From Xanthostigma xanthostigma (Eukaryota; Arthropoda; Insecta; Raphidioptera; Raphidiidae): a stretch of DNA of 64,000 nucleotides. The stretch spans positions 38,714,401 to 38,778,400 of the forward strand of contig OY754465.1 in assembly GCA_963575645.1 (NCBI GenBank), read 5' to 3'. The notes beneath the pieces were generated by a model. That model was not told the DNA's origin and made no database searches. It saw nothing but the letters and a program-made list of their open reading frames with translations. The position numbers were made by a program, and so were the translations under genes. How positions within the stretch are numbered: position 1 is the first letter of the stretch; each line of letters begins with the position of its first letter. Below are positions 1 through 64,000 of the stretch, one piece after another.

Positions 1-288
1 GACTCCGATTTTTTTAGTGCTGTTTCAAAAAATTAAATATGCAGGGAATCTACTACGTTAATGTAATTTCTACATTCCGAACCATGGAAAGTATTTTCGT
101 AGTGACAACAATAAAAAATATCGCGGTTTTGGAAACAAAATAGATCACGAGTCATTTGAATTGACTTGTGTATAATCATATAAATTACACGTATGGTGGA
201 TTTTTGTGGTTTTATTTATCGCTAATCATAGCCGACCGCCAGTATGCGTGCCGTTACATCCGATTGTTAACCTGAGTTATTTTCCGCT
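1..288. other. AT-rich intergenic DNA
   Basis: No gene, RNA or repeat that I recognise. The stretch ends at the TTAA that borders the first MITE. Confidence 0.5.
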
Positions 289-990
289 TTAAGGGGTTAC
301 GTCACCTTGAAATTTTCAAAAATCGATATTTTTTTTGAGTATAGGTGCATTGTTTCTACCTTTGAGAATATTTTAAGCTTTTAACTATTCCAAAATTCAA
401 ACTGCAACCGAAGTTATAGCATTAATTAGTTCATGTTAGTCACATAGCATTCAATCAGTAAGTTTTTTTTTTGCGTTTTTCTCGAAACTACATTTTTCAC
501 AACGGTGTACAAGATATCTCAAGATCTATCCAAGCGATTTGGTTATAACTTATTTTTTTAGTATTATCTACAATGTGACGTAGGATTTTTTTGATTCCGT
601 ACCATGTTCAAAAGTTATAAATTTTTCAAACTCAAAATTTTCATGCAAATTCAAGTTTTTTTTCAAACAGCTGTCATTTCTACAAAAAAAAAATTGAAAA
701 TTTTTATCCTTCGTCACATTTTAGCTATTTTCCTTTTATATAAGGAAACATTTTTTTTATGTTTCTGACAATGTTTACTGGAGAAATCATATACACCATC
801 AGCAAGGATTTTCAAAAGAGGGTCCTACTGATCGGCTTATATCTCCGCCATTTTTAAATTTTTTTTTAATCGTCAGTATTGCAAATTATTCATAAAACTA
901 CTATATATGTGTAAAATAAGAATCACTATATATACTTAGTGGGTGCGCCAAAAAAAAGTTTCCGAGCGTCAAGATGGTCTAACCCCTTAA
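289..990. mobile_element. piggyBac-type MITE bounded by TTAA
   Basis: The sequence TTAAGGGGTTA at 289 is mirrored by TAACCCCTTAA ending at 990, so short inverted termini abut a TTAA duplicated on both sides. TTAA target duplication is the hallmark of piggyBac transposons. The interior, about 700 bp, is AT-rich with runs of T and no coding capacity, so this would be a non-autonomous copy. Termini are seen directly; the superfamily is inferred from the target site only. Confidence 0.6.
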
Positions 991-1109
991 GATGACTGTC
1001 AATTTAGATTGCAAAACATATTCTCGGAAAATTTGTGGTCACAAAGAAAGGGCATTTTACTACTAAGTAATGTGTGTAAGTCGGACAAACATAACAATAT
1101 TTTTAGTCG

Positions 1110-1525
1110 GAATCAGATTACCTTTCCCCCTATTTTTGAGGATGTTGAACACGGTGGTGATATTAAAATCTCTCTTTAAGGTTGCGTAACTTCACAAAAA
1201 CGGCCAAAAAACACCCCTGAATGGGGTTAAACGAGCATTACGTTATTCCCTTTCCAAAAAAATGTTTTTTTTCCCTGTTTTTGAGGATGCTGAGCACGGT
1301 GGTAGTGTTAAAAATTGCCACCAGCTCTCACCAACTCCTCCGCCGGCCAAATTTCACCCTCGAAACGGGTGAATTTTTTTTCATTTCGGCGGCAAAATTG
1401 GGGTGAGATTTGGCCGGTGGAGGGGTTGGTGGGAGCCGGCGGAAATTTTTAACACCACCTCCGTGCTCAGCATACTCTGAAACGGGGAGATAACGTAATT
1501 TTTCTGCCGATATGAAGAAAAAATT
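1110..1525. repeat. GC-rich fold-back repeat
   Basis: Two arms (about 1235-1362 and 1408-1520) are reverse complements. They share 'gaggatgctgagcacggtgg' (left) against 'ccgtgctcagcatactc' (right), and 'ccggccaaatttcacc' against 'ggtgagatttggccgg'. The loop is short. A partial third copy of the arm ('ttgaggatgttgaacacggtgg') lies at about 1130-1156. Short frames called here on both strands are products of the palindrome and are not credible genes. Confidence 0.6.
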
Positions 1526-2620
1526 CGCCCGTTTCGTGGGTGAGATTTGACAAAGCTGTCGCAAGATTTGAAACAAATAAAGTCACAAAGAAATATACGG
1601 AGTCAAGTTAAATAAAAGTGTATAAAAATAACTACAGTTTTTGCTCTTAGTTACAAAGGTTAAAAAACAAAACAATATTGTGTTGTATTATTAAATATTA
1701 TACACCTACGTTATTGTTTGAAAGATATGCAACTAAATATCAGCCTTTTTATGTGCAAACAGTGTTTCAAGTTTTTTCTTCACTTTATGATTTTCAGACG
1801 CAATGTTTTAATATTATTACTTTTATCATTTTTTGTGCGTATTGTAATATAACACACAGCAACAAAATGTACGACAGCTGAGTGGAAATTCTAACCTATA
1901 AATATAAAAAACTATATGTATGTTTGTTACTCGTCATTTCTCAACAGCGCAATGAATCCGGGAGCTCAATAGGAAAGACTCATTGGGTGCCCTCAAAAAA
2001 TGTTTTATTATCTTCCTATCAAACTCAATCTGGGAACATATGGTAGATTACTTTTCTATTTTATTTTTTTTTTGCGTTATTATTCGTATTTTTATTGCCT
2101 AGAAAAGACCTCGCTACCTTTTGAATTTACTACAAACGTTACATATACATAAAGATATGTGCAATAAGAACGTAGAAGAAAAGTAATGTGCTAGGGTCAC
2201 CTTTTATGGTCAACCTGCCATTCAAAAGTATTTAATGATTCTGTATCGACTCGCTGGGAGGTTCCGAAACTACAATATTACACATTGCAGATCATACGGC
2301 TCATGCGATAGACGATATATCATTACTTATTTTTTATTTATTAGTAACACACTTTCTTTACCTTAACCTTCGGATCTTTTTGACAGATTTGTGTTTCATA
2401 CATTGTTTTATAATTGATTTGTAATGCAGATTCGTTACAAATGTTGAACTTATTTTTTTGAGAAAATGCAATTTACGAATTACAAATTAAAAATAAAAAC
2501 GAAGAGCTAGCGACGTTTGAAACTATCTAATTTTAAGAAGAACTGTGAAATAAAAATGTTGCAATACGTTGAGCATGGCATTATCATTTAAATGTCTTAC
2601 TTCGTCAGCAGCTTCTTTGG
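1526..2620. other. Intergenic DNA, nothing recognised
   Basis: AT-rich, with no long open frame, no tandem array and no RNA gene that I can see. Confidence 0.5.
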
Positions 2621-2925
2621 ATTAGCGGTATCTCTCGCCAGCCAGGGTGTGTGAAAATTGAACGTTGCTAGCTCCTGGCTATAAACGGGGCTTGAAAATA
2701 GTCGAGCATGAAGCAATGCCATTGTTTATATAGCTTCTCTATTACAAGCACAGTTTCACAATGAATACAGAATGCCCCGGGAAAATTTCATGAGTATATT
2801 CCTTAAATCATTCTAAGCAAAAAATTCCAACCGATAGGGCGCCGGGGCCATTCCAATAAAATATTAACTTTTGACATTGTATAATAAAGAAATTTCGTGT
2901 AAAGACGCGGGTAACGGCTAGTATT
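2621..2925. repeat. Interspersed repeat fragment, Helitron-like end
   Basis: The piece 2821-2925 contains a 'ttccaacc-at-gggcg' block also found near 11240 and ends '...gacgcgggtaacggctagt'. A CTAG-T end after a GC-rich stretch resembles the 3' ends of lepidopteran Helitrons as I remember them. No helicase coding is present and no clean hairpin was found, so the assignment is weak. Confidence 0.3.
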
Positions 2926-2999
2926 AAATATTATGATATTTGCTATTCATTGGCATGGTTACCTACAAAACAAAAGAACAGCTGATTTTTTATTTTCAA

Positions 3000-3394
3000 A
3001 ATATTTCCAAAACTATAAAGCTTAGAATTATAGAAATATTTTTTTAACAAAACTTTCTTGAAAAATAAATAGAACAATGAATTGTTATGATAAATATATC
3101 ATTATTATATAAAACACAAAGTTATAGCATATATCTCTTTTCCACATTCGCCGATTTCCTCAAAATAAGACTCTTCATATATGCAAATCAAAAATCCTCA
3201 CAAAATTTGGTTTCAATCCGTCCATTCGTTTGATCTGTATCGTGTTCACAGAAAAACAGATGCACAAAAATGTGTTTTTTGGTTTCGGGTGGAATCTGAA
3301 CCCATTTTAAGATAAAAGGGGGCAAGAAGATCGAAAAAAATGCCAGCCTAACCGCTTGGTTTTGACGGTATAATACACCTTTAAACACAATTAA
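3000..3394. repeat. Dispersed repeat family X, copy 1
   Basis: This segment shares an ordered series of blocks with 11455-11830, 45200-45520 (opposite strand), 46840-47050 and 48840-48985: 'caaaattt/cttggtt-caatcc', 'ccgtttga-ctgtatcg-gttca', and 'agatttccccaaaa'-like text. It looks like the tail of a non-LTR retroelement or a SINE-like sequence. No coding region is attached. Confidence 0.45.
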
Positions 3395-3530
3395 ATATGA
3401 AGTTTCATCTGCACCATTCTCCGAATAATTGCGTCGCGGCTATAAACCCTTTTCAGCATAAACAAGCTCTTTCGTGTGTCCCCAAAAATAATAATCCAGT
3501 ATGGTTAAGTCTGGAGATCGCGGTGATTAA
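3395..3530 (-). pseudogene. Mariner/Tc1-type transposase fragment
   Basis: Reading the minus strand from about 3530 down gives SPRSPDL followed by LDYYFWG and then a TKELVY stretch, interrupted by a TAG stop. The SPDL-x-P/I-LDY-F-WG block is the highly conserved segment around the last catalytic acid of mariner/IS630-type DDE transposases. Only about 45 codons remain, with no HTH and no first two catalytic acids. The call rests on the motif alone; it is a dead scrap inside repeat DNA. Confidence 0.6.
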
Positions 3531-4986
3531 GCATAAAACAAATAAGTTTAATCGAATCAGTTTCGTTAATTTTGAGATAAAAAACGTCTTGAAATCGTGA
3601 TATTCCTAACAAATGCAAGCAACCGTTTGAACAGAGTTGGTATTTGACCAATATTTTATATTCTACCACAAAACAGCAACAGGTAATAAAAATATGTATT
3701 TTTATGTAATATTTATACAGATATTTATATATGATAAAATTTTAAATATTTATGTATGTGAAGAAAACAAGGAAACAAAACGTAACATATATATTTAATG
3801 CACACTAGACTATAAAAAGTAAAGAATAAACAGAGCATCATAGTACGCGTAAAAAATGCATCGAGACAATGCAATAAAAAGTTTAAATTGACGTGTTCAT
3901 AACGAATTATTTAATTATCTAGATAGTTTCCATTTATTCGAATGTTACTGTTTAAATAAAGAACTGATTTCTCCCAATGACACAGAGGCGGAATAAGGGC
4001 ATGTATTTCAGTTATATAAACAATTATTATAAAGAGATAATTAAAGTTTAAATCATCTTTTAAAACATAGGTCATCAGTTTGTTTGCGTTTGGTTCTCAT
4101 CAATACTTACCTATATTTACAAGTTGTTTTTTAAAAACTTTGAACGTTTTTCTTTAAAAAATAGCGGGTTAAAGTTGTTGGGTTTCGAGAGGGAAATCGT
4201 TTGGACACAATACCCACCTCACCCCTTAGCAGGGGGAGGCGGTGACATTTGTTTTTTAAATAGGAACACCCATTTTTTATGGTCGGATATTGTTTTTTTG
4301 TAAAAAAAAACATGTTTTTTCTGAACTTTTCTTCAATGCGGCTCGTAGTTTTTTACCAAAACGCTCATTAAAAACATCATTATTAACAATTAAAAAAAAA
4401 ATCTACAAGCTAAATTTAACTAAAACGTTAGGCAAAAGATATTCATTTTCACATAAAAAAAATTCGATGATAAAAAAACGTCAAAATTTAAAAAAGTTTT
4501 TTTCAAAGGCATCCTGGATACAGGACCTACTATGTGAAAACATGTAAGATGGTGGATAGAGAATTTAGTCTTCAGTTAAAGTAGTGTTCATCCAATAGAA
4601 TATTAAGATGAAGGAAGGTTTTGGTTGAGGATCATAAAATAAGCTTTACCAGTGTTTCGCTAGTGGCCAACGTTTCGAAAAATTTATTTTTATCTTCAGG
4701 GCCTATGAACATGTATAAATGTATATAATTTAGAACATATTGTATCACAATTTTAATGTACAAAGAAAACCATGCTCAAAAGATAAGTTTTTGTTAAACG
4801 TACTACATAATATTAAAAATCTTATTACAAACCTCAAGCTGGTCAAGTAGTGGTAAATTGTTCTAACAGTATACAAGATCATAATTATTATGAGTTAATA
4901 TAATTTTAAACATATCTTATTATAAAAAAAATAATTAAAAAATTTAGAGAATTTAGTATTAAGACAAAATGAATGGAGCAGAATGA
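3531..4986. other. Intergenic DNA, nothing recognised
   Basis: AT-rich. A small G/C-rich patch at about 4205-4245 (cacctcaccccttagc/agggggaggcggtg) could fold into a hairpin. It resembles a patch at about 18005-18035. No gene is supported. Confidence 0.45.
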
Positions 4987-4994
4987 GTCAAGAC

Positions 4995-5174
4995 CCTGGA
5001 GCTATTACAATAGAGTACGCGAGAGAGCAGTGAAAGTGTCTGCAATTAAGAGAGAGAACAGTTCCTTATTTCTATATAGTAATTAATGACGCAAAACAAT
5101 GCTGATTTGAGCAAATAAATTTCTGATTTTCTGCAGCGTTCTCTCTCTTAACTGAGGACACTTATATCTCTATG
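4995..5174. mobile_element. Short hAT-like MITE with 8-bp target duplication
   Basis: A 180-bp element is flanked by the identical octamer GTCAAGAC (4987-4994 and 5175-5182). Near its ends it has inverted blocks: 'gtgtctgcaattaagagaga' on the left and 'tctctcttaactgaggacac' on the right. An 8-bp duplication fits hAT. There is no coding. The outermost bases match imperfectly, so the exact termini are uncertain. Confidence 0.55.
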
Positions 5175-5256
5175 GTCAAGACTATTGATTGATTTAGGGT
5201 TGCTGTGATAATTTTTAACAACTTGAAGTGTCGTTATTCATTTCTCTTTCTTCATT

Positions 5257-5495
5257 GGCGTAGCAAGAGAGGGGGCCAGGCGGGCCCACCCTACAATATT
5301 AATTGTTCACGTACCAATAACAAGAAAAATCTGCAATAATCTACGTTCTATTTGTCATGAAATTTTCTCCAGAAAGTCGTGTTGATCGATTTCGTTCTAT
5401 GACCAGTTTTCAAATTATGTATAATTAGCAGCTGGTAATGGTAGGTAGAGTTGAAAATTTGCCCCCCCCCCCTGAGAAAAAATCGTTGCTACGCC
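5257..5495. mobile_element. hAT-like MITE, family Y copy 1
   Basis: The ends are inverted: 'ggcgtagcaa' at 5257 against 'ttgctacgcc' ending at 5495, followed inward by G/C homopolymers (ggggg..., cccccccccc). Termini of the form GGCGTAGC plus a poly-G run are typical of a widespread arthropod hAT group. The interior matches 53754-53935. No clear target duplication was found. Confidence 0.55.
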
Positions 5496-7692
5496 TATTT
5501 CTTTATTTAGATATATTTTGTATAATAATATTATGTACATTAATTAATAATTGATTTACTTACATAGTTATGGTAATGCTTAATAATAATTGAAGTGTTG
5601 CTGTTCATTTTACTCTCGCAAATTAGATATTTTTTGTTGTGGTTCATTCTGATCCCTTTATTTTATCCCAATGTTATGTGCCCTATTAACACCTTTTCTG
5701 TTTACATACTGTATATTGTATAACCTCACATGAAAAAAACATAACTAACATACCTGGAGGCAAGAACTCATTCATAACTAATTAAAATCATTGAAAAACA
5801 TATTTCAATGTAATAATAATCTCTATAATTGTATTATATAATATACCGAAGCAACGGTTTGCTCAGTTCCTATTTCTGAGAATAAATGTGATCTGTCAAC
5901 TGTCCCTACATTTATTCGCAGTTTATGTAATCTATAAAAAATTCTTAATTACGATCTAGTTCGTAATACCAAATTATTACAAAAAGATAGCTTTTGTACG
6001 CCAATTACTGCTAGGAAACATCAACTGATCCTCAAAACCAAAATTGAAGTTTTCGTACTTCATGCCTCTAATTGAGCCACCGCTCGTTTCAAGTATGCCG
6101 AATTTAAACTTACAGTGATACAGGCAAACAGAGAGAGCAACTCAGATGTGATTTCGTGTAGCATCTTACCAATTTTCATTAAATAATAAATTGAATATTA
6201 AAATGACATATTATGTCGAAACACCATTAAATATTTAATTTAAAAAAATACAACAAAAAATCAATAAAAATAAAGTTCCGGTCCTGTATGTCGAGGTGCA
6301 ACAGACAGTTAAAAGCTTTATAAATCGTCAGCAGTGATAGTAATAATTAGCGACAGAATTATATAACATTTATTGCTCCAGTAATCTAATTCTAATCGCA
6401 GTCTAAAAATCGAAAGTGAATGTATTGACTAGGTATATTTTAATTTTAGGAGGTCCACGCCTCCGTTGGTTGTGGAACTTAACTTGTTACACCGCTCAAA
6501 AGACACACGTCACACAACAGTTTTGTAACATATTATTTATATTATTATTATCGATATTGTATTTGTTTATTTATTTACTTGGTTTCTGGGCATACAGCTG
6601 CCCAATAACTCACAAAGACACACGTTGTAACAGAGCTGCCAAATATAGTTGATAATGTTACAATCACCGAATTGTTATATTTTATTTAGTTGTTTTTTTT
6701 TCTTTTTGACATAACTTTATAAGCAACTGTTAACAAACACTGCAATTATTTTTAAATTATGTATTATTCCAAGTGTCACTCAAATGTTTTAATCAGGGAT
6801 AAAATTTCTGCGGGTAATTAGTTTATAGCGAATTGCAACTCAATTGCTTAACTACAATTTAATCATATAGATATGTATAATTAGCTATTTTTACTTTCAA
6901 AAAAGTAGATATAAATTTCGACTTTAAAACATGATTTATACGAGTGAAAATTATTTTTTTTAAATGTGAAAATGCGAATTTCAAATTATATTAATTTAAC
7001 ATAGTGTTGTTGTGGTCGAAACTCATAAAGGTACTGATGCAAGAGTCGATTTATTTGCTGAAAATTAGAACTCAAAGTTTAATGAATAAGTATATTCTGA
7101 TATATAAGAAAAGTATAATAAGTTTAATTTTTATTTTATTTATATATTCATGATTATTCTTCTTTTGTAATAGGTATCTTCCATTAACATCAATTACAAA
7201 AATATCAGAATTATCCCAGACAGCTTAGCAAGAGACTGCTAGGGTGGGAGCTAAAACATTTCATATCCAAAATACGGTGATTTTTTTATGCCCTATCTGA
7301 TTTAAATTTATTCGAGAGATGAATGATTCAAAATTTCAGAGGTGTTTTCACATTAAAATTAAATATTTTATTTGTCTCTGCTCTCCAAATTTGTACTATA
7401 GTGTCACGGAAACTCCTAGAAATGACGCTTGTGGTTGGCAGTTCGAACAGTATATATTACACTCTCTTTGGTCAACTGTCAATATTTTTTGTCGTTGTAT
7501 TAGAATCTGAATTTCTCGAGAGTTAATTTTTTTCGAATTTTAAAAAATCTATTTTTACATAAAAAGAGAATGTACTTTCGTAACCGCGATTTGTTCGTGA
7601 ATTTCTGATTAATTTTGACCCTCGGACAAAGTTTTTTTCTAAGACTTTTGTGCGTACGTGATTATTTTAGTAGAAAAGCTTAGACGTCTTTT
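5496..7692. other. Intergenic DNA, nothing recognised
   Basis: AT-rich. The frames of 60-80 codons are short, without recognisable motifs or composition bias, and I do not accept them as genes. No RNA gene was seen. Confidence 0.45.
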
Positions 7693-7981
7693 GCTAGGCT
7701 ACAGAAAACGTTGTCAAGAAAGTGGATTTGACAATGACCTTAGATGTGCTCATATAATTACAGTCTGATGTGAAACTCCTTGTAATATAGAACATTAGAT
7801 TGTACTCACGCAGAAAGACAAATGACTGATGTGCATCGAAACGAACGCTTTTATAGCTAGAAAAATGTTGTCTCGAAGTTGAAATTGTGTATGGATACAA
7901 AATGCTTTTCTTATTGAGAAATATTTGTGGTCACAATCTAAGGTCATTGTCAAGTCCTGACAATGCTTTCAGCAACCTAGA
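7693..7981. mobile_element. MITE with ~60-bp terminal inverted repeats
   Basis: The left end 'gctaggctacagaaaacgtt', followed by 'gacaatgaccttagat', is mirrored on the right by 'atctaaggtcattgtc' and then 'caatgctttcagcaacctag'. Arms are about 60 bp and the whole element is about 290 bp. There is no coding. A TA target duplication is possible but not certain. Confidence 0.55.
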
Positions 7982-8494
7982 ATTATAGTAATAAATTTTT
8001 ATATGTATCTCTTCAGTACAATTATAATATGTATTGAGTTAATTATAATATTGTTGTGTCTGCATACTGATCTTGAATTTGAAAATCACTGTTATTATTA
8101 CTTTATGTGGTAGCTTATCTGTACCAGGTGAAAGGTGGCTGTAGAATTCACTTGGTTTTTTGTTATTCACGATATAGAACTATCATGGGAACAATTTAAT
8201 TGAAGTAATCAAATTTGTTTATCTACCTACCGATAATATAATTTATAACTGAAAATAAAAATGTAAAGAAGAATAGCCTTAAAATAGTATATTTTTCAAA
8301 GAATTGATATTTTATCGTAAATGTAAATAAGTCGGTGAAAAATTGACTTCGTAAATACAAAACAAGCTTCCAGTTTGAAGAGAGGTTTCCCATCAACATA
8401 TATTGTAATCGCTATATTCATGAACAAGAATAGAGAATCTATTTACGTATTCTTGATACGTAAATTAGATCCTCTATCTTTGTACAAGAATTGC

Positions 8495-8814
8495 TATTCG
8501 CTGCTTGGAAGGGAGACGCTCGTGCGCGCTTAGCGGCGAAAGCTGACATTTTAACGAAACATGTACTGATATAAAATCAAAGGTAAAAATTAACAATTCG
8601 TAAATGCTGCATTATTAATTGCAATAATACATAAAAAAATAATGAGGTTAGCTAATATTATTGAACTATTTAATCACAGTTGTTATAAACCTTTTTTTCT
8701 TTTTTCACATTTGGTTTGAAACTTTAATGTTGCATATTAATTTTGATTTTAATGTGGCAGTGGGTTCACCGGTCAATGGCGCTAGATGTCGCGACTTTGA
8801 TGTTGTACATAGCG
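8495..8814 (+). mobile_element. Deletion derivative of the THAP/DDE_4 transposon
   Basis: The left part ('gctgcttgga... gcggcgaaag ... cgtaaatgctgcattatta') matches 35580-35740. The right part ('ggcagtgggttc', 'gctagatgtcgc', 'catagcg') matches 38528-38586. The middle of the larger element, including the THAP and transposase coding, is missing. It is therefore a roughly 320-bp non-autonomous copy of the family at 35571-38586. Confidence 0.6.
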
Positions 8815-9395
8815 AATATCTGTTGATGAGAAATTATTCACAAAATTAACTTCGTTCTTATTTTCTAAGGAAGTAACAATATAACACGGATTTGAAAATC
8901 AGCCGCACTCTTAGACTCCTGTCTTTTTAACTATATTCAACTTGAAAAATGGGTCAAATTATTAAAAGAGCTGTTTACTGAACCTAGTGCAAATGTTGGT
9001 TTGTAACTTTTAAGAGATTCATTTTTATTAATTTAATGAAATAGATACATTCAATTACCTGGTTATGTTAAATGTAATATGGATGGATTGCAATGTACCG
9101 TGAAATTTTACAAAAATATGCATTCTTTGAACAGTTTTAAATTAGGCATATCTTTAGAAAGTTGCAACGAATTCCAATTATTTATGATGTGTCAATGAAT
9201 TACGAATATAATTATTGAAAGACTGTTTTTGGATTACTTCATTGCAAATAATTAATTTTATTCTAATTAAAGGAATTATTATTATTAACAAAAAGTTGAA
9301 GATCGTTTGATAAATATAGGTACTTAAAATAAAATATTAAAACATTCGCAATCAAATTTATTGATAAATTATTTCGTTTTGATGTTATATCTTCA
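8815..9395. other. Intergenic DNA, nothing recognised
   Basis: AT-rich spacer between two mobile elements, with no supported gene. Confidence 0.45.
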
Positions 9396-9640
9396 GGCCC
9401 AAGCGGTGCAGCAGAGTGGTGAGAGCATTAGACTCGCATTCGAGAGGTACTGGCTACGAATCCCGGCGGGAGCAAATGTGACCGAAAGTTTTTCCTACTG
9501 CCTCTCGCCGAGAAATTCCTGTATCAGCCATGTTGTTGAGCTTTTCCACGGTTTCCATAATTCCCGGTGAATATCGAGATGGTTCCTTAATCAAGGTCAT
9601 GGACCGATTACCTGTCAAACTCATATTATGTTCACAACGT
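9396..9640 (+). mobile_element. tRNA-derived SINE
   Basis: The head resembles a tRNA. The text 'agtggtgagag' is a plausible A box, and 'ggctacgaatcccgg' about 45 bases later is close to a B box (consensus GGTTCGAATCC). Together these form the internal RNA polymerase III promoter found in tRNA-derived SINEs. A tRNA-unrelated body follows to about 9640. The B box has diverged, so this copy is probably inactive. It is not a functional tRNA gene, because no complete cloverleaf can be drawn. Confidence 0.6.
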
Positions 9641-11128
9641 TTCCCATCTTATCTTAATTTCCTAAAATTCCTTCATTAGCCCATTGCTATTAATTGAGTT
9701 AAAGTTTAAGAAAATGTAGAAAATAACGGGAAGTATGGTAAATGGAAAATAATAATGGTGTGAATGCCGTCTGGTATGACATTTTCTTTACGCACTTTTG
9801 ATCTTGAATTGAACATCATAAAAACATAAATTTAGTAATTTTATTTCAAGTATTTTTATCATAATAAATTTTAAAACTAATATATATATATTTTTAATAG
9901 AAATGCTAAAAATTCTCAACAAAAATGTTTGTCTTAAATGTCTTCAATTTAGACAGAGGTTCTTACATGTTAAACAAAATGAATATTTTGTAACAAGTTG
10001 TAAATTATAATAAATGAGTAAGCAATCGCTTATTATTATCTAATATTATTATTTACACTTAGTAGTATACAGTACAGCATGTTCAGAAAGTAAATCAAAA
10101 TAATTATTAATTATTAGGCTAAATAAATCTCAATTTTCATAGTTTCACGTATTTTGTAACAATTTTTAGCTCCATTTTTTACAAGAGAAGTGAGAATATT
10201 TATTTCGTGTCAAATCGTGTGTCTAATATAGCTATAAAGTGTTAAATATTTGAAAATATTTGGTGCTAACTGCTTTACTTATGACTGTTTGACGATATCA
10301 ATAAAACTTACTGGAGAGACTTTAACGATGCGTAAGAATGAAAACCTGAAAATAATTTTTTCGATACGCTGCGGGTTACTCATTCTGTTGTGAGGTTTTC
10401 TGTTAGAAGCACCACATAATTTTATTTAAAGGAATAATGAGTCCGATTTTGATGACCAATTCTTTCTGGAATGCTACAAAATAGTCAAGTTATATTATTT
10501 TTTTCTATTTTGCAACAAATTGTGGTATTGTCACCGAGTACGCTATAAAAAGATCTTTATGTATAAAATTCTTTCAACAGTTATTCAGAAATGTCTCATA
10601 CTCTTCCAGCATTCTTGAATAAAGATTATATTTATTTGATGCAATTACAAATTTTGGATTACAAATCTGGTTCTAAAAATTGTTTCGTCTAAAATGGGCG
10701 TTGGCGTTACTTGACGTTGTATTAAAAATGAATCGATTAGTTTTGGAGTTAATGGTTGAAGTAGAAGTCATTTGTTTTCATTGTGAATTTTATCGTCAAG
10801 GTCAGAGAATGGTACTTCGTATACATTAACTGTTATAAAAGAAATCATATGCTTGAATTTTTAGTAGTCATACCAAGATATCTAGTTTCCAATTACTGCA
10901 ATATTGCCGTAATAGAATTAATCCAATAATCCTCAACTGTTCAATGAATAAATAATTTTTGCAATTTAATTAAATATACATATTTTTTATCTTTTATGGA
11001 TCTACCTACTTAAATTGAATCACGTGTCACCAAGTATTGATCATAATTTTTTAGTTTGCTAGCAAAATAGGTACCTAATAATAATAATTTACGTTTTTAT
11101 TATTTTATAGTCTGATGGAAAAAGATAT
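9641..11128. other. Intergenic DNA, nothing recognised
   Basis: AT-rich with microsatellite-like AT and TAA stretches. No gene supported. Confidence 0.45.
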
Positions 11129-11350
11129 AATTAACCGACTTCAAAAAAGGACGAGAATCTCAATTTGGCGCGTACCGATTAAACGAGAATGGCGCGACGA
11201 TTTGAATAATTTTGACTTCTTCGGGTTGATGAAGTAGTTTAAAAAATTCCAACCAATTGGGCGACGATACCATGCCAACTTCACAAATAATGACAATTGA
11301 TATAATATACCTACCTAATAAAGAAAATGATATTTGCTATTCGTTGTCAT
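11129..11350. repeat. Lepidopteran-type 'ttaaccgacttcaaaa' repeat
   Basis: It begins 'ttaaccgacttcaaaaaagg', the opening that also occurs at 20717 and 34879 in this window and that I recall as a very common start of interspersed repeats in Lepidoptera. Downstream it shares the 'ttccaacca-ttgggcg' block with 2821. The element class is not determined. Confidence 0.45.
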
Positions 11351-11454
11351 CTTGGTTATACCTACATAATATATTCCACGTCATGTAAAAATTAATCAAA
11401 TCATAGTTAATTAGTTTAGTTCTGACAGATCTTCAAAACAAAAGAACATCTGTT

Positions 11455-11830
11455 TTTTTTATTTTCAAAACTAAAAACTTAAGAAAAAAAAATTTAACAA
11501 AACTTTCCTGAAAAAATAAATAGAAAAATAAGTCCTTATGAAACATATACCAATGTTATGTAAAAAAAACACCGTTATAGCACAAATCTCTTCTGCGCAT
11601 GATCCGATTTTCCCCAAAACCAATAGGGCTCTTCATATTTGCATACCAAACATCCTCCCAAAACTTGGTTCTAATCCTTTCATCCGTTTGACCTGTATCG
11701 CGCTCATAGACATACAGACGTACATTTTTTCCAAAATTGAGTTTTTTGGAATCGAGGGACCTCAAAACGAAAGAATATTGTAAAATTTTGAAAAGTGAAT
11801 TTTGACCTAAACTAAACCATTCACTCGAGA
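11455..11830. repeat. Dispersed repeat family X, copy 2
   Basis: This is the best preserved copy of the family at 3000-3394 and 45200-45520: 'gcgcatgatccgattttccc', 'catcctcccaaaacttggtt', 'cgtttgacctgtatcgcgct'. The 138-codon minus-strand frame crossing this repeat (11556-11972) is antisense to the repeat and shows no protein motif. I treat it as a by-product. Confidence 0.45.
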
Positions 11831-11867
11831 CTTTGTCGTCATACAAAACGTAACAGCTTAAGCTTTT

Positions 11868-12026
11868 TGCGGTACTATAATATAGCGCGCGTAATATGAC
11901 GGTGAATCCGGTAACAAAAAACTTATTCATAGATGTAAATGGATGCCGCTTTTTTACGTTATGGTAATACACAGATTTTTTGTTACTTCATTCACCGTCA
12001 CATTAAGGTCGCCATATTACGGTATC
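11868..12026. mobile_element. Small MITE or stem-loop
   Basis: The arm 'cggtactataatatagcgcg' followed by 'taatatgacggtgaat' is mirrored by 'attcaccgtcacatta' and then 'ggtcgccatattacggtatcg'. The total length is about 160 bp with arms of about 45 bp. No coding. Confidence 0.5.
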
Positions 12027-12835
12027 GCTCTCTTTGGAAACCAAAGCTTTACCAGATAGCACGGACGAATTGTGAATTAGGCGATGATTATTTCATTCCT
12101 GTTATTGGCTATTGCATAATTTTTGCGGTATTGTCTCGTCGAAGCGCCACCCTTTTCCAATTCTAACACCATTAATATTAAGTAACGAACAACACTTATA
12201 GTTTCACAATAAGTTGCACTTATTGGCTGACCTTAGTGTATGTCCAGGTAAGGTCAGAAGGTTAACTGCGGACCATTTAATGGACAGGTACAATAATTAC
12301 ATTATTGTACGCCTAATTTTGCACGTATCAATTATAAATAACAGATCTACGCATGGCTCTAGTATAAAGAGAGTGAACTCACCTTGGCTTTATAAATTTA
12401 AACAATGCAATTGTTTTGAAATAATTTCGGCCTTCCTTTCAGCATATACACCTAACATGTAATGTAGTTTAATAATTGGTTGTAAATTTATTAATAAAGA
12501 CAATATTAATTATTTCGTAATATTTGCTTCTGATTCACATTTTCATTAACCGGATCTTGTACACTTGATCCAGTTTTATAACATCGATAATTTAGGTTGT
12601 GTAGCAGGCGAGTAGTAAAAATACCTATTCCTCGAGTCAAGCAAAAAATTTAAGTTGGGGTATATCTGTCAGCTGAAATATGTTCTGCAGACGAGCAAAT
12701 TAATGGACTTGTTTTGATTATATTGTGCACAGTTCAATAGATTGAAATGATTTTAACTTAAAAGTTTTAGGAGATTCTTTAAAGATGATCGAAAATGAGT
12801 GGGATGATATAAATGTGGATTAAGTCACTATATAC
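12027..12835. other. Intergenic DNA, nothing recognised
   Basis: No supported gene or repeat. The 75- and 82-codon frames here have no motif. Confidence 0.4.
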
Positions 12836-13310
12836 AGGGTATCTGAGGGCACGGCAGTGCCCCCGCCAAGTCGAGCGCGAAGCAAACACTGCCGTACCAT
12901 CCTTTACTGGAACCATTTCGCCGCATTTTCAGGCCCCTATTTGAGAACCTCTGGATAAGACCAGAACGCAGAAATTTTCGTCATCCAGTTAGCTATAATC
13001 ACATACTTAAAATCCAAAATTTCAAGTCTGTAGGTCATTTAGTTCCGAAGTTAAGCGAAAGCAAAGTTTCGCATTTATGACACTCATTCATACACTCACC
13101 CACTTATGATCATCAAAATAGAACTAGTACTTCCCATAAACTCAGAGAGCTGAAATTTGGTACAGAGTTAGGGTTTAATGGCCACATAAAGGGAAAACTA
13201 TAAAAACTAGGATAATCGAAGATTATGAAAATATCCTCTGTTCAGTTTCAAAAGTGAAGTTTAATTTATTTTGAGATTTTACCGCCAGATGGCAATAAAG
13301 ACAGTACTAT
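12836..13310. repeat. Interspersed repeat with GC-rich head
   Basis: It opens 'cagggtatctgagggcacgg' with a G/C-rich palindromic patch (gggcacggcagtgcccc), then unusually balanced sequence to about 13310. The composition jump against its AT-rich neighbours marks it as inserted DNA. Family unknown to me. No coding frame is supported. Confidence 0.4.
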
Positions 13311-13814
13311 GTTTTTATGTTTTTGAAATGTAATTGTTTTTTTTTGTACCAGTATGCATCATGACTGCTGAGAAGGCACGTCATGCAACGAACAAATTAC
13401 GTTCAGTAAATATATATCTAAAATTCAGTGTTATTATTTTGAATCACAATTAAGCGCAAAACATTTTGGTCCTTCGAACCACATGAACAGTGCAAATGAT
13501 TACAGTGCTAAATAAATAAATATCAGTAATCGAACAGTGAAACATAACTAAAGTTTTCGACAATAGAAAGCAGATATGGTGAAGCGTGTGACTCAGCTCG
13601 TCTCACTCGCACTAAAGCGGTATTCAAGCAAGGCATCTTTGTTTCGCACATCTTTCAAGTAAGCTCAGTTTCTTTCATTTATTCCAATAATTAAAAATTA
13701 CAATCCACAATTTATTCATGGTTGGTTTAACTTGGTTAATCGGGTCTAAGTTTGACTACTGACGCATATATTTCATATTCAAGGCAATACAGAAGTTATA
13801 TCTGTTTATTATAA

Positions 13815-13970
13815 ATCATTATACGGTTCAATAGTATACGGCTCATTCATTATACGGTTAATACAACTCATTATACAATTCAATAGTATACGGTTCAATA
13901 GTATACGGTTCAATAGTATACGGTTCAATAGTATACGGTTCAATAGTATACGGCTCATTCATATCGGTTC
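13815..13970. repeat. 15-bp minisatellite
   Basis: The unit 'ttcaatagtatacgg' is repeated head to tail (five clean units at about 13880-13955), with degenerate flanking units built on 'cattatacgg'. Confidence 0.8.
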
Positions 13971-14000
13971 ATACCACAGAACAGTGGTTCATACATTATT

Positions 14001-14315
14001 CGCTATGTGCAACATCAAAGTGGCGACGTCTAGCGTTATTGACCGGCGAACCCACTGCTACTTTTATACATTATGTCAAATGTGACAGCAAGTAAAACGA
14101 AATTAAAATTAAAGTTTATTATAAAAGTAGAAAGTATGGATGCCATATTAAAAACGGGTTTTGAAAAAATAAATCATTCTATAAATTTTCAACCTCAAAC
14201 TGTGCCAAAGGGTAAAGCTTTAGCTGTGGCTAATCATGTAATTGATGTTGCTTCAGCTAGATTTTCTGAAGTGGAATAAAAAATTCTAGATACTGTTGTC
14301 CTGTGTACAGATAAT
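14001..14315 (-). mobile_element. 3' end of THAP/DDE_4 transposon, inverted copy
   Basis: This is the reverse complement of 38284-38586. It carries the same terminus (cgctatgtgca at 14001), the 'cagtgggttcgccggtcaat'-type block, and the transposase scrap HRTT-SRIF-STxENLAEA read on the minus strand. A 68-codon plus-strand frame (14073-14279) overlaps it and is also partly conserved at 38355-38594. I cannot tell whether that frame is a real small protein of the element or a conserved by-product. Confidence 0.55.
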
Positions 14316-15437
14316 CTAAAATGTATCAATATAAATACTTTCTAAAATTTGAGCTTTATTCTTGTTTTTATCATACTTAAATGTACTACGACATTGCCAA
14401 CCGGAAGCATAAGTCGGCCATATGCAACCTCCATCCCGGTCGCGCTTCGTATGCTCCTTCCTGTGGTTTTATATTCAAAGGTTAGTAGCCTGTTATTGCA
14501 CGTCACCCTATAAGAATTTTTGTGCTCCCCGTTATCCCGGATCTAGCACTCCACAAGATTGGTGACTGGATTATCCTGTGAAATAACTCCGTTCTCATCA
14601 ATATATCCGAAGATGGTCGTTCTCCTGTAGACTAGAGGGCCTCGCATTCGTAAATTCGACACTGTGTCGAGTCCTGACGTATCGTCATCGTGTGTATATG
14701 TGTCTTCAGAGGTGCGTATTACCGGTCAAGAGCCCAATCACTTTCCTGAGTTTGTGGTCTTCTGTAAGCCTATTTGAAGGATCCTCAATCATCTTTTTCC
14801 CATGTGAGTTTCCTGGATTCAAGCTCCAGTCAGAGATTTGCTGGGTCCAGAAAATTCGTATTTAAGTCATTCCGCAAAACCGGTTCTGGTCCAATGAATT
14901 TCGCAGAGGCTCCATGGGACATAGTCTATCTATCCAGATCGTTGGTTGGCAAGCCTGGATACATCGGTTTTATAAAGTTTAATATTCTATAGCGACACGT
15001 TTAAAATATTGTTGCTTATTTTGTATTTAAGTTACGCAATCTTGCTATTTTATAATTCATAAAATGCCACATTAAAAATAATAATACATGAAATATTAGT
15101 CGCTAATACGGAAGAATTTATGTACGTTGATACTTTAACAACATTGTTGAGAAGAAGAAGAAGACTACAACGACGTACTAAAAAGATAATTCACACACGC
15201 ACACACATAACGCATTTACGATGTACGATATTAGGAACCTGCATATAACGTCTGCATGTTAGCAGTTATTATTAACGCTATAGTTATACCTTATATAAAA
15301 TATAAAATAAACTGTGGATGTGCGCGAGTAACAGTTTTTTTAAAACTGTTACTTGAAATGAACAGGTGCTGAAAATAACAACTCTAAATTGACAAACTAA
15401 GTAGGTAATTGCCTTGATAGAAAACAATCCATACTAA
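14316..15437. other. Unclassified inserted DNA, possible LTR-element remnant
   Basis: From about 14380 to 14990 base composition is more balanced than in the surroundings. The phrase 'ccacaagattggtgactgga' near 14551 resembles the LTR end and primer-binding site (TGGTGAC...) of BEL/Pao elements. No second LTR copy and no recognisable gag was found, so the idea is tentative. The remainder, about 15000-15437, is AT-rich. Confidence 0.25.
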
Positions 15438-15882
15438 AAGCCGCTACACACGAGGCTAGAAATGCAGCTAGATTTGCGTACTAATTTTCTAGCGCTGGTT
15501 TTCTTGATTGCTGTTATGTGCTCTCTTCACACGAGACGTCTTTTCAAGCTAGTTTTTTTAATAAATCTGGTGTGCGCGCTGTGACAGTTCAAACATAAAC
15601 ACAGAGTAAAACGTGTCTGTTGTCTGACTCTGAGCAGAATGACGCCATGTTGGTTTGTGCGCGTTTGTTCAAAACGCCCACGTGACAAGATACTGCTTCT
15701 TGATTGGTTCTTGCTCATACCGAGCAAGGAAAATAGTCCCTGTTCTAATTTTAAAACCTATTTTGTGAGCTAGCAGACGAGCCCCCAGGACGTCATTTCC
15801 AGCTTCGTACCCCAACCTACTGGCCAGCAGAACTCCAAGCCGTGTTTCTAACAGCGTTTCTAGCCTTGTGTGCAGCGGCCTT
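15438..15882. mobile_element. MITE at the left edge of repeat A
   Basis: The left terminus 'aagccgctacacacgaggct' is mirrored by 'agccttgtgtgcagcggcctt' ending at 15882. The element is about 445 bp with no coding. In repeat B the right terminus is intact (near 29370) but the left terminus is missing, so the edge of the duplicated segment falls inside this element. Confidence 0.6.
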
Positions 15883-16257
15883 ATTATAAATGCAAAAGTA
15901 AGTTTCATGTGTTACCTTTTTACGCCTAAACCGCTGAACAGATTTCGATAAAAAAGAGATAGATTGCATTCAAAGAATGTTTGTCTTAAAAGACCTGTGT
16001 TTTAAAGTAGTATTGTAATAAAATGGAGTCGAAAGCTCCGCTACTGTTGTCGCTGTTGAGCGGTGCGCAGCCCCGTAAGGCAAGACTTTTTCATCTTAAT
16101 CGCGTATTGAGCCGCGGGTAGCGGCTTGTAAGAAATAAATGACCAACGAAAAATGCCACGTGTTTACGAGAACATATTTTACGTTTTGAATCATTCTATA
16201 TATAGTTAATATTAAGCGCTGGCGGGGAGAGACTGTCAATTTCGAGTAGTCTGGGAC

Positions 16258-16294
16258 GCCCTTGAACTTGAATAATATATTCAAGTTCAAGGGC
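16258..16294. repeat. Perfect 17-bp-arm palindrome
   Basis: The arms 'gcccttgaacttgaata' and 'tattcaagttcaagggc' are perfect reverse complements around a 3-base loop. The same hairpin is present in copy B (about 29740-29777) with one mismatch. Confidence 0.85.
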
Positions 16295-17640
16295 TCGGAG
16301 TACATTTAACCACCACTAGGTTCGTCATGGTCTACGTTTCCTGTGGAATTGAGACAGAAGATGTTACTGTTCTCTGGAGTAAAAAAGAGATGACAGTATA
16401 GTATCGTCTGTTTCGACTTTCGGTACAACAGGAAATATAATCTTGTTGAACCAATAAGCAATGGTGTTTTTTTTTCTTCTATAAATTCATATAAAATTTT
16501 CATAAGGTACATAAAAAAATGTTCGAGAAAATCGTTATCAATTTATTAATTAAACACATAGTAATAATTATTTTTCATAGCATTCCACACATGTGTAAAT
16601 GTTAATTATAACTGTTACTGTTTAATTAATAAAACAATAACGTTTTTCTCGAATATTTTCTTATATAACCTTATGAAAATTTATAGAGAGAAAAATGAAA
16701 ATTTCGAAAATTTTTGTTGTAAGTTGAAATAAAAAAATGCATGTACACTTCCAGTTGATTTTGAAGTACAAAAAAATATACCTCAGCAGTTTCCGATCGT
16801 AAATCTCGTGCTGAACAAAAAACTTTATAAACCTTTTTTTTGTTTCTAGTAGGATAGATGAATTATTCACTGTTACCACTTTCGGTGAACACACTGTATT
16901 ATAAATTTTTGTCTTATATTAATATTTACGAGCATGTGCAAATATATTATTCGAATTTTTTTTAGAATCGCAAACAGTATTATTATCGCAGGTTAGGTAA
17001 AATATTTGAGGTTATGTTGATTTTTAGAATGATCTCAGAAATGATTTCATCAATTTGCTGTTACTTTTTTAACATCTCATATAAGATTATGACGGACCGA
17101 GTGCCATAACAAGTTTCTGCTTGGATAACTGTGCTTCTTATTAAATTTTGTCTATACATTAATTAATTTATTTAGTGATGCCAAGTACCTTCTTAAGTGG
17201 GATCAGAACGTAAGAGGCAACTTAAATGCTTACACTGTTTGAGTTCGGGCCCATCTTCCTTTTCATTAAGGACCGTGTGGCTAATAAACTAACAATACAA
17301 TTATTGTTCCTTATAATGTCTCGCTCTTTCATGCATGAGATATTATAACCATTGATTTAGACAGGGCAGGAATAACATCGCCGAAAAAAAAAACTAAAGC
17401 AAGGCGCAGTTCGAATCCGCGCCGTAAATTTTATATGAAAACATCGAGTATTACTGTTTCCTGGATCGCCTGCACAGGATCTGTAGACGTTTGGGTTTTT
17501 TCGTTTCCTATTCGACGCTGCGCCGTAACTCTCGCTTTTAGGCTTAGTGCATCATCTCGTTGCGCTAGCTTTCCGCTGCCTGCGTTTTTTAAAATTCCAA
17601 AGATATTTGCGAGTCATACGAAACGATATCTAAAGCGCCC

Positions 17641-17966
17641 TGTAAACGATCAAATTTGTTTGTCAAACTTTATGTTTTCATCAAACAATAGCTTAAACGA
17701 CCAAACCAAAGATCAAACTTTGTCTTTGCTCGTCGTTTCGGTGTTCTCTAATAATATTATCTTCCACGCTGCTTTCACTAGGCGTAGTGTCCGCCATGAT
17801 TGCAAGGCGACGAAAGATCTTGTTTGACAAACACCGCCGTCAATCCAGATTTCCATCAAATGCGTCAAACACGTAGGTTGTTTGGTGAAACGCGTCAAAC
17901 AAAGCTGAACACTATCAAATGGTTTGACAAACACGTAAAATTCGACAAACAATTTGATCGTTTACA
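17641..17966. mobile_element. MITE rich in tttgtttgtc/gacaaac motifs
   Basis: The left end 'tgtaaacgatcaaatttgtt' is mirrored by 'caatttgatcgtttaca' ending at 17966. Many internal direct and inverted 'gtttgac'/'gtcaaac' words are present. In repeat B the matching copy (from about 31912) has lost its right terminus and breaks off at about 32232. Confidence 0.6.
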
Positions 17967-19740
17967 CACAAAAAACCACCGCCCCTGCGCTCATTAAAAA
18001 TTTCAGTCACCCCCACCCTCGCGAAGGGAGGCGGTGTTTTTTTTATGTTTAATCGATGACCCTTCCTAAACCAAACCGCTTTTACCTCTCGTAATTTTCT
18101 GCGTTAGGTCGTTGTTTAGGCCTAAAAATTTAATGGGAAACCGATTTTTGACATGGATTTTAGGGGATGAGGAAGATCCGTATAAGAAACAATTTCGGAT
18201 AAAAGTTTGATACTTCTCTTCGGAGAATCATAATCCGTGAGAAAAAATGTGGGTTGCCATTTGAAATGTTAGATTATCTCCCACTTCCTGCGAGGGGGTG
18301 AACTTTGTGTGTCAACGATTGAACCTTCCAAGTTGGGCAACTTTAGTTCAAACTTTTTTCACAAAAACTTACCCTTCAGAAAATTTCGAACCTTTGCCGG
18401 ACCCTGCATATTTCTTCGCGTAGCCACAAAGGAATCGAAAGTCAAAAACATTACAATATAAGTGGGTAGTATAAAATAAAATATGTAATTGATAACAATG
18501 TTACAATAAGTAATTAAAAAGCGACGAGTATATGGACAAGCAATTATTAAAAAGTGTTTTACGAATGATTTTGAATAACCTCACGAGACATATCGAGATA
18601 TTTTAATAATCTAATAGCAATTTTTCCCATCTCTAGCCGATATAAATTTTGTTCAAGTTTCAGTTAGTTTTTAACAGTTTTATAACAAACCGGGCTATAT
18701 TTTATGTTATATAAGAACGTATACAAGTTTCAATGAGATTTAATCCTTTGAATGAAAAATTTATATACTCATTTTATCAACATTTCTTAAAGAAAACTTA
18801 ATTCTATTAGAGTGAACTTTGTAACGCTAGCATGACAACAGTTTTCTATATGTTACACTGGCTGCAATGAGCCAGCTCATTGTTATAACGTGCTTTGATA
18901 TTACTGACTTTATTTTAAAATTGAAAACTGAAATAAAGTTTAAATTTTACAGCTTTCTCAAACATTTTTGAAACAGACAATAACGCCAGTAATATTTTAT
19001 ACGATAAATTACGATTCCCGACCACCCAATTATCTGGGTTCAACCAGTTTTATGTTTATTGTAGGTTAAATAAAATATTATTATCGAATTTATTAAATAC
19101 TAGCAGTCCGGTACGGCCTAGCCTGAATTTGTAGATTGCCACCATTTTTTTCGTCGACTTACGAAAAGCGCTTTTAATATAAAAAACAAAATTAAAAATT
19201 ATGAAAAACCCACGACAAATGTAAACGTTGTGATTGAAATATGATTAAATAAAATTAAAAATTAAAATTTCATTTGTCATAACGCATGTTCTTTTTCAAG
19301 TCCATAATGCATTTATGATTTCCATAGCTGTTTATGTTGCGTCTTAACTGAAATTCACTGTATAGTTGTTTACTTTTTCTTTTCCTCTACTCACAGTTCG
19401 CACAAATTAAACAAACTTCTTAATGAGTTTGTCATGTCTTGTAAACTATGTACGAATACCACCATGATAAATTAAACATTATTGTCCATGTCCTTTATTT
19501 ATTACACAAAATGGTGAATCCAAATATGTATAAGATTTATTCCTGCAAGTTCACGACAACCTTCAACCGTCCGTGACAGGCGCCACAATGTCATTTCTCG
19601 TTCCCGCAGGGAAAATCTTGAATAAAGATAAATAGTTTGTCTTTTCAGCACTTTCTCTGTTTAATTTGGAAACAGTTTTCGAATTTTTGATGTCTTCTGA
19701 TTAGTGTCATTCAAGAACAATGCCTTTATCCTGTATTAAT

Positions 19741-20376
19741 AAGGTTGATTCTCACGGTGCGTGATTTCGCAGACCTCCGGCACGAGACCGCGCCAACGCA
19801 CCGTGGGAAATGTGTTGTCCGTAGCGACGCAGACGCGTCCGGGGCCTTGCGTCCGATCTATAGTGAGGATGGAGCACGAGACCGCGCCAATGCACCGCGG
19901 GAAAGGTGTCCGTAGCGACGCAGACGCGTCCGGGGACTTGCGTCCGATCTACAGTGAGGATGCAAGATCGAGGTGCGGTGCGGACTCGTGCAGGTCGTCC
20001 GTGTCAGCGCGGACGTGCGACTTAACTTTGCCGTCGACAACCGTCTATGCATGAAGTAGATTGGAAACACGAATTTTAAATTTATTCCTAACAAGTCATC
20101 GTTAGCGAACTCAACGAAAGCAGAGCATAAAAATGTAAATAATGCATTTGATGCTTGCAATCGAATTAAAAATTATCTTTTGATCAAGTAGTGATGGTGA
20201 CAAATTAATATAGGACTTCAGTTGCAGCAATACAGTACTTTATCATTGAGAATTTTTGAAAAGGCAAACTTTGCGAACGAAGCGTCCCATAGTTCGTACC
20301 GACACGCACCGTGGGAAGAGCCGTGGAGCGGCACGTGATCGTCCGCGGTCGTCTGCGGTGCGTGAGAACCGACCTT
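19741..20376. mobile_element. GC-rich TIR element with internal ~100-bp repeats
   Basis: The left end 'aaggttgattctcacggtgcg' faces the right end 'cgcaccg...' mirrored as 'cgtgagaaccgacctt' at 20376. Inside are two tandem units of about 100 bp ('gagcacgagaccgcgcc ... cagacgcgtccgggg ... gatctatagtgaggat'). CpG-rich text stands out from the AT-rich surroundings. Frames on both strands within it are open only because stop codons are rare in GC-rich DNA. The copy in B spans about 33914-34547. Confidence 0.55.
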
Positions 20377-20767
20377 TGAGCTACGGTTCGTGTCTGAGCC
20401 TCTGAGGACTCAGCGTCGCGATTTACTACTGTTGCAAACTCGTGCTGGTAGCTTATAACGCTCTTTTGTGAAGTTGGATACCACAAGACAAAACCACGTA
20501 TGTTAAAATTGTTGATAAAGTAAGATTGATGACGATTCATTTTTGTAAAGGTCGATTCAAATATTATGTGTACGTAGATGGTGATAAATAATCATGTTCA
20601 CATCATGATTTTGGGCTAACGAATTGGTACAAACATTATATTCGCCCGATGTGAACACGATAAAGACCTGATACATGATTCTATATACAGTTGGACGTTG
20701 TTCTTTTTTAATTTTTAACCGACTTTAAAAAAAGAGGAGGTTATATTATATTCGACTGTATTTTTTT

Positions 20768-21444
20768 GACGTGATAACGTCTTATAAATTGATGAATCAC
20801 CAATCTTATAAATTGATAAAACACCGGCTGCATGTTCGAAAAAGTGTAACGTTCGTAACGCGTAACGCATAACGCATAACGCCTAACGTTCCTAACGTTC
20901 CTAACGCGTAACGTTTTTTGCTAATTGCTCGCTCAATTTAAATCAGATCGGTTTGAAACCAGTCTTAAACGAAAGAGGAGAACATTTTACATAGATTTCG
21001 TATAACAGAATTTGCCTAAACAGTTTTTTTATACAAATTTATATAGAAAAATATTTTATACAAATTTATATAGAAAAATAGCTGTATAAATGCAATGTTG
21101 TGTAATGCATGGCTAGACGCGGTCGGTTGTCTTTGTTTGCCGTACATGGAAATTAGAAGCAAACGTATGTCTTGTCTTAACATGAAAACAGCTGCATTTC
21201 TAATGTTTATTTTTTGACATTAGTATTTTGTGAAAGCAAAGCCTTCTAAGTTAAGTATTGGAATAACTAATTATTATTAGAACATAATACTTTGTAAGTT
21301 GCAAACGTCACTTTTGACATTTCTTATCATTCCGACACCAAGGATAAGCGGATTGAAACCAAATTTTGGGAGGTTTAGGTTATGTATTACGGAATACGTT
21401 ATCACGTAAAACTATCGTCCGTAAACCGACTTTACAGACAACCA
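20768..21444 (-). mobile_element. Insertion unique to copy A (element E)
   Basis: Copy B runs straight across this point ('actgtattttttgtatgtatg' near 34914-34934), so the 677 bp are a later insertion in A. It starts 'gacgtgataacgtc', ends near 'cgtccgtaaaccgactttac', and contains short tandem words (cgtaacgcataacg...). Read on the minus strand, its parts recur at 47057-47268, 48640-48830 and 48950-49730. Confidence 0.65.
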
Positions 21445-21686
21445 ATTTTTTGTATGTATGTCCGTCGATATCTTCATCGGCTGTGAACCGATTTCGATTT
21501 ATTTTTTATTCGATTGAGTATGTCTCAACGTTAGTCCCATATAAATTTTTGCGAAATCGATTCAACAACTCTTCAGAAAATTAACAAAAATCAAAGAAAT
21601 ATTGCAAAAGTTGTAGGTAGTTGTTCTTCGGTTTCATTACTAAAAAGTTAAAAATAAATTTTTAAAAAATTGAATTTGAATTGAAG

Positions 21687-21800
21687 AAAAGGGTCACTAA
21701 TAAGCGTAAAATAACAAAGTTTTGAGGTCGGTTATTTATTATCACAGGCGCCGACCGCAAAACTTAGTTATTTTACGCTTTTTAGTGACTCTTTTTTTAA
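21687..21800. repeat. Hairpin at the end of repeat A
   Basis: The arm 'gtcactaataagcgtaaaat' plus 'aacaaagttttgaggtcgg' is mirrored by 'ccgaccgcaaaacttagtt' plus 'attttacgctttttagtgac'. In copy B the counterpart (about 35150-35260) has the outer arm but a changed loop. The repeat copies diverge a few bases after this hairpin, at 'aggttcaattttttt'. Confidence 0.6.
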
Positions 21801-21908
21801 GCAGGTTCAATTTTTTTAAAAGGTTTTTTCTTAATGACGCCATTCCTGCTTTCAACCATAAACTGTTCAACTGAGAAATAAGATAGCTACGCCAGTTTCA
21901 ATTTTTTT

Positions 21909-21914
21909 TTATTT
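21909..21914 (-). terminator. Candidate polyadenylation signal of the channel gene
   Basis: AATAAA on the minus strand, about 175 bases past the stop codon of the channel gene and within an A/T-rich run. The position is reasonable for a 3' UTR, but such hexamers are common by chance in AT-rich DNA. Confidence 0.35.
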
Positions 21915-22087
21915 AAAAAAAGCAGGGATTATTATTAACAATTATTTTGTTGAACACAAATTAAAAAAAAAAACGGTCCATATCTTCTTCGTCTTGTTGT
22001 GTATCTTGGTAACTATAATGGATACATTTTAAAGCCATACAGACTAAAATCGTACAGCTTGAACCAACGCAAGTTTCTTAAATTATT

Positions 22088-25000
22088 TTAATAGCCTCTG
22101 TAGCTTTCAATTTCTGTATAAATCACTTGCCGTGAGGCGGGGAAAAAATCCAACAAATAACTCCAGTCCGAATATTGCAACAGCAGAATTCTACTCATTT
22201 TAATAGCGCGGAACGTATAAGAATGAGGAGTACTCGGAAATAGACCCTGGCGTACTCCAAACGAAGTATCGCCATATAACATATCGATGTACGTTTCTTG
22301 TTGTCCTTTTCCTTCCGTCAACACGGCTATTTCACCTCGATGAACGAAATACATACAATTGCTGACAATTCTCTGAAACGTCACGTTGTCTCCTTCACAG
22401 TACAAAAACGGCTGCAACTTAGAAATTAGCTGACGCTTAAAGTCTTCGTGACACTTCGAAAAAACGTCGTGGTTTTCGACATGGTGACCGAACCAGGCGA
22501 TATTCAATGCCTCGTAGAGATAATAAGGCGCTCGTTCGACCAAATCTGGCGTTTGGGTGCCTTCGTACGACGCCCACAAAGTCTGGACGTATCTCCATAA
22601 ACGGTTCAATAGCGACGGTGACAAATTTTCTCTCAGTAAGCCGGCTTGAATCTTTTTCGCTTTCTGCGCGTACCTTTCTCTATCTTGAGTTTTAATTTTG
22701 AATATTGCAAACAGTTCCCCAATGATCAGAGCGACGACTACGTAAATGATAAACATTAGTATTAAATACAATATTCTATCGTATGGTTGTCGTGGTGATT
22801 CGATAATCACCGAAGTTTTTGCGAAGATTTTAATAGTGAATACCAAAGCGCAAACAGACGACAGCGCAGCTTTGCTATCGTTGTCTATGCAGGTCCTATT
22901 TGTGAGGTTTTGAAAGATCATCAGCGAATCGATAGACGATGAGATATAAAGAAATAGAGAACACATCACTATTGTGTATATAAAAGCTTGTACGTATAAA
23001 TTGGAATAAAGTTTTTCTTTTTGTCGTTTAAAATATTGCGCAAGGCAACATATTCTAAATAGTTTATTTAATCTGAGCCAAGTGAACGCTGTCCAGTTAT
23101 CTATTGCGATGTTGATCAATTCAAAAGGCATTGAAATAAAGACATCCAGCGTCAATCCGGAGAATGAATGGATGTAGTTTGAACGTATTTCTTTTAAATC
23201 TGTCACCAATTCTCCCAAATCATTCTCGAAAGTCGTGTGCAACTTGACAAATATATTTATCAAATATATAAAATCGCACGCGTACTGTATAATAAAAATT
23301 ATCATTGAAAAGTCTGCATAGACTTTTTGATAAACTTCTAAAAATAAATCGAGATAACATACCGACATTATAAAGAAAAATGTCCATACCTCGTACAACC
23401 ACGATTCTGGATGATAGAGGATACCTTTATCTTTCGTATTGAGCGTATCGTTTTGAGGAACGTATTTTGTTAAATTCAAATCCGACTCACCTTTCAAATA
23501 GTCTGTATGAATGATTGTCGAGAGACGAAAACGGCGTAAGAACTCGGGATAGTTTGATAATATTTTAAAAAAGCTCAACGCCTCAATCCTCAACATTTCG
23601 ACATTTTGAACGGCGACAACGGCAATTGTCTGCCTGATGCGTTTAGTTTCGTCGATGTTACCAAAAAAACTGCCGCTGCCCAAATAGGCCATCGTCTTTC
23701 CGTCGGGTCCGATCACTTCGACCGTACCGCTACACAACAAATACAATTTAGAATGAACATCATTGATACGCAGCAGCCATTCGTCTTTGGTCATCAATAA
23801 AGAATCCATATTTACCAACAGTGCTTCTATTAGACTTTTGCTTGCTCCCCGAAATACCGACGACTCTTTTAAAACGTGCCCGTAAACGCTGTACACTATT
23901 TCCAATTTTATCCTGTATCGGAACGCTTGGGCAGTTTCGTAGACGCTTTTGCCTTTCAAACGTTTCCAAATAAATTCATAATGCTTTATTATCGCGTGGC
24001 GTAGCTCCGGGTGTACTTTTTTCGAAGACAGGTGCTTTATGAGTGAAAACATGGACAGCTGAAACAATGCGAATGCTTTGTTTTTGATCGAAACTGCACT
24101 TATGACACTGGAAATGAAATAGATCTTGGCAATTGTTGAAAGCAGAGACAAAAACATAATTTCGATCGCTTTCCTGTCTAAATCATTGGGGTACGTCAAA
24201 AGATGGCTGTATGTGAATATAGATGTTATAGTAAATAACACGTTCACATAATTTACCCAAGTACATTTGGTTCGTCTGCAAAATCTCGCGAGTACGATAG
24301 ACGAATAGGAAATAATAAAGGAATAAATTACTACTAGAAATTTGCAGACAACAAAGAACGTGAAAGGAAGCGTAACATCGTTCTCTACTAAACGAATTCC
24401 CGACAACACTCGGTGCATTTGTAGAACTTTTGTCACCTTGATTAGGGTGCAAGGGACGCTTATTTGATTTATGTCGAATAATGTTAAAATAGATAAGGGA
24501 ACGGCTGAAAGAATGTCTCCGAGGAAACCGTTTCGTAAATAATATTTGAAAGTGGAAACGGGATGCGTAATGAGGATCCCGTTGTCGTCGTAGTACGCGA
24601 CATGAAATCTGACATAAATGTCGATGTACTGCGAAATATCTAAGAAAAGCATCGGAACAAAGCACTTGGACGTATGAAGAGGTGTCAGAACGTAAACAAA
24701 CGATGAAATTATCGCTAATGCGCATCTCGTTATTTCCAAGTATTTAATAAAAGTTCCGTTCGGGTGAATTGTGCAGCTGAATAGAAAATATTTGTAAAAT
24801 GTACGGTTTTTAAGGAAACAATAGTCGTTCTTTTCTAAATGGAAGAAGTTTTTGTCGTCTACTGATTTAATTTTCGAAAGGATACTCCAAGTCGGCGGCT
24901 CTTCTTTTATGTTACGACGACATAGCTGTTGTGTTTTTGAGAAGCTCTCGTACGACCATAAATAAAGTGCAATGTCCTCGTGAATTTGCGGGAATCGTGC

Positions 25001-28000
25001 TTGAATGCTTGCCAAACTTTCGATGGTTAAAACGGCCATCAAACAGCAGGTGGTTGTGAAAACGGTGTTGACGACCAGCTCACCTTGACACATCTCTAAC
25101 AACGAATAGACGCCGTCCGCGCCGATGATTTTTCTCTGGGAACCGCATATTATTACACAATAACCCCTCATTATTATTCTCATTTGTGTGCAGATCTCTC
25201 CCGCTCTGAGAACGCACGTGTTTGGCGGATAAAAAAGAAATTGAAAATAAGTTGACAGCTGGGCTATTTCTTCGTCGTTAAGACTTGCGAAGAGCGGTAT
25301 CTTGCGTATATAATTACCAAACATTTCGTATTGCATAACAGTCTCCAGTTCTGATGAAACGTTATTCAACTGTATTTTGTTTTCCGTAAAAGAAAAACTG
25401 TTCGATTGGTTAAAATGAAGACGGCGTGTAATTGCCTTAAGTATATGTTTGTATTGTTGTTGAGTGATTTTATGTATTACGAATAGATTTTTGACATCGT
25501 ATACAGTTTGCGCAAGGTGTTCCTTGTACGACGATACAATTATCTGTCTCGTTGCAATTCCGACAATGATGCGTGGAAATGCAATCAGCCAAACTATCAT
25601 AATTATCACTTGAATAAGGAGTCCCGGCGTTCCGTACATATGAAATGCTCTGTTGTCGGCACCGCATATTAGTTGCGTTGCGTAATACATGTGCTTGATT
25701 ACGTTATGCCGAATGTAATCGACGTTGGTCGGCGCTTGTTGTTTGTCAGCCATATTCCATCCGTAGTATTGAAGGTTCAACTGGGCCTGTGTCATACTGA
25801 GAACAGTTGCGGATATGTAAATGAAAAACAGTAAGAAGACGACGTATTTTATGAGACAGATACAATTGACATATTTCAAATTGCGTTTCTCGAACTCGTC
25901 AAAAGCCATACTGATTTTCCACATCTTGAGTAATTTATTGACTCGCGATATGTTGGTTATTATGTCTGACGGAACTCCGGTGAATGCGTACAGGCACATG
26001 TAAAAAGGACACGCGGCAATCACGTCTATTATGAAATAGAAATTATACACTTTGCTGTAAGCTATTTGTGTTACGTTAGTCAATAGTCGAAAGTCCGTTT
26101 GCGAATAGACAGCCGTTGACACCTGGACGTAAATGTCGAGAATCCAAATCACAGTTATGACGTTGAGGAAAGTGGGAAACCATGTCGGCTGCCCGGAAGG
26201 ATAAGCGAGCACGTAAGGATACAGTATTGCCAAAATAATAGTTAAGACGCCCAATGCAAGATTCCAAATATAAGAAAATATTGAATACGGTTGTAAGATG
26301 TAAGGAAATTTAGTCCTTAGGAAAACCATATCGGTTTCGAATTCATTTCTCTCTGAAACTGCTAACATATCGAGATATTTCGGAGGAAATAGTAAATATT
26401 TCGAACTGATTGAAACATTGACATTCGCTTTATTTTCTGTGCTTGCTTTTCTTTTTAATAGTTTTTTCGCAATTATTTTTATCCATTTTACAGTTTGAAT
26501 TCTTTGACTGTGACGAGTTTTCCTGTTCGAAATTAATAAATCCAACGCTTTGCAGTGATCGAACGCTACTTTGTATCTCGTTTTAACCGAATTTAACATA
26601 TCTCTGCATTGATCGGAATAATCGTTACAAAATGCGATAAACGCTTTTCTGGTTAGTATGATTAATTCGCAGTCAATCTGACAACGAACCGTTACCAACG
26701 ACTTGTAGGGAATAAATAAAGATGTCTCACCGAGCAGTGTTCCACTCGAAAAGCATATAATCGGCGTCTCTTCGTCCTCTTCACTTAAAATTTCCACGAT
26801 TCCAGTTATAACGTAAATTAATTTATCTTTTAATACATTCCTTCGGTAAATCACGTTTTTAGACGCGTGCAATTGTCGCTCCATTTTTAATGACACGGCT
26901 CTCAAAAACGCGACATTCATGTGTCTAAATAAATGCGAATGTCGAAAAGCGTCACAACACAAATCGAGCATAATTTCTTCCGTCAGGGCAAGAGTCGATA
27001 TTGACGCGAGATCGGAAATTTTGTAGTTGCCATTCGGGTACATTCTCCATATTTTCGTACAATTTTCGGTTATTTTCGATAATAAATCGTCGGAAATTTC
27101 AAAGAAGAACATTTTTCTTTTTATCCATCTGAACTCGAAAAATGCCAACTCTTTATTATAATATTCCCTCAAAACGGTTATCATCATCTTTCCAAAACTC
27201 ATACCCAGAATCAAAGCAAATGTTGTTACAGATATTATTACCGGCGCTACGTAATCTTTACCTTTTTCTGGCTTTGCAATATTTTGTGCAAAAGAAGTCA
27301 CCAAACTCGATGTTAGGTAAAGAGAATAGATTCCTTTAGATAATGTACATACTTTAGGAATATTATTGTAAGAATCATTTACTATTAGCGTGTTTTTATA
27401 GTGCTCGATATTTGAAATGTTACCGATTATCCCGGTCAATAAAATAATTACTGCTGTACTATAGCACGCGAAACTCCGTAAAAATCGATTTTCACTATTA
27501 ACTTCGATGAATTTTGTAGTATTATAAAATTGAACGACTCTTCGAAATCGCAAACAATGGTTCATAAACTGAAATCCTTGAAGCTTATAACGTTTGAGAA
27601 CGGATGAGAAAATTATATCCAATGGAAGAACTGCGATGAAATCTATTATGAGTTCAAATTTTGAATCGGCTGGAAATAGTGGAGTGTGTATCTTTTTCAG
27701 TTTTTTATAAAAATATCTCAACAAAACGTCCGACAGAAAAATCAAGTCGGTGACCACACGGATTCTATTATAGATTTCGTAGTATTTAACAGATTTTTCT
27801 GATTTGAAAGAACTGTAAATCACCAGAAAAAAGTAGATGACGGAGCACATTGTAGCTATTGTCAAAGACCACAACCAGTCGTATGGCCAAAATAGAACAC
27901 TCTTCCAACCCATTGATTTTTCAACGTCCAACATTATATTATGCGGTTGAATTACTGTGTTTTCTGCAGCACCGTCACTTTCTTCTTGAATAGTCTGTTT

Positions 28001-28069
28001 GACCATTAATTCACTTTGTGCTCTTTTAAGTTGCATTTTCTTTTTATAGCGATTGTGTACGTGCTTCAT
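22088..28069 (-). CDS. Four-repeat cyclic-nucleotide-gated-type ion channel
   Basis: A single uninterrupted frame of 1993 codons with start ATG at 28067-28069 (context CAAAATG; an in-frame TTG lies 10 codons upstream). Four modules each show S1-S6, a C-linker and a CNBD-like beta roll. Approximate residues from the ATG are: module 1, S1 61-87, S4 166-187, pore 245-267, S6 274-300, CNBD 375-485; module 2, S1 597-623, pore 785-812, S6 814-843, CNBD 920-1030; module 3, S1 1105-1130, pore 1270-1295, S6 1302-1330, CNBD 1400-1510; module 4, S1 1555-1582, pore 1734-1760, S6 1764-1792, CNBD 1865-1985. S4 segments are only moderately charged. Filters read TSFAQN, ICGADN, FTYSH and IFAKT, none GYG. One chain with four modules would form a whole plasma-membrane pore, as in CNGK/tetraKCNG. 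Ion selectivity and ligand gating cannot be assumed. It has no introns and lies between long direct repeats. It is the only intact gene here. Confidence 0.9.
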   Translation of the reverse strand: MKHVHNRYKKKMQLKRAQSELMVKQTIQEESDGAAENTVIQPHNIMLDVEKSMGWKSVLFWPYDWLWSLTIATMCSVIYFFLVIYSSFKSEKSVKYYEIYNRIRVVTDLIFLSDVLLRYFYKKLKKIHTPLFPADSKFELIIDFIAVLPLDIIFSSVLKRYKLQGFQFMNHCLRFRRVVQFYNTTKFIEVNSENRFLRSFACYSTAVIILLTGIIGNISNIEHYKNTLIVNDSYNNIPKVCTLSKGIYSLYLTSSLVTSFAQNIAKPEKGKDYVAPVIISVTTFALILGMSFGKMMITVLREYYNKELAFFEFRWIKRKMFFFEISDDLLSKITENCTKIWRMYPNGNYKISDLASISTLALTEEIMLDLCCDAFRHSHLFRHMNVAFLRAVSLKMERQLHASKNVIYRRNVLKDKLIYVITGIVEILSEEDEETPIICFSSGTLLGETSLFIPYKSLVTVRCQIDCELIILTRKAFIAFCNDYSDQCRDMLNSVKTRYKVAFDHCKALDLLISNRKTRHSQRIQTVKWIKIIAKKLLKRKASTENKANVNVSISSKYLLFPPKYLDMLAVSERNEFETDMVFLRTKFPYILQPYSIFSYIWNLALGVLTIILAILYPYVLAYPSGQPTWFPTFLNVITVIWILDIYVQVSTAVYSQTDFRLLTNVTQIAYSKVYNFYFIIDVIAACPFYMCLYAFTGVPSDIITNISRVNKLLKMWKISMAFDEFEKRNLKYVNCICLIKYVVFLLFFIYISATVLSMTQAQLNLQYYGWNMADKQQAPTNVDYIRHNVIKHMYYATQLICGADNRAFHMYGTPGLLIQVIIMIVWLIAFPRIIVGIATRQIIVSSYKEHLAQTVYDVKNLFVIHKITQQQYKHILKAITRRLHFNQSNSFSFTENKIQLNNVSSELETVMQYEMFGNYIRKIPLFASLNDEEIAQLSTYFQFLFYPPNTCVLRAGEICTQMRIIMRGYCVIICGSQRKIIGADGVYSLLEMCQGELVVNTVFTTTCCLMAVLTIESLASIQARFPQIHEDIALYLWSYESFSKTQQLCRRNIKEEPPTWSILSKIKSVDDKNFFHLEKNDYCFLKNRTFYKYFLFSCTIHPNGTFIKYLEITRCALAIISSFVYVLTPLHTSKCFVPMLFLDISQYIDIYVRFHVAYYDDNGILITHPVSTFKYYLRNGFLGDILSAVPLSILTLFDINQISVPCTLIKVTKVLQMHRVLSGIRLVENDVTLPFTFFVVCKFLVVIYSFIISYSSIVLARFCRRTKCTWVNYVNVLFTITSIFTYSHLLTYPNDLDRKAIEIMFLSLLSTIAKIYFISSVISAVSIKNKAFALFQLSMFSLIKHLSSKKVHPELRHAIIKHYEFIWKRLKGKSVYETAQAFRYRIKLEIVYSVYGHVLKESSVFRGASKSLIEALLVNMDSLLMTKDEWLLRINDVHSKLYLLCSGTVEVIGPDGKTMAYLGSGSFFGNIDETKRIRQTIAVVAVQNVEMLRIEALSFFKILSNYPEFLRRFRLSTIIHTDYLKGESDLNLTKYVPQNDTLNTKDKGILYHPESWLYEVWTFFFIMSVCYLDLFLEVYQKVYADFSMIIFIIQYACDFIYLINIFVKLHTTFENDLGELVTDLKEIRSNYIHSFSGLTLDVFISMPFELINIAIDNWTAFTWLRLNKLFRICCLAQYFKRQKEKLYSNLYVQAFIYTIVMCSLFLYISSSIDSLMIFQNLTNRTCIDNDSKAALSSVCALVFTIKIFAKTSVIIESPRQPYDRILYLILMFIIYVVVALIIGELFAIFKIKTQDRERYAQKAKKIQAGLLRENLSPSLLNRLWRYVQTLWASYEGTQTPDLVERAPYYLYEALNIAWFGHHVENHDVFSKCHEDFKRQLISKLQPFLYCEGDNVTFQRIVSNCMYFVHRGEIAVLTEGKGQQETYIDMLYGDTSFGVRQGLFPSTPHSYTFRAIKMSRILLLQYSDWSYLLDFFPASRQVIYTEIESYRGY

Positions 28070-28294
28070 TTTGTGTTCTTTATTTGTAATGTAAAACAAA
28101 TGTCTTTAATCTTTAAAAATCTTGACACGCCTGAAAATTGAAGTCAGTTTAAATAAAAGATAATCAACAAAATATACTCAATTATATTGTAAGCAAAAAA
28201 TTACCACGCAACAACCGTACGGATCCGTCGGTACATTGATCTTTAAATGAAAATTGACGATTTCTTGAGACGCGCTCTGCTGTGGTTAATTTAT
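28070..28294 (-). promoter_or_regulatory. Presumed 5' flank of the channel gene
   Basis: About 225 bp lie between the start codon and the fold-back MITE. I see no convincing TATA box plus initiator pair. Assignment as promoter region is by position only. An upstream non-coding exon beyond the MITE cannot be excluded. Confidence 0.25.
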
Positions 28295-28799
28295 ACCAAA
28301 GTACCAGATCCGCAAGAGCTACGTCATTTCAGTACTTCTAAGATTTTATCAGTAAATGAAAGCGGGGTCCTTTTTTGATATAACAGGCTCTAAAGGTACA
28401 TAAAACACGTGCTTACCTACGTACGCAATGGTATTATGCATGCATATGAGTGCGAGTGAGAGCATTAGATGATTTTTGACGACTTCGTGAAATTTGGATT
28501 GTTTGTTTATACTAGTCTATGATTTTAAGAGAGAATAACTCAATGGAAACAATTAAGCAACCTATACATTTCATGAAGCTGTAAAAAAAAATTCTCTAAC
28601 GCTCTCACTCGCACTCATATGCATGAATAATACCATTGCGTACGTAGGTAAGCACGTGTTTTATGTACCTGTTGTCTCTAAAAGCCGCCATTTTCAAGCT
28701 AGCAAATTGGCATACGTTTTTAACTAAATATTGCACATTTACTGATAAAATCTTAGCGGTACTGAAATGACGTAGGTCTGGCGGGTCTGGAATCTTGGT
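28295..28799. mobile_element. Double fold-back MITE upstream of the channel gene
   Basis: The outer inverted arms (28295-28358 and 28738-28799) share 'tacgtcatttcagtac' and 'taagattttatcagtaaatg'. A second, inner pair of arms (28395-28470 and 28598-28669) shares 'ggtacataaaacacgtgctt' and 'cctacgtacgcaatggtatt', almost perfectly mirrored. The total is about 505 bp, with no coding capacity. It lies just upstream of the channel start, so it may contribute promoter sequence or an RNA hairpin. Confidence 0.7.
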
Positions 28800-28954
28800 C
28801 TAATTGAAAACTCACGAGTTGATGTAAATCGTTTCCCCGAACCGTTTAGCATTAAAAATAGCGCCAGAACAGCTGTACCCATTTTTTGGCGAGGGGTAAA
28901 GGTTTAAGATGACCAGAGAGTATTTGTAGGTAACACAATACTAAAGTATAAGTA

Positions 28955-31900
28955 AAGACGAAGCTGGATTTGCCGCTAGATTCCTTGCTAGATTTGAGTA
29001 CTAGTTTTCTAGCGCTAGTCACACGAGACGTCTTTTGAAGCTTGCTTTGTGGATGGATCTGGTGCGCGCGCAGTGACAGTTCAAATATAAACACAGAGCC
29101 AAACGTGTCTGTTGTCTGACTCTGAGCAGAATAACGCCATGTTGGTTTGTGGGCGTTTATTCAACGCCCACGTAACAAGATACTGCTTCTTGATTGGTTC
29201 TTGCTTATACCTAGCAAGGAAAATAGCCCCTGTTCTAATTTTAAAACCTATTTTGTGAGCTAGCAGACGAGTCCCCAGGACGTCATTTCCAGCTTCGTAC
29301 CCTAACCTACTGGCCAGCAGAACTCCAAGCCGTGTTTCTAACAGCGTTTCTAGCCTTGTGTGCAGCGGCCTTATTATAAATGCAAAAGTAAGTTTCATGT
29401 GTTACCTTTTTACGCCTAAACCGCTAAACAGATTTCGATAAAAAAGAGATAGATTGCATTCAAAGAATGTTTGTCTTAAAAGGCCTGTGTTTTAAAGTAG
29501 TATTGTAATAAAATGGAGTCGAAAGCTCCGCTACTGTTGTCGCTGTTGAGCGGTGCGCAGCCCGTAAGGCAAGACTTTTTCATCTTAATCGCGTATGGAG
29601 CCGCGGGTAGCGGCTTGTAAGAAATAAATGACCAACGACAAATGCCACGTGTTTACGAGAACATATTTTACGTTTTGAATCATATAGTTAATATTAAGCG
29701 CTGGCGGGGAGAGACTGTCAATTTCGAGTAGTCTGGGACGCCCTTAAACTTGAATAATATATTCAAGTTCAAGGGCTCGGAGTACATTTAACCACCACTA
29801 GGTTCGCCATGGTCTACGTTTCCTGTGGAATTGAGACAAAAGATGTTACTGTTCTCTAGAGTAAAAAAGAGATGACAGTATAGTATCGTCTGTTTCGACT
29901 TTCGGTACCACAGGAAATATAATCTTGTTGAACCAATAAATATAAATTCATATAAAATTTTCATAAAGTACATAAATCGTTATCAATTTATTAATTAAAC
30001 ACACAGTAATAATTATTTTTCATAGCATTCCACACATGTGTAAATGTTAATTATAACTATTACTGTTTAACTAATAAAACAATAACGTTTTTCTCGAATA
30101 TTTTCTTATGTAACCTTATGAAAATTTATAGAGAGAAAAATGAAAATTTCGAAAATGCATGTTGTTATTTGAAATAAAAAAATGCATGTACACTTCCAGT
30201 TGATTTTGAAGTATAAAAAAATATACCTCAGCAGTTTCCGATCGTAAATCTCGTGCTGAACAAAAAACTTTATAAACTTTTTTTTGTTTCTAGTAGGATA
30301 GATGAATTATTCACTGTTACCACTTTCGGTGAACACACTGTATTATAAATTTTTGTCTTATATTAATATTTACGAGCATGTGCAAATATATTATACGAAT
30401 TTTTTTTTAGAATCGCAAACAGTATTATCGCAGGTTAGGTAAAATATTTGAGGTTATGACTCAGGCCCATAGCCAGGAATTCTTTTCGGGGGGGGGGGGG
30501 CCTGAGGTCGAAAAGCAAATATCGATTTTTTTTAATGAAACGCTGACGTTGCGTGCAGTGCACTGTCAGTTTAACGATTTTTTTCATATTATACATGTCA
30601 TGCAAGTTGGAATATTGTTAATATGTGTTGAGAATAAGTCACGTGAAAAAAGCGTTTTGTTTTTTATAAAATTACGTATATTTAATTATGTTCCCTAATC
30701 CCTTGGAAAATATGTATTTGTAAGGAACATTATGCAAATGGCGGGGTACAACATTTGAGTATATTATTACTGTCAAGACAGTACTTACTTTACGGATCTC
30801 GTGGTTTTTCATTTAATTTCGGTATCAAAATTAAAAATTCATATGTTTTATTTGTTTGTAATATTGGTCGGAAATCGGAATGTTAAGTCAAGATTTATTG
30901 GCTCCATATAATATATGTCAAATTTATAAGATTATTTTTTTAGCAACGTAATGCGAAATAAGAACAAAGAAACACAGTTTATGCTGTACGAATATAATAT
31001 TATATTGAATTCATTTTCAATGTACTTCGTCATTAACTAACGAGACAGCAAGTGAAGAAGTAAAAACTAAAATTAAATAATTCTAAATTAAAACGACTTA
31101 TATTACTTCAATTCCCTTAATCCTCCAACGTTTATTTATCATATTATTAAATATACAAGCATTAAATATTAAAATAATTTGCTTACCGTCGAACGAAAAT
31201 TCACAAAAATTGGGATATCACTAAAAAACCTATTTCATGAAAAAACATAAACAAGCTATTTCTAGGATTTCGGGGGGGGGGCGGGCCCCCTGTGCCCCCT
31301 CCCTGGCTACGTGCCTGCGTTATGTTGATTTTTAGAATGATCTCAGAAATGATTTCATCAATTTGCTGTTACTTTTTTAACATCTCATATAAGATTATGA
31401 CGGACCGAGTGCCATAACAAGTTTCTGCTTGGATTACTGTGCTTCTTATTAAATTTTGTCTACATTAATTAATTTATTTAGTGATGCCAAGTACCTTCTT
31501 AAGTGGGATCAGAACGTAAGAGGCAACTTAAAAGCTTACACTGTTTAAGTTCGGGCCCATCTTCCTTTTCATTAAGAACCGTGTGGCTAATAAACTAACA
31601 ATACAATTATTGTTCCTTATAATGTCTTGCTCTTTCATGCATGAGATATTATAACCATTGACTTAGACAGGGCAGGAATAACATCGCCGAAAAAAAACTA
31701 AAGCAAGGTCCAGTTCGGATCCGCGCCGAACATTTTTTTTTTATCGCCCTCACAGGATCCGTAAACGTTTGGGTTTTTTCGTTTTCTATTCGACGCTGCC
31801 GTAACTCTAGCTTTTAGACTTAGTGCATCTCGTTGCGCTAGCTTTACGCTGCCTGCGTTTTTTAAAATTCCAAAGATATTTGCGAGTCATACGAAACGAT

Positions 31901-34900
31901 ATCTAAAGCGCCCTGTAAACGATCAAATTTGTATGACAAATTTGCTTGACAAATTTGTTTGTCAAACTTTACGTTTTCATCAAACAATAGCTTAAACGAC
32001 CAAACCAAAGGTCAAACTTTGTCTTTGCTCGTCGTTTCGGTTTTCTCTAATAATATTATCCTCCACGCTGCTTTCACTAGGCGTAGTGTCCGCCATGATT
32101 GCAAGGCGACGACTGATCTTGTTTGACAAACACCGCCGTCATTCCAGATTTCCATCAAATGCGTCAAACACGTAGGTTGTTTGATCAAACGCGTCAAACA
32201 AAGCTGAACACTATCAAATGGTTTGACAAACATGTTCGATGACCCTTCCTAAACCAAACCGCTTTTACCTCTCGTAATTTTCTGCGCTAGGTCGTTGTTT
32301 AGGCCTAAAAATTTAATGGGAAACCGATTTTTGACATGTATTTTAGGAGATGAGGAAGCTTCGTATAAAAAAAAATTTCGGATAAAAGTTTGATACTTCT
32401 CTTCGGAGAATCATAATCCGTGAGAAAAAATGTGGGTTGCCATTTGAAATGTTAGATTATCTCCCACTTCCTGCGAGGGGGTGAACTTTGTGTGTCAACG
32501 ATTGAACCTTCCAAGTTGGGCAACTTTAGTTCAAACTTTTTTCACAAAAACTTACCCTTCAGAAAATTTCGAACCTTTGCCGGACCCTGCATATTTCTTC
32601 GCGTAGCCACAAAGGAATCGAAAGTCAAAAACATTACAATATAAGTGGGTAGTATAAAATAAAATAACTAATTATTGATAACAATGTTACAATAAGTAAT
32701 TAAAAAGCGACGTCATATGGACAAGCAATTATTAAAAAGTGTTTTACGAATGATTTTGAATAACCTCACGAGACATATCGAGATATTTTAATAATCTAAT
32801 AGCAATTTTTCCCATCTCTAGCCGATATAAATTTTGTTCAAGTTTCAGTTAGTTTTTAACAGTTTTATAACAAACGGGGCTATATTTTATGTTATATAAA
32901 AACGTATACAAGTTTCAATGAGATTTAATCCTTTGAATGAAAAATTTATAAACTCATTTTATCAACATTTCTTAAAGAAAACTTAATTCTATTAGAATGA
33001 ACTTTGCAACGCTAGCATGACAACAGTTTTCTATATGTTACACTGGCTGCAATGAGCCAGCTCATTGTTATAACGTGCTTTGATATTACTGACTTTATTT
33101 TAAAATTGAAAACTGAAATAAAGTTTAAATTTTACAGCTTTCTCAAACATTTTTGAAACAGACAATAACGCCAGTAATATTTTATACGATAAATTACGAT
33201 TCCCGACCACCCAATTATCTGGGTTCGACCAGTTTTATGTTTATTGTAGGTTAAATAAAATATTATTATCGAATTTATTAAATACTAGCAGTCCGGTACG
33301 GCCTAGCCTGAATTTGTAGATTGCCACCATTTTTTTCGTCGACTTTTAATATAAAAAACAAAATTAAAAATTATGAAAAACCCACGACAAATGTAAACGT
33401 TGTGATTGAAAAATGATTAAATAAAATTAAAAATTAAAATTTCATTTATCATAACGCATGTTCTTTTTCAAGTCCGTAATGCATTTATGATTTCCATAGC
33501 TGTTTATGTTGCGTCTTAACTGAAATTCACTGTATAGTTGTTTACTTTTTCTTTTCCTCTACTCACAGTTCGCACAAATTAAACAAACTTCTTAATGAGT
33601 TTGTCATGTCTTGTAAACTATGTACGAATACCACCATGATAAATTAAACATTATTGTCCATGTCCTTTATTTATTACACAAAATGGTGAATCCAAATATG
33701 TATAAGATTTATTCCTGCAAGTTCACGACAACCTTCAACCGTCCGTGACAGGCGCCACAATGTCATTTCTCGTTCCCGCAGGGAAAATCTTGAATTTAGA
33801 AAAATAGTTTGTCTTTTCAGCACTTTCTCTGTTTAATTTGGAAACAGTTTTCGAATTTTTGATGTCTTCTGATTAGTGTCATTCAAGAACAATGCCTTTA
33901 CCCTGTATTAATAACGTGGATTCTCACGGTGCGTGATTTCGCAGACCTCCGGCACGAGACCGCGCCAACGCACTGTGGGAAATGTGTAGTCCGTAGCGAC
34001 GCAGACGCGTCCGGGGCCTTGCGTCCGATCTATAGTGAGGATGGAGCACGAGACCACGCCATGCACCGCGGGAAAGGTGTCCGTAGCGACGCAGACGCGT
34101 CCGGGGCCTTGCGCCCGATCTATAGTGAGGATGCAAGATCGAGGTGCGGTGCGGACTCGTGCAGGTCGTCCGTGTCAGCGCGGACGTGCGACTCAACTTT
34201 GCCATCGACAAACGTCTATGCATGAAGTAGATTGGAAACACTAATTTATATTTATTCTTAACGAGTCATCGTTAGCGAACGCAACGAAAGCAGAGTATAA
34301 AAATGTAAATAATGCATTTGATGCTTGCAATCGAATTAAAAATTATCTTTTGATCAAGTAGTGATTTTGACAAATATTAATATAGGACTTCAGTTGCAGC
34401 AATACAGTACTTTATCATTGAGAATTTTTGAAAAGGCAAACTTTGCGAACGAAGCGTCCCACAGCTCGTACCGACACGCACCGTGGGATGAGGCGTGGCG
34501 CGGCACGTGATCGTCCGCGGTCGTCTGCGGTGCGTGAGAACCGACCTTTGAGCTACGGTTCGTGTCTGAGCCTCTGAGGACTCAGCGTCGCGATTTACTA
34601 CTGTTGCAAACTCGTGCTGGTAGCTTATAACGCTCTTTTGTGAAATTGGATACCACAAGACAAAACCACGTATGTTAAAATTGTTGATAAAGTAAGATTG
34701 ATGACGATTCATTTTTGTAAAGGTCGATTCAAATATTATGTGCACGTAGATGGTGATAAATAATCATGTTCACATCATGATTTTGGGCTAACGAATAGGT
34801 ACAAACATTATATTCGCGTGATGTGAACCCGATAAAGACCTGATACCTGATTCTGAACGTTGTTCTTTTTTAATTTTTAACCGACTTAAAAAAAAGAGGA

Positions 34901-35283
34901 AGTTATATATTCGACTGTATTTTTTGTATGTATGTCCGTCGATATCTTCGTCGGCTGTGAACCGATTCCGATGTTTCTTTTTTTATTTGATTGAGTATGT
35001 CTCAATTTTAGCGAAATCGGTTCAGCAACTGTTTAGAAAATTAACAAAAATTAAAGAAATATTGCAAAAGTTGTAGTTGCTCTTCGGTTTCAATAGACAC
35101 TAAAAAGTTAAAAATAAATTTAAAAAAATTGAATTTGAATTAAAAAAAGGGTCACTAAAAAGCGTAAAATAACAAAGTTTTGAGATCGGTGCTTATTTAT
35201 TTACTATCACGTTTTGTGTATTTAGGTATATTAATTTACGCTTTTTAGTGACTCTTTTTTTAAGGAGGTTCAATTTTTTTCAA
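28955..35283 (+). repeat. Long direct repeat, copy B
   Basis: Second copy of the repeat described for 15450-21815, in the same orientation. It starts inside the MITE whose left end is complete only in copy A, and diverges from A after 'aggttcaattttttt'. Differences from A include the hAT-like insertion at 30459-31318, loss of the right part of the 17641-type MITE and of the roughly 80 bases that follow it, and absence of the 677-bp insertion. The two copies bracket a unique segment of about 7.1 kb that is mostly the channel gene. Confidence 0.8.
30459..31318. mobile_element. hAT-like MITE inserted only in copy B
   Basis: Copy A reads uninterrupted through the site ('gaggttatgttgattttt'). In B the site is split, with GTTATG on both sides (30453-30458 and 31319-31324). 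The termini are inverted: 'caggcccatagccagg' against 'cctggctacgtgcctg', each followed inward by a G/C homopolymer run (12 Gs near 30490, gggggggg near 31272). Ends of the type CAGGC-TAGCCAGGGGG are hAT-like. The expected duplication is 8 bp but only 6 match exactly. No transposase coding. Confidence 0.7.
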
Positions 35284-35570
35284 TTAGTATATTACATCAC
35301 AAGGGCCGAAAGTTGAATTTTCGCCTCGGGCTCATGACGCGCAGGGCCGAGATTTCAACTTTTAAGGCCCGTGTGGTGTAGGTATACGATTTTTTTTCAT
35401 ATCCGCTCGAAAGTACGTACTTTCGTCAGCAGGGGCGAAAGATTGATATTTACTCCCAGTGAGAACGGCGGGAGGAAAAAATTTCTCATGCGTATTTATA
35501 CTCGTAACTAGGGTTACCGCTGTCATTTAATATAATAAATAACAGGGAGTAAATGTCAAACGTTCGTCCT
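35284..35570. repeat. TIR repeat fragment with 'cacaagggccgaaagttgaa' arm
   Basis: The arm 'catcacaagggccgaaagttg' at about 35294 is mirrored by 'caacttttaaggcccgtgtgg' at about 35356-35378, forming a hairpin of about 90 bp. The rest contains a short palindrome (gaaagtacgtactttc near 35410) and unremarkable sequence. Confidence 0.5.
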
Positions 35571-35801
35571 CGCTATGTGCAGCTGCTTGGAACGAAGGCG
35601 TTGAACGACAATGCGCACGTAGCGGCGAAAGATAGCAAACCTTCTGCTCGTGTACTACTATTGACACAAACCTAAGGTGAAAAATGACAGTTCGTAAATG
35701 CTGCATTATTAAATTGCCATAACTAATAATATATTAAAAAATAGTGATGTTAGCTTTTATTGTTTCTCAAAATATAAGCATAAGTTAATTTAAAGATAAA
35801 A

Positions 35802-36327
35802 ATGGATTTCCATCGTGAGAAAGCAGAAGTAAGTGTCATAACCCTAATTTTACATTGACAATAATGTTCCAAAAAAATTCATGTGAACACACTATGAAAA
35901 TATATATTTAATATAAAATAAATATAAGAATAATGAAATTTAATAATTTTTATGAAAGTACAACTTGAATTTTGTTATTAAATTAATAAAATAAGACATA
36001 GGTATCTTTTATTTTTTAGTGGATATACGTACATCCAGTTGGAATCCTACATCACAAGATCTAATTTGCAGTGCACATTTCATTGGGAACAAAAAGGGAG
36101 AAGAAGAACTGGGTCCTAATTACGTACCCAGCAAATTTTCTTCACCTCAAAGGAAACCAAAATTAAATGAGAATCAAGTTTTGACAAGACATCAACGTTT
36201 CATTAAACGTAGGCTACAAAATATTTCATTAGTGGGTTCAAGTTCAAAAAATGATAAAGATTCAAGTCTCAATTCAAAAAGTGCTGCTAATACGGAAGAT
36301 AAATGTTCAGTGTATGAAAATAACTGA
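35802..36327 (+). pseudogene. THAP zinc-finger fragment of the transposon
   Basis: A short ATG-led piece (35802-35828, ending in FHREKAE and followed by GTAAGT) may be an exon joined to the frame 36018-36324. The second part has the C-terminal half of a THAP domain: a conserved Trp, then CSAHF (the Cys-x2-His pair), then the YVPSKF tail motif. The N-terminal Cys pair of a THAP finger is not visible, so the finger is incomplete. After the domain the sequence is Ser/Lys-rich and ends at a stop. THAP domains bind DNA at P-element-like and some Harbinger-like transposon ends, so a transposase N-terminus fits the context. It is not functional as it stands. Confidence 0.6.
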
Positions 36328-36617
36328 CAGTGTACATGGCAATTTAATGATTGTTGATTCGAGTACCAAAAGCAGAAATGATGTAGAATGCCAAGCTGAT
36401 ATTTTTGCTTATTGTAATACCTAGTGTTGAAAAAATACTGTTTTGTAATAACATTATTCAAAAAGGCTCTAATACTTGTGATGCTCAAACTCAAACTGAG
36501 ATTAATTGAAATAAATACCACAAAACAGTTTAGAAATCAGAAGTGTGGTACGCCTAGGGTTGCAGGCGTCTGGCTTTTTATGGTCGTGTTCGGCTTTTGT
36601 TAGGCTTTTGGTCTATG

Positions 36618-37527
36618 TAATGGGTGTTTTTTTTAGAGGTATACAAGTTTAAAATGAAATAAAACACGTAAAAATAAGGTTGCTGGCCACGTTGTTGGCT
36701 TTGTTTAAAATATAATTTTATGCCATTAATGTTTAAATATGATTTCGGGCATATGGGCGCCACGGCTGGCTTGAATGAAGCGCAACCGGGAAGTCCAATT
36801 TTCGATCACTTTATCGAGCATCTGGGGCCGTATATCGCCAATAGCGCGGCGAATGTTGACTTCCAAGTGATCCAACGTCTGTGGTTTATCGGCGTAGACT
36901 AGTGACTTCACGTATCCCCAAAGAAAGTAATCCATAGGTGTGAGATCAAAATTTTGCGTTGAAAAAGAGGATCAAGCTGAATATTGTTTTCGGCCCATTC
37001 ACCGAACGTACGGCGCGCATAATGGTCACGCGGATTTAACTCTTGCACAAGCTGGATATTGTAAGCTCGTAAGCCAAGATCTTTTCGCAAAATCTTCCAC
37101 AACGTGGATGGGCACAGTCCCAATTGCTGTGCACGACAGCGTATCGACTCATTCGGGTCCTCCTCAACACTACGCACCACAGCAGCAATGGCATCTTCTG
37201 TGCGCACTGCATGGCGTCTTTGTGGATGCGTATTATCAACTAGAGTATGCGTAGTTCGAAAACGATCCATGGTTTTCCGAATAACTTGCTCGGATGGACG
37301 ATTATGTCGACCGTAAAATGGACGTAGCGCACGGTTAGTTTGGCAAACTGAACCATAATTTTCAAAATAAATTTGCACAATTTGCAAGCGTTGTACTGAT
37401 GTAAGTCTATTCATGATTAAATGGCAAAACATACTGACCACAAATCATCTGTCAACTGTCAAATTAACTGTCACTTGAAACGGTGTTGCCAATTTCAAAA
37501 CCAAACCTCCAAAAAAAACACCCTTTA
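36618..37527 (-). mobile_element. Tc1/mariner-type element, internally deleted
   Basis: The left end 'taatgggtgttttttttaga' faces the right end 'caaaaaaaacaccctttac' in inverted orientation, with TA at the outer edges as expected for the IS630-Tc1-mariner group. The length is about 910 bp. The transposase frame within is listed separately. Confidence 0.75.
36726..37441 (-). pseudogene. Mariner-type transposase lacking its catalytic core
   Basis: The first part (37441 down to about 36950) encodes an N-terminal helix-turn-helix (LTSVQRLQIVQIYFEN) and a second DNA-binding segment (SIRCRAQQLGLCPSTLWKILRK), up to the beginning of the DDE domain (RKIL). There the sequence jumps directly to the conserved LTP-MDYFLWGYVKSLVY segment near the end of the DDE domain, in another frame, and continues to a normal-looking C-terminus (HMPEIIFKH) at 36726. 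The deletion removes the first and second catalytic acids and shifts the frame, so no active enzyme can be made. Such deletion derivatives can still be moved by an intact relative. Confidence 0.85.
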
Positions 37528-38018
37528 CTTTTAATTATAGACTTTTTGATATTTTTCAAGAGTTTGAAATTGCTATTTTTTAATAAAGATCTTTTTGTTT
37601 TTATCCAAAAGAATGGATATACGTTTTTGATTTGGTTAACAAAAACTTTTAGTATTTTGTTATATTTGTTTTGTTTTTTTTTTTTAATTTACCTATTAAT
37701 AGATTACAGAAGACTGAACATTTTTCACTTCATCAATATCATAGGTATAAATACAAATGATAATAATAGGTGCGTAGAACTGTTTGCTGAATGTTGTTAA
37801 TTTTATAACAAATCTGTGATTCATATTAAATAATTAATAAACAACTTTATTACGAACCTAACTGAGTTTTTTTTTATTTTAAATGTGATGTTCGGCTTTA
37901 AAAAGGTGTGTTTGACTTTTAAAAAAGGTATGTCCCGCTTTTAGGGCAAAATGTCCGGCCTAATACAGCGCCGAATCCGGCTTTTGAATTTTAAGGCCTG
38001 GCAACTCGAGGTGCGCCT

Positions 38019-38345
38019 CAAAAATAGTTTGTCGAATGTCGATACAGCAGTTGAACCTGATTGTGATGTACAATGAATTTGTTGATGATTCAATTACTTT
38101 TCAAGGATCAGTTACAAATGATAAGCAGCTAAGAAATCTTTTTGGTGTATCATTTGAGACATATAATTATTTTCTGAACAAATTGACAGTTTCACAAAAA
38201 ATTCAAATATCTAAAAGTTAGACTATTTATTTTTCTTTTCAAGGTGAAAACTGCTTTGACATTTCCAGCAATAGGTGCAATATTTTCCGTACACAGGACA
38301 ACACTGTCTAGAATTTTTATTCCACTTTAGAAAATCTAGCTGAAG
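38019..38345 (+). pseudogene. DDE_4-type transposase helix-turn-helix remnant
   Basis: Frame 38036-38221 reads FGVSFETYNYFLNKL, then further on (after stops and frame changes) HRTT and, at 38310-38345, YSTLENLAEA. The order 'F-x-LL-KL ... GIHRTTVSRIF ... L' is that of the helix-turn-helix preceding DDE_4 transposase domains in THAP-bearing and Harbinger-like elements. At least one stop (38219-38221) and a frameshift break it. No catalytic acids follow. Confidence 0.55.
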
Positions 38346-38638
38346 CAACATCAATTACACAGCGATAGCTTTACCCTTTGGCACAGTTTGAGGGTGAAAA
38401 TTTAAAGAATGATTTATTTTTTCAAAACCTGTTTTTAATAAAGCATCCATACTTTTCACTTTTATCATTAACTTTAATTTTAATACACGTTTTACTTGTT
38501 GTCCCATTTGACATAATGTATAAAAATGGCAGTGGGTTCGCCGATCAATAACGCTAGATGTCTCCACTTTGATGTTGCACATAGCGAAATTCACATTATC
38601 GGTTCATCATATTCATTATACGGTTATATTATAGGCAT

Positions 38639-38883
38639 CATGACAGAAATCAGAACTCTAACAGCACGTAGAGGCATATTGAAGGCTAGTTTAACCAGGT
38701 TCGAAAATTTCATTGCAGACATGGCAAATGATAAATCAAAACTAACAGAACTCGAGGCTAGATTAGAAAAAAATTATATATTATGGGGGGAGTTTGACAA
38801 TGTACAGTCAAAATTAGAAGAATTAGCAGACGAAACGGATATTGAAATACAACAAACGGAACGCGAAAACTTTGAAGAAAGAT
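38639..38883 (+). pseudogene. BEL Gag N-terminal segment
   Basis: An 82-codon piece beginning MTEIRTLTARRG, rich in charged residues with heptad-like Leu/Ile spacing (a coiled-coil-like start as in BEL/Pao Gag). It runs into the MITE insertion and ends at a stop three codons past the duplicated target (tttgaagaaagat). The continuation of Gag resumes at 39355. Confidence 0.7.
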
Positions 38884-39354
38884 TTTAAATTATTTGATAT
38901 TAGTACGGCTGTTATTTGTAGTAGAAAAATTAAATTAAGGTTGGATTGGGCAGCCAATTTTATTTAAAAACCATTTTTTTTTTTTTATAATTAAAATGGT
39001 ATCGTCATGTAATTATGCAATTTGTGAAAATATAAAATATATATAAACGTTTCGCTATTAATTAGCATCTTCAGTATATCTGAAATTATAAATATTAAAA
39101 CATTACAAAATTATTTTTATAATATTATTAGGTACATATATTACATGTATATGTAATAATATTATAAAAATAATTTTGGAATGTTTTAATATTTATAATT
39201 TCAGATATACTGAAGATGCTAATTAATAGCGAAACGTTTATATATATTTTATATTTTCACAAATTGCATAATTATATGACGATACCATTTTAATTATAAA
39301 AAAAAAATGGGTTTTTAAATAAAATTGGCTGCCCAATCCAACCTTAATTTAATT
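38884..39354. mobile_element. Long perfect fold-back MITE in BEL gag
   Basis: Arms of about 200 bp (38924-39125 and 39155-39353) are almost perfect reverse complements: 'ttaaggttggattgggcagc' against 'gctgcccaatccaacctta', and 'gtttcgctattaattagcat' against 'atgctaattaatagcgaaac'. A 13-bp direct repeat 'tttgaagaaagat' lies at 38871-38883 and 39355-39367, marking the interrupted gag site. About 40 bases at 38884-38923 lie outside the left arm and are unexplained. Confidence 0.75.
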
Positions 39355-42300
39355 TTTGAAGAAAGATATTTTATTGTTGTTGCACTTGCCAGACAGAAAA
39401 CCACAGAATTTCAAATATTACCAGACACAAGGGTCTCGCAATCAAGTTCATATGATCAGTTCAATGTTAAGCTACCGCAAATTCAGTTGCCGGAATTTAG
39501 CGGCGAATATGATAAGTGGCTTCAGTTTTATAACAGATTCAATTCATTAATTCACCACAATACAAATTTAACAAACATTCAAAAATTTTATTATTTACAA
39601 GGCGCGCTCAAAGGTGAAGCAAGTGATATACTAGCCTCACTTGAGACAAGCGACGCTAATTACAATATAGCGTGGGATTTACTGCGCGAACGGTTCGAAA
39701 ACAAAAAAATAATAATTAACAGTCACATTAAAGGCATTCTTGAATTAACGCAAATTTCTAGCGAAAACTCTATCGAGCTACGCAAATTCACAGATGATTT
39801 TAAAAAGCATTTTCGCAGTCTCGAAACACTCGAACAGCCTGTGGATCAGTGGGGTACGATATTGATATACATACTTACGGGAAAACTAGATTCATTAACA
39901 AAACGCGAATGGGAAATATTTTCTAAAGACATAAGTGAACCAAAGATTACAGATTTTACAGCTTTCCTAAATGAAAGATGTAAATTATTAGAGACGATAA
40001 ACACAAGCGGTAATAATCAAACACGATCACATATTTTTAGCAATAACAGGCGAAATACAGCATCCAGATCGCTTACAACACAATCAAACCAAGAAAGGCT
40101 TGCGTGTTTTAAATGCAAGGGTAATCATCCCATTTTTTTGTTTGTAAGGCATTCTTAGATTTAACAGTCGAAGATCGGTTAAGTGAAATCAAAAAATTAA
40201 AGCTATGCACAAATTGCTTACGTCCGGGTCATTCAGATTCTGAGTGCTGGGGCGGACCATGCAAAACATGCGGTAAAAAACACAACAGTTTATTACACTT
40301 GCGAAACGAGAGTAATCAAGACAGTCTTTCGCGTGATATTTTATCCAACAATAATAATACAGAATCTACAATATCTACTCATTGCAATCAGGTAAACACG
40401 ACGTTGTTGTCCACGGCATTAATAAATATTGACGACGCGTATGGAAAATCAACAACATGCCGTGCATTGTTGGACAGCGGATCTCAAAGTAATTTTATAA
40501 CACAGAGTTTAGTCTCAAAATTAAAATTAAACGCAACAAAAATAAATTTACCAGTATCGGGAATCAATATGTCAAAAATCAACATAAACAGTAAAACACA
40601 AGCAAAAATAAGATCGTGTCGATCTAATTATCAGACAACTTTGTCGTTTTTGATAATAAACAATATAACAGACAGCATTCCCCATCAATCATTTAATGCG
40701 GCATTGCTAAATATACCGGGTGATGTTCAATTGGCGGACCCACATTTTAATGAATCGCAGAAGGTAGACGTACTTATCGGTGCGGGAATATTCTACGATC
40801 TATTGTCAGTCGGTCAAATCAAATTAGGCATTGGCGAGCCAATGTTACATGAATCCAAGTTAGGCTGGGTCATAGCAGGACCTCTAAGTTTAAATAATAA
40901 CGCGAAAATGGTTAACACATTTTTAAACATATCGGGTCAGTTGGAAAGGTTCTGGCTGATTGAGGACTATTTGGATAAAAAAACAATTATTTCAAATGAA
41001 GAGGCAAGTTGTGAAAATCATTTTTTACAGCATGTAACGCGGGACATCACGGGGCGGTTTATTGTTAAATTGCCTCTAAAAACCAATTACAACAAATTGG
41101 GAGATTTAAGGGAAAATGCTATAAAACGATTTTATTCAGTCGAGCGTAAATTACAAAGGGATACGGAATTAAAACGGGAATACGGACCACAAGGTTACGG
41201 GTCGTTTTTGACGCTTCGTCAAAAACAACGTCAAATATATCGCTTAACGATGTACTAGGTGTAGGGCCAACGGTGCAGGATGACGTATTTTCAATTATAA
41301 TGCGATTTCGAAAACACAACATAGTTGTAGTGGCGGACATAGCCAAGATGTATCGTCAGATTTACGTACACGAAAATCATAGAGACTTACAAAGAATCAT
41401 TTGGCGCGAAAGTCCTGAGCATGAATTACAAGAATATCGTTTAAACACAATTACATATGGGACAGGGCCGGCCTCGTTTCTGGCCACCCGTTGTTTACAA
41501 CAAGCTGCAAGAGACTATCAATATGAATATGCGGAAGCGTGCAGGGTAATTCATACCGATTTTTACGTGGACGACCTGTTGACAGGTTCACGTGACATTA
41601 ATTCGACATTACAGTTAAAACGTGAAATTGAAATGATTTTATCTAGGGCCGGTTTTGAGTAACGAAAGTGGATCTCAAACGAACCACGGGTATTAATGAA
41701 TAGTCCTAATGCTAATGACAAAATAGCTCAATATTTAATTACAGAAAATCAAACTTTAAAAACATTAGGCGTAGTTTGGAATGCGCACACGGATGAATTT
41801 AGCTACACAAACTCTGTGATCGATAAGCAAGGCTTAAGGGTGAACAAACGGGTTATTATTTCATTAATTTCACAAATCTTTGAACCTCTTGGCCTAGTCG
41901 GCCCGGTCATCATTAAGGCCAAAATCATAATGCAACGATTGTGGCAGCTAAACTTGTCGTGGGATCAACCTGTACCCAACGACTTGGCGGTCGCATGGAC
42001 AAGTTATCACAGCGATTTACAGCAATTTGAATTAATAAAGGTACCAAGACATGTATTGGTGAAGGAACCTACCAAAATAGAAATTCACGGGTTTTGTGAT
42101 GCCTCGGAGGTTGCCTATGGTGCTTGCGTGTATTTGAAATCGGAAAATATTAATCACACTAACATACATTGATTATGCGCTAAGGCCCGCGTGGCACCAA
42201 TAAAAACTATATCATTGCCGCGTCTGGAATTATGTGGGGCGGTGTTATTAGCAAATTTAGTACAAAGGGTCTTTAAGGCTTTAGACATGCCAAAACCGGA

Positions 42301-44099
42301 AGTATATTACTGGTGCGACTCCACAATAGTGCTGCACTGGCTATCAGCCGAACCGAATTCGTGGAAAACGTTTGTCGCCCACAGAATTTCAGAGATACAA
42401 AGCAAAACAAATGGAGAGTCTTGGCGACACGTGTCGTCCGAAGATAATCCGGCAGATATGATTTCGCGAGGATCGGACCCATGTAAGTTATCACAGTCGA
42501 ACCTGTGGTGGAATGGTCCGGTCTGGTTGTCTAAAGAAAAATCACATTGGCCAAATAGCGTTTTTCCAAATATATCAGAAATACCGGAATCAAAGGTAAA
42601 AATTATCGCGTTACCGGCGATTAAACGTACGGATATTTTATTTGATAAATTTTCTAGTTATAACCGATTGATACGGGTAACCGCGTACGTATATCGTTTC
42701 ATAAACAATTTGAGAGACAAAGAGCATAAATTAACCGAATCACTTTCAGTCGACGAACTGGAAAGTAGCACGTTAAACTTAAATAAATTAGCACAATCAG
42801 AAACTTTTGCGGATGATATTTATTCATTGCAAAAAACTAAACAGGTTACTTCTACTAGTAAGTTAGCTTGTTTAAATCCATTTATTGATAATATCGGACT
42901 TATTCGTGTAGGCGGACGTCTGAAAAATGCGGACGTACCGTACGACTATAAGCATCCAATAGTACTACCTGCAAAACACACATTCACGAAATTATTAATA
43001 ACTCACGAACACAGAAAAAACCTACATGCGGGTGCTCAGGCTATCCTAGCTACCCTTCGGCAAAATTATTGGCCCCTTAGCGGTCGAAATACGGTCAGGT
43101 CTACTCAGAAAAATTGTATTGTTTGTTTTAGAGTAAAGCCTCGATATACTTATCCTCAGATGGGAAATTTGCCTATTGATCGCGTTAAGCCAGATCGAGT
43201 TTTTGCTAATTGCGACGTAGATTACGCAGGGCCGTACTTAATCAGAGACGGCAAAACAAGAAATAGAAAGCTCGTCAAGTCATATATTTGCATTTTTATA
43301 TGCTTTGCCACAAAGGCTACTCACATCGAACTGATTGGTGACCTCACCAGCGAGGGTTTTTTGAATGGTTTTAAAAGATTCGTTTCACGTCGCGGGTTAT
43401 GCAGGAATATTTTTTGCGACAACGGCACAAACTTGTGAGTTAAAGAAAGTGATGTATCTCTGTCATGAGCCTATTTTTCAAAATTTTTGTACCGATAATA
43501 AGATTAAGTTTCATTTTATACCGGCAAGATCTCCGCATTTCGGGGGTCTATGGGAGGCGGCTGTTAAGTCCGCTAAAATTCATTTAAACCGAGTTGTCAA
43601 AAATGTTAATCTCACTTTTGAAGAGTTCAGTACTCTATTGACTAAGGTCGAGGCTACCATGAATTCCCGACCAATCTCAATTCTTTCCAATGATCCAAAT
43701 GACCTGGAATCCTTAACTCCTGGGCATTTTTTAATCGGATGTGCTTTAAATGCCGTACCGCAATCAAACGATCAAGAAATTCCTTGCAATCGCTTGAATC
43801 GCTATCATCATCTACAACAGATGTACCAACATTTTTGGTCCCGCTGGAGTCGTGAATATCTTCACACTCTACATCAACGGGGCAAATGGCGTTTCCAGAG
43901 CTCCAACGTCAGCATTGGCTCTCTGGTCCTTTTGCGAGATGACAACGCTCCGCCAATGTGTTGGCCATTGGGGCGAATCATAGACGTGCATCCAGGTCAA
44001 GATGGCATCGTGCGCGTAGTAAGCGTTAAAACCAAGGGTGGTGTAGTGAAACGTGCAGTGACCAAAGTCTGCATTCTCCCCACGAATGAAGAGGAGTGA

Positions 44100-44575
44100 T
44101 AATTTATTGATATTGACTTTTGTTTAATTTTGCTCAATTTTCAAATTCACAAATTTGTTTTCTTTATTGAAAGGCAAGGCTTTCAAGGCCGCCGGTTAAT
44201 GTACCAAATTTTAACTACTTTTGGTCCAGTAGATTCGGAGAATGAGACTTCCGTTTTTTCATCGAATGTACAGAACCTTAAAAAGAACAGAAAAACTAAG
44301 TGATGGGCTAATTTTGATCAGAGATGCATTTATCAAACATTGGACTCTATACTCGAACATCTAGAGAGCCAATTAAATTACTTGCACTTAAAATTCTTTC
44401 AGAACATCAAATTTGATTTTACCTGAATTACCCGTCTCGATTCACCTTCAACGAAAATATAGTTTCTTAGTTTAATGTACGGTACTTTTTTTCGAATTTT
44501 TTCCCATTCCAACTATGTCGTACTAATTTAAATCAAGATTTGTTTTTCGAAATTTACAATATTTTTTCGTTTTAA
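44100..44575. other. BEL 3' flank, no LTR defined
   Basis: The text 'ggccgccggttaatgtacc' at about 44187 looks like the purine/GC-rich end of the BEL internal region followed by TGT, a possible 3' LTR start at 44200. No matching 5' LTR exists in the window, so LTR length and end cannot be set. Confidence 0.3.
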
Positions 44576-45195
44576 GTCCAAAAAAAGCCGGCCAAGTACG
44601 AGTCGAGCTGCGCACCGAGGGTTCCATACAAACACGTAGGTATGAAAATAGTTCGTCCATCACGGGAATCGAGTCCCAAAGATTTTTCCCGCTTAGCCAT
44701 TGGAAAACTGTTGTCCCCAAACGTTGACAAACGTCGCGGTCAGTTTTCCAACTAAGCGGGTAATTGCAATGAGTTCAGATGAACTAATGAACTGTATTAT
44801 ACACAGAACAGTAAATTGTTCTGTGGTATTATACCTCGTGCCTATATTTGATAGCCTAGTTGTCATACTGTGTTGCATGCGATAGTTCTGATATTGTGTT
44901 GTATAAACGCACCAGTAGCGGACACTTGTTTTGTATTAGAACTGTTACTGTGTACGTGCGTAGCATGTTGCGGTTTAAAAAAATGTTTTTTTGTGATGTA
45001 AATACAAATTTACGGTTTTTGGATTTTTCTTTTTATTTGTGCTATAAGACATTGCTTCTTGCTAAATTTCATGATTCTAGGTCAACGGAAAGTACCCTAT
45101 AGGTTTTCATTTAAAAGAGTTTTGACAAACAGACGGACAACAAAATGATCCTTTAAGAGTTTCTTCTTTCCTTTTACGGAACTCTAAAAACATTA
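44576..45195. repeat. Lepidoptera-wide interspersed repeat
   Basis: It begins 'aaaagccggccaagtacgag' with 'gcgcaccgagggttccatac', and ends with 'ctaaatttcatgattctagg', 'gacaaacagacggacaacaa' and 'acggaactctaaaaaca'. I recall this combination as one of the most common interspersed repeats in moths and butterflies, probably non-LTR-derived. The middle (about 44660-44935) holds extra sequence, including a hairpin at 44685-44760 (cccgcttagccattggaaaa against ttttccaactaagcggg). Confidence 0.6.
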
Positions 45196-45199
45196 TTTT

Positions 45200-45520
45200 T
45201 GGAAAATTCTGTTTGACTTTAAGCATGATACTGGTCAAACGACTGAGCGGATCGAGCCCAAATTTTATTAGGACATTTTAGATGTCAAAAAGCAGAGTCT
45301 TATTGGTTTAGGCAAAAAGCGGGCCATGCGTAGAAGAGATATGCTCCATAATACTGTTTTTTTTTTCTATTCCTTTTGAAAATAATTTTTGTACCCTTTT
45401 TTCTAAATTTAATATTTTTGTTGATATTTTGAAAATAAAAAAATCAGCTGTTCTTTTGTTCTGAAGGAATTGATCCGTGGGCGAAACCATAGAAACGAAA
45501 AGCAAATATCATAATATCAT
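45200..45520 (-). repeat. Dispersed repeat family X, copy 3
   Basis: Reverse-complement match to the family at 3000-3394 and 11455-11830: 'ggtcaaacgactgagcggat', 'caaattttattaggacattt', 'agaagagatatgctccataa'. It is followed by an A/T-rich tail. Not coding. Confidence 0.45.
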
Positions 45521-46839
45521 CGCACATGTTAATAGAAACTTTATTTTATTGATTATATTATGCCAATCTCGTCCATTTAGCTGATTTTTTTTCCGACGAT
45601 AGAGTATACTTGCACATCCTTAGTTAGAAATAACGGTAAATAGTACCAGTGTTTTAATGTGATTAATTGTTTTTGCTATTTGATATTATGCACAATCACA
45701 CGCATTAAAACTAATAATAATTTGTTACGATTTTTTTTAAATGTCAGTTGTCTAACAAGGATAATGAATTTTTATTTTATGTCGATAAATTTCATTCTGC
45801 AAAAAATACACACATTATTTATAGTCCACGAGCTATCAAACATTTTTGGGTGGGTATCTGAGGCAATGTGAAAAATATTGTCTGAAGACACAAGTAATTC
45901 AAGAATTACAAGGCGCGAATTTTACATAATATACCCCAACGTTATGTTCGAAAATTGATGTATATTTTTAACGACACTTTGAGCTTAATAATATAATTTA
46001 ATTAACTTAATCTAATAAAAAAATAACAGTTGAAAGTATTGAAACACAGAAAGGAAAAAATCATTTTAATAATTTATTAATAATTAATTTAGGTTCATAA
46101 ATATAAAATCGTTAGCTGTAAACTCTATGATCGTTTATTAGTCACAATTAATAATATAATTGTGACCCTAAATTATAAAAATTATATTTTCTTTTTGGTA
46201 CATTTCAATAAAAACTTTCTTTTTATTAGTATTTTATTTTTCTTGTTTTTATAGTCTTTCAAAATTTTAACTATTATGACAATAAATTATAAAAATTATT
46301 TGATTATTTTATTCAAGATGGTTGAGAAGGAAAAGGTATTCCGTCATCTTGGGGCATCCGCCATATTGGATATATACATTGTCACCAGACTTGCATGTGT
46401 GTGAAATTTCAAAGCTTTAGTTAATTTAATCTAGTCGAACAAATTGCAGCAATTAGATTATGGGGCCTTTCCAACTAATAAATTATAATATTGACATTTG
46501 ACATATAATAACAAAGAAAATAAAATTTCCGTTAACGCGTATAGTAACGCGTATAGTTACCACTAAACATTATAAAATTTGCTGTTCGTGTTCATGGTTT
46601 TCTATATGTTATCACGTTATGATGTTAAAAATAAACAAAGAATGCTTGTCAAATACCTAACTAACATCTACGGAACAAACTGACATTAGATTTTTTTTAT
46701 TTTCAAAATATTTCTGAAACTAAGTACAAATTTAGAAAAACACATTTTTTCATGACTATCTTGTAAAAATATACTTACAGGCTAATAAACTGTTATGACA
46801 TGTAAGTATATCATAATTATAAAAAAACAACATTGAAAG
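45521..46839. other. Intergenic DNA with a degenerate satellite-like patch
   Basis: Mostly AT-rich. At about 46310-46440 the words 'ccgtcatcttgg', 'ccgccatattggat' and 'gtgaaatttcaaagctttag' resemble the 120-bp satellite and its flank further downstream. No gene supported. Confidence 0.4.
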
Positions 46840-47292
46840 GTAGGTACTTCTTTCTCTGTTGCGCATGCGCCGATTTTCCCGAAAAATAAATTACAAAACT
46901 TTCTTGTAAAACATATAGAATAATAATCATTTATGAAAAGTTTACTATTATTATATAAAAAACATCATAGCATATAATATCTTTTGCGCATGCGCCGATT
47001 ATCCCCAAAAAAAATTACAAAAATTTCGAGTAAAATATGCAGAATAATAAGCCGTTATAAAAAATTGGTTGTCTGTAAAGTCGGTTTACGGACGATAGTT
47101 TTACGTGATAACGTATTCCGCTCAATATCATATTTAATAATACATTACTGCGCTCTCGCTTGCACGCACAGGGTCAGGCGGAATGTTACGGAACGTTACA
47201 CTTTTTCGTGCGTGCAGCTGGTGTTTCATCAATTTATAAGACGTTATCACGTCAAAAACTTTTTTTTTTAAACCCCTCTTGACGTCAAAAAC
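46840..47292. repeat. Family X pieces and element E fragment
   Basis: The word 'gcgcatgcgccgatt' occurs at 46861 and 46987, each followed by a 'ccccaaaaa'-type run. From 47057, 'ggttgtctgtaaagtcggtt', 'cgtgataacgt' and, at 47250, 'gacgttatcacgtcaaaaac' match the ends of the insertion at 20768-21444 in reverse orientation. No coding. Confidence 0.5.
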
Positions 47293-48420
47293 TTAGTCCG
47301 CCATCTTTAGAAGTCCGCCATATTGGATTTAAACTAAAGTCACTTTATTTTTCGAGTTATTCTCAGCAAGCCCTTTCATTTGATACCCATATTGTAGGAA
47401 AGTATAATAAAATTAGTCCGCCATCTTTAGAAGTCCGCCATATTGGATTAAGAGTGACGTCACTTTATTTTTCGAGTTATTCTCAGCAAGCCCTTTCATT
47501 TGATACCCATATTGTAGGAAAGCATAATAAAATTAGTCCGCCATCTTTAGAATTCCGCCATATTGGATTTAGAGTGCCGTCACTTTATTTTTCGAGTTAT
47601 TCTCAGCAAGCCCTTTCATTTGATACCCATATTATAGGAAAGCATAATAAAATTAGTCCGCCATCTTTAGAAGTCCGCCATATTGGAATTAGAGTGACGT
47701 CACTATATTTTTCGAGTTATTCCCAGCAAGCCCTTTCATTTGATACCCATATTGTAAGAAAGCATAATAAAATTAGTCCGCCATCTTTAGAAGTCCGCCA
47801 TATTGGATTTAGTGTAACGTCACTTTATTTTTCGAGTTATTCTCAGCAAGCCCTTTCATTTGATACCCATATTGTAGGAAAGCATAATAAAATTAGTCCG
47901 CCATCTTTAAAAGTCCGCCATATTGGATTTAGAGTGACGTCACTTTATTTTTCGGGCTATTCTCAGCAAGCCCTTTCATTTGATGCCCATATTGTAGGAA
48001 AGCATAATAAAATTAGTCCGCCATCTTTAGAAGTCCGCCATATTGGATTTAGAGTGACGTCACTATATTTTTCGAGTTATTCTCAGCAAGCCCTTTCATT
48101 TGATACCCATATTGTAGGAAAGCATAATAAAATTAGTCCGCCATCTTTAGAAGTCCGCCATATTGGATTTAGAGTGACGTCACTATATTTTTCGAGTTAT
48201 TCTCAGCAAGCCCTTTCATTTGATACCCATATTGTAGGAAAGCATAATAAAATTAGTCCGCCATCTTTAGAAGTCCGCCATATTGGATTTAGAGTGACGT
48301 CACTTTATTTTTCGAGTTATTCTCAGCAAGCCCTTTCATTTGATACCCATATTGTAGGAAAGCATAATAAAATTAGTCCGCCATCTTTAGAAGTTCGCCA
48401 TATTTGATTTAGAGTGACGT
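47293..48420. repeat. 120-bp satellite array, about nine units
   Basis: The unit runs from 'ttagtccgccatctttagaa' through 'cgtcactttatttttcgagt' and 'tttcatttgatacccatatt' to 'aggaaagcataataaaa'. Units are 120 bases long and repeat head to tail with a few substitutions each. Because 120 is divisible by 3, one plus-strand frame stays open for 317 codons (47454-48407) as a 40-residue repeat. This is a property of the array. It has no signal peptide, domain or start context that would support a gene. Confidence 0.95.
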
Positions 48421-48985
48421 CACACAGCTAACAATGCATTGTCATTCAAACTAAACCTGTATACAAATTTTCATCTCAATCGGTTGATGATATCTGCTTC
48501 AAAATTACCGAAGGCATTTCCGCCATCTTTAGAAGTCCGCCATATTGGATTTAGAGTGACGTCATACAGCTAACCATGCATTGTCATTCAAACTAAACGT
48601 GTATACAAATTTTCATCTCAATCGGTTGATGATATCTGCCGCTCGAATATCATATTTAAGTCAGGCGGAACGTGACACATTTCGGAACGGGACAGATTTT
48701 GGAACGGTACAGATTTCGGAACGGGACAGATTTCGGAACGTGACACTTTTTCGTACATGCAGCCGGTGTTTTATCAATTTATAAGATTGGTGTTTCATCA
48801 ATTTATAAGACGTTATCACGTCAAAAACTATATTATTATTTTATAAAACAACATTATAAAAGATATACTCTTTTGCGCATGCGCCGATGTTCCCCAAAAA
48901 AACAATAAATCACTTTATATTTGCATATCAAACATCCTCCCAAAATTTGGTTACAATCCGATCATCCGTTGTGTCGGAATGGTAA
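48421..48985. repeat. Satellite flank duplication and element E fragment
   Basis: Two copies (about 48421-48520 and 48564-48640) share 'cagctaacaatgcattgtca', 'tgtatacaaattttcatctc' and 'aatcggttgatgatatctgc', separated by a partial satellite unit. Then 48640-48830 carries short tandem words ('ggaacgggacagatttc') and ends with the element E terminus 'gacgttatcacgtc'. Family X sequence follows at 48840-48985. Confidence 0.6.
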
Positions 48986-49990
48986 GAAATGTCAAAAATG
49001 ACGTTTGCAACTGTCAAAGTTTTATGTTCTAAATTAGTTATTCAAATTGTTAACTCAGAAGGCGTTGCATTTTACCAATATTTATAATGGCATTCGTTTT
49101 TGAACAAATGCAAACTTTTTATTTTAGTACTACCAAGGCAATTTTAAATGAAAGGCTTGCCTTTTTTTAATATTTATTTATAATTAAAAAGATATTTATT
49201 TAATTAAATATCTTTTTAATTAGTCGGGCACAACGGGTTTTTTTGTTTTCAATAATTTATTAATGTTTTAATTTTAATTTAAATAGTTTTTTTTTTAATT
49301 TCCACCGACTAGTTTTGGAGAAATCAATGAAAACATATCATCCATCTACCGTTTTACCATAAAGCCAATGTTAAATATGCCTACTTTTGAAGTCATTTAT
49401 TTATATAAATAATCGGGCAACCCCCCCTAAAATTTTCAGAATTGGTTTAAACTTAGTCCAACTTAAAAAAAAATCAATCCTTTCTATTTCAAATTACCTT
49501 GGTGCTCGTATTTTAAATTGTCATGTTAAACCGTGCAACAATTAAATTGAATTCATTTCTATATAATTATGTATAAAATGAATTTATTTCTATATAAATC
49601 GGGATAAAAAAACTGTTTGGGCAAATTCTGTTACACGAAATATATGTAAAATGTTCTCCTCTTTCGTTTAAGACTGGTTTCAAACCGATCTGATTTAAAT
49701 TGAGCGAGAAATAAGCAAAAAACTTTTTTTTTCCTAATTTTCTCCCCTCTGGGACAAAAATTCAAAAATCGGGCGACGTTAGGATTTAAGTTACCCGGAG
49801 ACGAATCGAACAAAAAAAAGTTTTTTAAAATCGGTTAAGGCGTTTGGGCTGTACGCTGGATACAAAAAGCGTGACTCACAGATTCACAGATTCACAGATT
49901 CACAGACAAAGCGAGTACATATAGGCGCTTTAGCTTACGCTATTCGCGCCTAAAAATGTAACACTTCTTTTGTAATGTCTGAGTACAAAA
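48986..49990. repeat. Element E body and 10-bp tandem repeat
   Basis: 48950-49110 ('tgtcggaatggtaagaaatg', 'gacgtttgcaactgtcaaag') and 49590-49730 ('gttctcctctttcgtttaag', 'ggtttcaaaccgatctgatt') match the reverse complement of the insertion at 20768-21444. At 49873-49912 the word 'attcacagatt' repeats four times with a 10-bp period. No coding. Confidence 0.5.
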
Positions 49991-50171
49991 TCGAAGTCCT
50001 GGCTGAAGGGAAGTAGGGTAAGCCGTGAATTTTTAATTTTGCGAAATTTTATTTGCAAAAAGAGTCCTTGAGACATTTTGAAATTTAATACTTTCAAATT
50101 TAGTATTTAATAAGATAAAAAATAAATAAACCAGATCATTAGTCGGGTCTAAACGTCTGCTAGGCGATTAC
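49991..50171. other. Spacer
   Basis: No feature recognised. Confidence 0.4.
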
Positions 50172-50527
50172 AAAACTGTCTAGTTCTGACTATGCTGATC
50201 GGCAATACCGAGTGAAAAAGCCGAATGGCTACTTCGAAATCGGCATACGTCCACATACATTTTTTTTCAGTCGCGTTTGGTATTCAATTTTGACAAGATG
50301 AGTAGTAGGAAGATGATATTTAACATCAAATGCCGATTGAGATCAGAGATTGAGCCGAAACGCGTTTCCTCTAGGCAAGTCGGTTCGACTTCCTTTGATG
50401 TAGACCGACAAGCACATGGGTTACGATCGGCAACGTATTCGGCCTGATAACGAAGCCGACAGTCACGTCCACACTAGTGCAGCTTTGCCGATCGGTATTG
50501 CCGATCGACATAGTTAGGACGCAGCTT
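50172..50527. mobile_element. MITE with 'gatcggcaatacc' arms
   Basis: The left arm 'ctgactatgctgatcggcaa' plus 'tacc' is mirrored by 'ggtattgccgatcgacatag' plus 'ttagga' at the right. The total is about 355 bp, GC-richer than its surroundings, with no coding. Confidence 0.5.
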
Positions 50528-50829
50528 TAAGGATCTTATTAACGACCGTTTTATTTAACGGGTAACGGGCCGACGCGAAATGGTTACCTTTGTACACGAT
50601 CCGCTAATATACGTGAGCGCGTCCGTTGTTATCGATATCAGTTCTATACTTTAATGGCGAAAAAATGCAAGTGCGTTATGTCTTGCATGTTTATTTTTGT
50701 AATTTTCTAAAGTCTTTTCCCAACACTGGCCTATTATGAACAAGGCTAATTAATAAATCCACATCAATATCAATTTTAAACTCCGTATTCACAATGAGGA
50801 GCACAAGGTAGGTAGGTATAGGTAAAAAC

Positions 50830-51220
50830 GTGCGCGCACATCTGTCGCCGTCAACAGACTGAAATTACGTGGTTCACTGCATCGGACCGACCGCCGTCGC
50901 GCCGAGGGGCGACGTGTGGGTATCCGTTGAGTTTTGTTGCAACGGTTACATGCACGTCGCGTTAACAAACACCCACACTAACCTATTGAACACTGCGCGT
51001 CGCCCCGTCGCCCGTCATAAAAATCGGGTCGTTATCCCGTTGTCGCAAGAGGCCTTAGACATGATTGCGGGTAAGATGCTACGGATAGGTTGAAGCGTGA
51101 GAAAGACCGTAATGTCGGCGTATATCGTACCGTGCGCACTTTAATTCAGTCGATATAGGCTCTTTCTGACACTTCAACCTACCCGTAGCGTCTTATTCGC
51201 AATCACGTCTAATACACAGT
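50830..51220 (+). other. CpG-rich island with a 74-codon frame and an inverted repeat
   Basis: GC- and CpG-rich sequence in an AT-rich region. An open frame without an ATG (50863-51093) includes DVWVSVEFCCNGYMHVALTN and ends in EALDMIAGKMLRIG. It is bounded by TGA at 50860 and a stop after 51090. The composition is protein-like, but I recognise no family. The 3' part of the frame lies in the left arm (about 51050-51107) of an inverted repeat whose right arm is about 51160-51218: 'gattgcgggtaagatgctac' against 'gtagcgtcttattcgcaatc'. Alternatives are a GC-rich MITE end or an exon fragment captured by a transposon. Confidence 0.35.
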
Positions 51221-52140
51221 TTTGCAATTGCCTATCAGGGTTTTTTGCAAATAAAATTTTGCAAAGTTAAAAATTCACAAATTGGATGGAGCTCACTACC
51301 TTTCAGCCAGGTCTCCGATTTTGTGTTCAGACATTACCTACATGCTACACACATTTTCACGCTGCCATTCCTACTTAAAAATGTTTGGTAGCTCTCCTAC
51401 TATTTAGCTATTAAATACAGTGAAAGTCGGTAATACAGTGAGTGACATATGAACTTTTTGTTTGAATTCCTATTGTAATAAAATTCAAAAAAATCACTTA
51501 TAAACCTTTTTACATAAGTCTCAATGCTCAGAACTATTTTTAGACGTGATAGGTACTTATGTTTTTTTTTTATAATCGTATCAATTAGTTTTATAACAAA
51601 TTTCTATACAAACATTTCGAAAATTCTTCATGTAATTCACAATCTTTCTAAAATGCATATAATATTATACTCTTGTTTCAAAGAATGTTAAGTATTTAAC
51701 ATTTTTTGGTGAGTAAACGTCCTTGTTCTCCCATCTCAAATTTTTCAGTTTTTTTAGTCCCCAACTGTCTAGGATATTTGGTAGGTAGGTAATCATAACC
51801 TCATGAACTATTTACTTACTTACTATAAAACTACATAAGAATAAAATATAAAATATAGTAATTAAGCTTGTATAAAATTGTATGTATAGCCATAATATTG
51901 AAATTGATCTAATTTATTTGTTAAATTAATAGCTATTATACAGTAATTATCGTTAAAAAAATTTTCGTAAGATTAATGGTCAGTTTTTTGATTGACTGTA
52001 AAATCAGTTCTGAATTTAGATGAAGGTCGTAGCACATAGGTAACTGCACTAACCATCTATGCAGGTGATTCTTAATCGGTGTTCCGTAACATTTTTGGGT
52101 GTCGACAAATGCCAGTAGTGTATCGCGAAATTTTGTTGTA
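51221..52140. other. Intergenic DNA, nothing recognised
   Basis: AT-rich. No gene or RNA supported. Confidence 0.45.
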
Positions 52141-52895
52141 AAGCTACGTTTATATTAAAGATTTATTTCGCTACATTTCTCTCTGTAATAAGTATATTTA
52201 AGTGTAAACCTTGCTGACATAAGCTATCGGAGATTTATTCACAAAGCTGAGATATATTACTTGACATAAAATGTAGTAAATGTAAACGTTGCTGAAACAA
52301 GAATCAATTAGTCTCGGACATAAATATCAAAAGTTGAACAGCCGTCTACTTTTTTTAGGATCTCTCGAGATATTTTGTGATTGTATGTATGCAAATACTG
52401 CAAATACGTGAACGAAATGTCGGAAAAAAAGAGTGGACCCGTACAGAAGTTCAATCAATGGCCCAACTAGATTTACTAATTCGTCGAGATCCTTTGAAGA
52501 CATTCTTGCAAAATTTTGTAATTGTATTGGGTCTTCAATTTTCAATTCATTGCATAACTGTGAGTAAGCACTTCTTCTCAACAACCAATTTCGCACTCAA
52601 ACTTTCCTTTTCTCTCTTTTTTTCCATGCAATAATAAAATTATTATTGCAGCCGCCTGGTGTTTAGTGCAAGGCATGATGATCAAAACTGTGGACATGTG
52701 GAGAGTAAAGTGTCGACATATTGTTCTACCTCTGGTCTAAACACAATGCTACACTTATATCGACATTTTTTCTCAACCAGACTGTCAAGCAATTTATTCA
52801 TTCACATTTATGTCATAGTATAAACACATCAAGAAAAATATCTCCGATGGTTGAGATTTCTATCATGAAATAAATCTCTAGTATAAACGTAGCTT
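52141..52895 (-). mobile_element. PIF/Harbinger element, internally deleted
   Basis: The left terminus 'aagctacgtttatattaaag' plus 'atttatttc' is mirrored by 'gaaataaatctctagtataa' plus 'acgtagctt' at the right. The flanks include TAA on both sides, as expected for the TWA target of PIF/Harbinger. At about 755 bp it is far shorter than an autonomous copy. The only coding left is the N-terminal piece listed next. Confidence 0.65.
52327..52596 (-). pseudogene. Harbinger-type transposase N-terminal fragment
   Basis: An 89-codon frame has the typical start of insect Harbinger/HARBI1-like transposases: a WLLRR block, then Y-QL-NEL, then DP-QLQNF-RMS--DLDELV-LV-P-I. This is the helix-turn-helix-like region that precedes the DDE_4 catalytic domain. 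After the I-R-P stretch the sequence becomes unrelated and the frame ends, so the catalytic domain has been deleted. The TIRs at 52141 and 52895 match a transposon of this superfamily. It is not a functional enzyme, and not HARBI1 itself. Confidence 0.65.
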
Positions 52896-53171
52896 AAGAT
52901 AATATTATAATAGTATTTAGCTTGTATATCTATCGTTATAAGGGGTTATAATACGCACAAGATATATATGGTATTTTTGCACGTACCTCCTATAAAATAG
53001 CCGCATTTCACTTCATTTTCAAAATTTTTGACAGTTCAATTGTAAACAAACGGTACTTCTAATAGTAGGTTGTAAAAAAATAACTTACAAACACTAAACA
53101 GTGATTTACTATAGAATTTGCGATTAGTTTTATTTCACTTTACCACACTATTGCGTAATGGGTTTCATATA
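52896..53171. other. Spacer sharing a short block with 55690-55760
   Basis: The words 'acgcacaagatatatatggt' and 'atttttgcacgtacctccta' here resemble 'acgcacaaggtataaatggt' and 'atttttgtacgtagcctcta' near 55697. This is probably an old dispersed repeat. Confidence 0.35.
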
Positions 53172-53643
53172 TATGCTTGTATAGGTACATGAATGTAAAG
53201 CAGCCATTTTATAAGGAGTAGTGCAAAAACTTTTTGTTAATTTTCTCGTTAATCAATCTGCTCATAAAATTGCGATACAATTTGCTGCAGAATGTGCTTG
53301 TTCTGATAAATAAAATTGATATGAACTTTAATGAGTAACTTTTGCCATCTTTTGTGAGGTAATCTGATTCGAGCACTCCAGTCAATAGCAATATTACATC
53401 ATCATTATATGCCTGTATAGGTACATGAATGTAAAGCAGCCATTTTATAAGGAGTAGTGCAAAAACTTTTTGTTAATTTTCTCGTTAATCAATCTGCTCA
53501 TAAAATTGCGATACAATTTGCTGCAGAATGTTCTTGTTCTGATAAATAAAATTGATATGAACTTTAATGAGTAACTTTTGCCATCTTTTGTGAGGTAATC
53601 TGATTCGAGCACTCCAGTCAATAGCAATATTACATCATCATGA
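53172..53643. repeat. 236-bp tandem duplication
   Basis: Two adjacent units of 236 bp ('tatgc-tgtataggtacatg' to 'caatattacatcatca') differ at only a few positions, such as gcttg/gcctg and gtgcttg/gttcttg. The paired 60-codon minus-strand frames are copies of each other and have no motif. Confidence 0.9.
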
Positions 53644-53753
53644 CGCGTGTTTCAAAGCGCTTACGATTTTAAATGTGAACAAAAACTGTAGTTCGTCGAG
53701 CATGTATAACGTTTTCAATACTCTATGTTGTCGAGTCTTTGTATGATTATTGG

Positions 53754-53935
53754 CGTAGAAATCCCACAATATTAATTGTTCACGTCCAAATAACAAGATA
53801 AATCTACAATAGACGTTTTCTTTGTCATAAAATTTCTTCAGAACGTCGTGTAGATTGATTTCGCTTCTATGAACAGTTTTTAAATTATGTGTAAGTAGGA
53901 GCTGGTAATGGTAGCCTATGTGAATGATGCCATAA
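53754..53935. mobile_element. hAT-like MITE, family Y copy 2 (right end missing)
   Basis: It starts 'ttggcgtagaaatcccacaa' and follows the interior of 5257-5495: 'atattaattgttcacgt', 'ataacaaga-aaatct', 'gcttctatga', 'ggagctggtaatggtag'. It then breaks off without the poly-C end. Confidence 0.55.
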
Positions 53936-56316
53936 AATGATGGAACAAGGCCTTATTACACACCAAAACCGTTTTCTGAACGATATTTATATACAATTTA
54001 TCGAACTGTATAATTTTTATCCAGCCTGAAATCACAATACTTATTTTTTTAATCATTAATGAACTGGTTGAACAAATCGTCATTAATTTTACTATATGAA
54101 GAAGTCGCCATAGGTTTTGTTTTCTGGCTGTAGAAATCTACCAATGATGAATGTATTATAGAATTATTTAATTAATATTAAAAATAATCTTTAACATCAT
54201 TTGCTTCATTTAAGGACCGAACCTTTTAATCATTAATTGCTTCATTTAAGGATCGAACCTTTTATACATTGATATATTAGTCTAATGAGACGCTTCACGA
54301 AATATAGCTATATTAACACTATAGACATGTCGCTTTGAGTGGCCATTTTGATGTTTAGCATGGACTAAAATTTCAATGTTCTTGAACTTCCAGTGAATAG
54401 TATGCACACCGTGCAGCTTATATAATAGGAGTGTAAAGTGTTTGTCCAGTAATTTGTTCTAGCAATTGTCAAATTCAGATATTTACCACATGATTTACAC
54501 TACATTACTTTTCCCTGATCAAGAACCGAAAATGCTAGTGTTTAGACTTTTATAGTCCGATACTGAAATACCAAACAGATCAGTGTATCTTATACTTTTA
54601 TACAACACATTATAGTGTCAAATTGTTTTTTTACATTGGAGGACCATACCAACACACCTATGGTGATATTGCAGTAGTTCTGTGTATCGTAAAAGTATTG
54701 TCTTCAGCTAAGTGTGCCGTGGAATGCAAAAACAGTTGAGAATCCCTGATCTACGCTCTGGAAATCTAAATAAGTGTCTTGCATTAATAAATGAATTTAA
54801 GACAGTTCATTATCGATTTATCGTCTATGCCCACGATATATAACATGTATCGTTAAGTGTTATAATTAAATTCTTCAAAAGGTATTCACAAACATGTTTC
54901 AACACTTTGCTACCATTGCCCTGAAACAATAAAACACCAGCTCGATAATTGATCCGCTATTATTATTATATAATTATGTTGATGACCTTCAAGATTTTTA
55001 TTTCTTATTGCACAAATTGACAATGTTCACGTTCTTTCTTCACAATCGAAAATAATTAAAAGCGAGTATATCCGGGGTTGGGTTTTCGTTTTTAATTAGT
55101 TTTTTTAATGTTCTTTGTTAATGGACTTTACTCTCGAAATTATTGTCGTTACAACGAATGATTCATAGATACTTAATTTATTACTTATGTTTTAAAGAAG
55201 CTAGAGAGTTATACCTACATTGTTTAGCATACAATGCATTTTACCATTCCAACTCAACTAGTACTTATGTCAAAGATCACTACATTTTACAATATTTTTT
55301 TAGTTTTGTGTCCCCAAGAGTCCAAAAACATATTTTTGGAAAAAGTAAAGTTAATATAATTTTTTTATTCGCGAGATATTGTATAAAATCTCTTTTTTTG
55401 GAGTCTTTTTGGCTAAAAAAGAAGAACAATTGGAAAAAAAATTCTTGTCAGATCATTTACCTATACGTTAATACGTATCGATTGAAGCAGTCAGTGAATG
55501 CCCAAAATCGTGATTTTTGAATAATATCTTAGAAACTATTTCATCTAGGATTATGAAATTTGGAATACTGCTTCTTTATGGTAACTTTAACCCCTCTGAA
55601 GAAATTCAGTTCTGTAACATAACCAGTCTCGGAGATACAGGTGGGTCGAAATTGGCTCGAATTGGTTTGTGTAAATATAACACAATATACACACCACTAC
55701 GCACAAGGTATAAATGGTATTTTTGTACGTAGCCTCTATCAATAGCTGCTCTTCATTTTATTTTGGATATATTTTTAACATGTTTGATAGCTATTTTATA
55801 GAAGTACCTACTGCAAAAAACCGTTATTTTGTTTTTTTTACATGAAATGTCCTGATGAAGACACAATTTGTTGTTGAAAGTTTGATAGTTAAGGAATTCT
55901 AGCAAATAAAAATTGGTATTCTTTAGCCTTGTATCCCGTTTATTAGCTTTAAGGAATAATTTTAAGCAAGGTGTTTTGAAAAAATTAGAATAAATAAGAC
56001 AGAATGTTGTAATATAGTTGACTGCAGCGCACCTCAATAAAAACACTTTATAACAAACATTATTGGAATTTTTATTTATAAGATAATAAGTACAATAGCA
56101 TGATGCGCGTAGGTGTTGAACTATCCAATATAAAGGATATAGCAATTATCTTTATAGTAATAAATCATTACTAATATGCAGTGTGAAGGTCTTCTTTCGG
56201 AGCAGCAAGTCAGTAGGTAAAACTAGTCGACGAAATAAAAGTTAATTTTAAAAGACCGCGCACACTTATCAAGCACCACCAGCACAACTAGGCTAATGCC
56301 TATACTTTTTTGAAAA
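53936..56316. other. Intergenic DNA, nothing recognised
   Basis: AT-rich, with one small direct repeat (about 54200-54262, 'tgcttcatttaaggaccgaa' twice). The frames of 125-130 codons at 55143-55520 and 55753-56145 are AT-rich, low in conserved-looking residues and without motifs; I do not support them as genes. Confidence 0.4.
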
Positions 56317-56955
56317 AAAAAATAGCAGGCAACGACCAGGTGGAAAATGTTGTTGAGGCTCCAACTTTAAGGGAAAAAAAATTTAAACACGAAAACATGC
56401 AAAATGGTGAAATGGGGATGCAATTTAGGGGTTGGAAACGGTTTTCTGCGATTTACGACAAAACGTGACCTCTTAGCGGAAATTGTTCAACGCAAAAGTT
56501 GTAGATAGTAAAAAAATCTAAAACTTTTGTACCAAAAACTTTTAGACATAACCTCAAATTAACCGTCAAAATGGCGAAAACCAATTTTTCAGTATTTAAT
56601 TTTTTTCTCGCGTAAAAATATATTAATTTGCATGAAAATTGGTGAAAGTATGTCTTTTTTTATCTTAAATAAGCATGATTTTTTTGCAGTGCAGAATACG
56701 ACTATTTTCGGAGTTATAAACATTTTTCGAAAAAACACCCTTATTTTCCACGAACAATTGTCTTGATGTTTTTTTGTATTTCGAAGTTCTATAAGTGGTC
56801 ATTTTAATCTTTGAAATGTCTACTTTAAAATGGTCTATGTAAGTTGGTGGTTTATTTATCGTTAAACTACTTAAAATTGCGAAAAACCGAAAAAACGTCT
56901 TTCTGTCGTGTATATGCTGTGATAAGGTAAATATTTACAGTAGTATTGTAACTAT

Positions 56956-57173
56956 TAGACGTGTGTCGATCGATCATTTCTTGCGACCCGGGTCGATCGC
57001 GACCCACAGGTTAAGTGATCGTATCACAATGTTTCGATCGTTTGATCGATCAGCTTGTACCTATTAGACGTGTGTCGATCGAACATTTCCTGCGACCTAG
57101 GTCGATCGCAACCTACAGGTTAGGGGATAGTATCACAATGATTCGATCGTTCGATCGGCTGTCTGAGTACCTA
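56956..57173. repeat. 109-bp tandem unit with CGATCG clusters at the hAT end
   Basis: Each unit starts 'tagacgtgtgtcgatcga' and holds several GATCG/CGATC words ('ggtcgatcgc', 'ttcgatcgttcgatcg') and 'gtatcacaatg'. Clustered short motifs near transposon ends often serve as transposase binding sites. That is an inference here. Confidence 0.7.
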
Positions 57174-57302
57174 TTTCATTTCTATACGAGTTACCATTGA
57201 CCTGTTGATGTAATTTTCTGCGCTAGCTTGTTTGTACGAAAGAAAAACTTACCATTGAACAGAACAATGAGGCTTTTATTTAACTCGACTCAAATTACTT
57301 AT

Positions 57303-57611
57303 TGTTAGCGACTAGATAAGACACAACAATTATTAATAAATTATCATTCAATTTGTAATATATTTTATTTAATTCTTTCACACTTATTCACATCTTTTAT
57401 TACAAGCGTCATCCGCTTTGTCTATTCATCGTCTGATGGCTACTAACAACCGCGTGTGTCCATGTACTTTACGTGTTGGCTGGTTCCACGCGTCCCCTCG
57501 TGTCATTGGTCAGCCGCATGTCACGTGGAAAGGCTCAGCTACTCTCGTGAACACCAAGTAATGCCACAGCACGGGTACACTGTACAGTATGTGCACTACG
57601 CCTTTCTTACA
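57303..57611 (-). repeat. 3' LTR of the Gypsy element
   Basis: 309 bp, identical to the other LTR apart from one base (T at 57419 against C at 62369). It is 3' relative to the minus-strand genes. On the minus strand, the text just before it (GGAGAGGCCGAT) could be the polypurine tract. Confidence 0.9.
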
Positions 57612-57887
57612 ATCGGCCTCTCCTGACAATAGGAGCGTCCCCGCGAACTCTACTTCAGTGGTAACTGGAACACCCTCCTGAAAACAAAAGCATTTTACCA
57701 ATTTTGCATAAATTTCTGTTGCGGTTTGACAAACCACATCACGATACTTTAGACCGCAAAAATAATAAACAAAACTTCCGCGTGGTAATGGTCTATTCTT
57801 CGTGGACCACCGTCGCAATACCACCTGAGCTTCTTCAAAGTTTCGCCACTCTGAGTGGACGCAGCCAATCGAACTGAGCCCCATCAT
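57510..57887 (-). CDS. 125-codon frame near the Gypsy 3' end, unrecognised
   Basis: The frame starts at an ATG (57885-57887) between the minisatellite and the 3' LTR and runs into the LTR. Its middle (RRWSTKNRPLPRGSFVYYFC, then DVVCQTATEIYAKL, then VPVTTEVEFAGTLLLSGEAD) has protein-like composition, unlike neighbouring AT-rich frames. I recognise no Gypsy Env signal peptide, furin site or transmembrane segment. It could be a captured host fragment or the remains of a third reading frame. Support is weak. Confidence 0.3.
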   Translation of the reverse strand: MMGLSSIGCVHSEWRNFEEAQVVLRRWSTKNRPLPRGSFVYYFCGLKYRDVVCQTATEIYAKLVKCFCFQEGVPVTTEVEFAGTLLLSGEADCKKGVVHILYSVPVLWHYLVFTRVAEPFHVTCG

Positions 57888-57909
57888 ACAGGTTCACTGG
57901 ATCGGTGTC

Positions 57910-58720
57910 GGTGTGCTCGACTTATGTCTGCATGCTCGCCCTGTCAGCACGCTGGACCTGCGTCAGCACGCTCGTCCTACGTTAGCTCGCTCGACTTGTG
58001 TCTGCATGCTCGACCTGCGGCAGCACACTGGACCCGCGTCAGAACGCTCGTCTTGTGTCTGCATGCTCGACCTGTGTCAGCACGCTCAACCTGCGGCAGC
58101 AGACTAGACCCGCGTCAGCACGCTCGTATTGTGTCAGCACACTCGACCTGTATCAGCACACTGGACCCGCGTCAGCACGCTCGTCTTGTGTCTGCATGCT
58201 CGACCTGTGTCAGCACGCTCGATCTGCGGCAGCACACTGGACCCGCGTCAGCACGCTCGATCTGCGGCAGCACACTGGACCCGCGTCAGCACGCTCGACC
58301 TGCGGCAGCACACTGGACCCGCATCAGCACGCTCGACCTGCGGCAGCACACTGGAACCGCATCAGCACGCTCGACCTGCGGCAGCACACTGGACCCGCGT
58401 CAGCACGTTCGTCTTGTGTCTGCATGCTCGGCCTGTGTCAGCACGCTCGACCTGCGGCAGCACACTGGACCCGCGTCAGCACGTTCGTCTTGTGTCTGCA
58501 TGCTCGGCCTGTGTCAGCACGCTCGACCTGCGGCAGCACACTGGACCCGCGTCAGCACGCTCGACCTGCGGCAGCACACTGGACCCGCATCAGCACGCTC
58601 GACCTGAGGCAGCACACTGGACCCGCTTTAGCACGCTCGTCTTGTGCCCGCACGCTCGACTTGTGTCAGCACACTCGATCTGCGTCTGCTTCACTTGGCA
58701 GCGCGCTCAACCAGCATCAG
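57910..58720. repeat. 19/38-bp GC-rich minisatellite inside the Gypsy element
   Basis: Alternating 19-bp units 'cagcacgctcgacctgcgg' and 'cagcacactggacccgcgt' form a 38-bp higher-order repeat, interspersed with variants such as 'cgtcttgtgtctgcatgct'. About 40 units are present. Because 19 is not a multiple of 3 and few stops occur, all three plus-strand frames stay open for long stretches (up to 272 codons). These frames are not genes. Confidence 0.9.
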
Positions 58721-59626
58721 CACCACGTTGTGGAGTTCACCATCCAATTCTCTCGCATTTGTTCGCCATTGACTTCACAGGACTCGATAGTTCACAGGAC
58801 TATCAAACAACCATAGTACACAGGACTATGTAACGGTTCACAAGACCAGAAGTAAAGAAACACAAGTCCTTCACTCCTTTGTCAGTCTCAGGGCCCATGA
58901 GTACTGACCAATTCAAACAAATCCAATAAGGAGAAGCTCATTCTCCTGATACAAACAACCAACTAAGTGTCATCATTTAGTAGAACACAGGTCTACCAAA
59001 CCAAAGTCAACAAAGAGAAGCTCTATTTCTCTGGAATAAAACATTCAATTACATAATAGCAATGATCAATGCGTGCCGCCACAACGAACTGGCGTCTGAT
59101 ACAACACAGGCCTGCCAAACCTGTCAATTCAAGTATTATCTCAATATTTTAGCAAAACTGTGTTTTCGCGTCCGGCGAATCATCTTCAAGTGTGTCTGAA
59201 TAACATTTTACAAACAAATACTACTTTGACCAATTAAGTTGTTCACTGGACATTATTACAACAAGGCAATTTGACATGTAACAACAATTCAATTTTCAAC
59301 AAATCAATGCGGAGAAGCAACACTATTCATATTTCTATCAAACAACACAACAAGGCATTACTATTTTAATAAATCACACAATCAATGATCATTCTATTCA
59401 AACAACAACAAAAAAAAACAATAGTTCAGTAAAAATCTCGGTGGACAGTATCAGTAAATTTCAGCAAGTAGCATGATAAATAAGCAATACTTCTTTTCGA
59501 ACAATACAAAAATCAGTGGTATTTCAACAATTCGCATGATAAATTGTGTTCTTCTGTAGCTGACACTTGGCCCATTGCTCGGCAGCAACATAACAATCTG
59601 TAACTTTAATAAAATTCGTTAATCGT
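58721..59626. other. Gypsy 3' non-coding region
   Basis: Between the minisatellite and the integrase remnant. AT-rich, with repeated 'aacaacaca' and 'ggagaagc' words. No coding supported on either strand. Confidence 0.4.
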
Positions 59627-59932
59627 TTACCACAATTGTGCCAACCCTTCTATTAAATGCGATTTGAACCGCTTCAATAGTTCACTGCAACAACGCCTTT
59701 GAACCTTGCATAAATAAACGACGCTGTAACGGTCATCTAAGATTTGTACAGGTCCAATATTCTTGTAAACCAATTTGTCGCTAGTGGAGCCCGTCACGAG
59801 CATCATCTTATCCATCAAGACAAAATCGTGTTTCTTGACCTTAGTAGCCACAAGCTTATTCTTGTTGTACTGTTTCTTCATTTTCACTACAGCTACATCA
59901 CAGTTTAGCTTCGCTTTTTTCCTCAACTCCAT
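59627..59932 (-). pseudogene. Gypsy integrase C-terminal remnant
   Basis: A 101-codon frame: a basic start (KMKKQYNKNKL), then VKKHDFVLM, then a YKNIGPVQILDDRYSVVYL-type beta stretch. This pattern (K-GD-V-L ... K--GPF-I----Y-V) is the C-terminal DNA-binding module of Gypsy integrases. The catalytic D,D-35-E core that should lie upstream on the minus strand is not present, so the enzyme is lost. Confidence 0.65.
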
Positions 59933-60453
59933 TACGAAATGCAGTCAGTAAGTTTCTTCACGAGACTCAGTAAGTCCATTACACCAATACTGAGCTTTTA
60001 CAGCGTCTACAGCTCATAAAATTCCTGGATGTTCGCTGTCGTCATTGAACATCTTCTACTATGGAGAAGTATTTCTCCAATTCACCATTTTCAATTTTCT
60101 ACGTATCAACTGTGAATCTTTTATCCTCGAGTTGTACTGCTTGCACCCAATCGGTCATATCGCGCCGTTGCGTCATCGTAGCACTGTGGAGCGACGAGCA
60201 ACTAACTCGTCCCACTCCCCGCAAGCAACTGGCCAATCAAGCGTCGTTGTCTTCAAGACCTGCTCAATTTCACATCCACAATACTGTCATCTAGCAACCT
60301 GAGGTGTTATTATTATGAGCGTGAATGTTGCTTTCGATAGTTTGTCACTTTATAAGGTATTTGTCATACTCAACTCAATATTGCATTCCTTTGCACTTAC
60401 ATCATTTTAATTCTACAGGTGCAATATATTCACTGCAATTTGACTCACGGCAT
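59933..60453 (-). pseudogene. Linker region between Gypsy RNase H and integrase
   Basis: Translating the minus strand near 60060-60180 gives DWVQAVQLEDKRF and ENGELEKYF pieces, as in the RNase H-integrase linker of Gypsy elements. Stops and frame changes interrupt them. Most of the integrase is deleted. Plus-strand frames here (60045-60302, 60061-60294) are antisense by-products. Confidence 0.4.
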
Positions 60454-60850
60454 CTATGTGATCCATTTGCTTTCCTGGTTTATGTTGTATTTCGAAGTCA
60501 TACTTTTGCATTTGTAACCACCATCGGCTAATTCGTGGGGTATAATCTCTTTTGCTCTAAGTAGACACACGGCATTACAATCAGTCACTAAAATAAAGTG
60601 TTTCCCATATATAAAGTTTCTGAACCGCTTGACAGCTTCTACTGCCGGCAATATTTCTGGCTTATAGCTATGTCACTTATTTTCGGTATCTGTTGTTTGC
60701 CGACTCATGTAAGCGATCGGTTTCAATAGTTATCAGTTTGTTTTTGCAATAGCGTTCCGCCCAAACCGTCTTCAGATGCGTCAGTGTACAATTGGGTTTC
60801 ATGTTCCCGTTGAAGGGCGCTAATTTTTTCCCCAGTTCCAAGGCACATTC
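60454..60850 (-). pseudogene. Gypsy RNase H remnant
   Basis: Minus-strand text includes LYTDASEDGLGGTLLQKQ (the first catalytic Asp of Gypsy RNase H in YTDAS) near 60790-60740, and PAVEAVKRFRNFIYGKHFIL followed by VTDCNAV near 60650-60555. At least one stop and a frame change separate the two parts, and the tail after LLRAKEI is frame-shifted. Reverse transcriptase, which should lie just upstream, is missing. Confidence 0.75.
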
Positions 60851-60894
60851 GTTTTTATTTATTTTTTTTTTTAAGTCAACGGTTTTGCTTTTTT

Positions 60895-61620
60895 TTGGCG
60901 AAATCCTTTATATGCCCATTTTCCTCGCAAGCAAAACATCCTGTTTTAGTGGTTGATCTACTATACACTTTAGGCTTGTCAATGTTTTACGATTTCCAGT
61001 TTCGGGATCATTTTCTTCACTTTCGTTAAATTAAAAATGTTAATAGCGATTTTGTGTTCGTACAACCCGCTGCTTTAACACCGGATTTCAAAAACGGGTT
61101 ATGAATGATTTTAACAATTATATCTGTAATCAATTCATCTGACAGGTTGCAATTTTTACCTTATGTTACTTTCTTGTAGTAAAAGTCCATTAAACTTGTA
61201 TCTCTGTCTCTCTCATCGTTTACAAGTTGTTTAAGTTTGTAAAACATTCCTGTTATTGGTGGAAAAGCTTCCAGAAGAATTTCTTTCCATTCAAGATTAA
61301 GGTTTGGTTGGTTGAAGTACCAGCTTTTTGAATTGCCTTGCAATTTGTTAGTAAAACAAAATATTCTTGCTTTAGAATCCCAATTGTAAACATCACCCGT
61401 CGTGTCGATCATGCGCAGCCATTTTTTCTCCGTTAAGCCCTTCTTGGCAACCTTTTCGATTCTGCCGGGGTATTTGACCTCCTTTTTTTTCTAATTGTCT
61501 TTTTAGTTTTCTTACTTTTTCTTTTAATTTTTTTTTGTTTAAATTATTGTCAGATGAGTCAGAGGTACTCAAGCACGAAGAGCTAGAATCATCTCTTTTG
61601 CGTTTATTTTTATTCCACAT
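60895..61620 (-). pseudogene. Gypsy Gag remnant with degenerate zinc knuckle
   Basis: Two overlapping frames (61620-61393 and 61412-61161): an N-terminal Ser/Lys-rich segment with a coiled-coil-like K/L stretch (LKEKVRKLKRQLEKK), then a capsid-like segment with YNWDSKARIFCFTNKLQGNSK, W and FPP. This resembles the Gypsy Gag capsid order (W---KI--F---L-G-A--WF). A zinc-knuckle-like CFACEENGHIKDF follows near 60940, with the last Cys replaced by Phe. The capsid is truncated by a stop at 61161. Confidence 0.65.
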
Positions 61621-62252
61621 AATAGTTGATTTTAGTTAATTCAATAATTTAGGTCAGATTGCTAATTTACTCGGCACACTCAGTGTTTATACAAGTTCTC
61701 AAAATGTTGTAACCGTACCGCACTACAATGTCCAATGGTATCTACCACATTTTGTGTTATTCATACTCTAAGTGCATATGCACCCGATCTACCCGCAGAG
61801 ATGCACACACGCACACAACCACATTCACACATACACGATGGACACATCATCACTCACAGCCTTTGTGTAAAACCAAAAGAACAAAGAAAACACGTAATTT
61901 ATTAATTATAAGTTTAATTTTTGACACAATTTAGCAATAATAGACACAATATTAACAGCACACATAAAAAAATAGTCAATATTAAAACATTACGTAGACC
62001 GACGTAATTGTATCAAATAAATTATTATTATTATTATTATATTTTTTTTTCAATAACCAGCAATAATGACAACACTATAAAAACAGTTTAGTTTCACCAT
62101 TACTGTCGCTGCATCAGCACACAAAGAACGCAATATACACACAGCACAATATGGCGGACAACGGAACCATAAAACATATTGTGATAAAACACAAAAGCAC
62201 ACACAAAAAACAAACAAAATTACGGCACGTAGGCCAATCCTCACTTCTGATT
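61621..62252. other. Gypsy 5' untranslated region
   Basis: Between the Gag start and the 5' LTR. Contains a 'cacacacgcacacaaccac' simple repeat near 61806. The bases next to the LTR on the minus strand (AATCAGAAGTGAGG) should hold the primer-binding site. They do not start with TGG, so the primer tRNA cannot be named. Confidence 0.45.
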
Positions 62253-62561
62253 TGTTAGCGACTAGATAAGACACAACAATTATTAATAAATTATCATTCA
62301 ATTTGTAATATATTTTATTTAATTCTTTCACACTTATTCACATCTTTTATTACAAGCGTCATCCGCTTCGTCTATTCATCGTCTGATGGCTACTAACAAC
62401 CGCGTGTGTCCATGTACTTTACGTGTTGGCTGGTTCCACGCGTCCCCTCGTGTCATTGGTCAGCCGCATGTCACGTGGAAAGGCTCAGCTACTCTCGTGA
62501 ACACCAAGTAATGCCACAGCACGGGTACACTGTACAGTATGTGCACTACGCCTTTCTTACA
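62253..62561 (-). repeat. 5' LTR of the Gypsy element
   Basis: 309 bp; see the other LTR. One difference over the whole length shows that the insertion is recent relative to the decay of the coding region. Confidence 0.9.
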
Positions 62562-62650
62562 TTATATATAAAATAGATAATGAGATACGATAAATTAACA
62601 CCAAGTAGGTATTTTAAGATTAAATTAATGTTTATATCTATTTTATGACA

Positions 62651-62776
62651 CTATAGGTTATGATTAAGAAATAAAACTTGAGAATTTTTTTCGGGTTTTA
62701 AAGAACTTCTTTTTGCACTTATTGTCATTCCAGCTTTGGAAAAAAATCGTTCGCATGGTACAGATGTAGCATTCAT
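62651..62776 (-). pseudogene. hAT transposase C-terminal dimerisation segment
   Basis: The minus strand reads ATSVPCERFFSKAG, then SAKRSSLKP, then VLFLNHNL and a TAG stop at 62651-62653. The order T-S-P-ER-FS-AG---S--R--L-P----LLFL--N is the conserved C-terminal (hATC) motif of hAT transposases. Upstream of residue MN the frame meets a TGA and the rest of the enzyme is missing. The segment lies between the 5' LTR of the Gypsy element and the right end of the hAT, which agrees with the 8-bp target duplication. Confidence 0.85.
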
Positions 62777-63013
62777 TCAAGTGATTGTTGTATGTTATTA
62801 TGACTCACGAGTCACGACTCTACCATAGAAATTCATCATTCAATCACTCGGTCACGCTGTCATCTATTCCCTGTGGCTCTTTGGTTGCTATTGAGCTGAC
62901 GATCGACTCGAGACCGAACGATTGGATCTTGTGAGATTCAGTGATTCAATCACTCAGTCACGGGTGGTGATCGAATCAAAACGATTCGATCAATCGCGAT
63001 CGACACACGTCTA
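62777..63013. other. hAT right end
   Basis: Rich in 'gtgattcaatcactc'-type words ('catcattcaatcactcggtc', 'cagtgattcaatcactcagt') and CGATCG motifs before the terminal inverted repeat at 63013. Confidence 0.6.
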
Positions 63014-63750
63014 GTAACTATAGATACTTAACAAAAAACGTTTGGTTCAGTCTAGCAAACTGAGATTTGACAACAAATACACATGATTTGTTAAGTATCT
63101 ATAGTTACAGTACTACTGTAAAATATTTACCTTATCACAGCATATACACAACAGAAAGACGTTTTTTCGGTTTTTCGCAATTTTAAGTAGTTTAACGATA
63201 AATAAACCACCAACTTACATAGACCATTTTAAAGTAGACATTTCAAAGATTAAAATGACCACTTATAGAACTTCGAAATAGAAAAAAACATCAAGACAAT
63301 TGTTCGTGGAAAATAAGGGTGTTTTTTTCAAAAAATGTACATAACTCCGAAAATAGACGTATTCTGAACTGCAAAAAAATCATGCTTATTTAAGATAAAT
63401 AAAGACATACTTTCACCAATTTTCATGCAAATTAATATATTTTTACGCGAGAAAAAAATTAAATACTGAAAAATTGGTTTTCACCATTTTGACGGTTAAT
63501 TTGAGGTTATGTCGAAAAGTGTTTGATACAAAAGTTTTAGATTTTTTTACTATCTACAACTTTTATGTTGAACAATTTCCTCTAAGAGGTCACGTTTTGT
63601 CGTAAATCGCAGGAAACCGTTTCCAACCCCTAAATTGCATCCCCATTTCACCATTTTGTATGTTTTCGTGTTTAAATTTTTTTTCCCCTTAAAGTTGGAG
63701 CCTCAACAACATTTTCCACCTGGTCGTTGCCTCCTATTTTTTTTTTTAGC

Positions 63751-64000
63751 GTTGAAAATTCGTTTTGGCACCAGCCTAAACACGAACCAGAAAAGCATTT
63801 TCGTAAAGGTATCTGTGTTATCTAACGGAGTAGCGCACATTAGACCAGCACCTGGAATCAACAACGACCATCAGTTGGTCGCCTGCAATTTCTGTTCATC
63901 CGTGCTGAACCCAACAATAGTGTTCTAGTGATGTGTCGTTCTCATTAATTAATTTTCATTAATAGGGTAAACCCAAAACCGTATTTTTTCTGCTTTCTTC
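63751..64000. other. Right edge of window
   Basis: No feature recognised beyond the end of the fold-back arm. Confidence 0.4.

Follow-up and report, generated by a model that had tools for sequence, protein, structure and literature searches.

The window, the whole stretch of 64,000 nucleotides that was analysed, contains gene A, a complete open frame of 1993 amino acids with four CNG-type modules at 22088..28069 on the minus strand. An earlier note on this DNA had reported the uninterrupted frame without giving its strand; the frame was recovered as described, and the plus strand in the register of gene A contains many stops. The start is an ATG in the context CACAAAATGA, the stop is TAA, and a possible polyadenylation signal, AATAAA, is located 175 nt 3' of the stop (21908..21913, minus strand). 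The open frame observed spans 2003 codons, compared with a longest frame of 229 codons in 200 base-shuffled versions, and its continuity suggests that gene A consists of a single exon. The gene is situated between two copies of a duplicate block in the same orientation (15527..20766 on one side and 29019..34925 on the other, annotated without strand), which share 90–97% identity in three aligned stretches. A search of Rfam gave zero hits at the gathering thresholds.

Modules were assigned using phmmer against solved structures of CNG, HCN and SthK channels, and all four lie on the minus strand. Module 1 (S1-S6, C-linker and CNBD1; residues 50–505, 26555..27922) matched CNGA1 (7lg1, E 1.4e-12). 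Module 2 (residues 583–1045, 24935..26323) matched HCN1 (6uqg, E 1.9e-10) in two weak stretches, neither of which covers the S5-pore part, and HCN4 in one stretch (1.6e-9). Module 3 (residues 1085–1518, 23516..24817) matched SthK over residues 1180–1514, with an E of 5.4e-26 in a whole-protein phmmer search, and module 4 (residues 1545–1993, 22091..23437) matched CNGA2 (9upf, E 1.7e-21). The four fused CNG-type modules claimed earlier are thus borne out by these sequence matches. The Pfam check that had been proposed for them succeeded in one half only: cNMP_binding was found in three stretches of the gene A protein (1.7e-30), but Ion_trans gave no match at E≤1. NCBIfam returned only below-cut-off matches, mostly to bacterial families containing a CNBD. 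SthK is the best match of module 3, but a bacterial or viral origin appears unlikely in view of the 623-Mb assembly and of adjoining frames that resemble animal transposons.

Matches in the protein database were P0002 (Phytophthora), P0003 (a recognisable relative, 36% identical to module 4 over 185 aa), P0004 and P0005; no protein named CNGK was among them, which is weak evidence of absence in a search that relies on shared five-residue words. The repeats are at most about 22% identical to one another over long alignments. Hydropathy peaks were present at S5 and S6 in every module of A and of its paralog B1, with totals of 33 peaks in A and 34 in B1 rather than a clean 24. Two AlphaFold models built from five-row alignments had mean pLDDT values of 39.0 and 39.3 and were uninformative about the fold. 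The gene A product is, as part of the explanation that we consider rather likely overall, a four-repeat membrane protein with a predicted 24 transmembrane segments and four C-linker/CNBD units.

Gene A is not a lone unusual channel: at least nine further relatives are present in the same genome, and the same family genes were recovered from two different queries. A' is a 97–98% copy of A broken by a 3.4-kb insertion; it shares matching flanks with A and is a DNA-level duplicate, not a retrocopy of the kind that the earlier note had named as a refuting case. B1-B4 lie clustered, each as an intact gene in one frame. Of the remaining members, two genes are in few pieces, a third is in three pieces, and a fourth, gene F, is rich in introns. 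The frames of B1-B4, C and D have 1747–2021 codons and, like gene A, no internal stop. Of four paralogous frames scanned, B1 and D had Ion_trans above its cut-off, unlike C and the E middle piece. For gene F, the 5' exons, which would encode S1-S5 of module 1, escaped detection in the 8 kb upstream, and the second exon of CNBD2 was not identified. Two short C-terminal matches (C11:21990314 and C5:19596322) have a stop inside the matched stretch, the former being matched without a stop by the second query.

The four filter strings reported earlier are exactly at the residues given, and each occurs once in gene A. TSFAQN in module 1 (residues 258–263, 27281..27298) aligned to TTIGQT of CNGA1 (7lg1) and to TTVGYG of P0005. 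The filter position of module 2 is ICGADN (residues 801–806, 25652..25669), that of module 3 is FTYSH (residues 1285–1289, 24203..24217; the registers against SthK TTIGY and P0005 differ by one residue), and the filter position of module 4 is IFAKT (residues 1748–1752, 22814..22828), all on the minus strand. No potassium filter (GYG/GFG) was present in any of the four modules, and the TIGE type was absent at their filter positions, confirming that the four filters are unlike and non-canonical. Across A, B1-B4, C, D and E, GYG, GFG or GET was found at none of the 32 module pores. Gene F has one canonical potassium filter of a possible four: CVGFGD in module 3, where the string ATICVGFGD sits between the gene's own M3 S1-S4 and C-linker exons. 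Its other strings, HFRLGD (M1), TTNLGD (M2) and TTTGLLH (M4), are partly canonical.

In the CNBDs, the arginine of the phosphate-binding cassette is kept in gene A only in CNBD3 (R1480; cassette at residues 1467–1487, 23609..23671, minus strand). The same holds in the family, with the arginine present at the CNBD3 cassette in all nine genes examined (A, B1-B4, C, D, E, F) and absent at that place from CNBD1 (9 of 9 genes), CNBD2 (8 of 8) and CNBD4 (7 of 7). In all nine, another residue stands in place of the usual glutamate of CNBD3 (N in A, B and C; K in D; S in E; H in F), so that these sites may bind nucleotides poorly or not at all. A single cGMP molecule, acting at CNBD3, gates the CNGK channel of sea urchin (PMC4749565).

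The comparison of A with A' gave a dN/dS of 0.26 over the frame, with 0.48 in the pore and 0.17 elsewhere (Fisher p 0.016 on rounded counts), although part of this difference may be unselected because A' is broken. The overall ratio and the constraint on paralogs in the same genome support purifying selection on the frame. A pseudogene or sequencing artefact at gene A is disfavoured by this ratio together with the frame length, and a processed retro-pseudogene was rejected given the intact intronless frame, the same dN/dS and the duplicated flanks. An older retroposition may nevertheless lie at the root of A.

In the B1-B4 cluster, codon comparisons showed an inverted pattern of apparent selection, with strongly constrained CNBDs and a near-neutral S5-pore-S6 domain. 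The pooled pN/pS was 0.11 for the CNBDs (range 0.04–0.26) and 1.10 for turret plus P-loop; for the whole pore domain it was 1.02 (bootstrap 0.84–1.25) vs 0.31 (0.24–0.40) for the rest. Codon sites that varied nonsynonymously and sites with synonymous changes only numbered 163:28 in the pore domain vs 102:83 elsewhere (Fisher p 1.2e-10). Constraint is uneven over the cytoplasmic parts; the C-linker ratio was 1.17 in M2 (3 pooled synonymous changes) and 1.15 in M4 (5.5 changes), and the ratio for M1 S1-S4 was 0.66. The dS was higher in the pore domain (0.151 vs 0.059), so part of the pattern comes from unequal history or gene conversion. Positive selection in the pore was not adopted, as the pooled ratio is not significantly above 1, which is as expected under relaxed constraint.

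These data bear on two other readings of the family. If the genes were decaying relics of CNGK, the loss of the filter, the freely evolving pore, the broken A' and the stops within the two short C-terminal matches (one lacking under the second query) would be accounted for. Gene A and the six frames of B1-B4, C and D are nevertheless free of internal stops, and the low ratios of the B-cluster CNBDs and of A-A' indicate constraint. Moreover, stop-creating changes make up 0.069 of the nonsynonymous chances in pore codons, so several stops would be expected among the approximately 199 nonsynonymous pore differences between B3 and B4 if the frame were free. We consider such decay very unlikely.

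The other reading is a working channel with a new pore, in which four unlike strands would form an asymmetric, perhaps divalent or non-selective path gated by cyclic nucleotides, and the paralogs would purposely differ in selectivity. The S5 and S6 hydropathy peaks in all modules of A and B1 are consistent with it, as is the open frame kept through four indels in B1-B4, three of them in the pore domain. Turret/P ratios of 1.28–1.40 in modules 1, 2 and 4 also agree with it, but the module 3 turret had 0.79 and the pooled ratio near 1 is what relaxed constraint predicts. Furthermore, filter residues vary between lineages at the same module position, and turret/P is the segment of lowest or tied-lowest mean identity in each module (14–16%); by contrast, the filter is highly conserved in most CNBD-channel lineages (PMC7576140). 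A working channel is possible, and we hold it to be the less probable outcome. Since paralogs differ and S5-pore-S6 evolves near-neutrally in the four-gene cluster, the filters of gene A are probably not four specialised strands.

In the module tree of six gene lineages (A, B1, C, D, E, F), modules of the same position fell together, with support of 100 each for M2, M3 and M4; M1 separated from the rest at 99. The pairing of repeat 1 with 3 and of repeat 2 with 4 was weak, at 53 and 55, the second group having a Phytophthora module inside; published CNGK repeats group in the same pairs (PMC7576140). Module 1 of A joined C and D (87), not B, and modules 2 and 3 joined A with B. The architecture, the gene F filter and the pattern of a tree built without CNGK sequences together suggest that the family probably descends from a four-repeat CNGK/tetraKCNG potassium channel. 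Independent assembly of the chain from ordinary CNG or HCN channels would fit the differing best structure matches (CNGA1, HCN1, SthK, CNGA2), which were obtained without a CNGK sequence in the comparison. Against it, CVGFGD of gene F is of potassium type, not the animal CNG TIGE type, and four 6TM-CNBD repeats with the arginine in CNBD3 only parallel CNGK; we judge such an assembly unlikely.

The explanation we favour, and regard as reasonably probable, is a four-repeat protein of CNGK-type descent, belonging to a small expanded family that lost the potassium filter and kept its CNBDs. The gene A chain would fold as one pseudotetramer, in which, as in CNGK of sea urchin, a cyclic nucleotide or other ligand at CNBD3 would move the C-linker ring. 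Potassium selectivity would be gone from the former pore, and the protein would then be a leak without selectivity or else a membrane anchor that is closed, conducts nothing and has a conformational output; the anchor is slightly ahead. An 'anion-like' pore, as suggested earlier, found no support in this analysis. As a more doubtful extension, the family may represent a new four-repeat class in which a potassium channel became a cyclic-nucleotide-coupled sensor or recognition protein; its CNBD engine would be under strong selection, while the pore and extracellular turret would be free to diverge from one tandem copy to the next and might act as a surface contacted by gametes, ligands or blockers.

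In channels the selectivity filter is usually one of the best-conserved regions, and the reverse is seen here in several genes. Gene F, with one potassium filter left, is a possible evolutionary intermediate. The family may therefore serve as a natural series for how channels lose selectivity and for whether the CNBD engine serves non-conducting work, and it bears on whether the host group possesses an equivalent of the sperm CNGK pathway.

Compared with known systems, P0002 of Phytophthora (2760 aa) resembles gene A in its fused CNBD-channel repeats (21% identity over 12% of the query); it differs in taxon and repeat number, and its modules join the A-F groups without support (best 43). HCN channels are single-repeat proteins with a GYG filter, and M2 of gene A best matches HCN1. 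Animal CNG channels (CNGA/CNGB) share module fold and order, CNGA subunits being the closest in the PDB to M1 and M4, but they consist of separate subunits with a TIGE-type filter (PMC7576140). Gene A, in contrast, fuses four modules and has lost the filter. The comparison of gene A with CNGK/tetraKCNG, made in the earlier note, is supported. This potassium channel, gated by cyclic nucleotides and built of four repeats, occurs in sea urchin, fish, ascidian, cnidarian and choanoflagellate, and its hallmark is a potassium current in sperm that responds to cGMP or pH; the literature searched held no account of it in insects. Gene A too appears to be one chain of four 6TM, C-linker and CNBD repeats, the conserved arginine in CNBD3 is shared, and gene F retains a GFG filter. 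CNGK pores in the literature are GYG or GFG (PMC4749565), and its four domains are, according to one review, nearly identical and not obviously specialised (PMC6259924). In the present family, by contrast, repeats are at most about 22% identical, no such filter is left in A, B1-B4, C, D or E, and it is the pore domain that varies.

The gene under study, A, had been described in an earlier note as one uninterrupted frame, and this was confirmed on the minus strand at 22088-28069, with an ATG at 28069, a TAA at 22088 and a length of 1993 aa; open frames reached at most 229 codons across 200 base-shuffled versions. The pore-filter strings claimed for it, TSFAQN (258-263), ICGADN (801-806), FTYSH (1285-1289) and IFAKT (1748-1752), were all found at exactly those residues. 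Pfam detected cNMP_binding in three stretches and did not detect Ion_trans at E<=1. Sequence comparison with solved structures gave these best matches: CNGA1 for M1, HCN1 for M2 (the least strong match), SthK for M3 (in a search with the whole protein) and CNGA2 for M4. These matches support the proposal of four channel modules, each with S1-S6, a C-linker and a cyclic nucleotide-binding domain (CNBD1-4). The modules share at most about 22% identity with one another in long alignments.

The window corresponds to C2:38714401-38778400 in the assembly (623 Mb, 28 contigs). The assembly was searched for relatives, and each of two queries recovered the same family genes. B1-B4 lie within about 48 kb on C11, each as a single frame of 2007-2021 codons from stop to stop, and are 89-96% identical to one another. 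Gene C is also on contig C11, gene D is on C8, and E is on C4 in three pieces. Gene F, on C5, is a four-module, intron-rich gene first matched as short pieces, whose matching exons span about 47 kb; its predicted model was joined by hand. At about 19,645,294-19,648,275 on C5, upstream of the first exon found for F, is an open frame of about 994 codons that resembles a non-LTR retrotransposon. Alignment identity to A is 26-27% for B, C and D and 24% for E. Weaker matches on contigs C1, C4, C6, C8 and C9 resemble ordinary CNBD channels. A further copy, A' on C1, is 97-98% identical to A in two halves, interrupted by a 3.4-kb insert with an 8-bp repeat at its bounds and a 443-codon frame within, presumably a hAT-like element. 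Since both flanks of A are also found there at 92-94% identity, we read A' from these sequences as a DNA-level duplicate.

Around A, direct duplicate blocks of 5-6 kb lie on either side, at 15527-20766 and 29019-34925, in which no frame longer than 162 codons was seen. Stretches of these blocks also adjoin A' on C1. An imperfect palindrome of about 500 bp (28291-28803), just upstream of the ATG, resembles a small foldback element. Frames in pieces on the plus strand at 39319-44099 are presumably of a BEL/Pao-like retrotransposon, and a minus-strand frame at 36911-37444 has a helix-turn-helix start of the kind typical of Tc/mariner-like elements. A 120-bp unit is repeated 9.5 times (96% match) at 47289-48423, with an open repetitive frame of more than 300 codons, and in a minisatellite at 57915-58684 (periods 19/38/76 bp) three plus-strand frames are open simultaneously.

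Alignment of the 32 module pores in A, B1-B4, C, D and E shows no GYG, GFG or GET-type filter in any of them; the single GFG string in E falls within CNBD2, not the pore. A comparison of A, B1, C, D and E puts the turret and P-loop lowest or tied-lowest among the segments of every module, at 14-16% identity (14% also for the M2 C-linker), with the CNBDs at 28-41%. The nonsynonymous rate among B1-B4 was highest at S5-pore-S6 in all four modules. Pooled pN/pS, in which pairwise pooling counts shared changes repeatedly, was 1.10 for the turret and P-loop (M1 1.34, M2 1.40, M3 0.79, M4 1.28), 0.88 for S5, 0.74 for S6, 0.31 for S1-S4 (M1 0.66), 0.37 for the C-linkers (1.17 in M2 and 1.15 in M4, both from small numbers of changes) and 0.11 for the CNBDs; the whole pore domain reached 1.02 (0.84-1.25) versus 0.31 (0.24-0.40) for the rest. 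A site-based test, free of repeated counting, gave ratios of nonsynonymous-variable to synonymous-only codon sites of 163:28 in the pore (441 columns) versus 102:83 elsewhere (1552 columns; p 1.2e-10). The comparison of A with A' leans the same way, with 0.48 for the pore against 0.17 for the rest (Fisher p 0.016, rounded counts). Synonymous divergence was also greater in the pore (0.151 vs 0.059), which makes a contribution from gene conversion of the cytoplasmic regions likely as well.

All nine genes (A, B1-B4, C, D, E, F) have the phosphate-binding cassette arginine in CNBD3. This arginine is missing at that place from CNBD1 in 9/9 (lysine in A and D), from CNBD2 in 8/8 (F's exon was not found) and from CNBD4 in 7/7 (C and D lie outside the frames read). 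Sea urchin CNGK, the four-repeat cyclic nucleotide-gated potassium channel, is gated by one cGMP at CNBD3 (PMC4749565). The cassette glutamate is replaced in CNBD3 in 9/9 genes and retained in most CNBD1 copies, so nucleotide binding at CNBD3 is plausible, not assured.

A maximum-likelihood module tree (444 columns, LG+F+G4, 1000 ultrafast bootstraps, the B genes represented by B1) grouped modules by position, not by gene, with M2, M3 and M4 each at 100 and M1 split off at 99; all family genes therefore seem to derive from one four-module ancestor. The pairs (A,B), (C,D) and (E,F) recurred in M2 and M3 with support of 74-100. M4 was similar, except that A joined P0003, a 392-aa protein-database relative with source tag 'lgn', at a weak 52 and then B at 50, and in M1, A was placed with C and D (87). 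The identity of P0003 with the end of M4 in A is 36% across 185 aa; with M4 in B1, C, D and E it is 25-27%. At the filter position P0003 reads NMIARMSDD, without a canonical filter, and it shares the histidine next to the lost M4 cassette arginine. The family therefore probably extends beyond this assembly.

The M3 filter of F, YWIAMATICVGFGDIHP, is a canonical potassium filter; its other strings are HFRLGD (M1), TTNLGD (M2) and TTTGLLH (M4). CNGK pores are given as GYG or GFG in PMC4749565, and PMC7576140 groups CNGK repeat 1 with 3 and 2 with 4, a grouping weakly present in our tree (53 and 55). Compared with CNGK through these published descriptions, the family very probably descends from it. 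A literature search (insect/arthropod and related terms; subscription papers and preprints outside its scope) found no paper on insect CNGK among the matches listed.

On the favoured reading, the chain would form a pseudotetramer in which ligand still moves CNBD3 and the C-linker ring around a former pore whose potassium selectivity is gone. That former pore may be non-conducting or non-selective, and either form fits the present data; structure prediction was uninformative on the mechanism. PMC6259924 describes CNGK domains as having no obvious specialisation; if the CNGK ancestry holds, this family contradicts that view.
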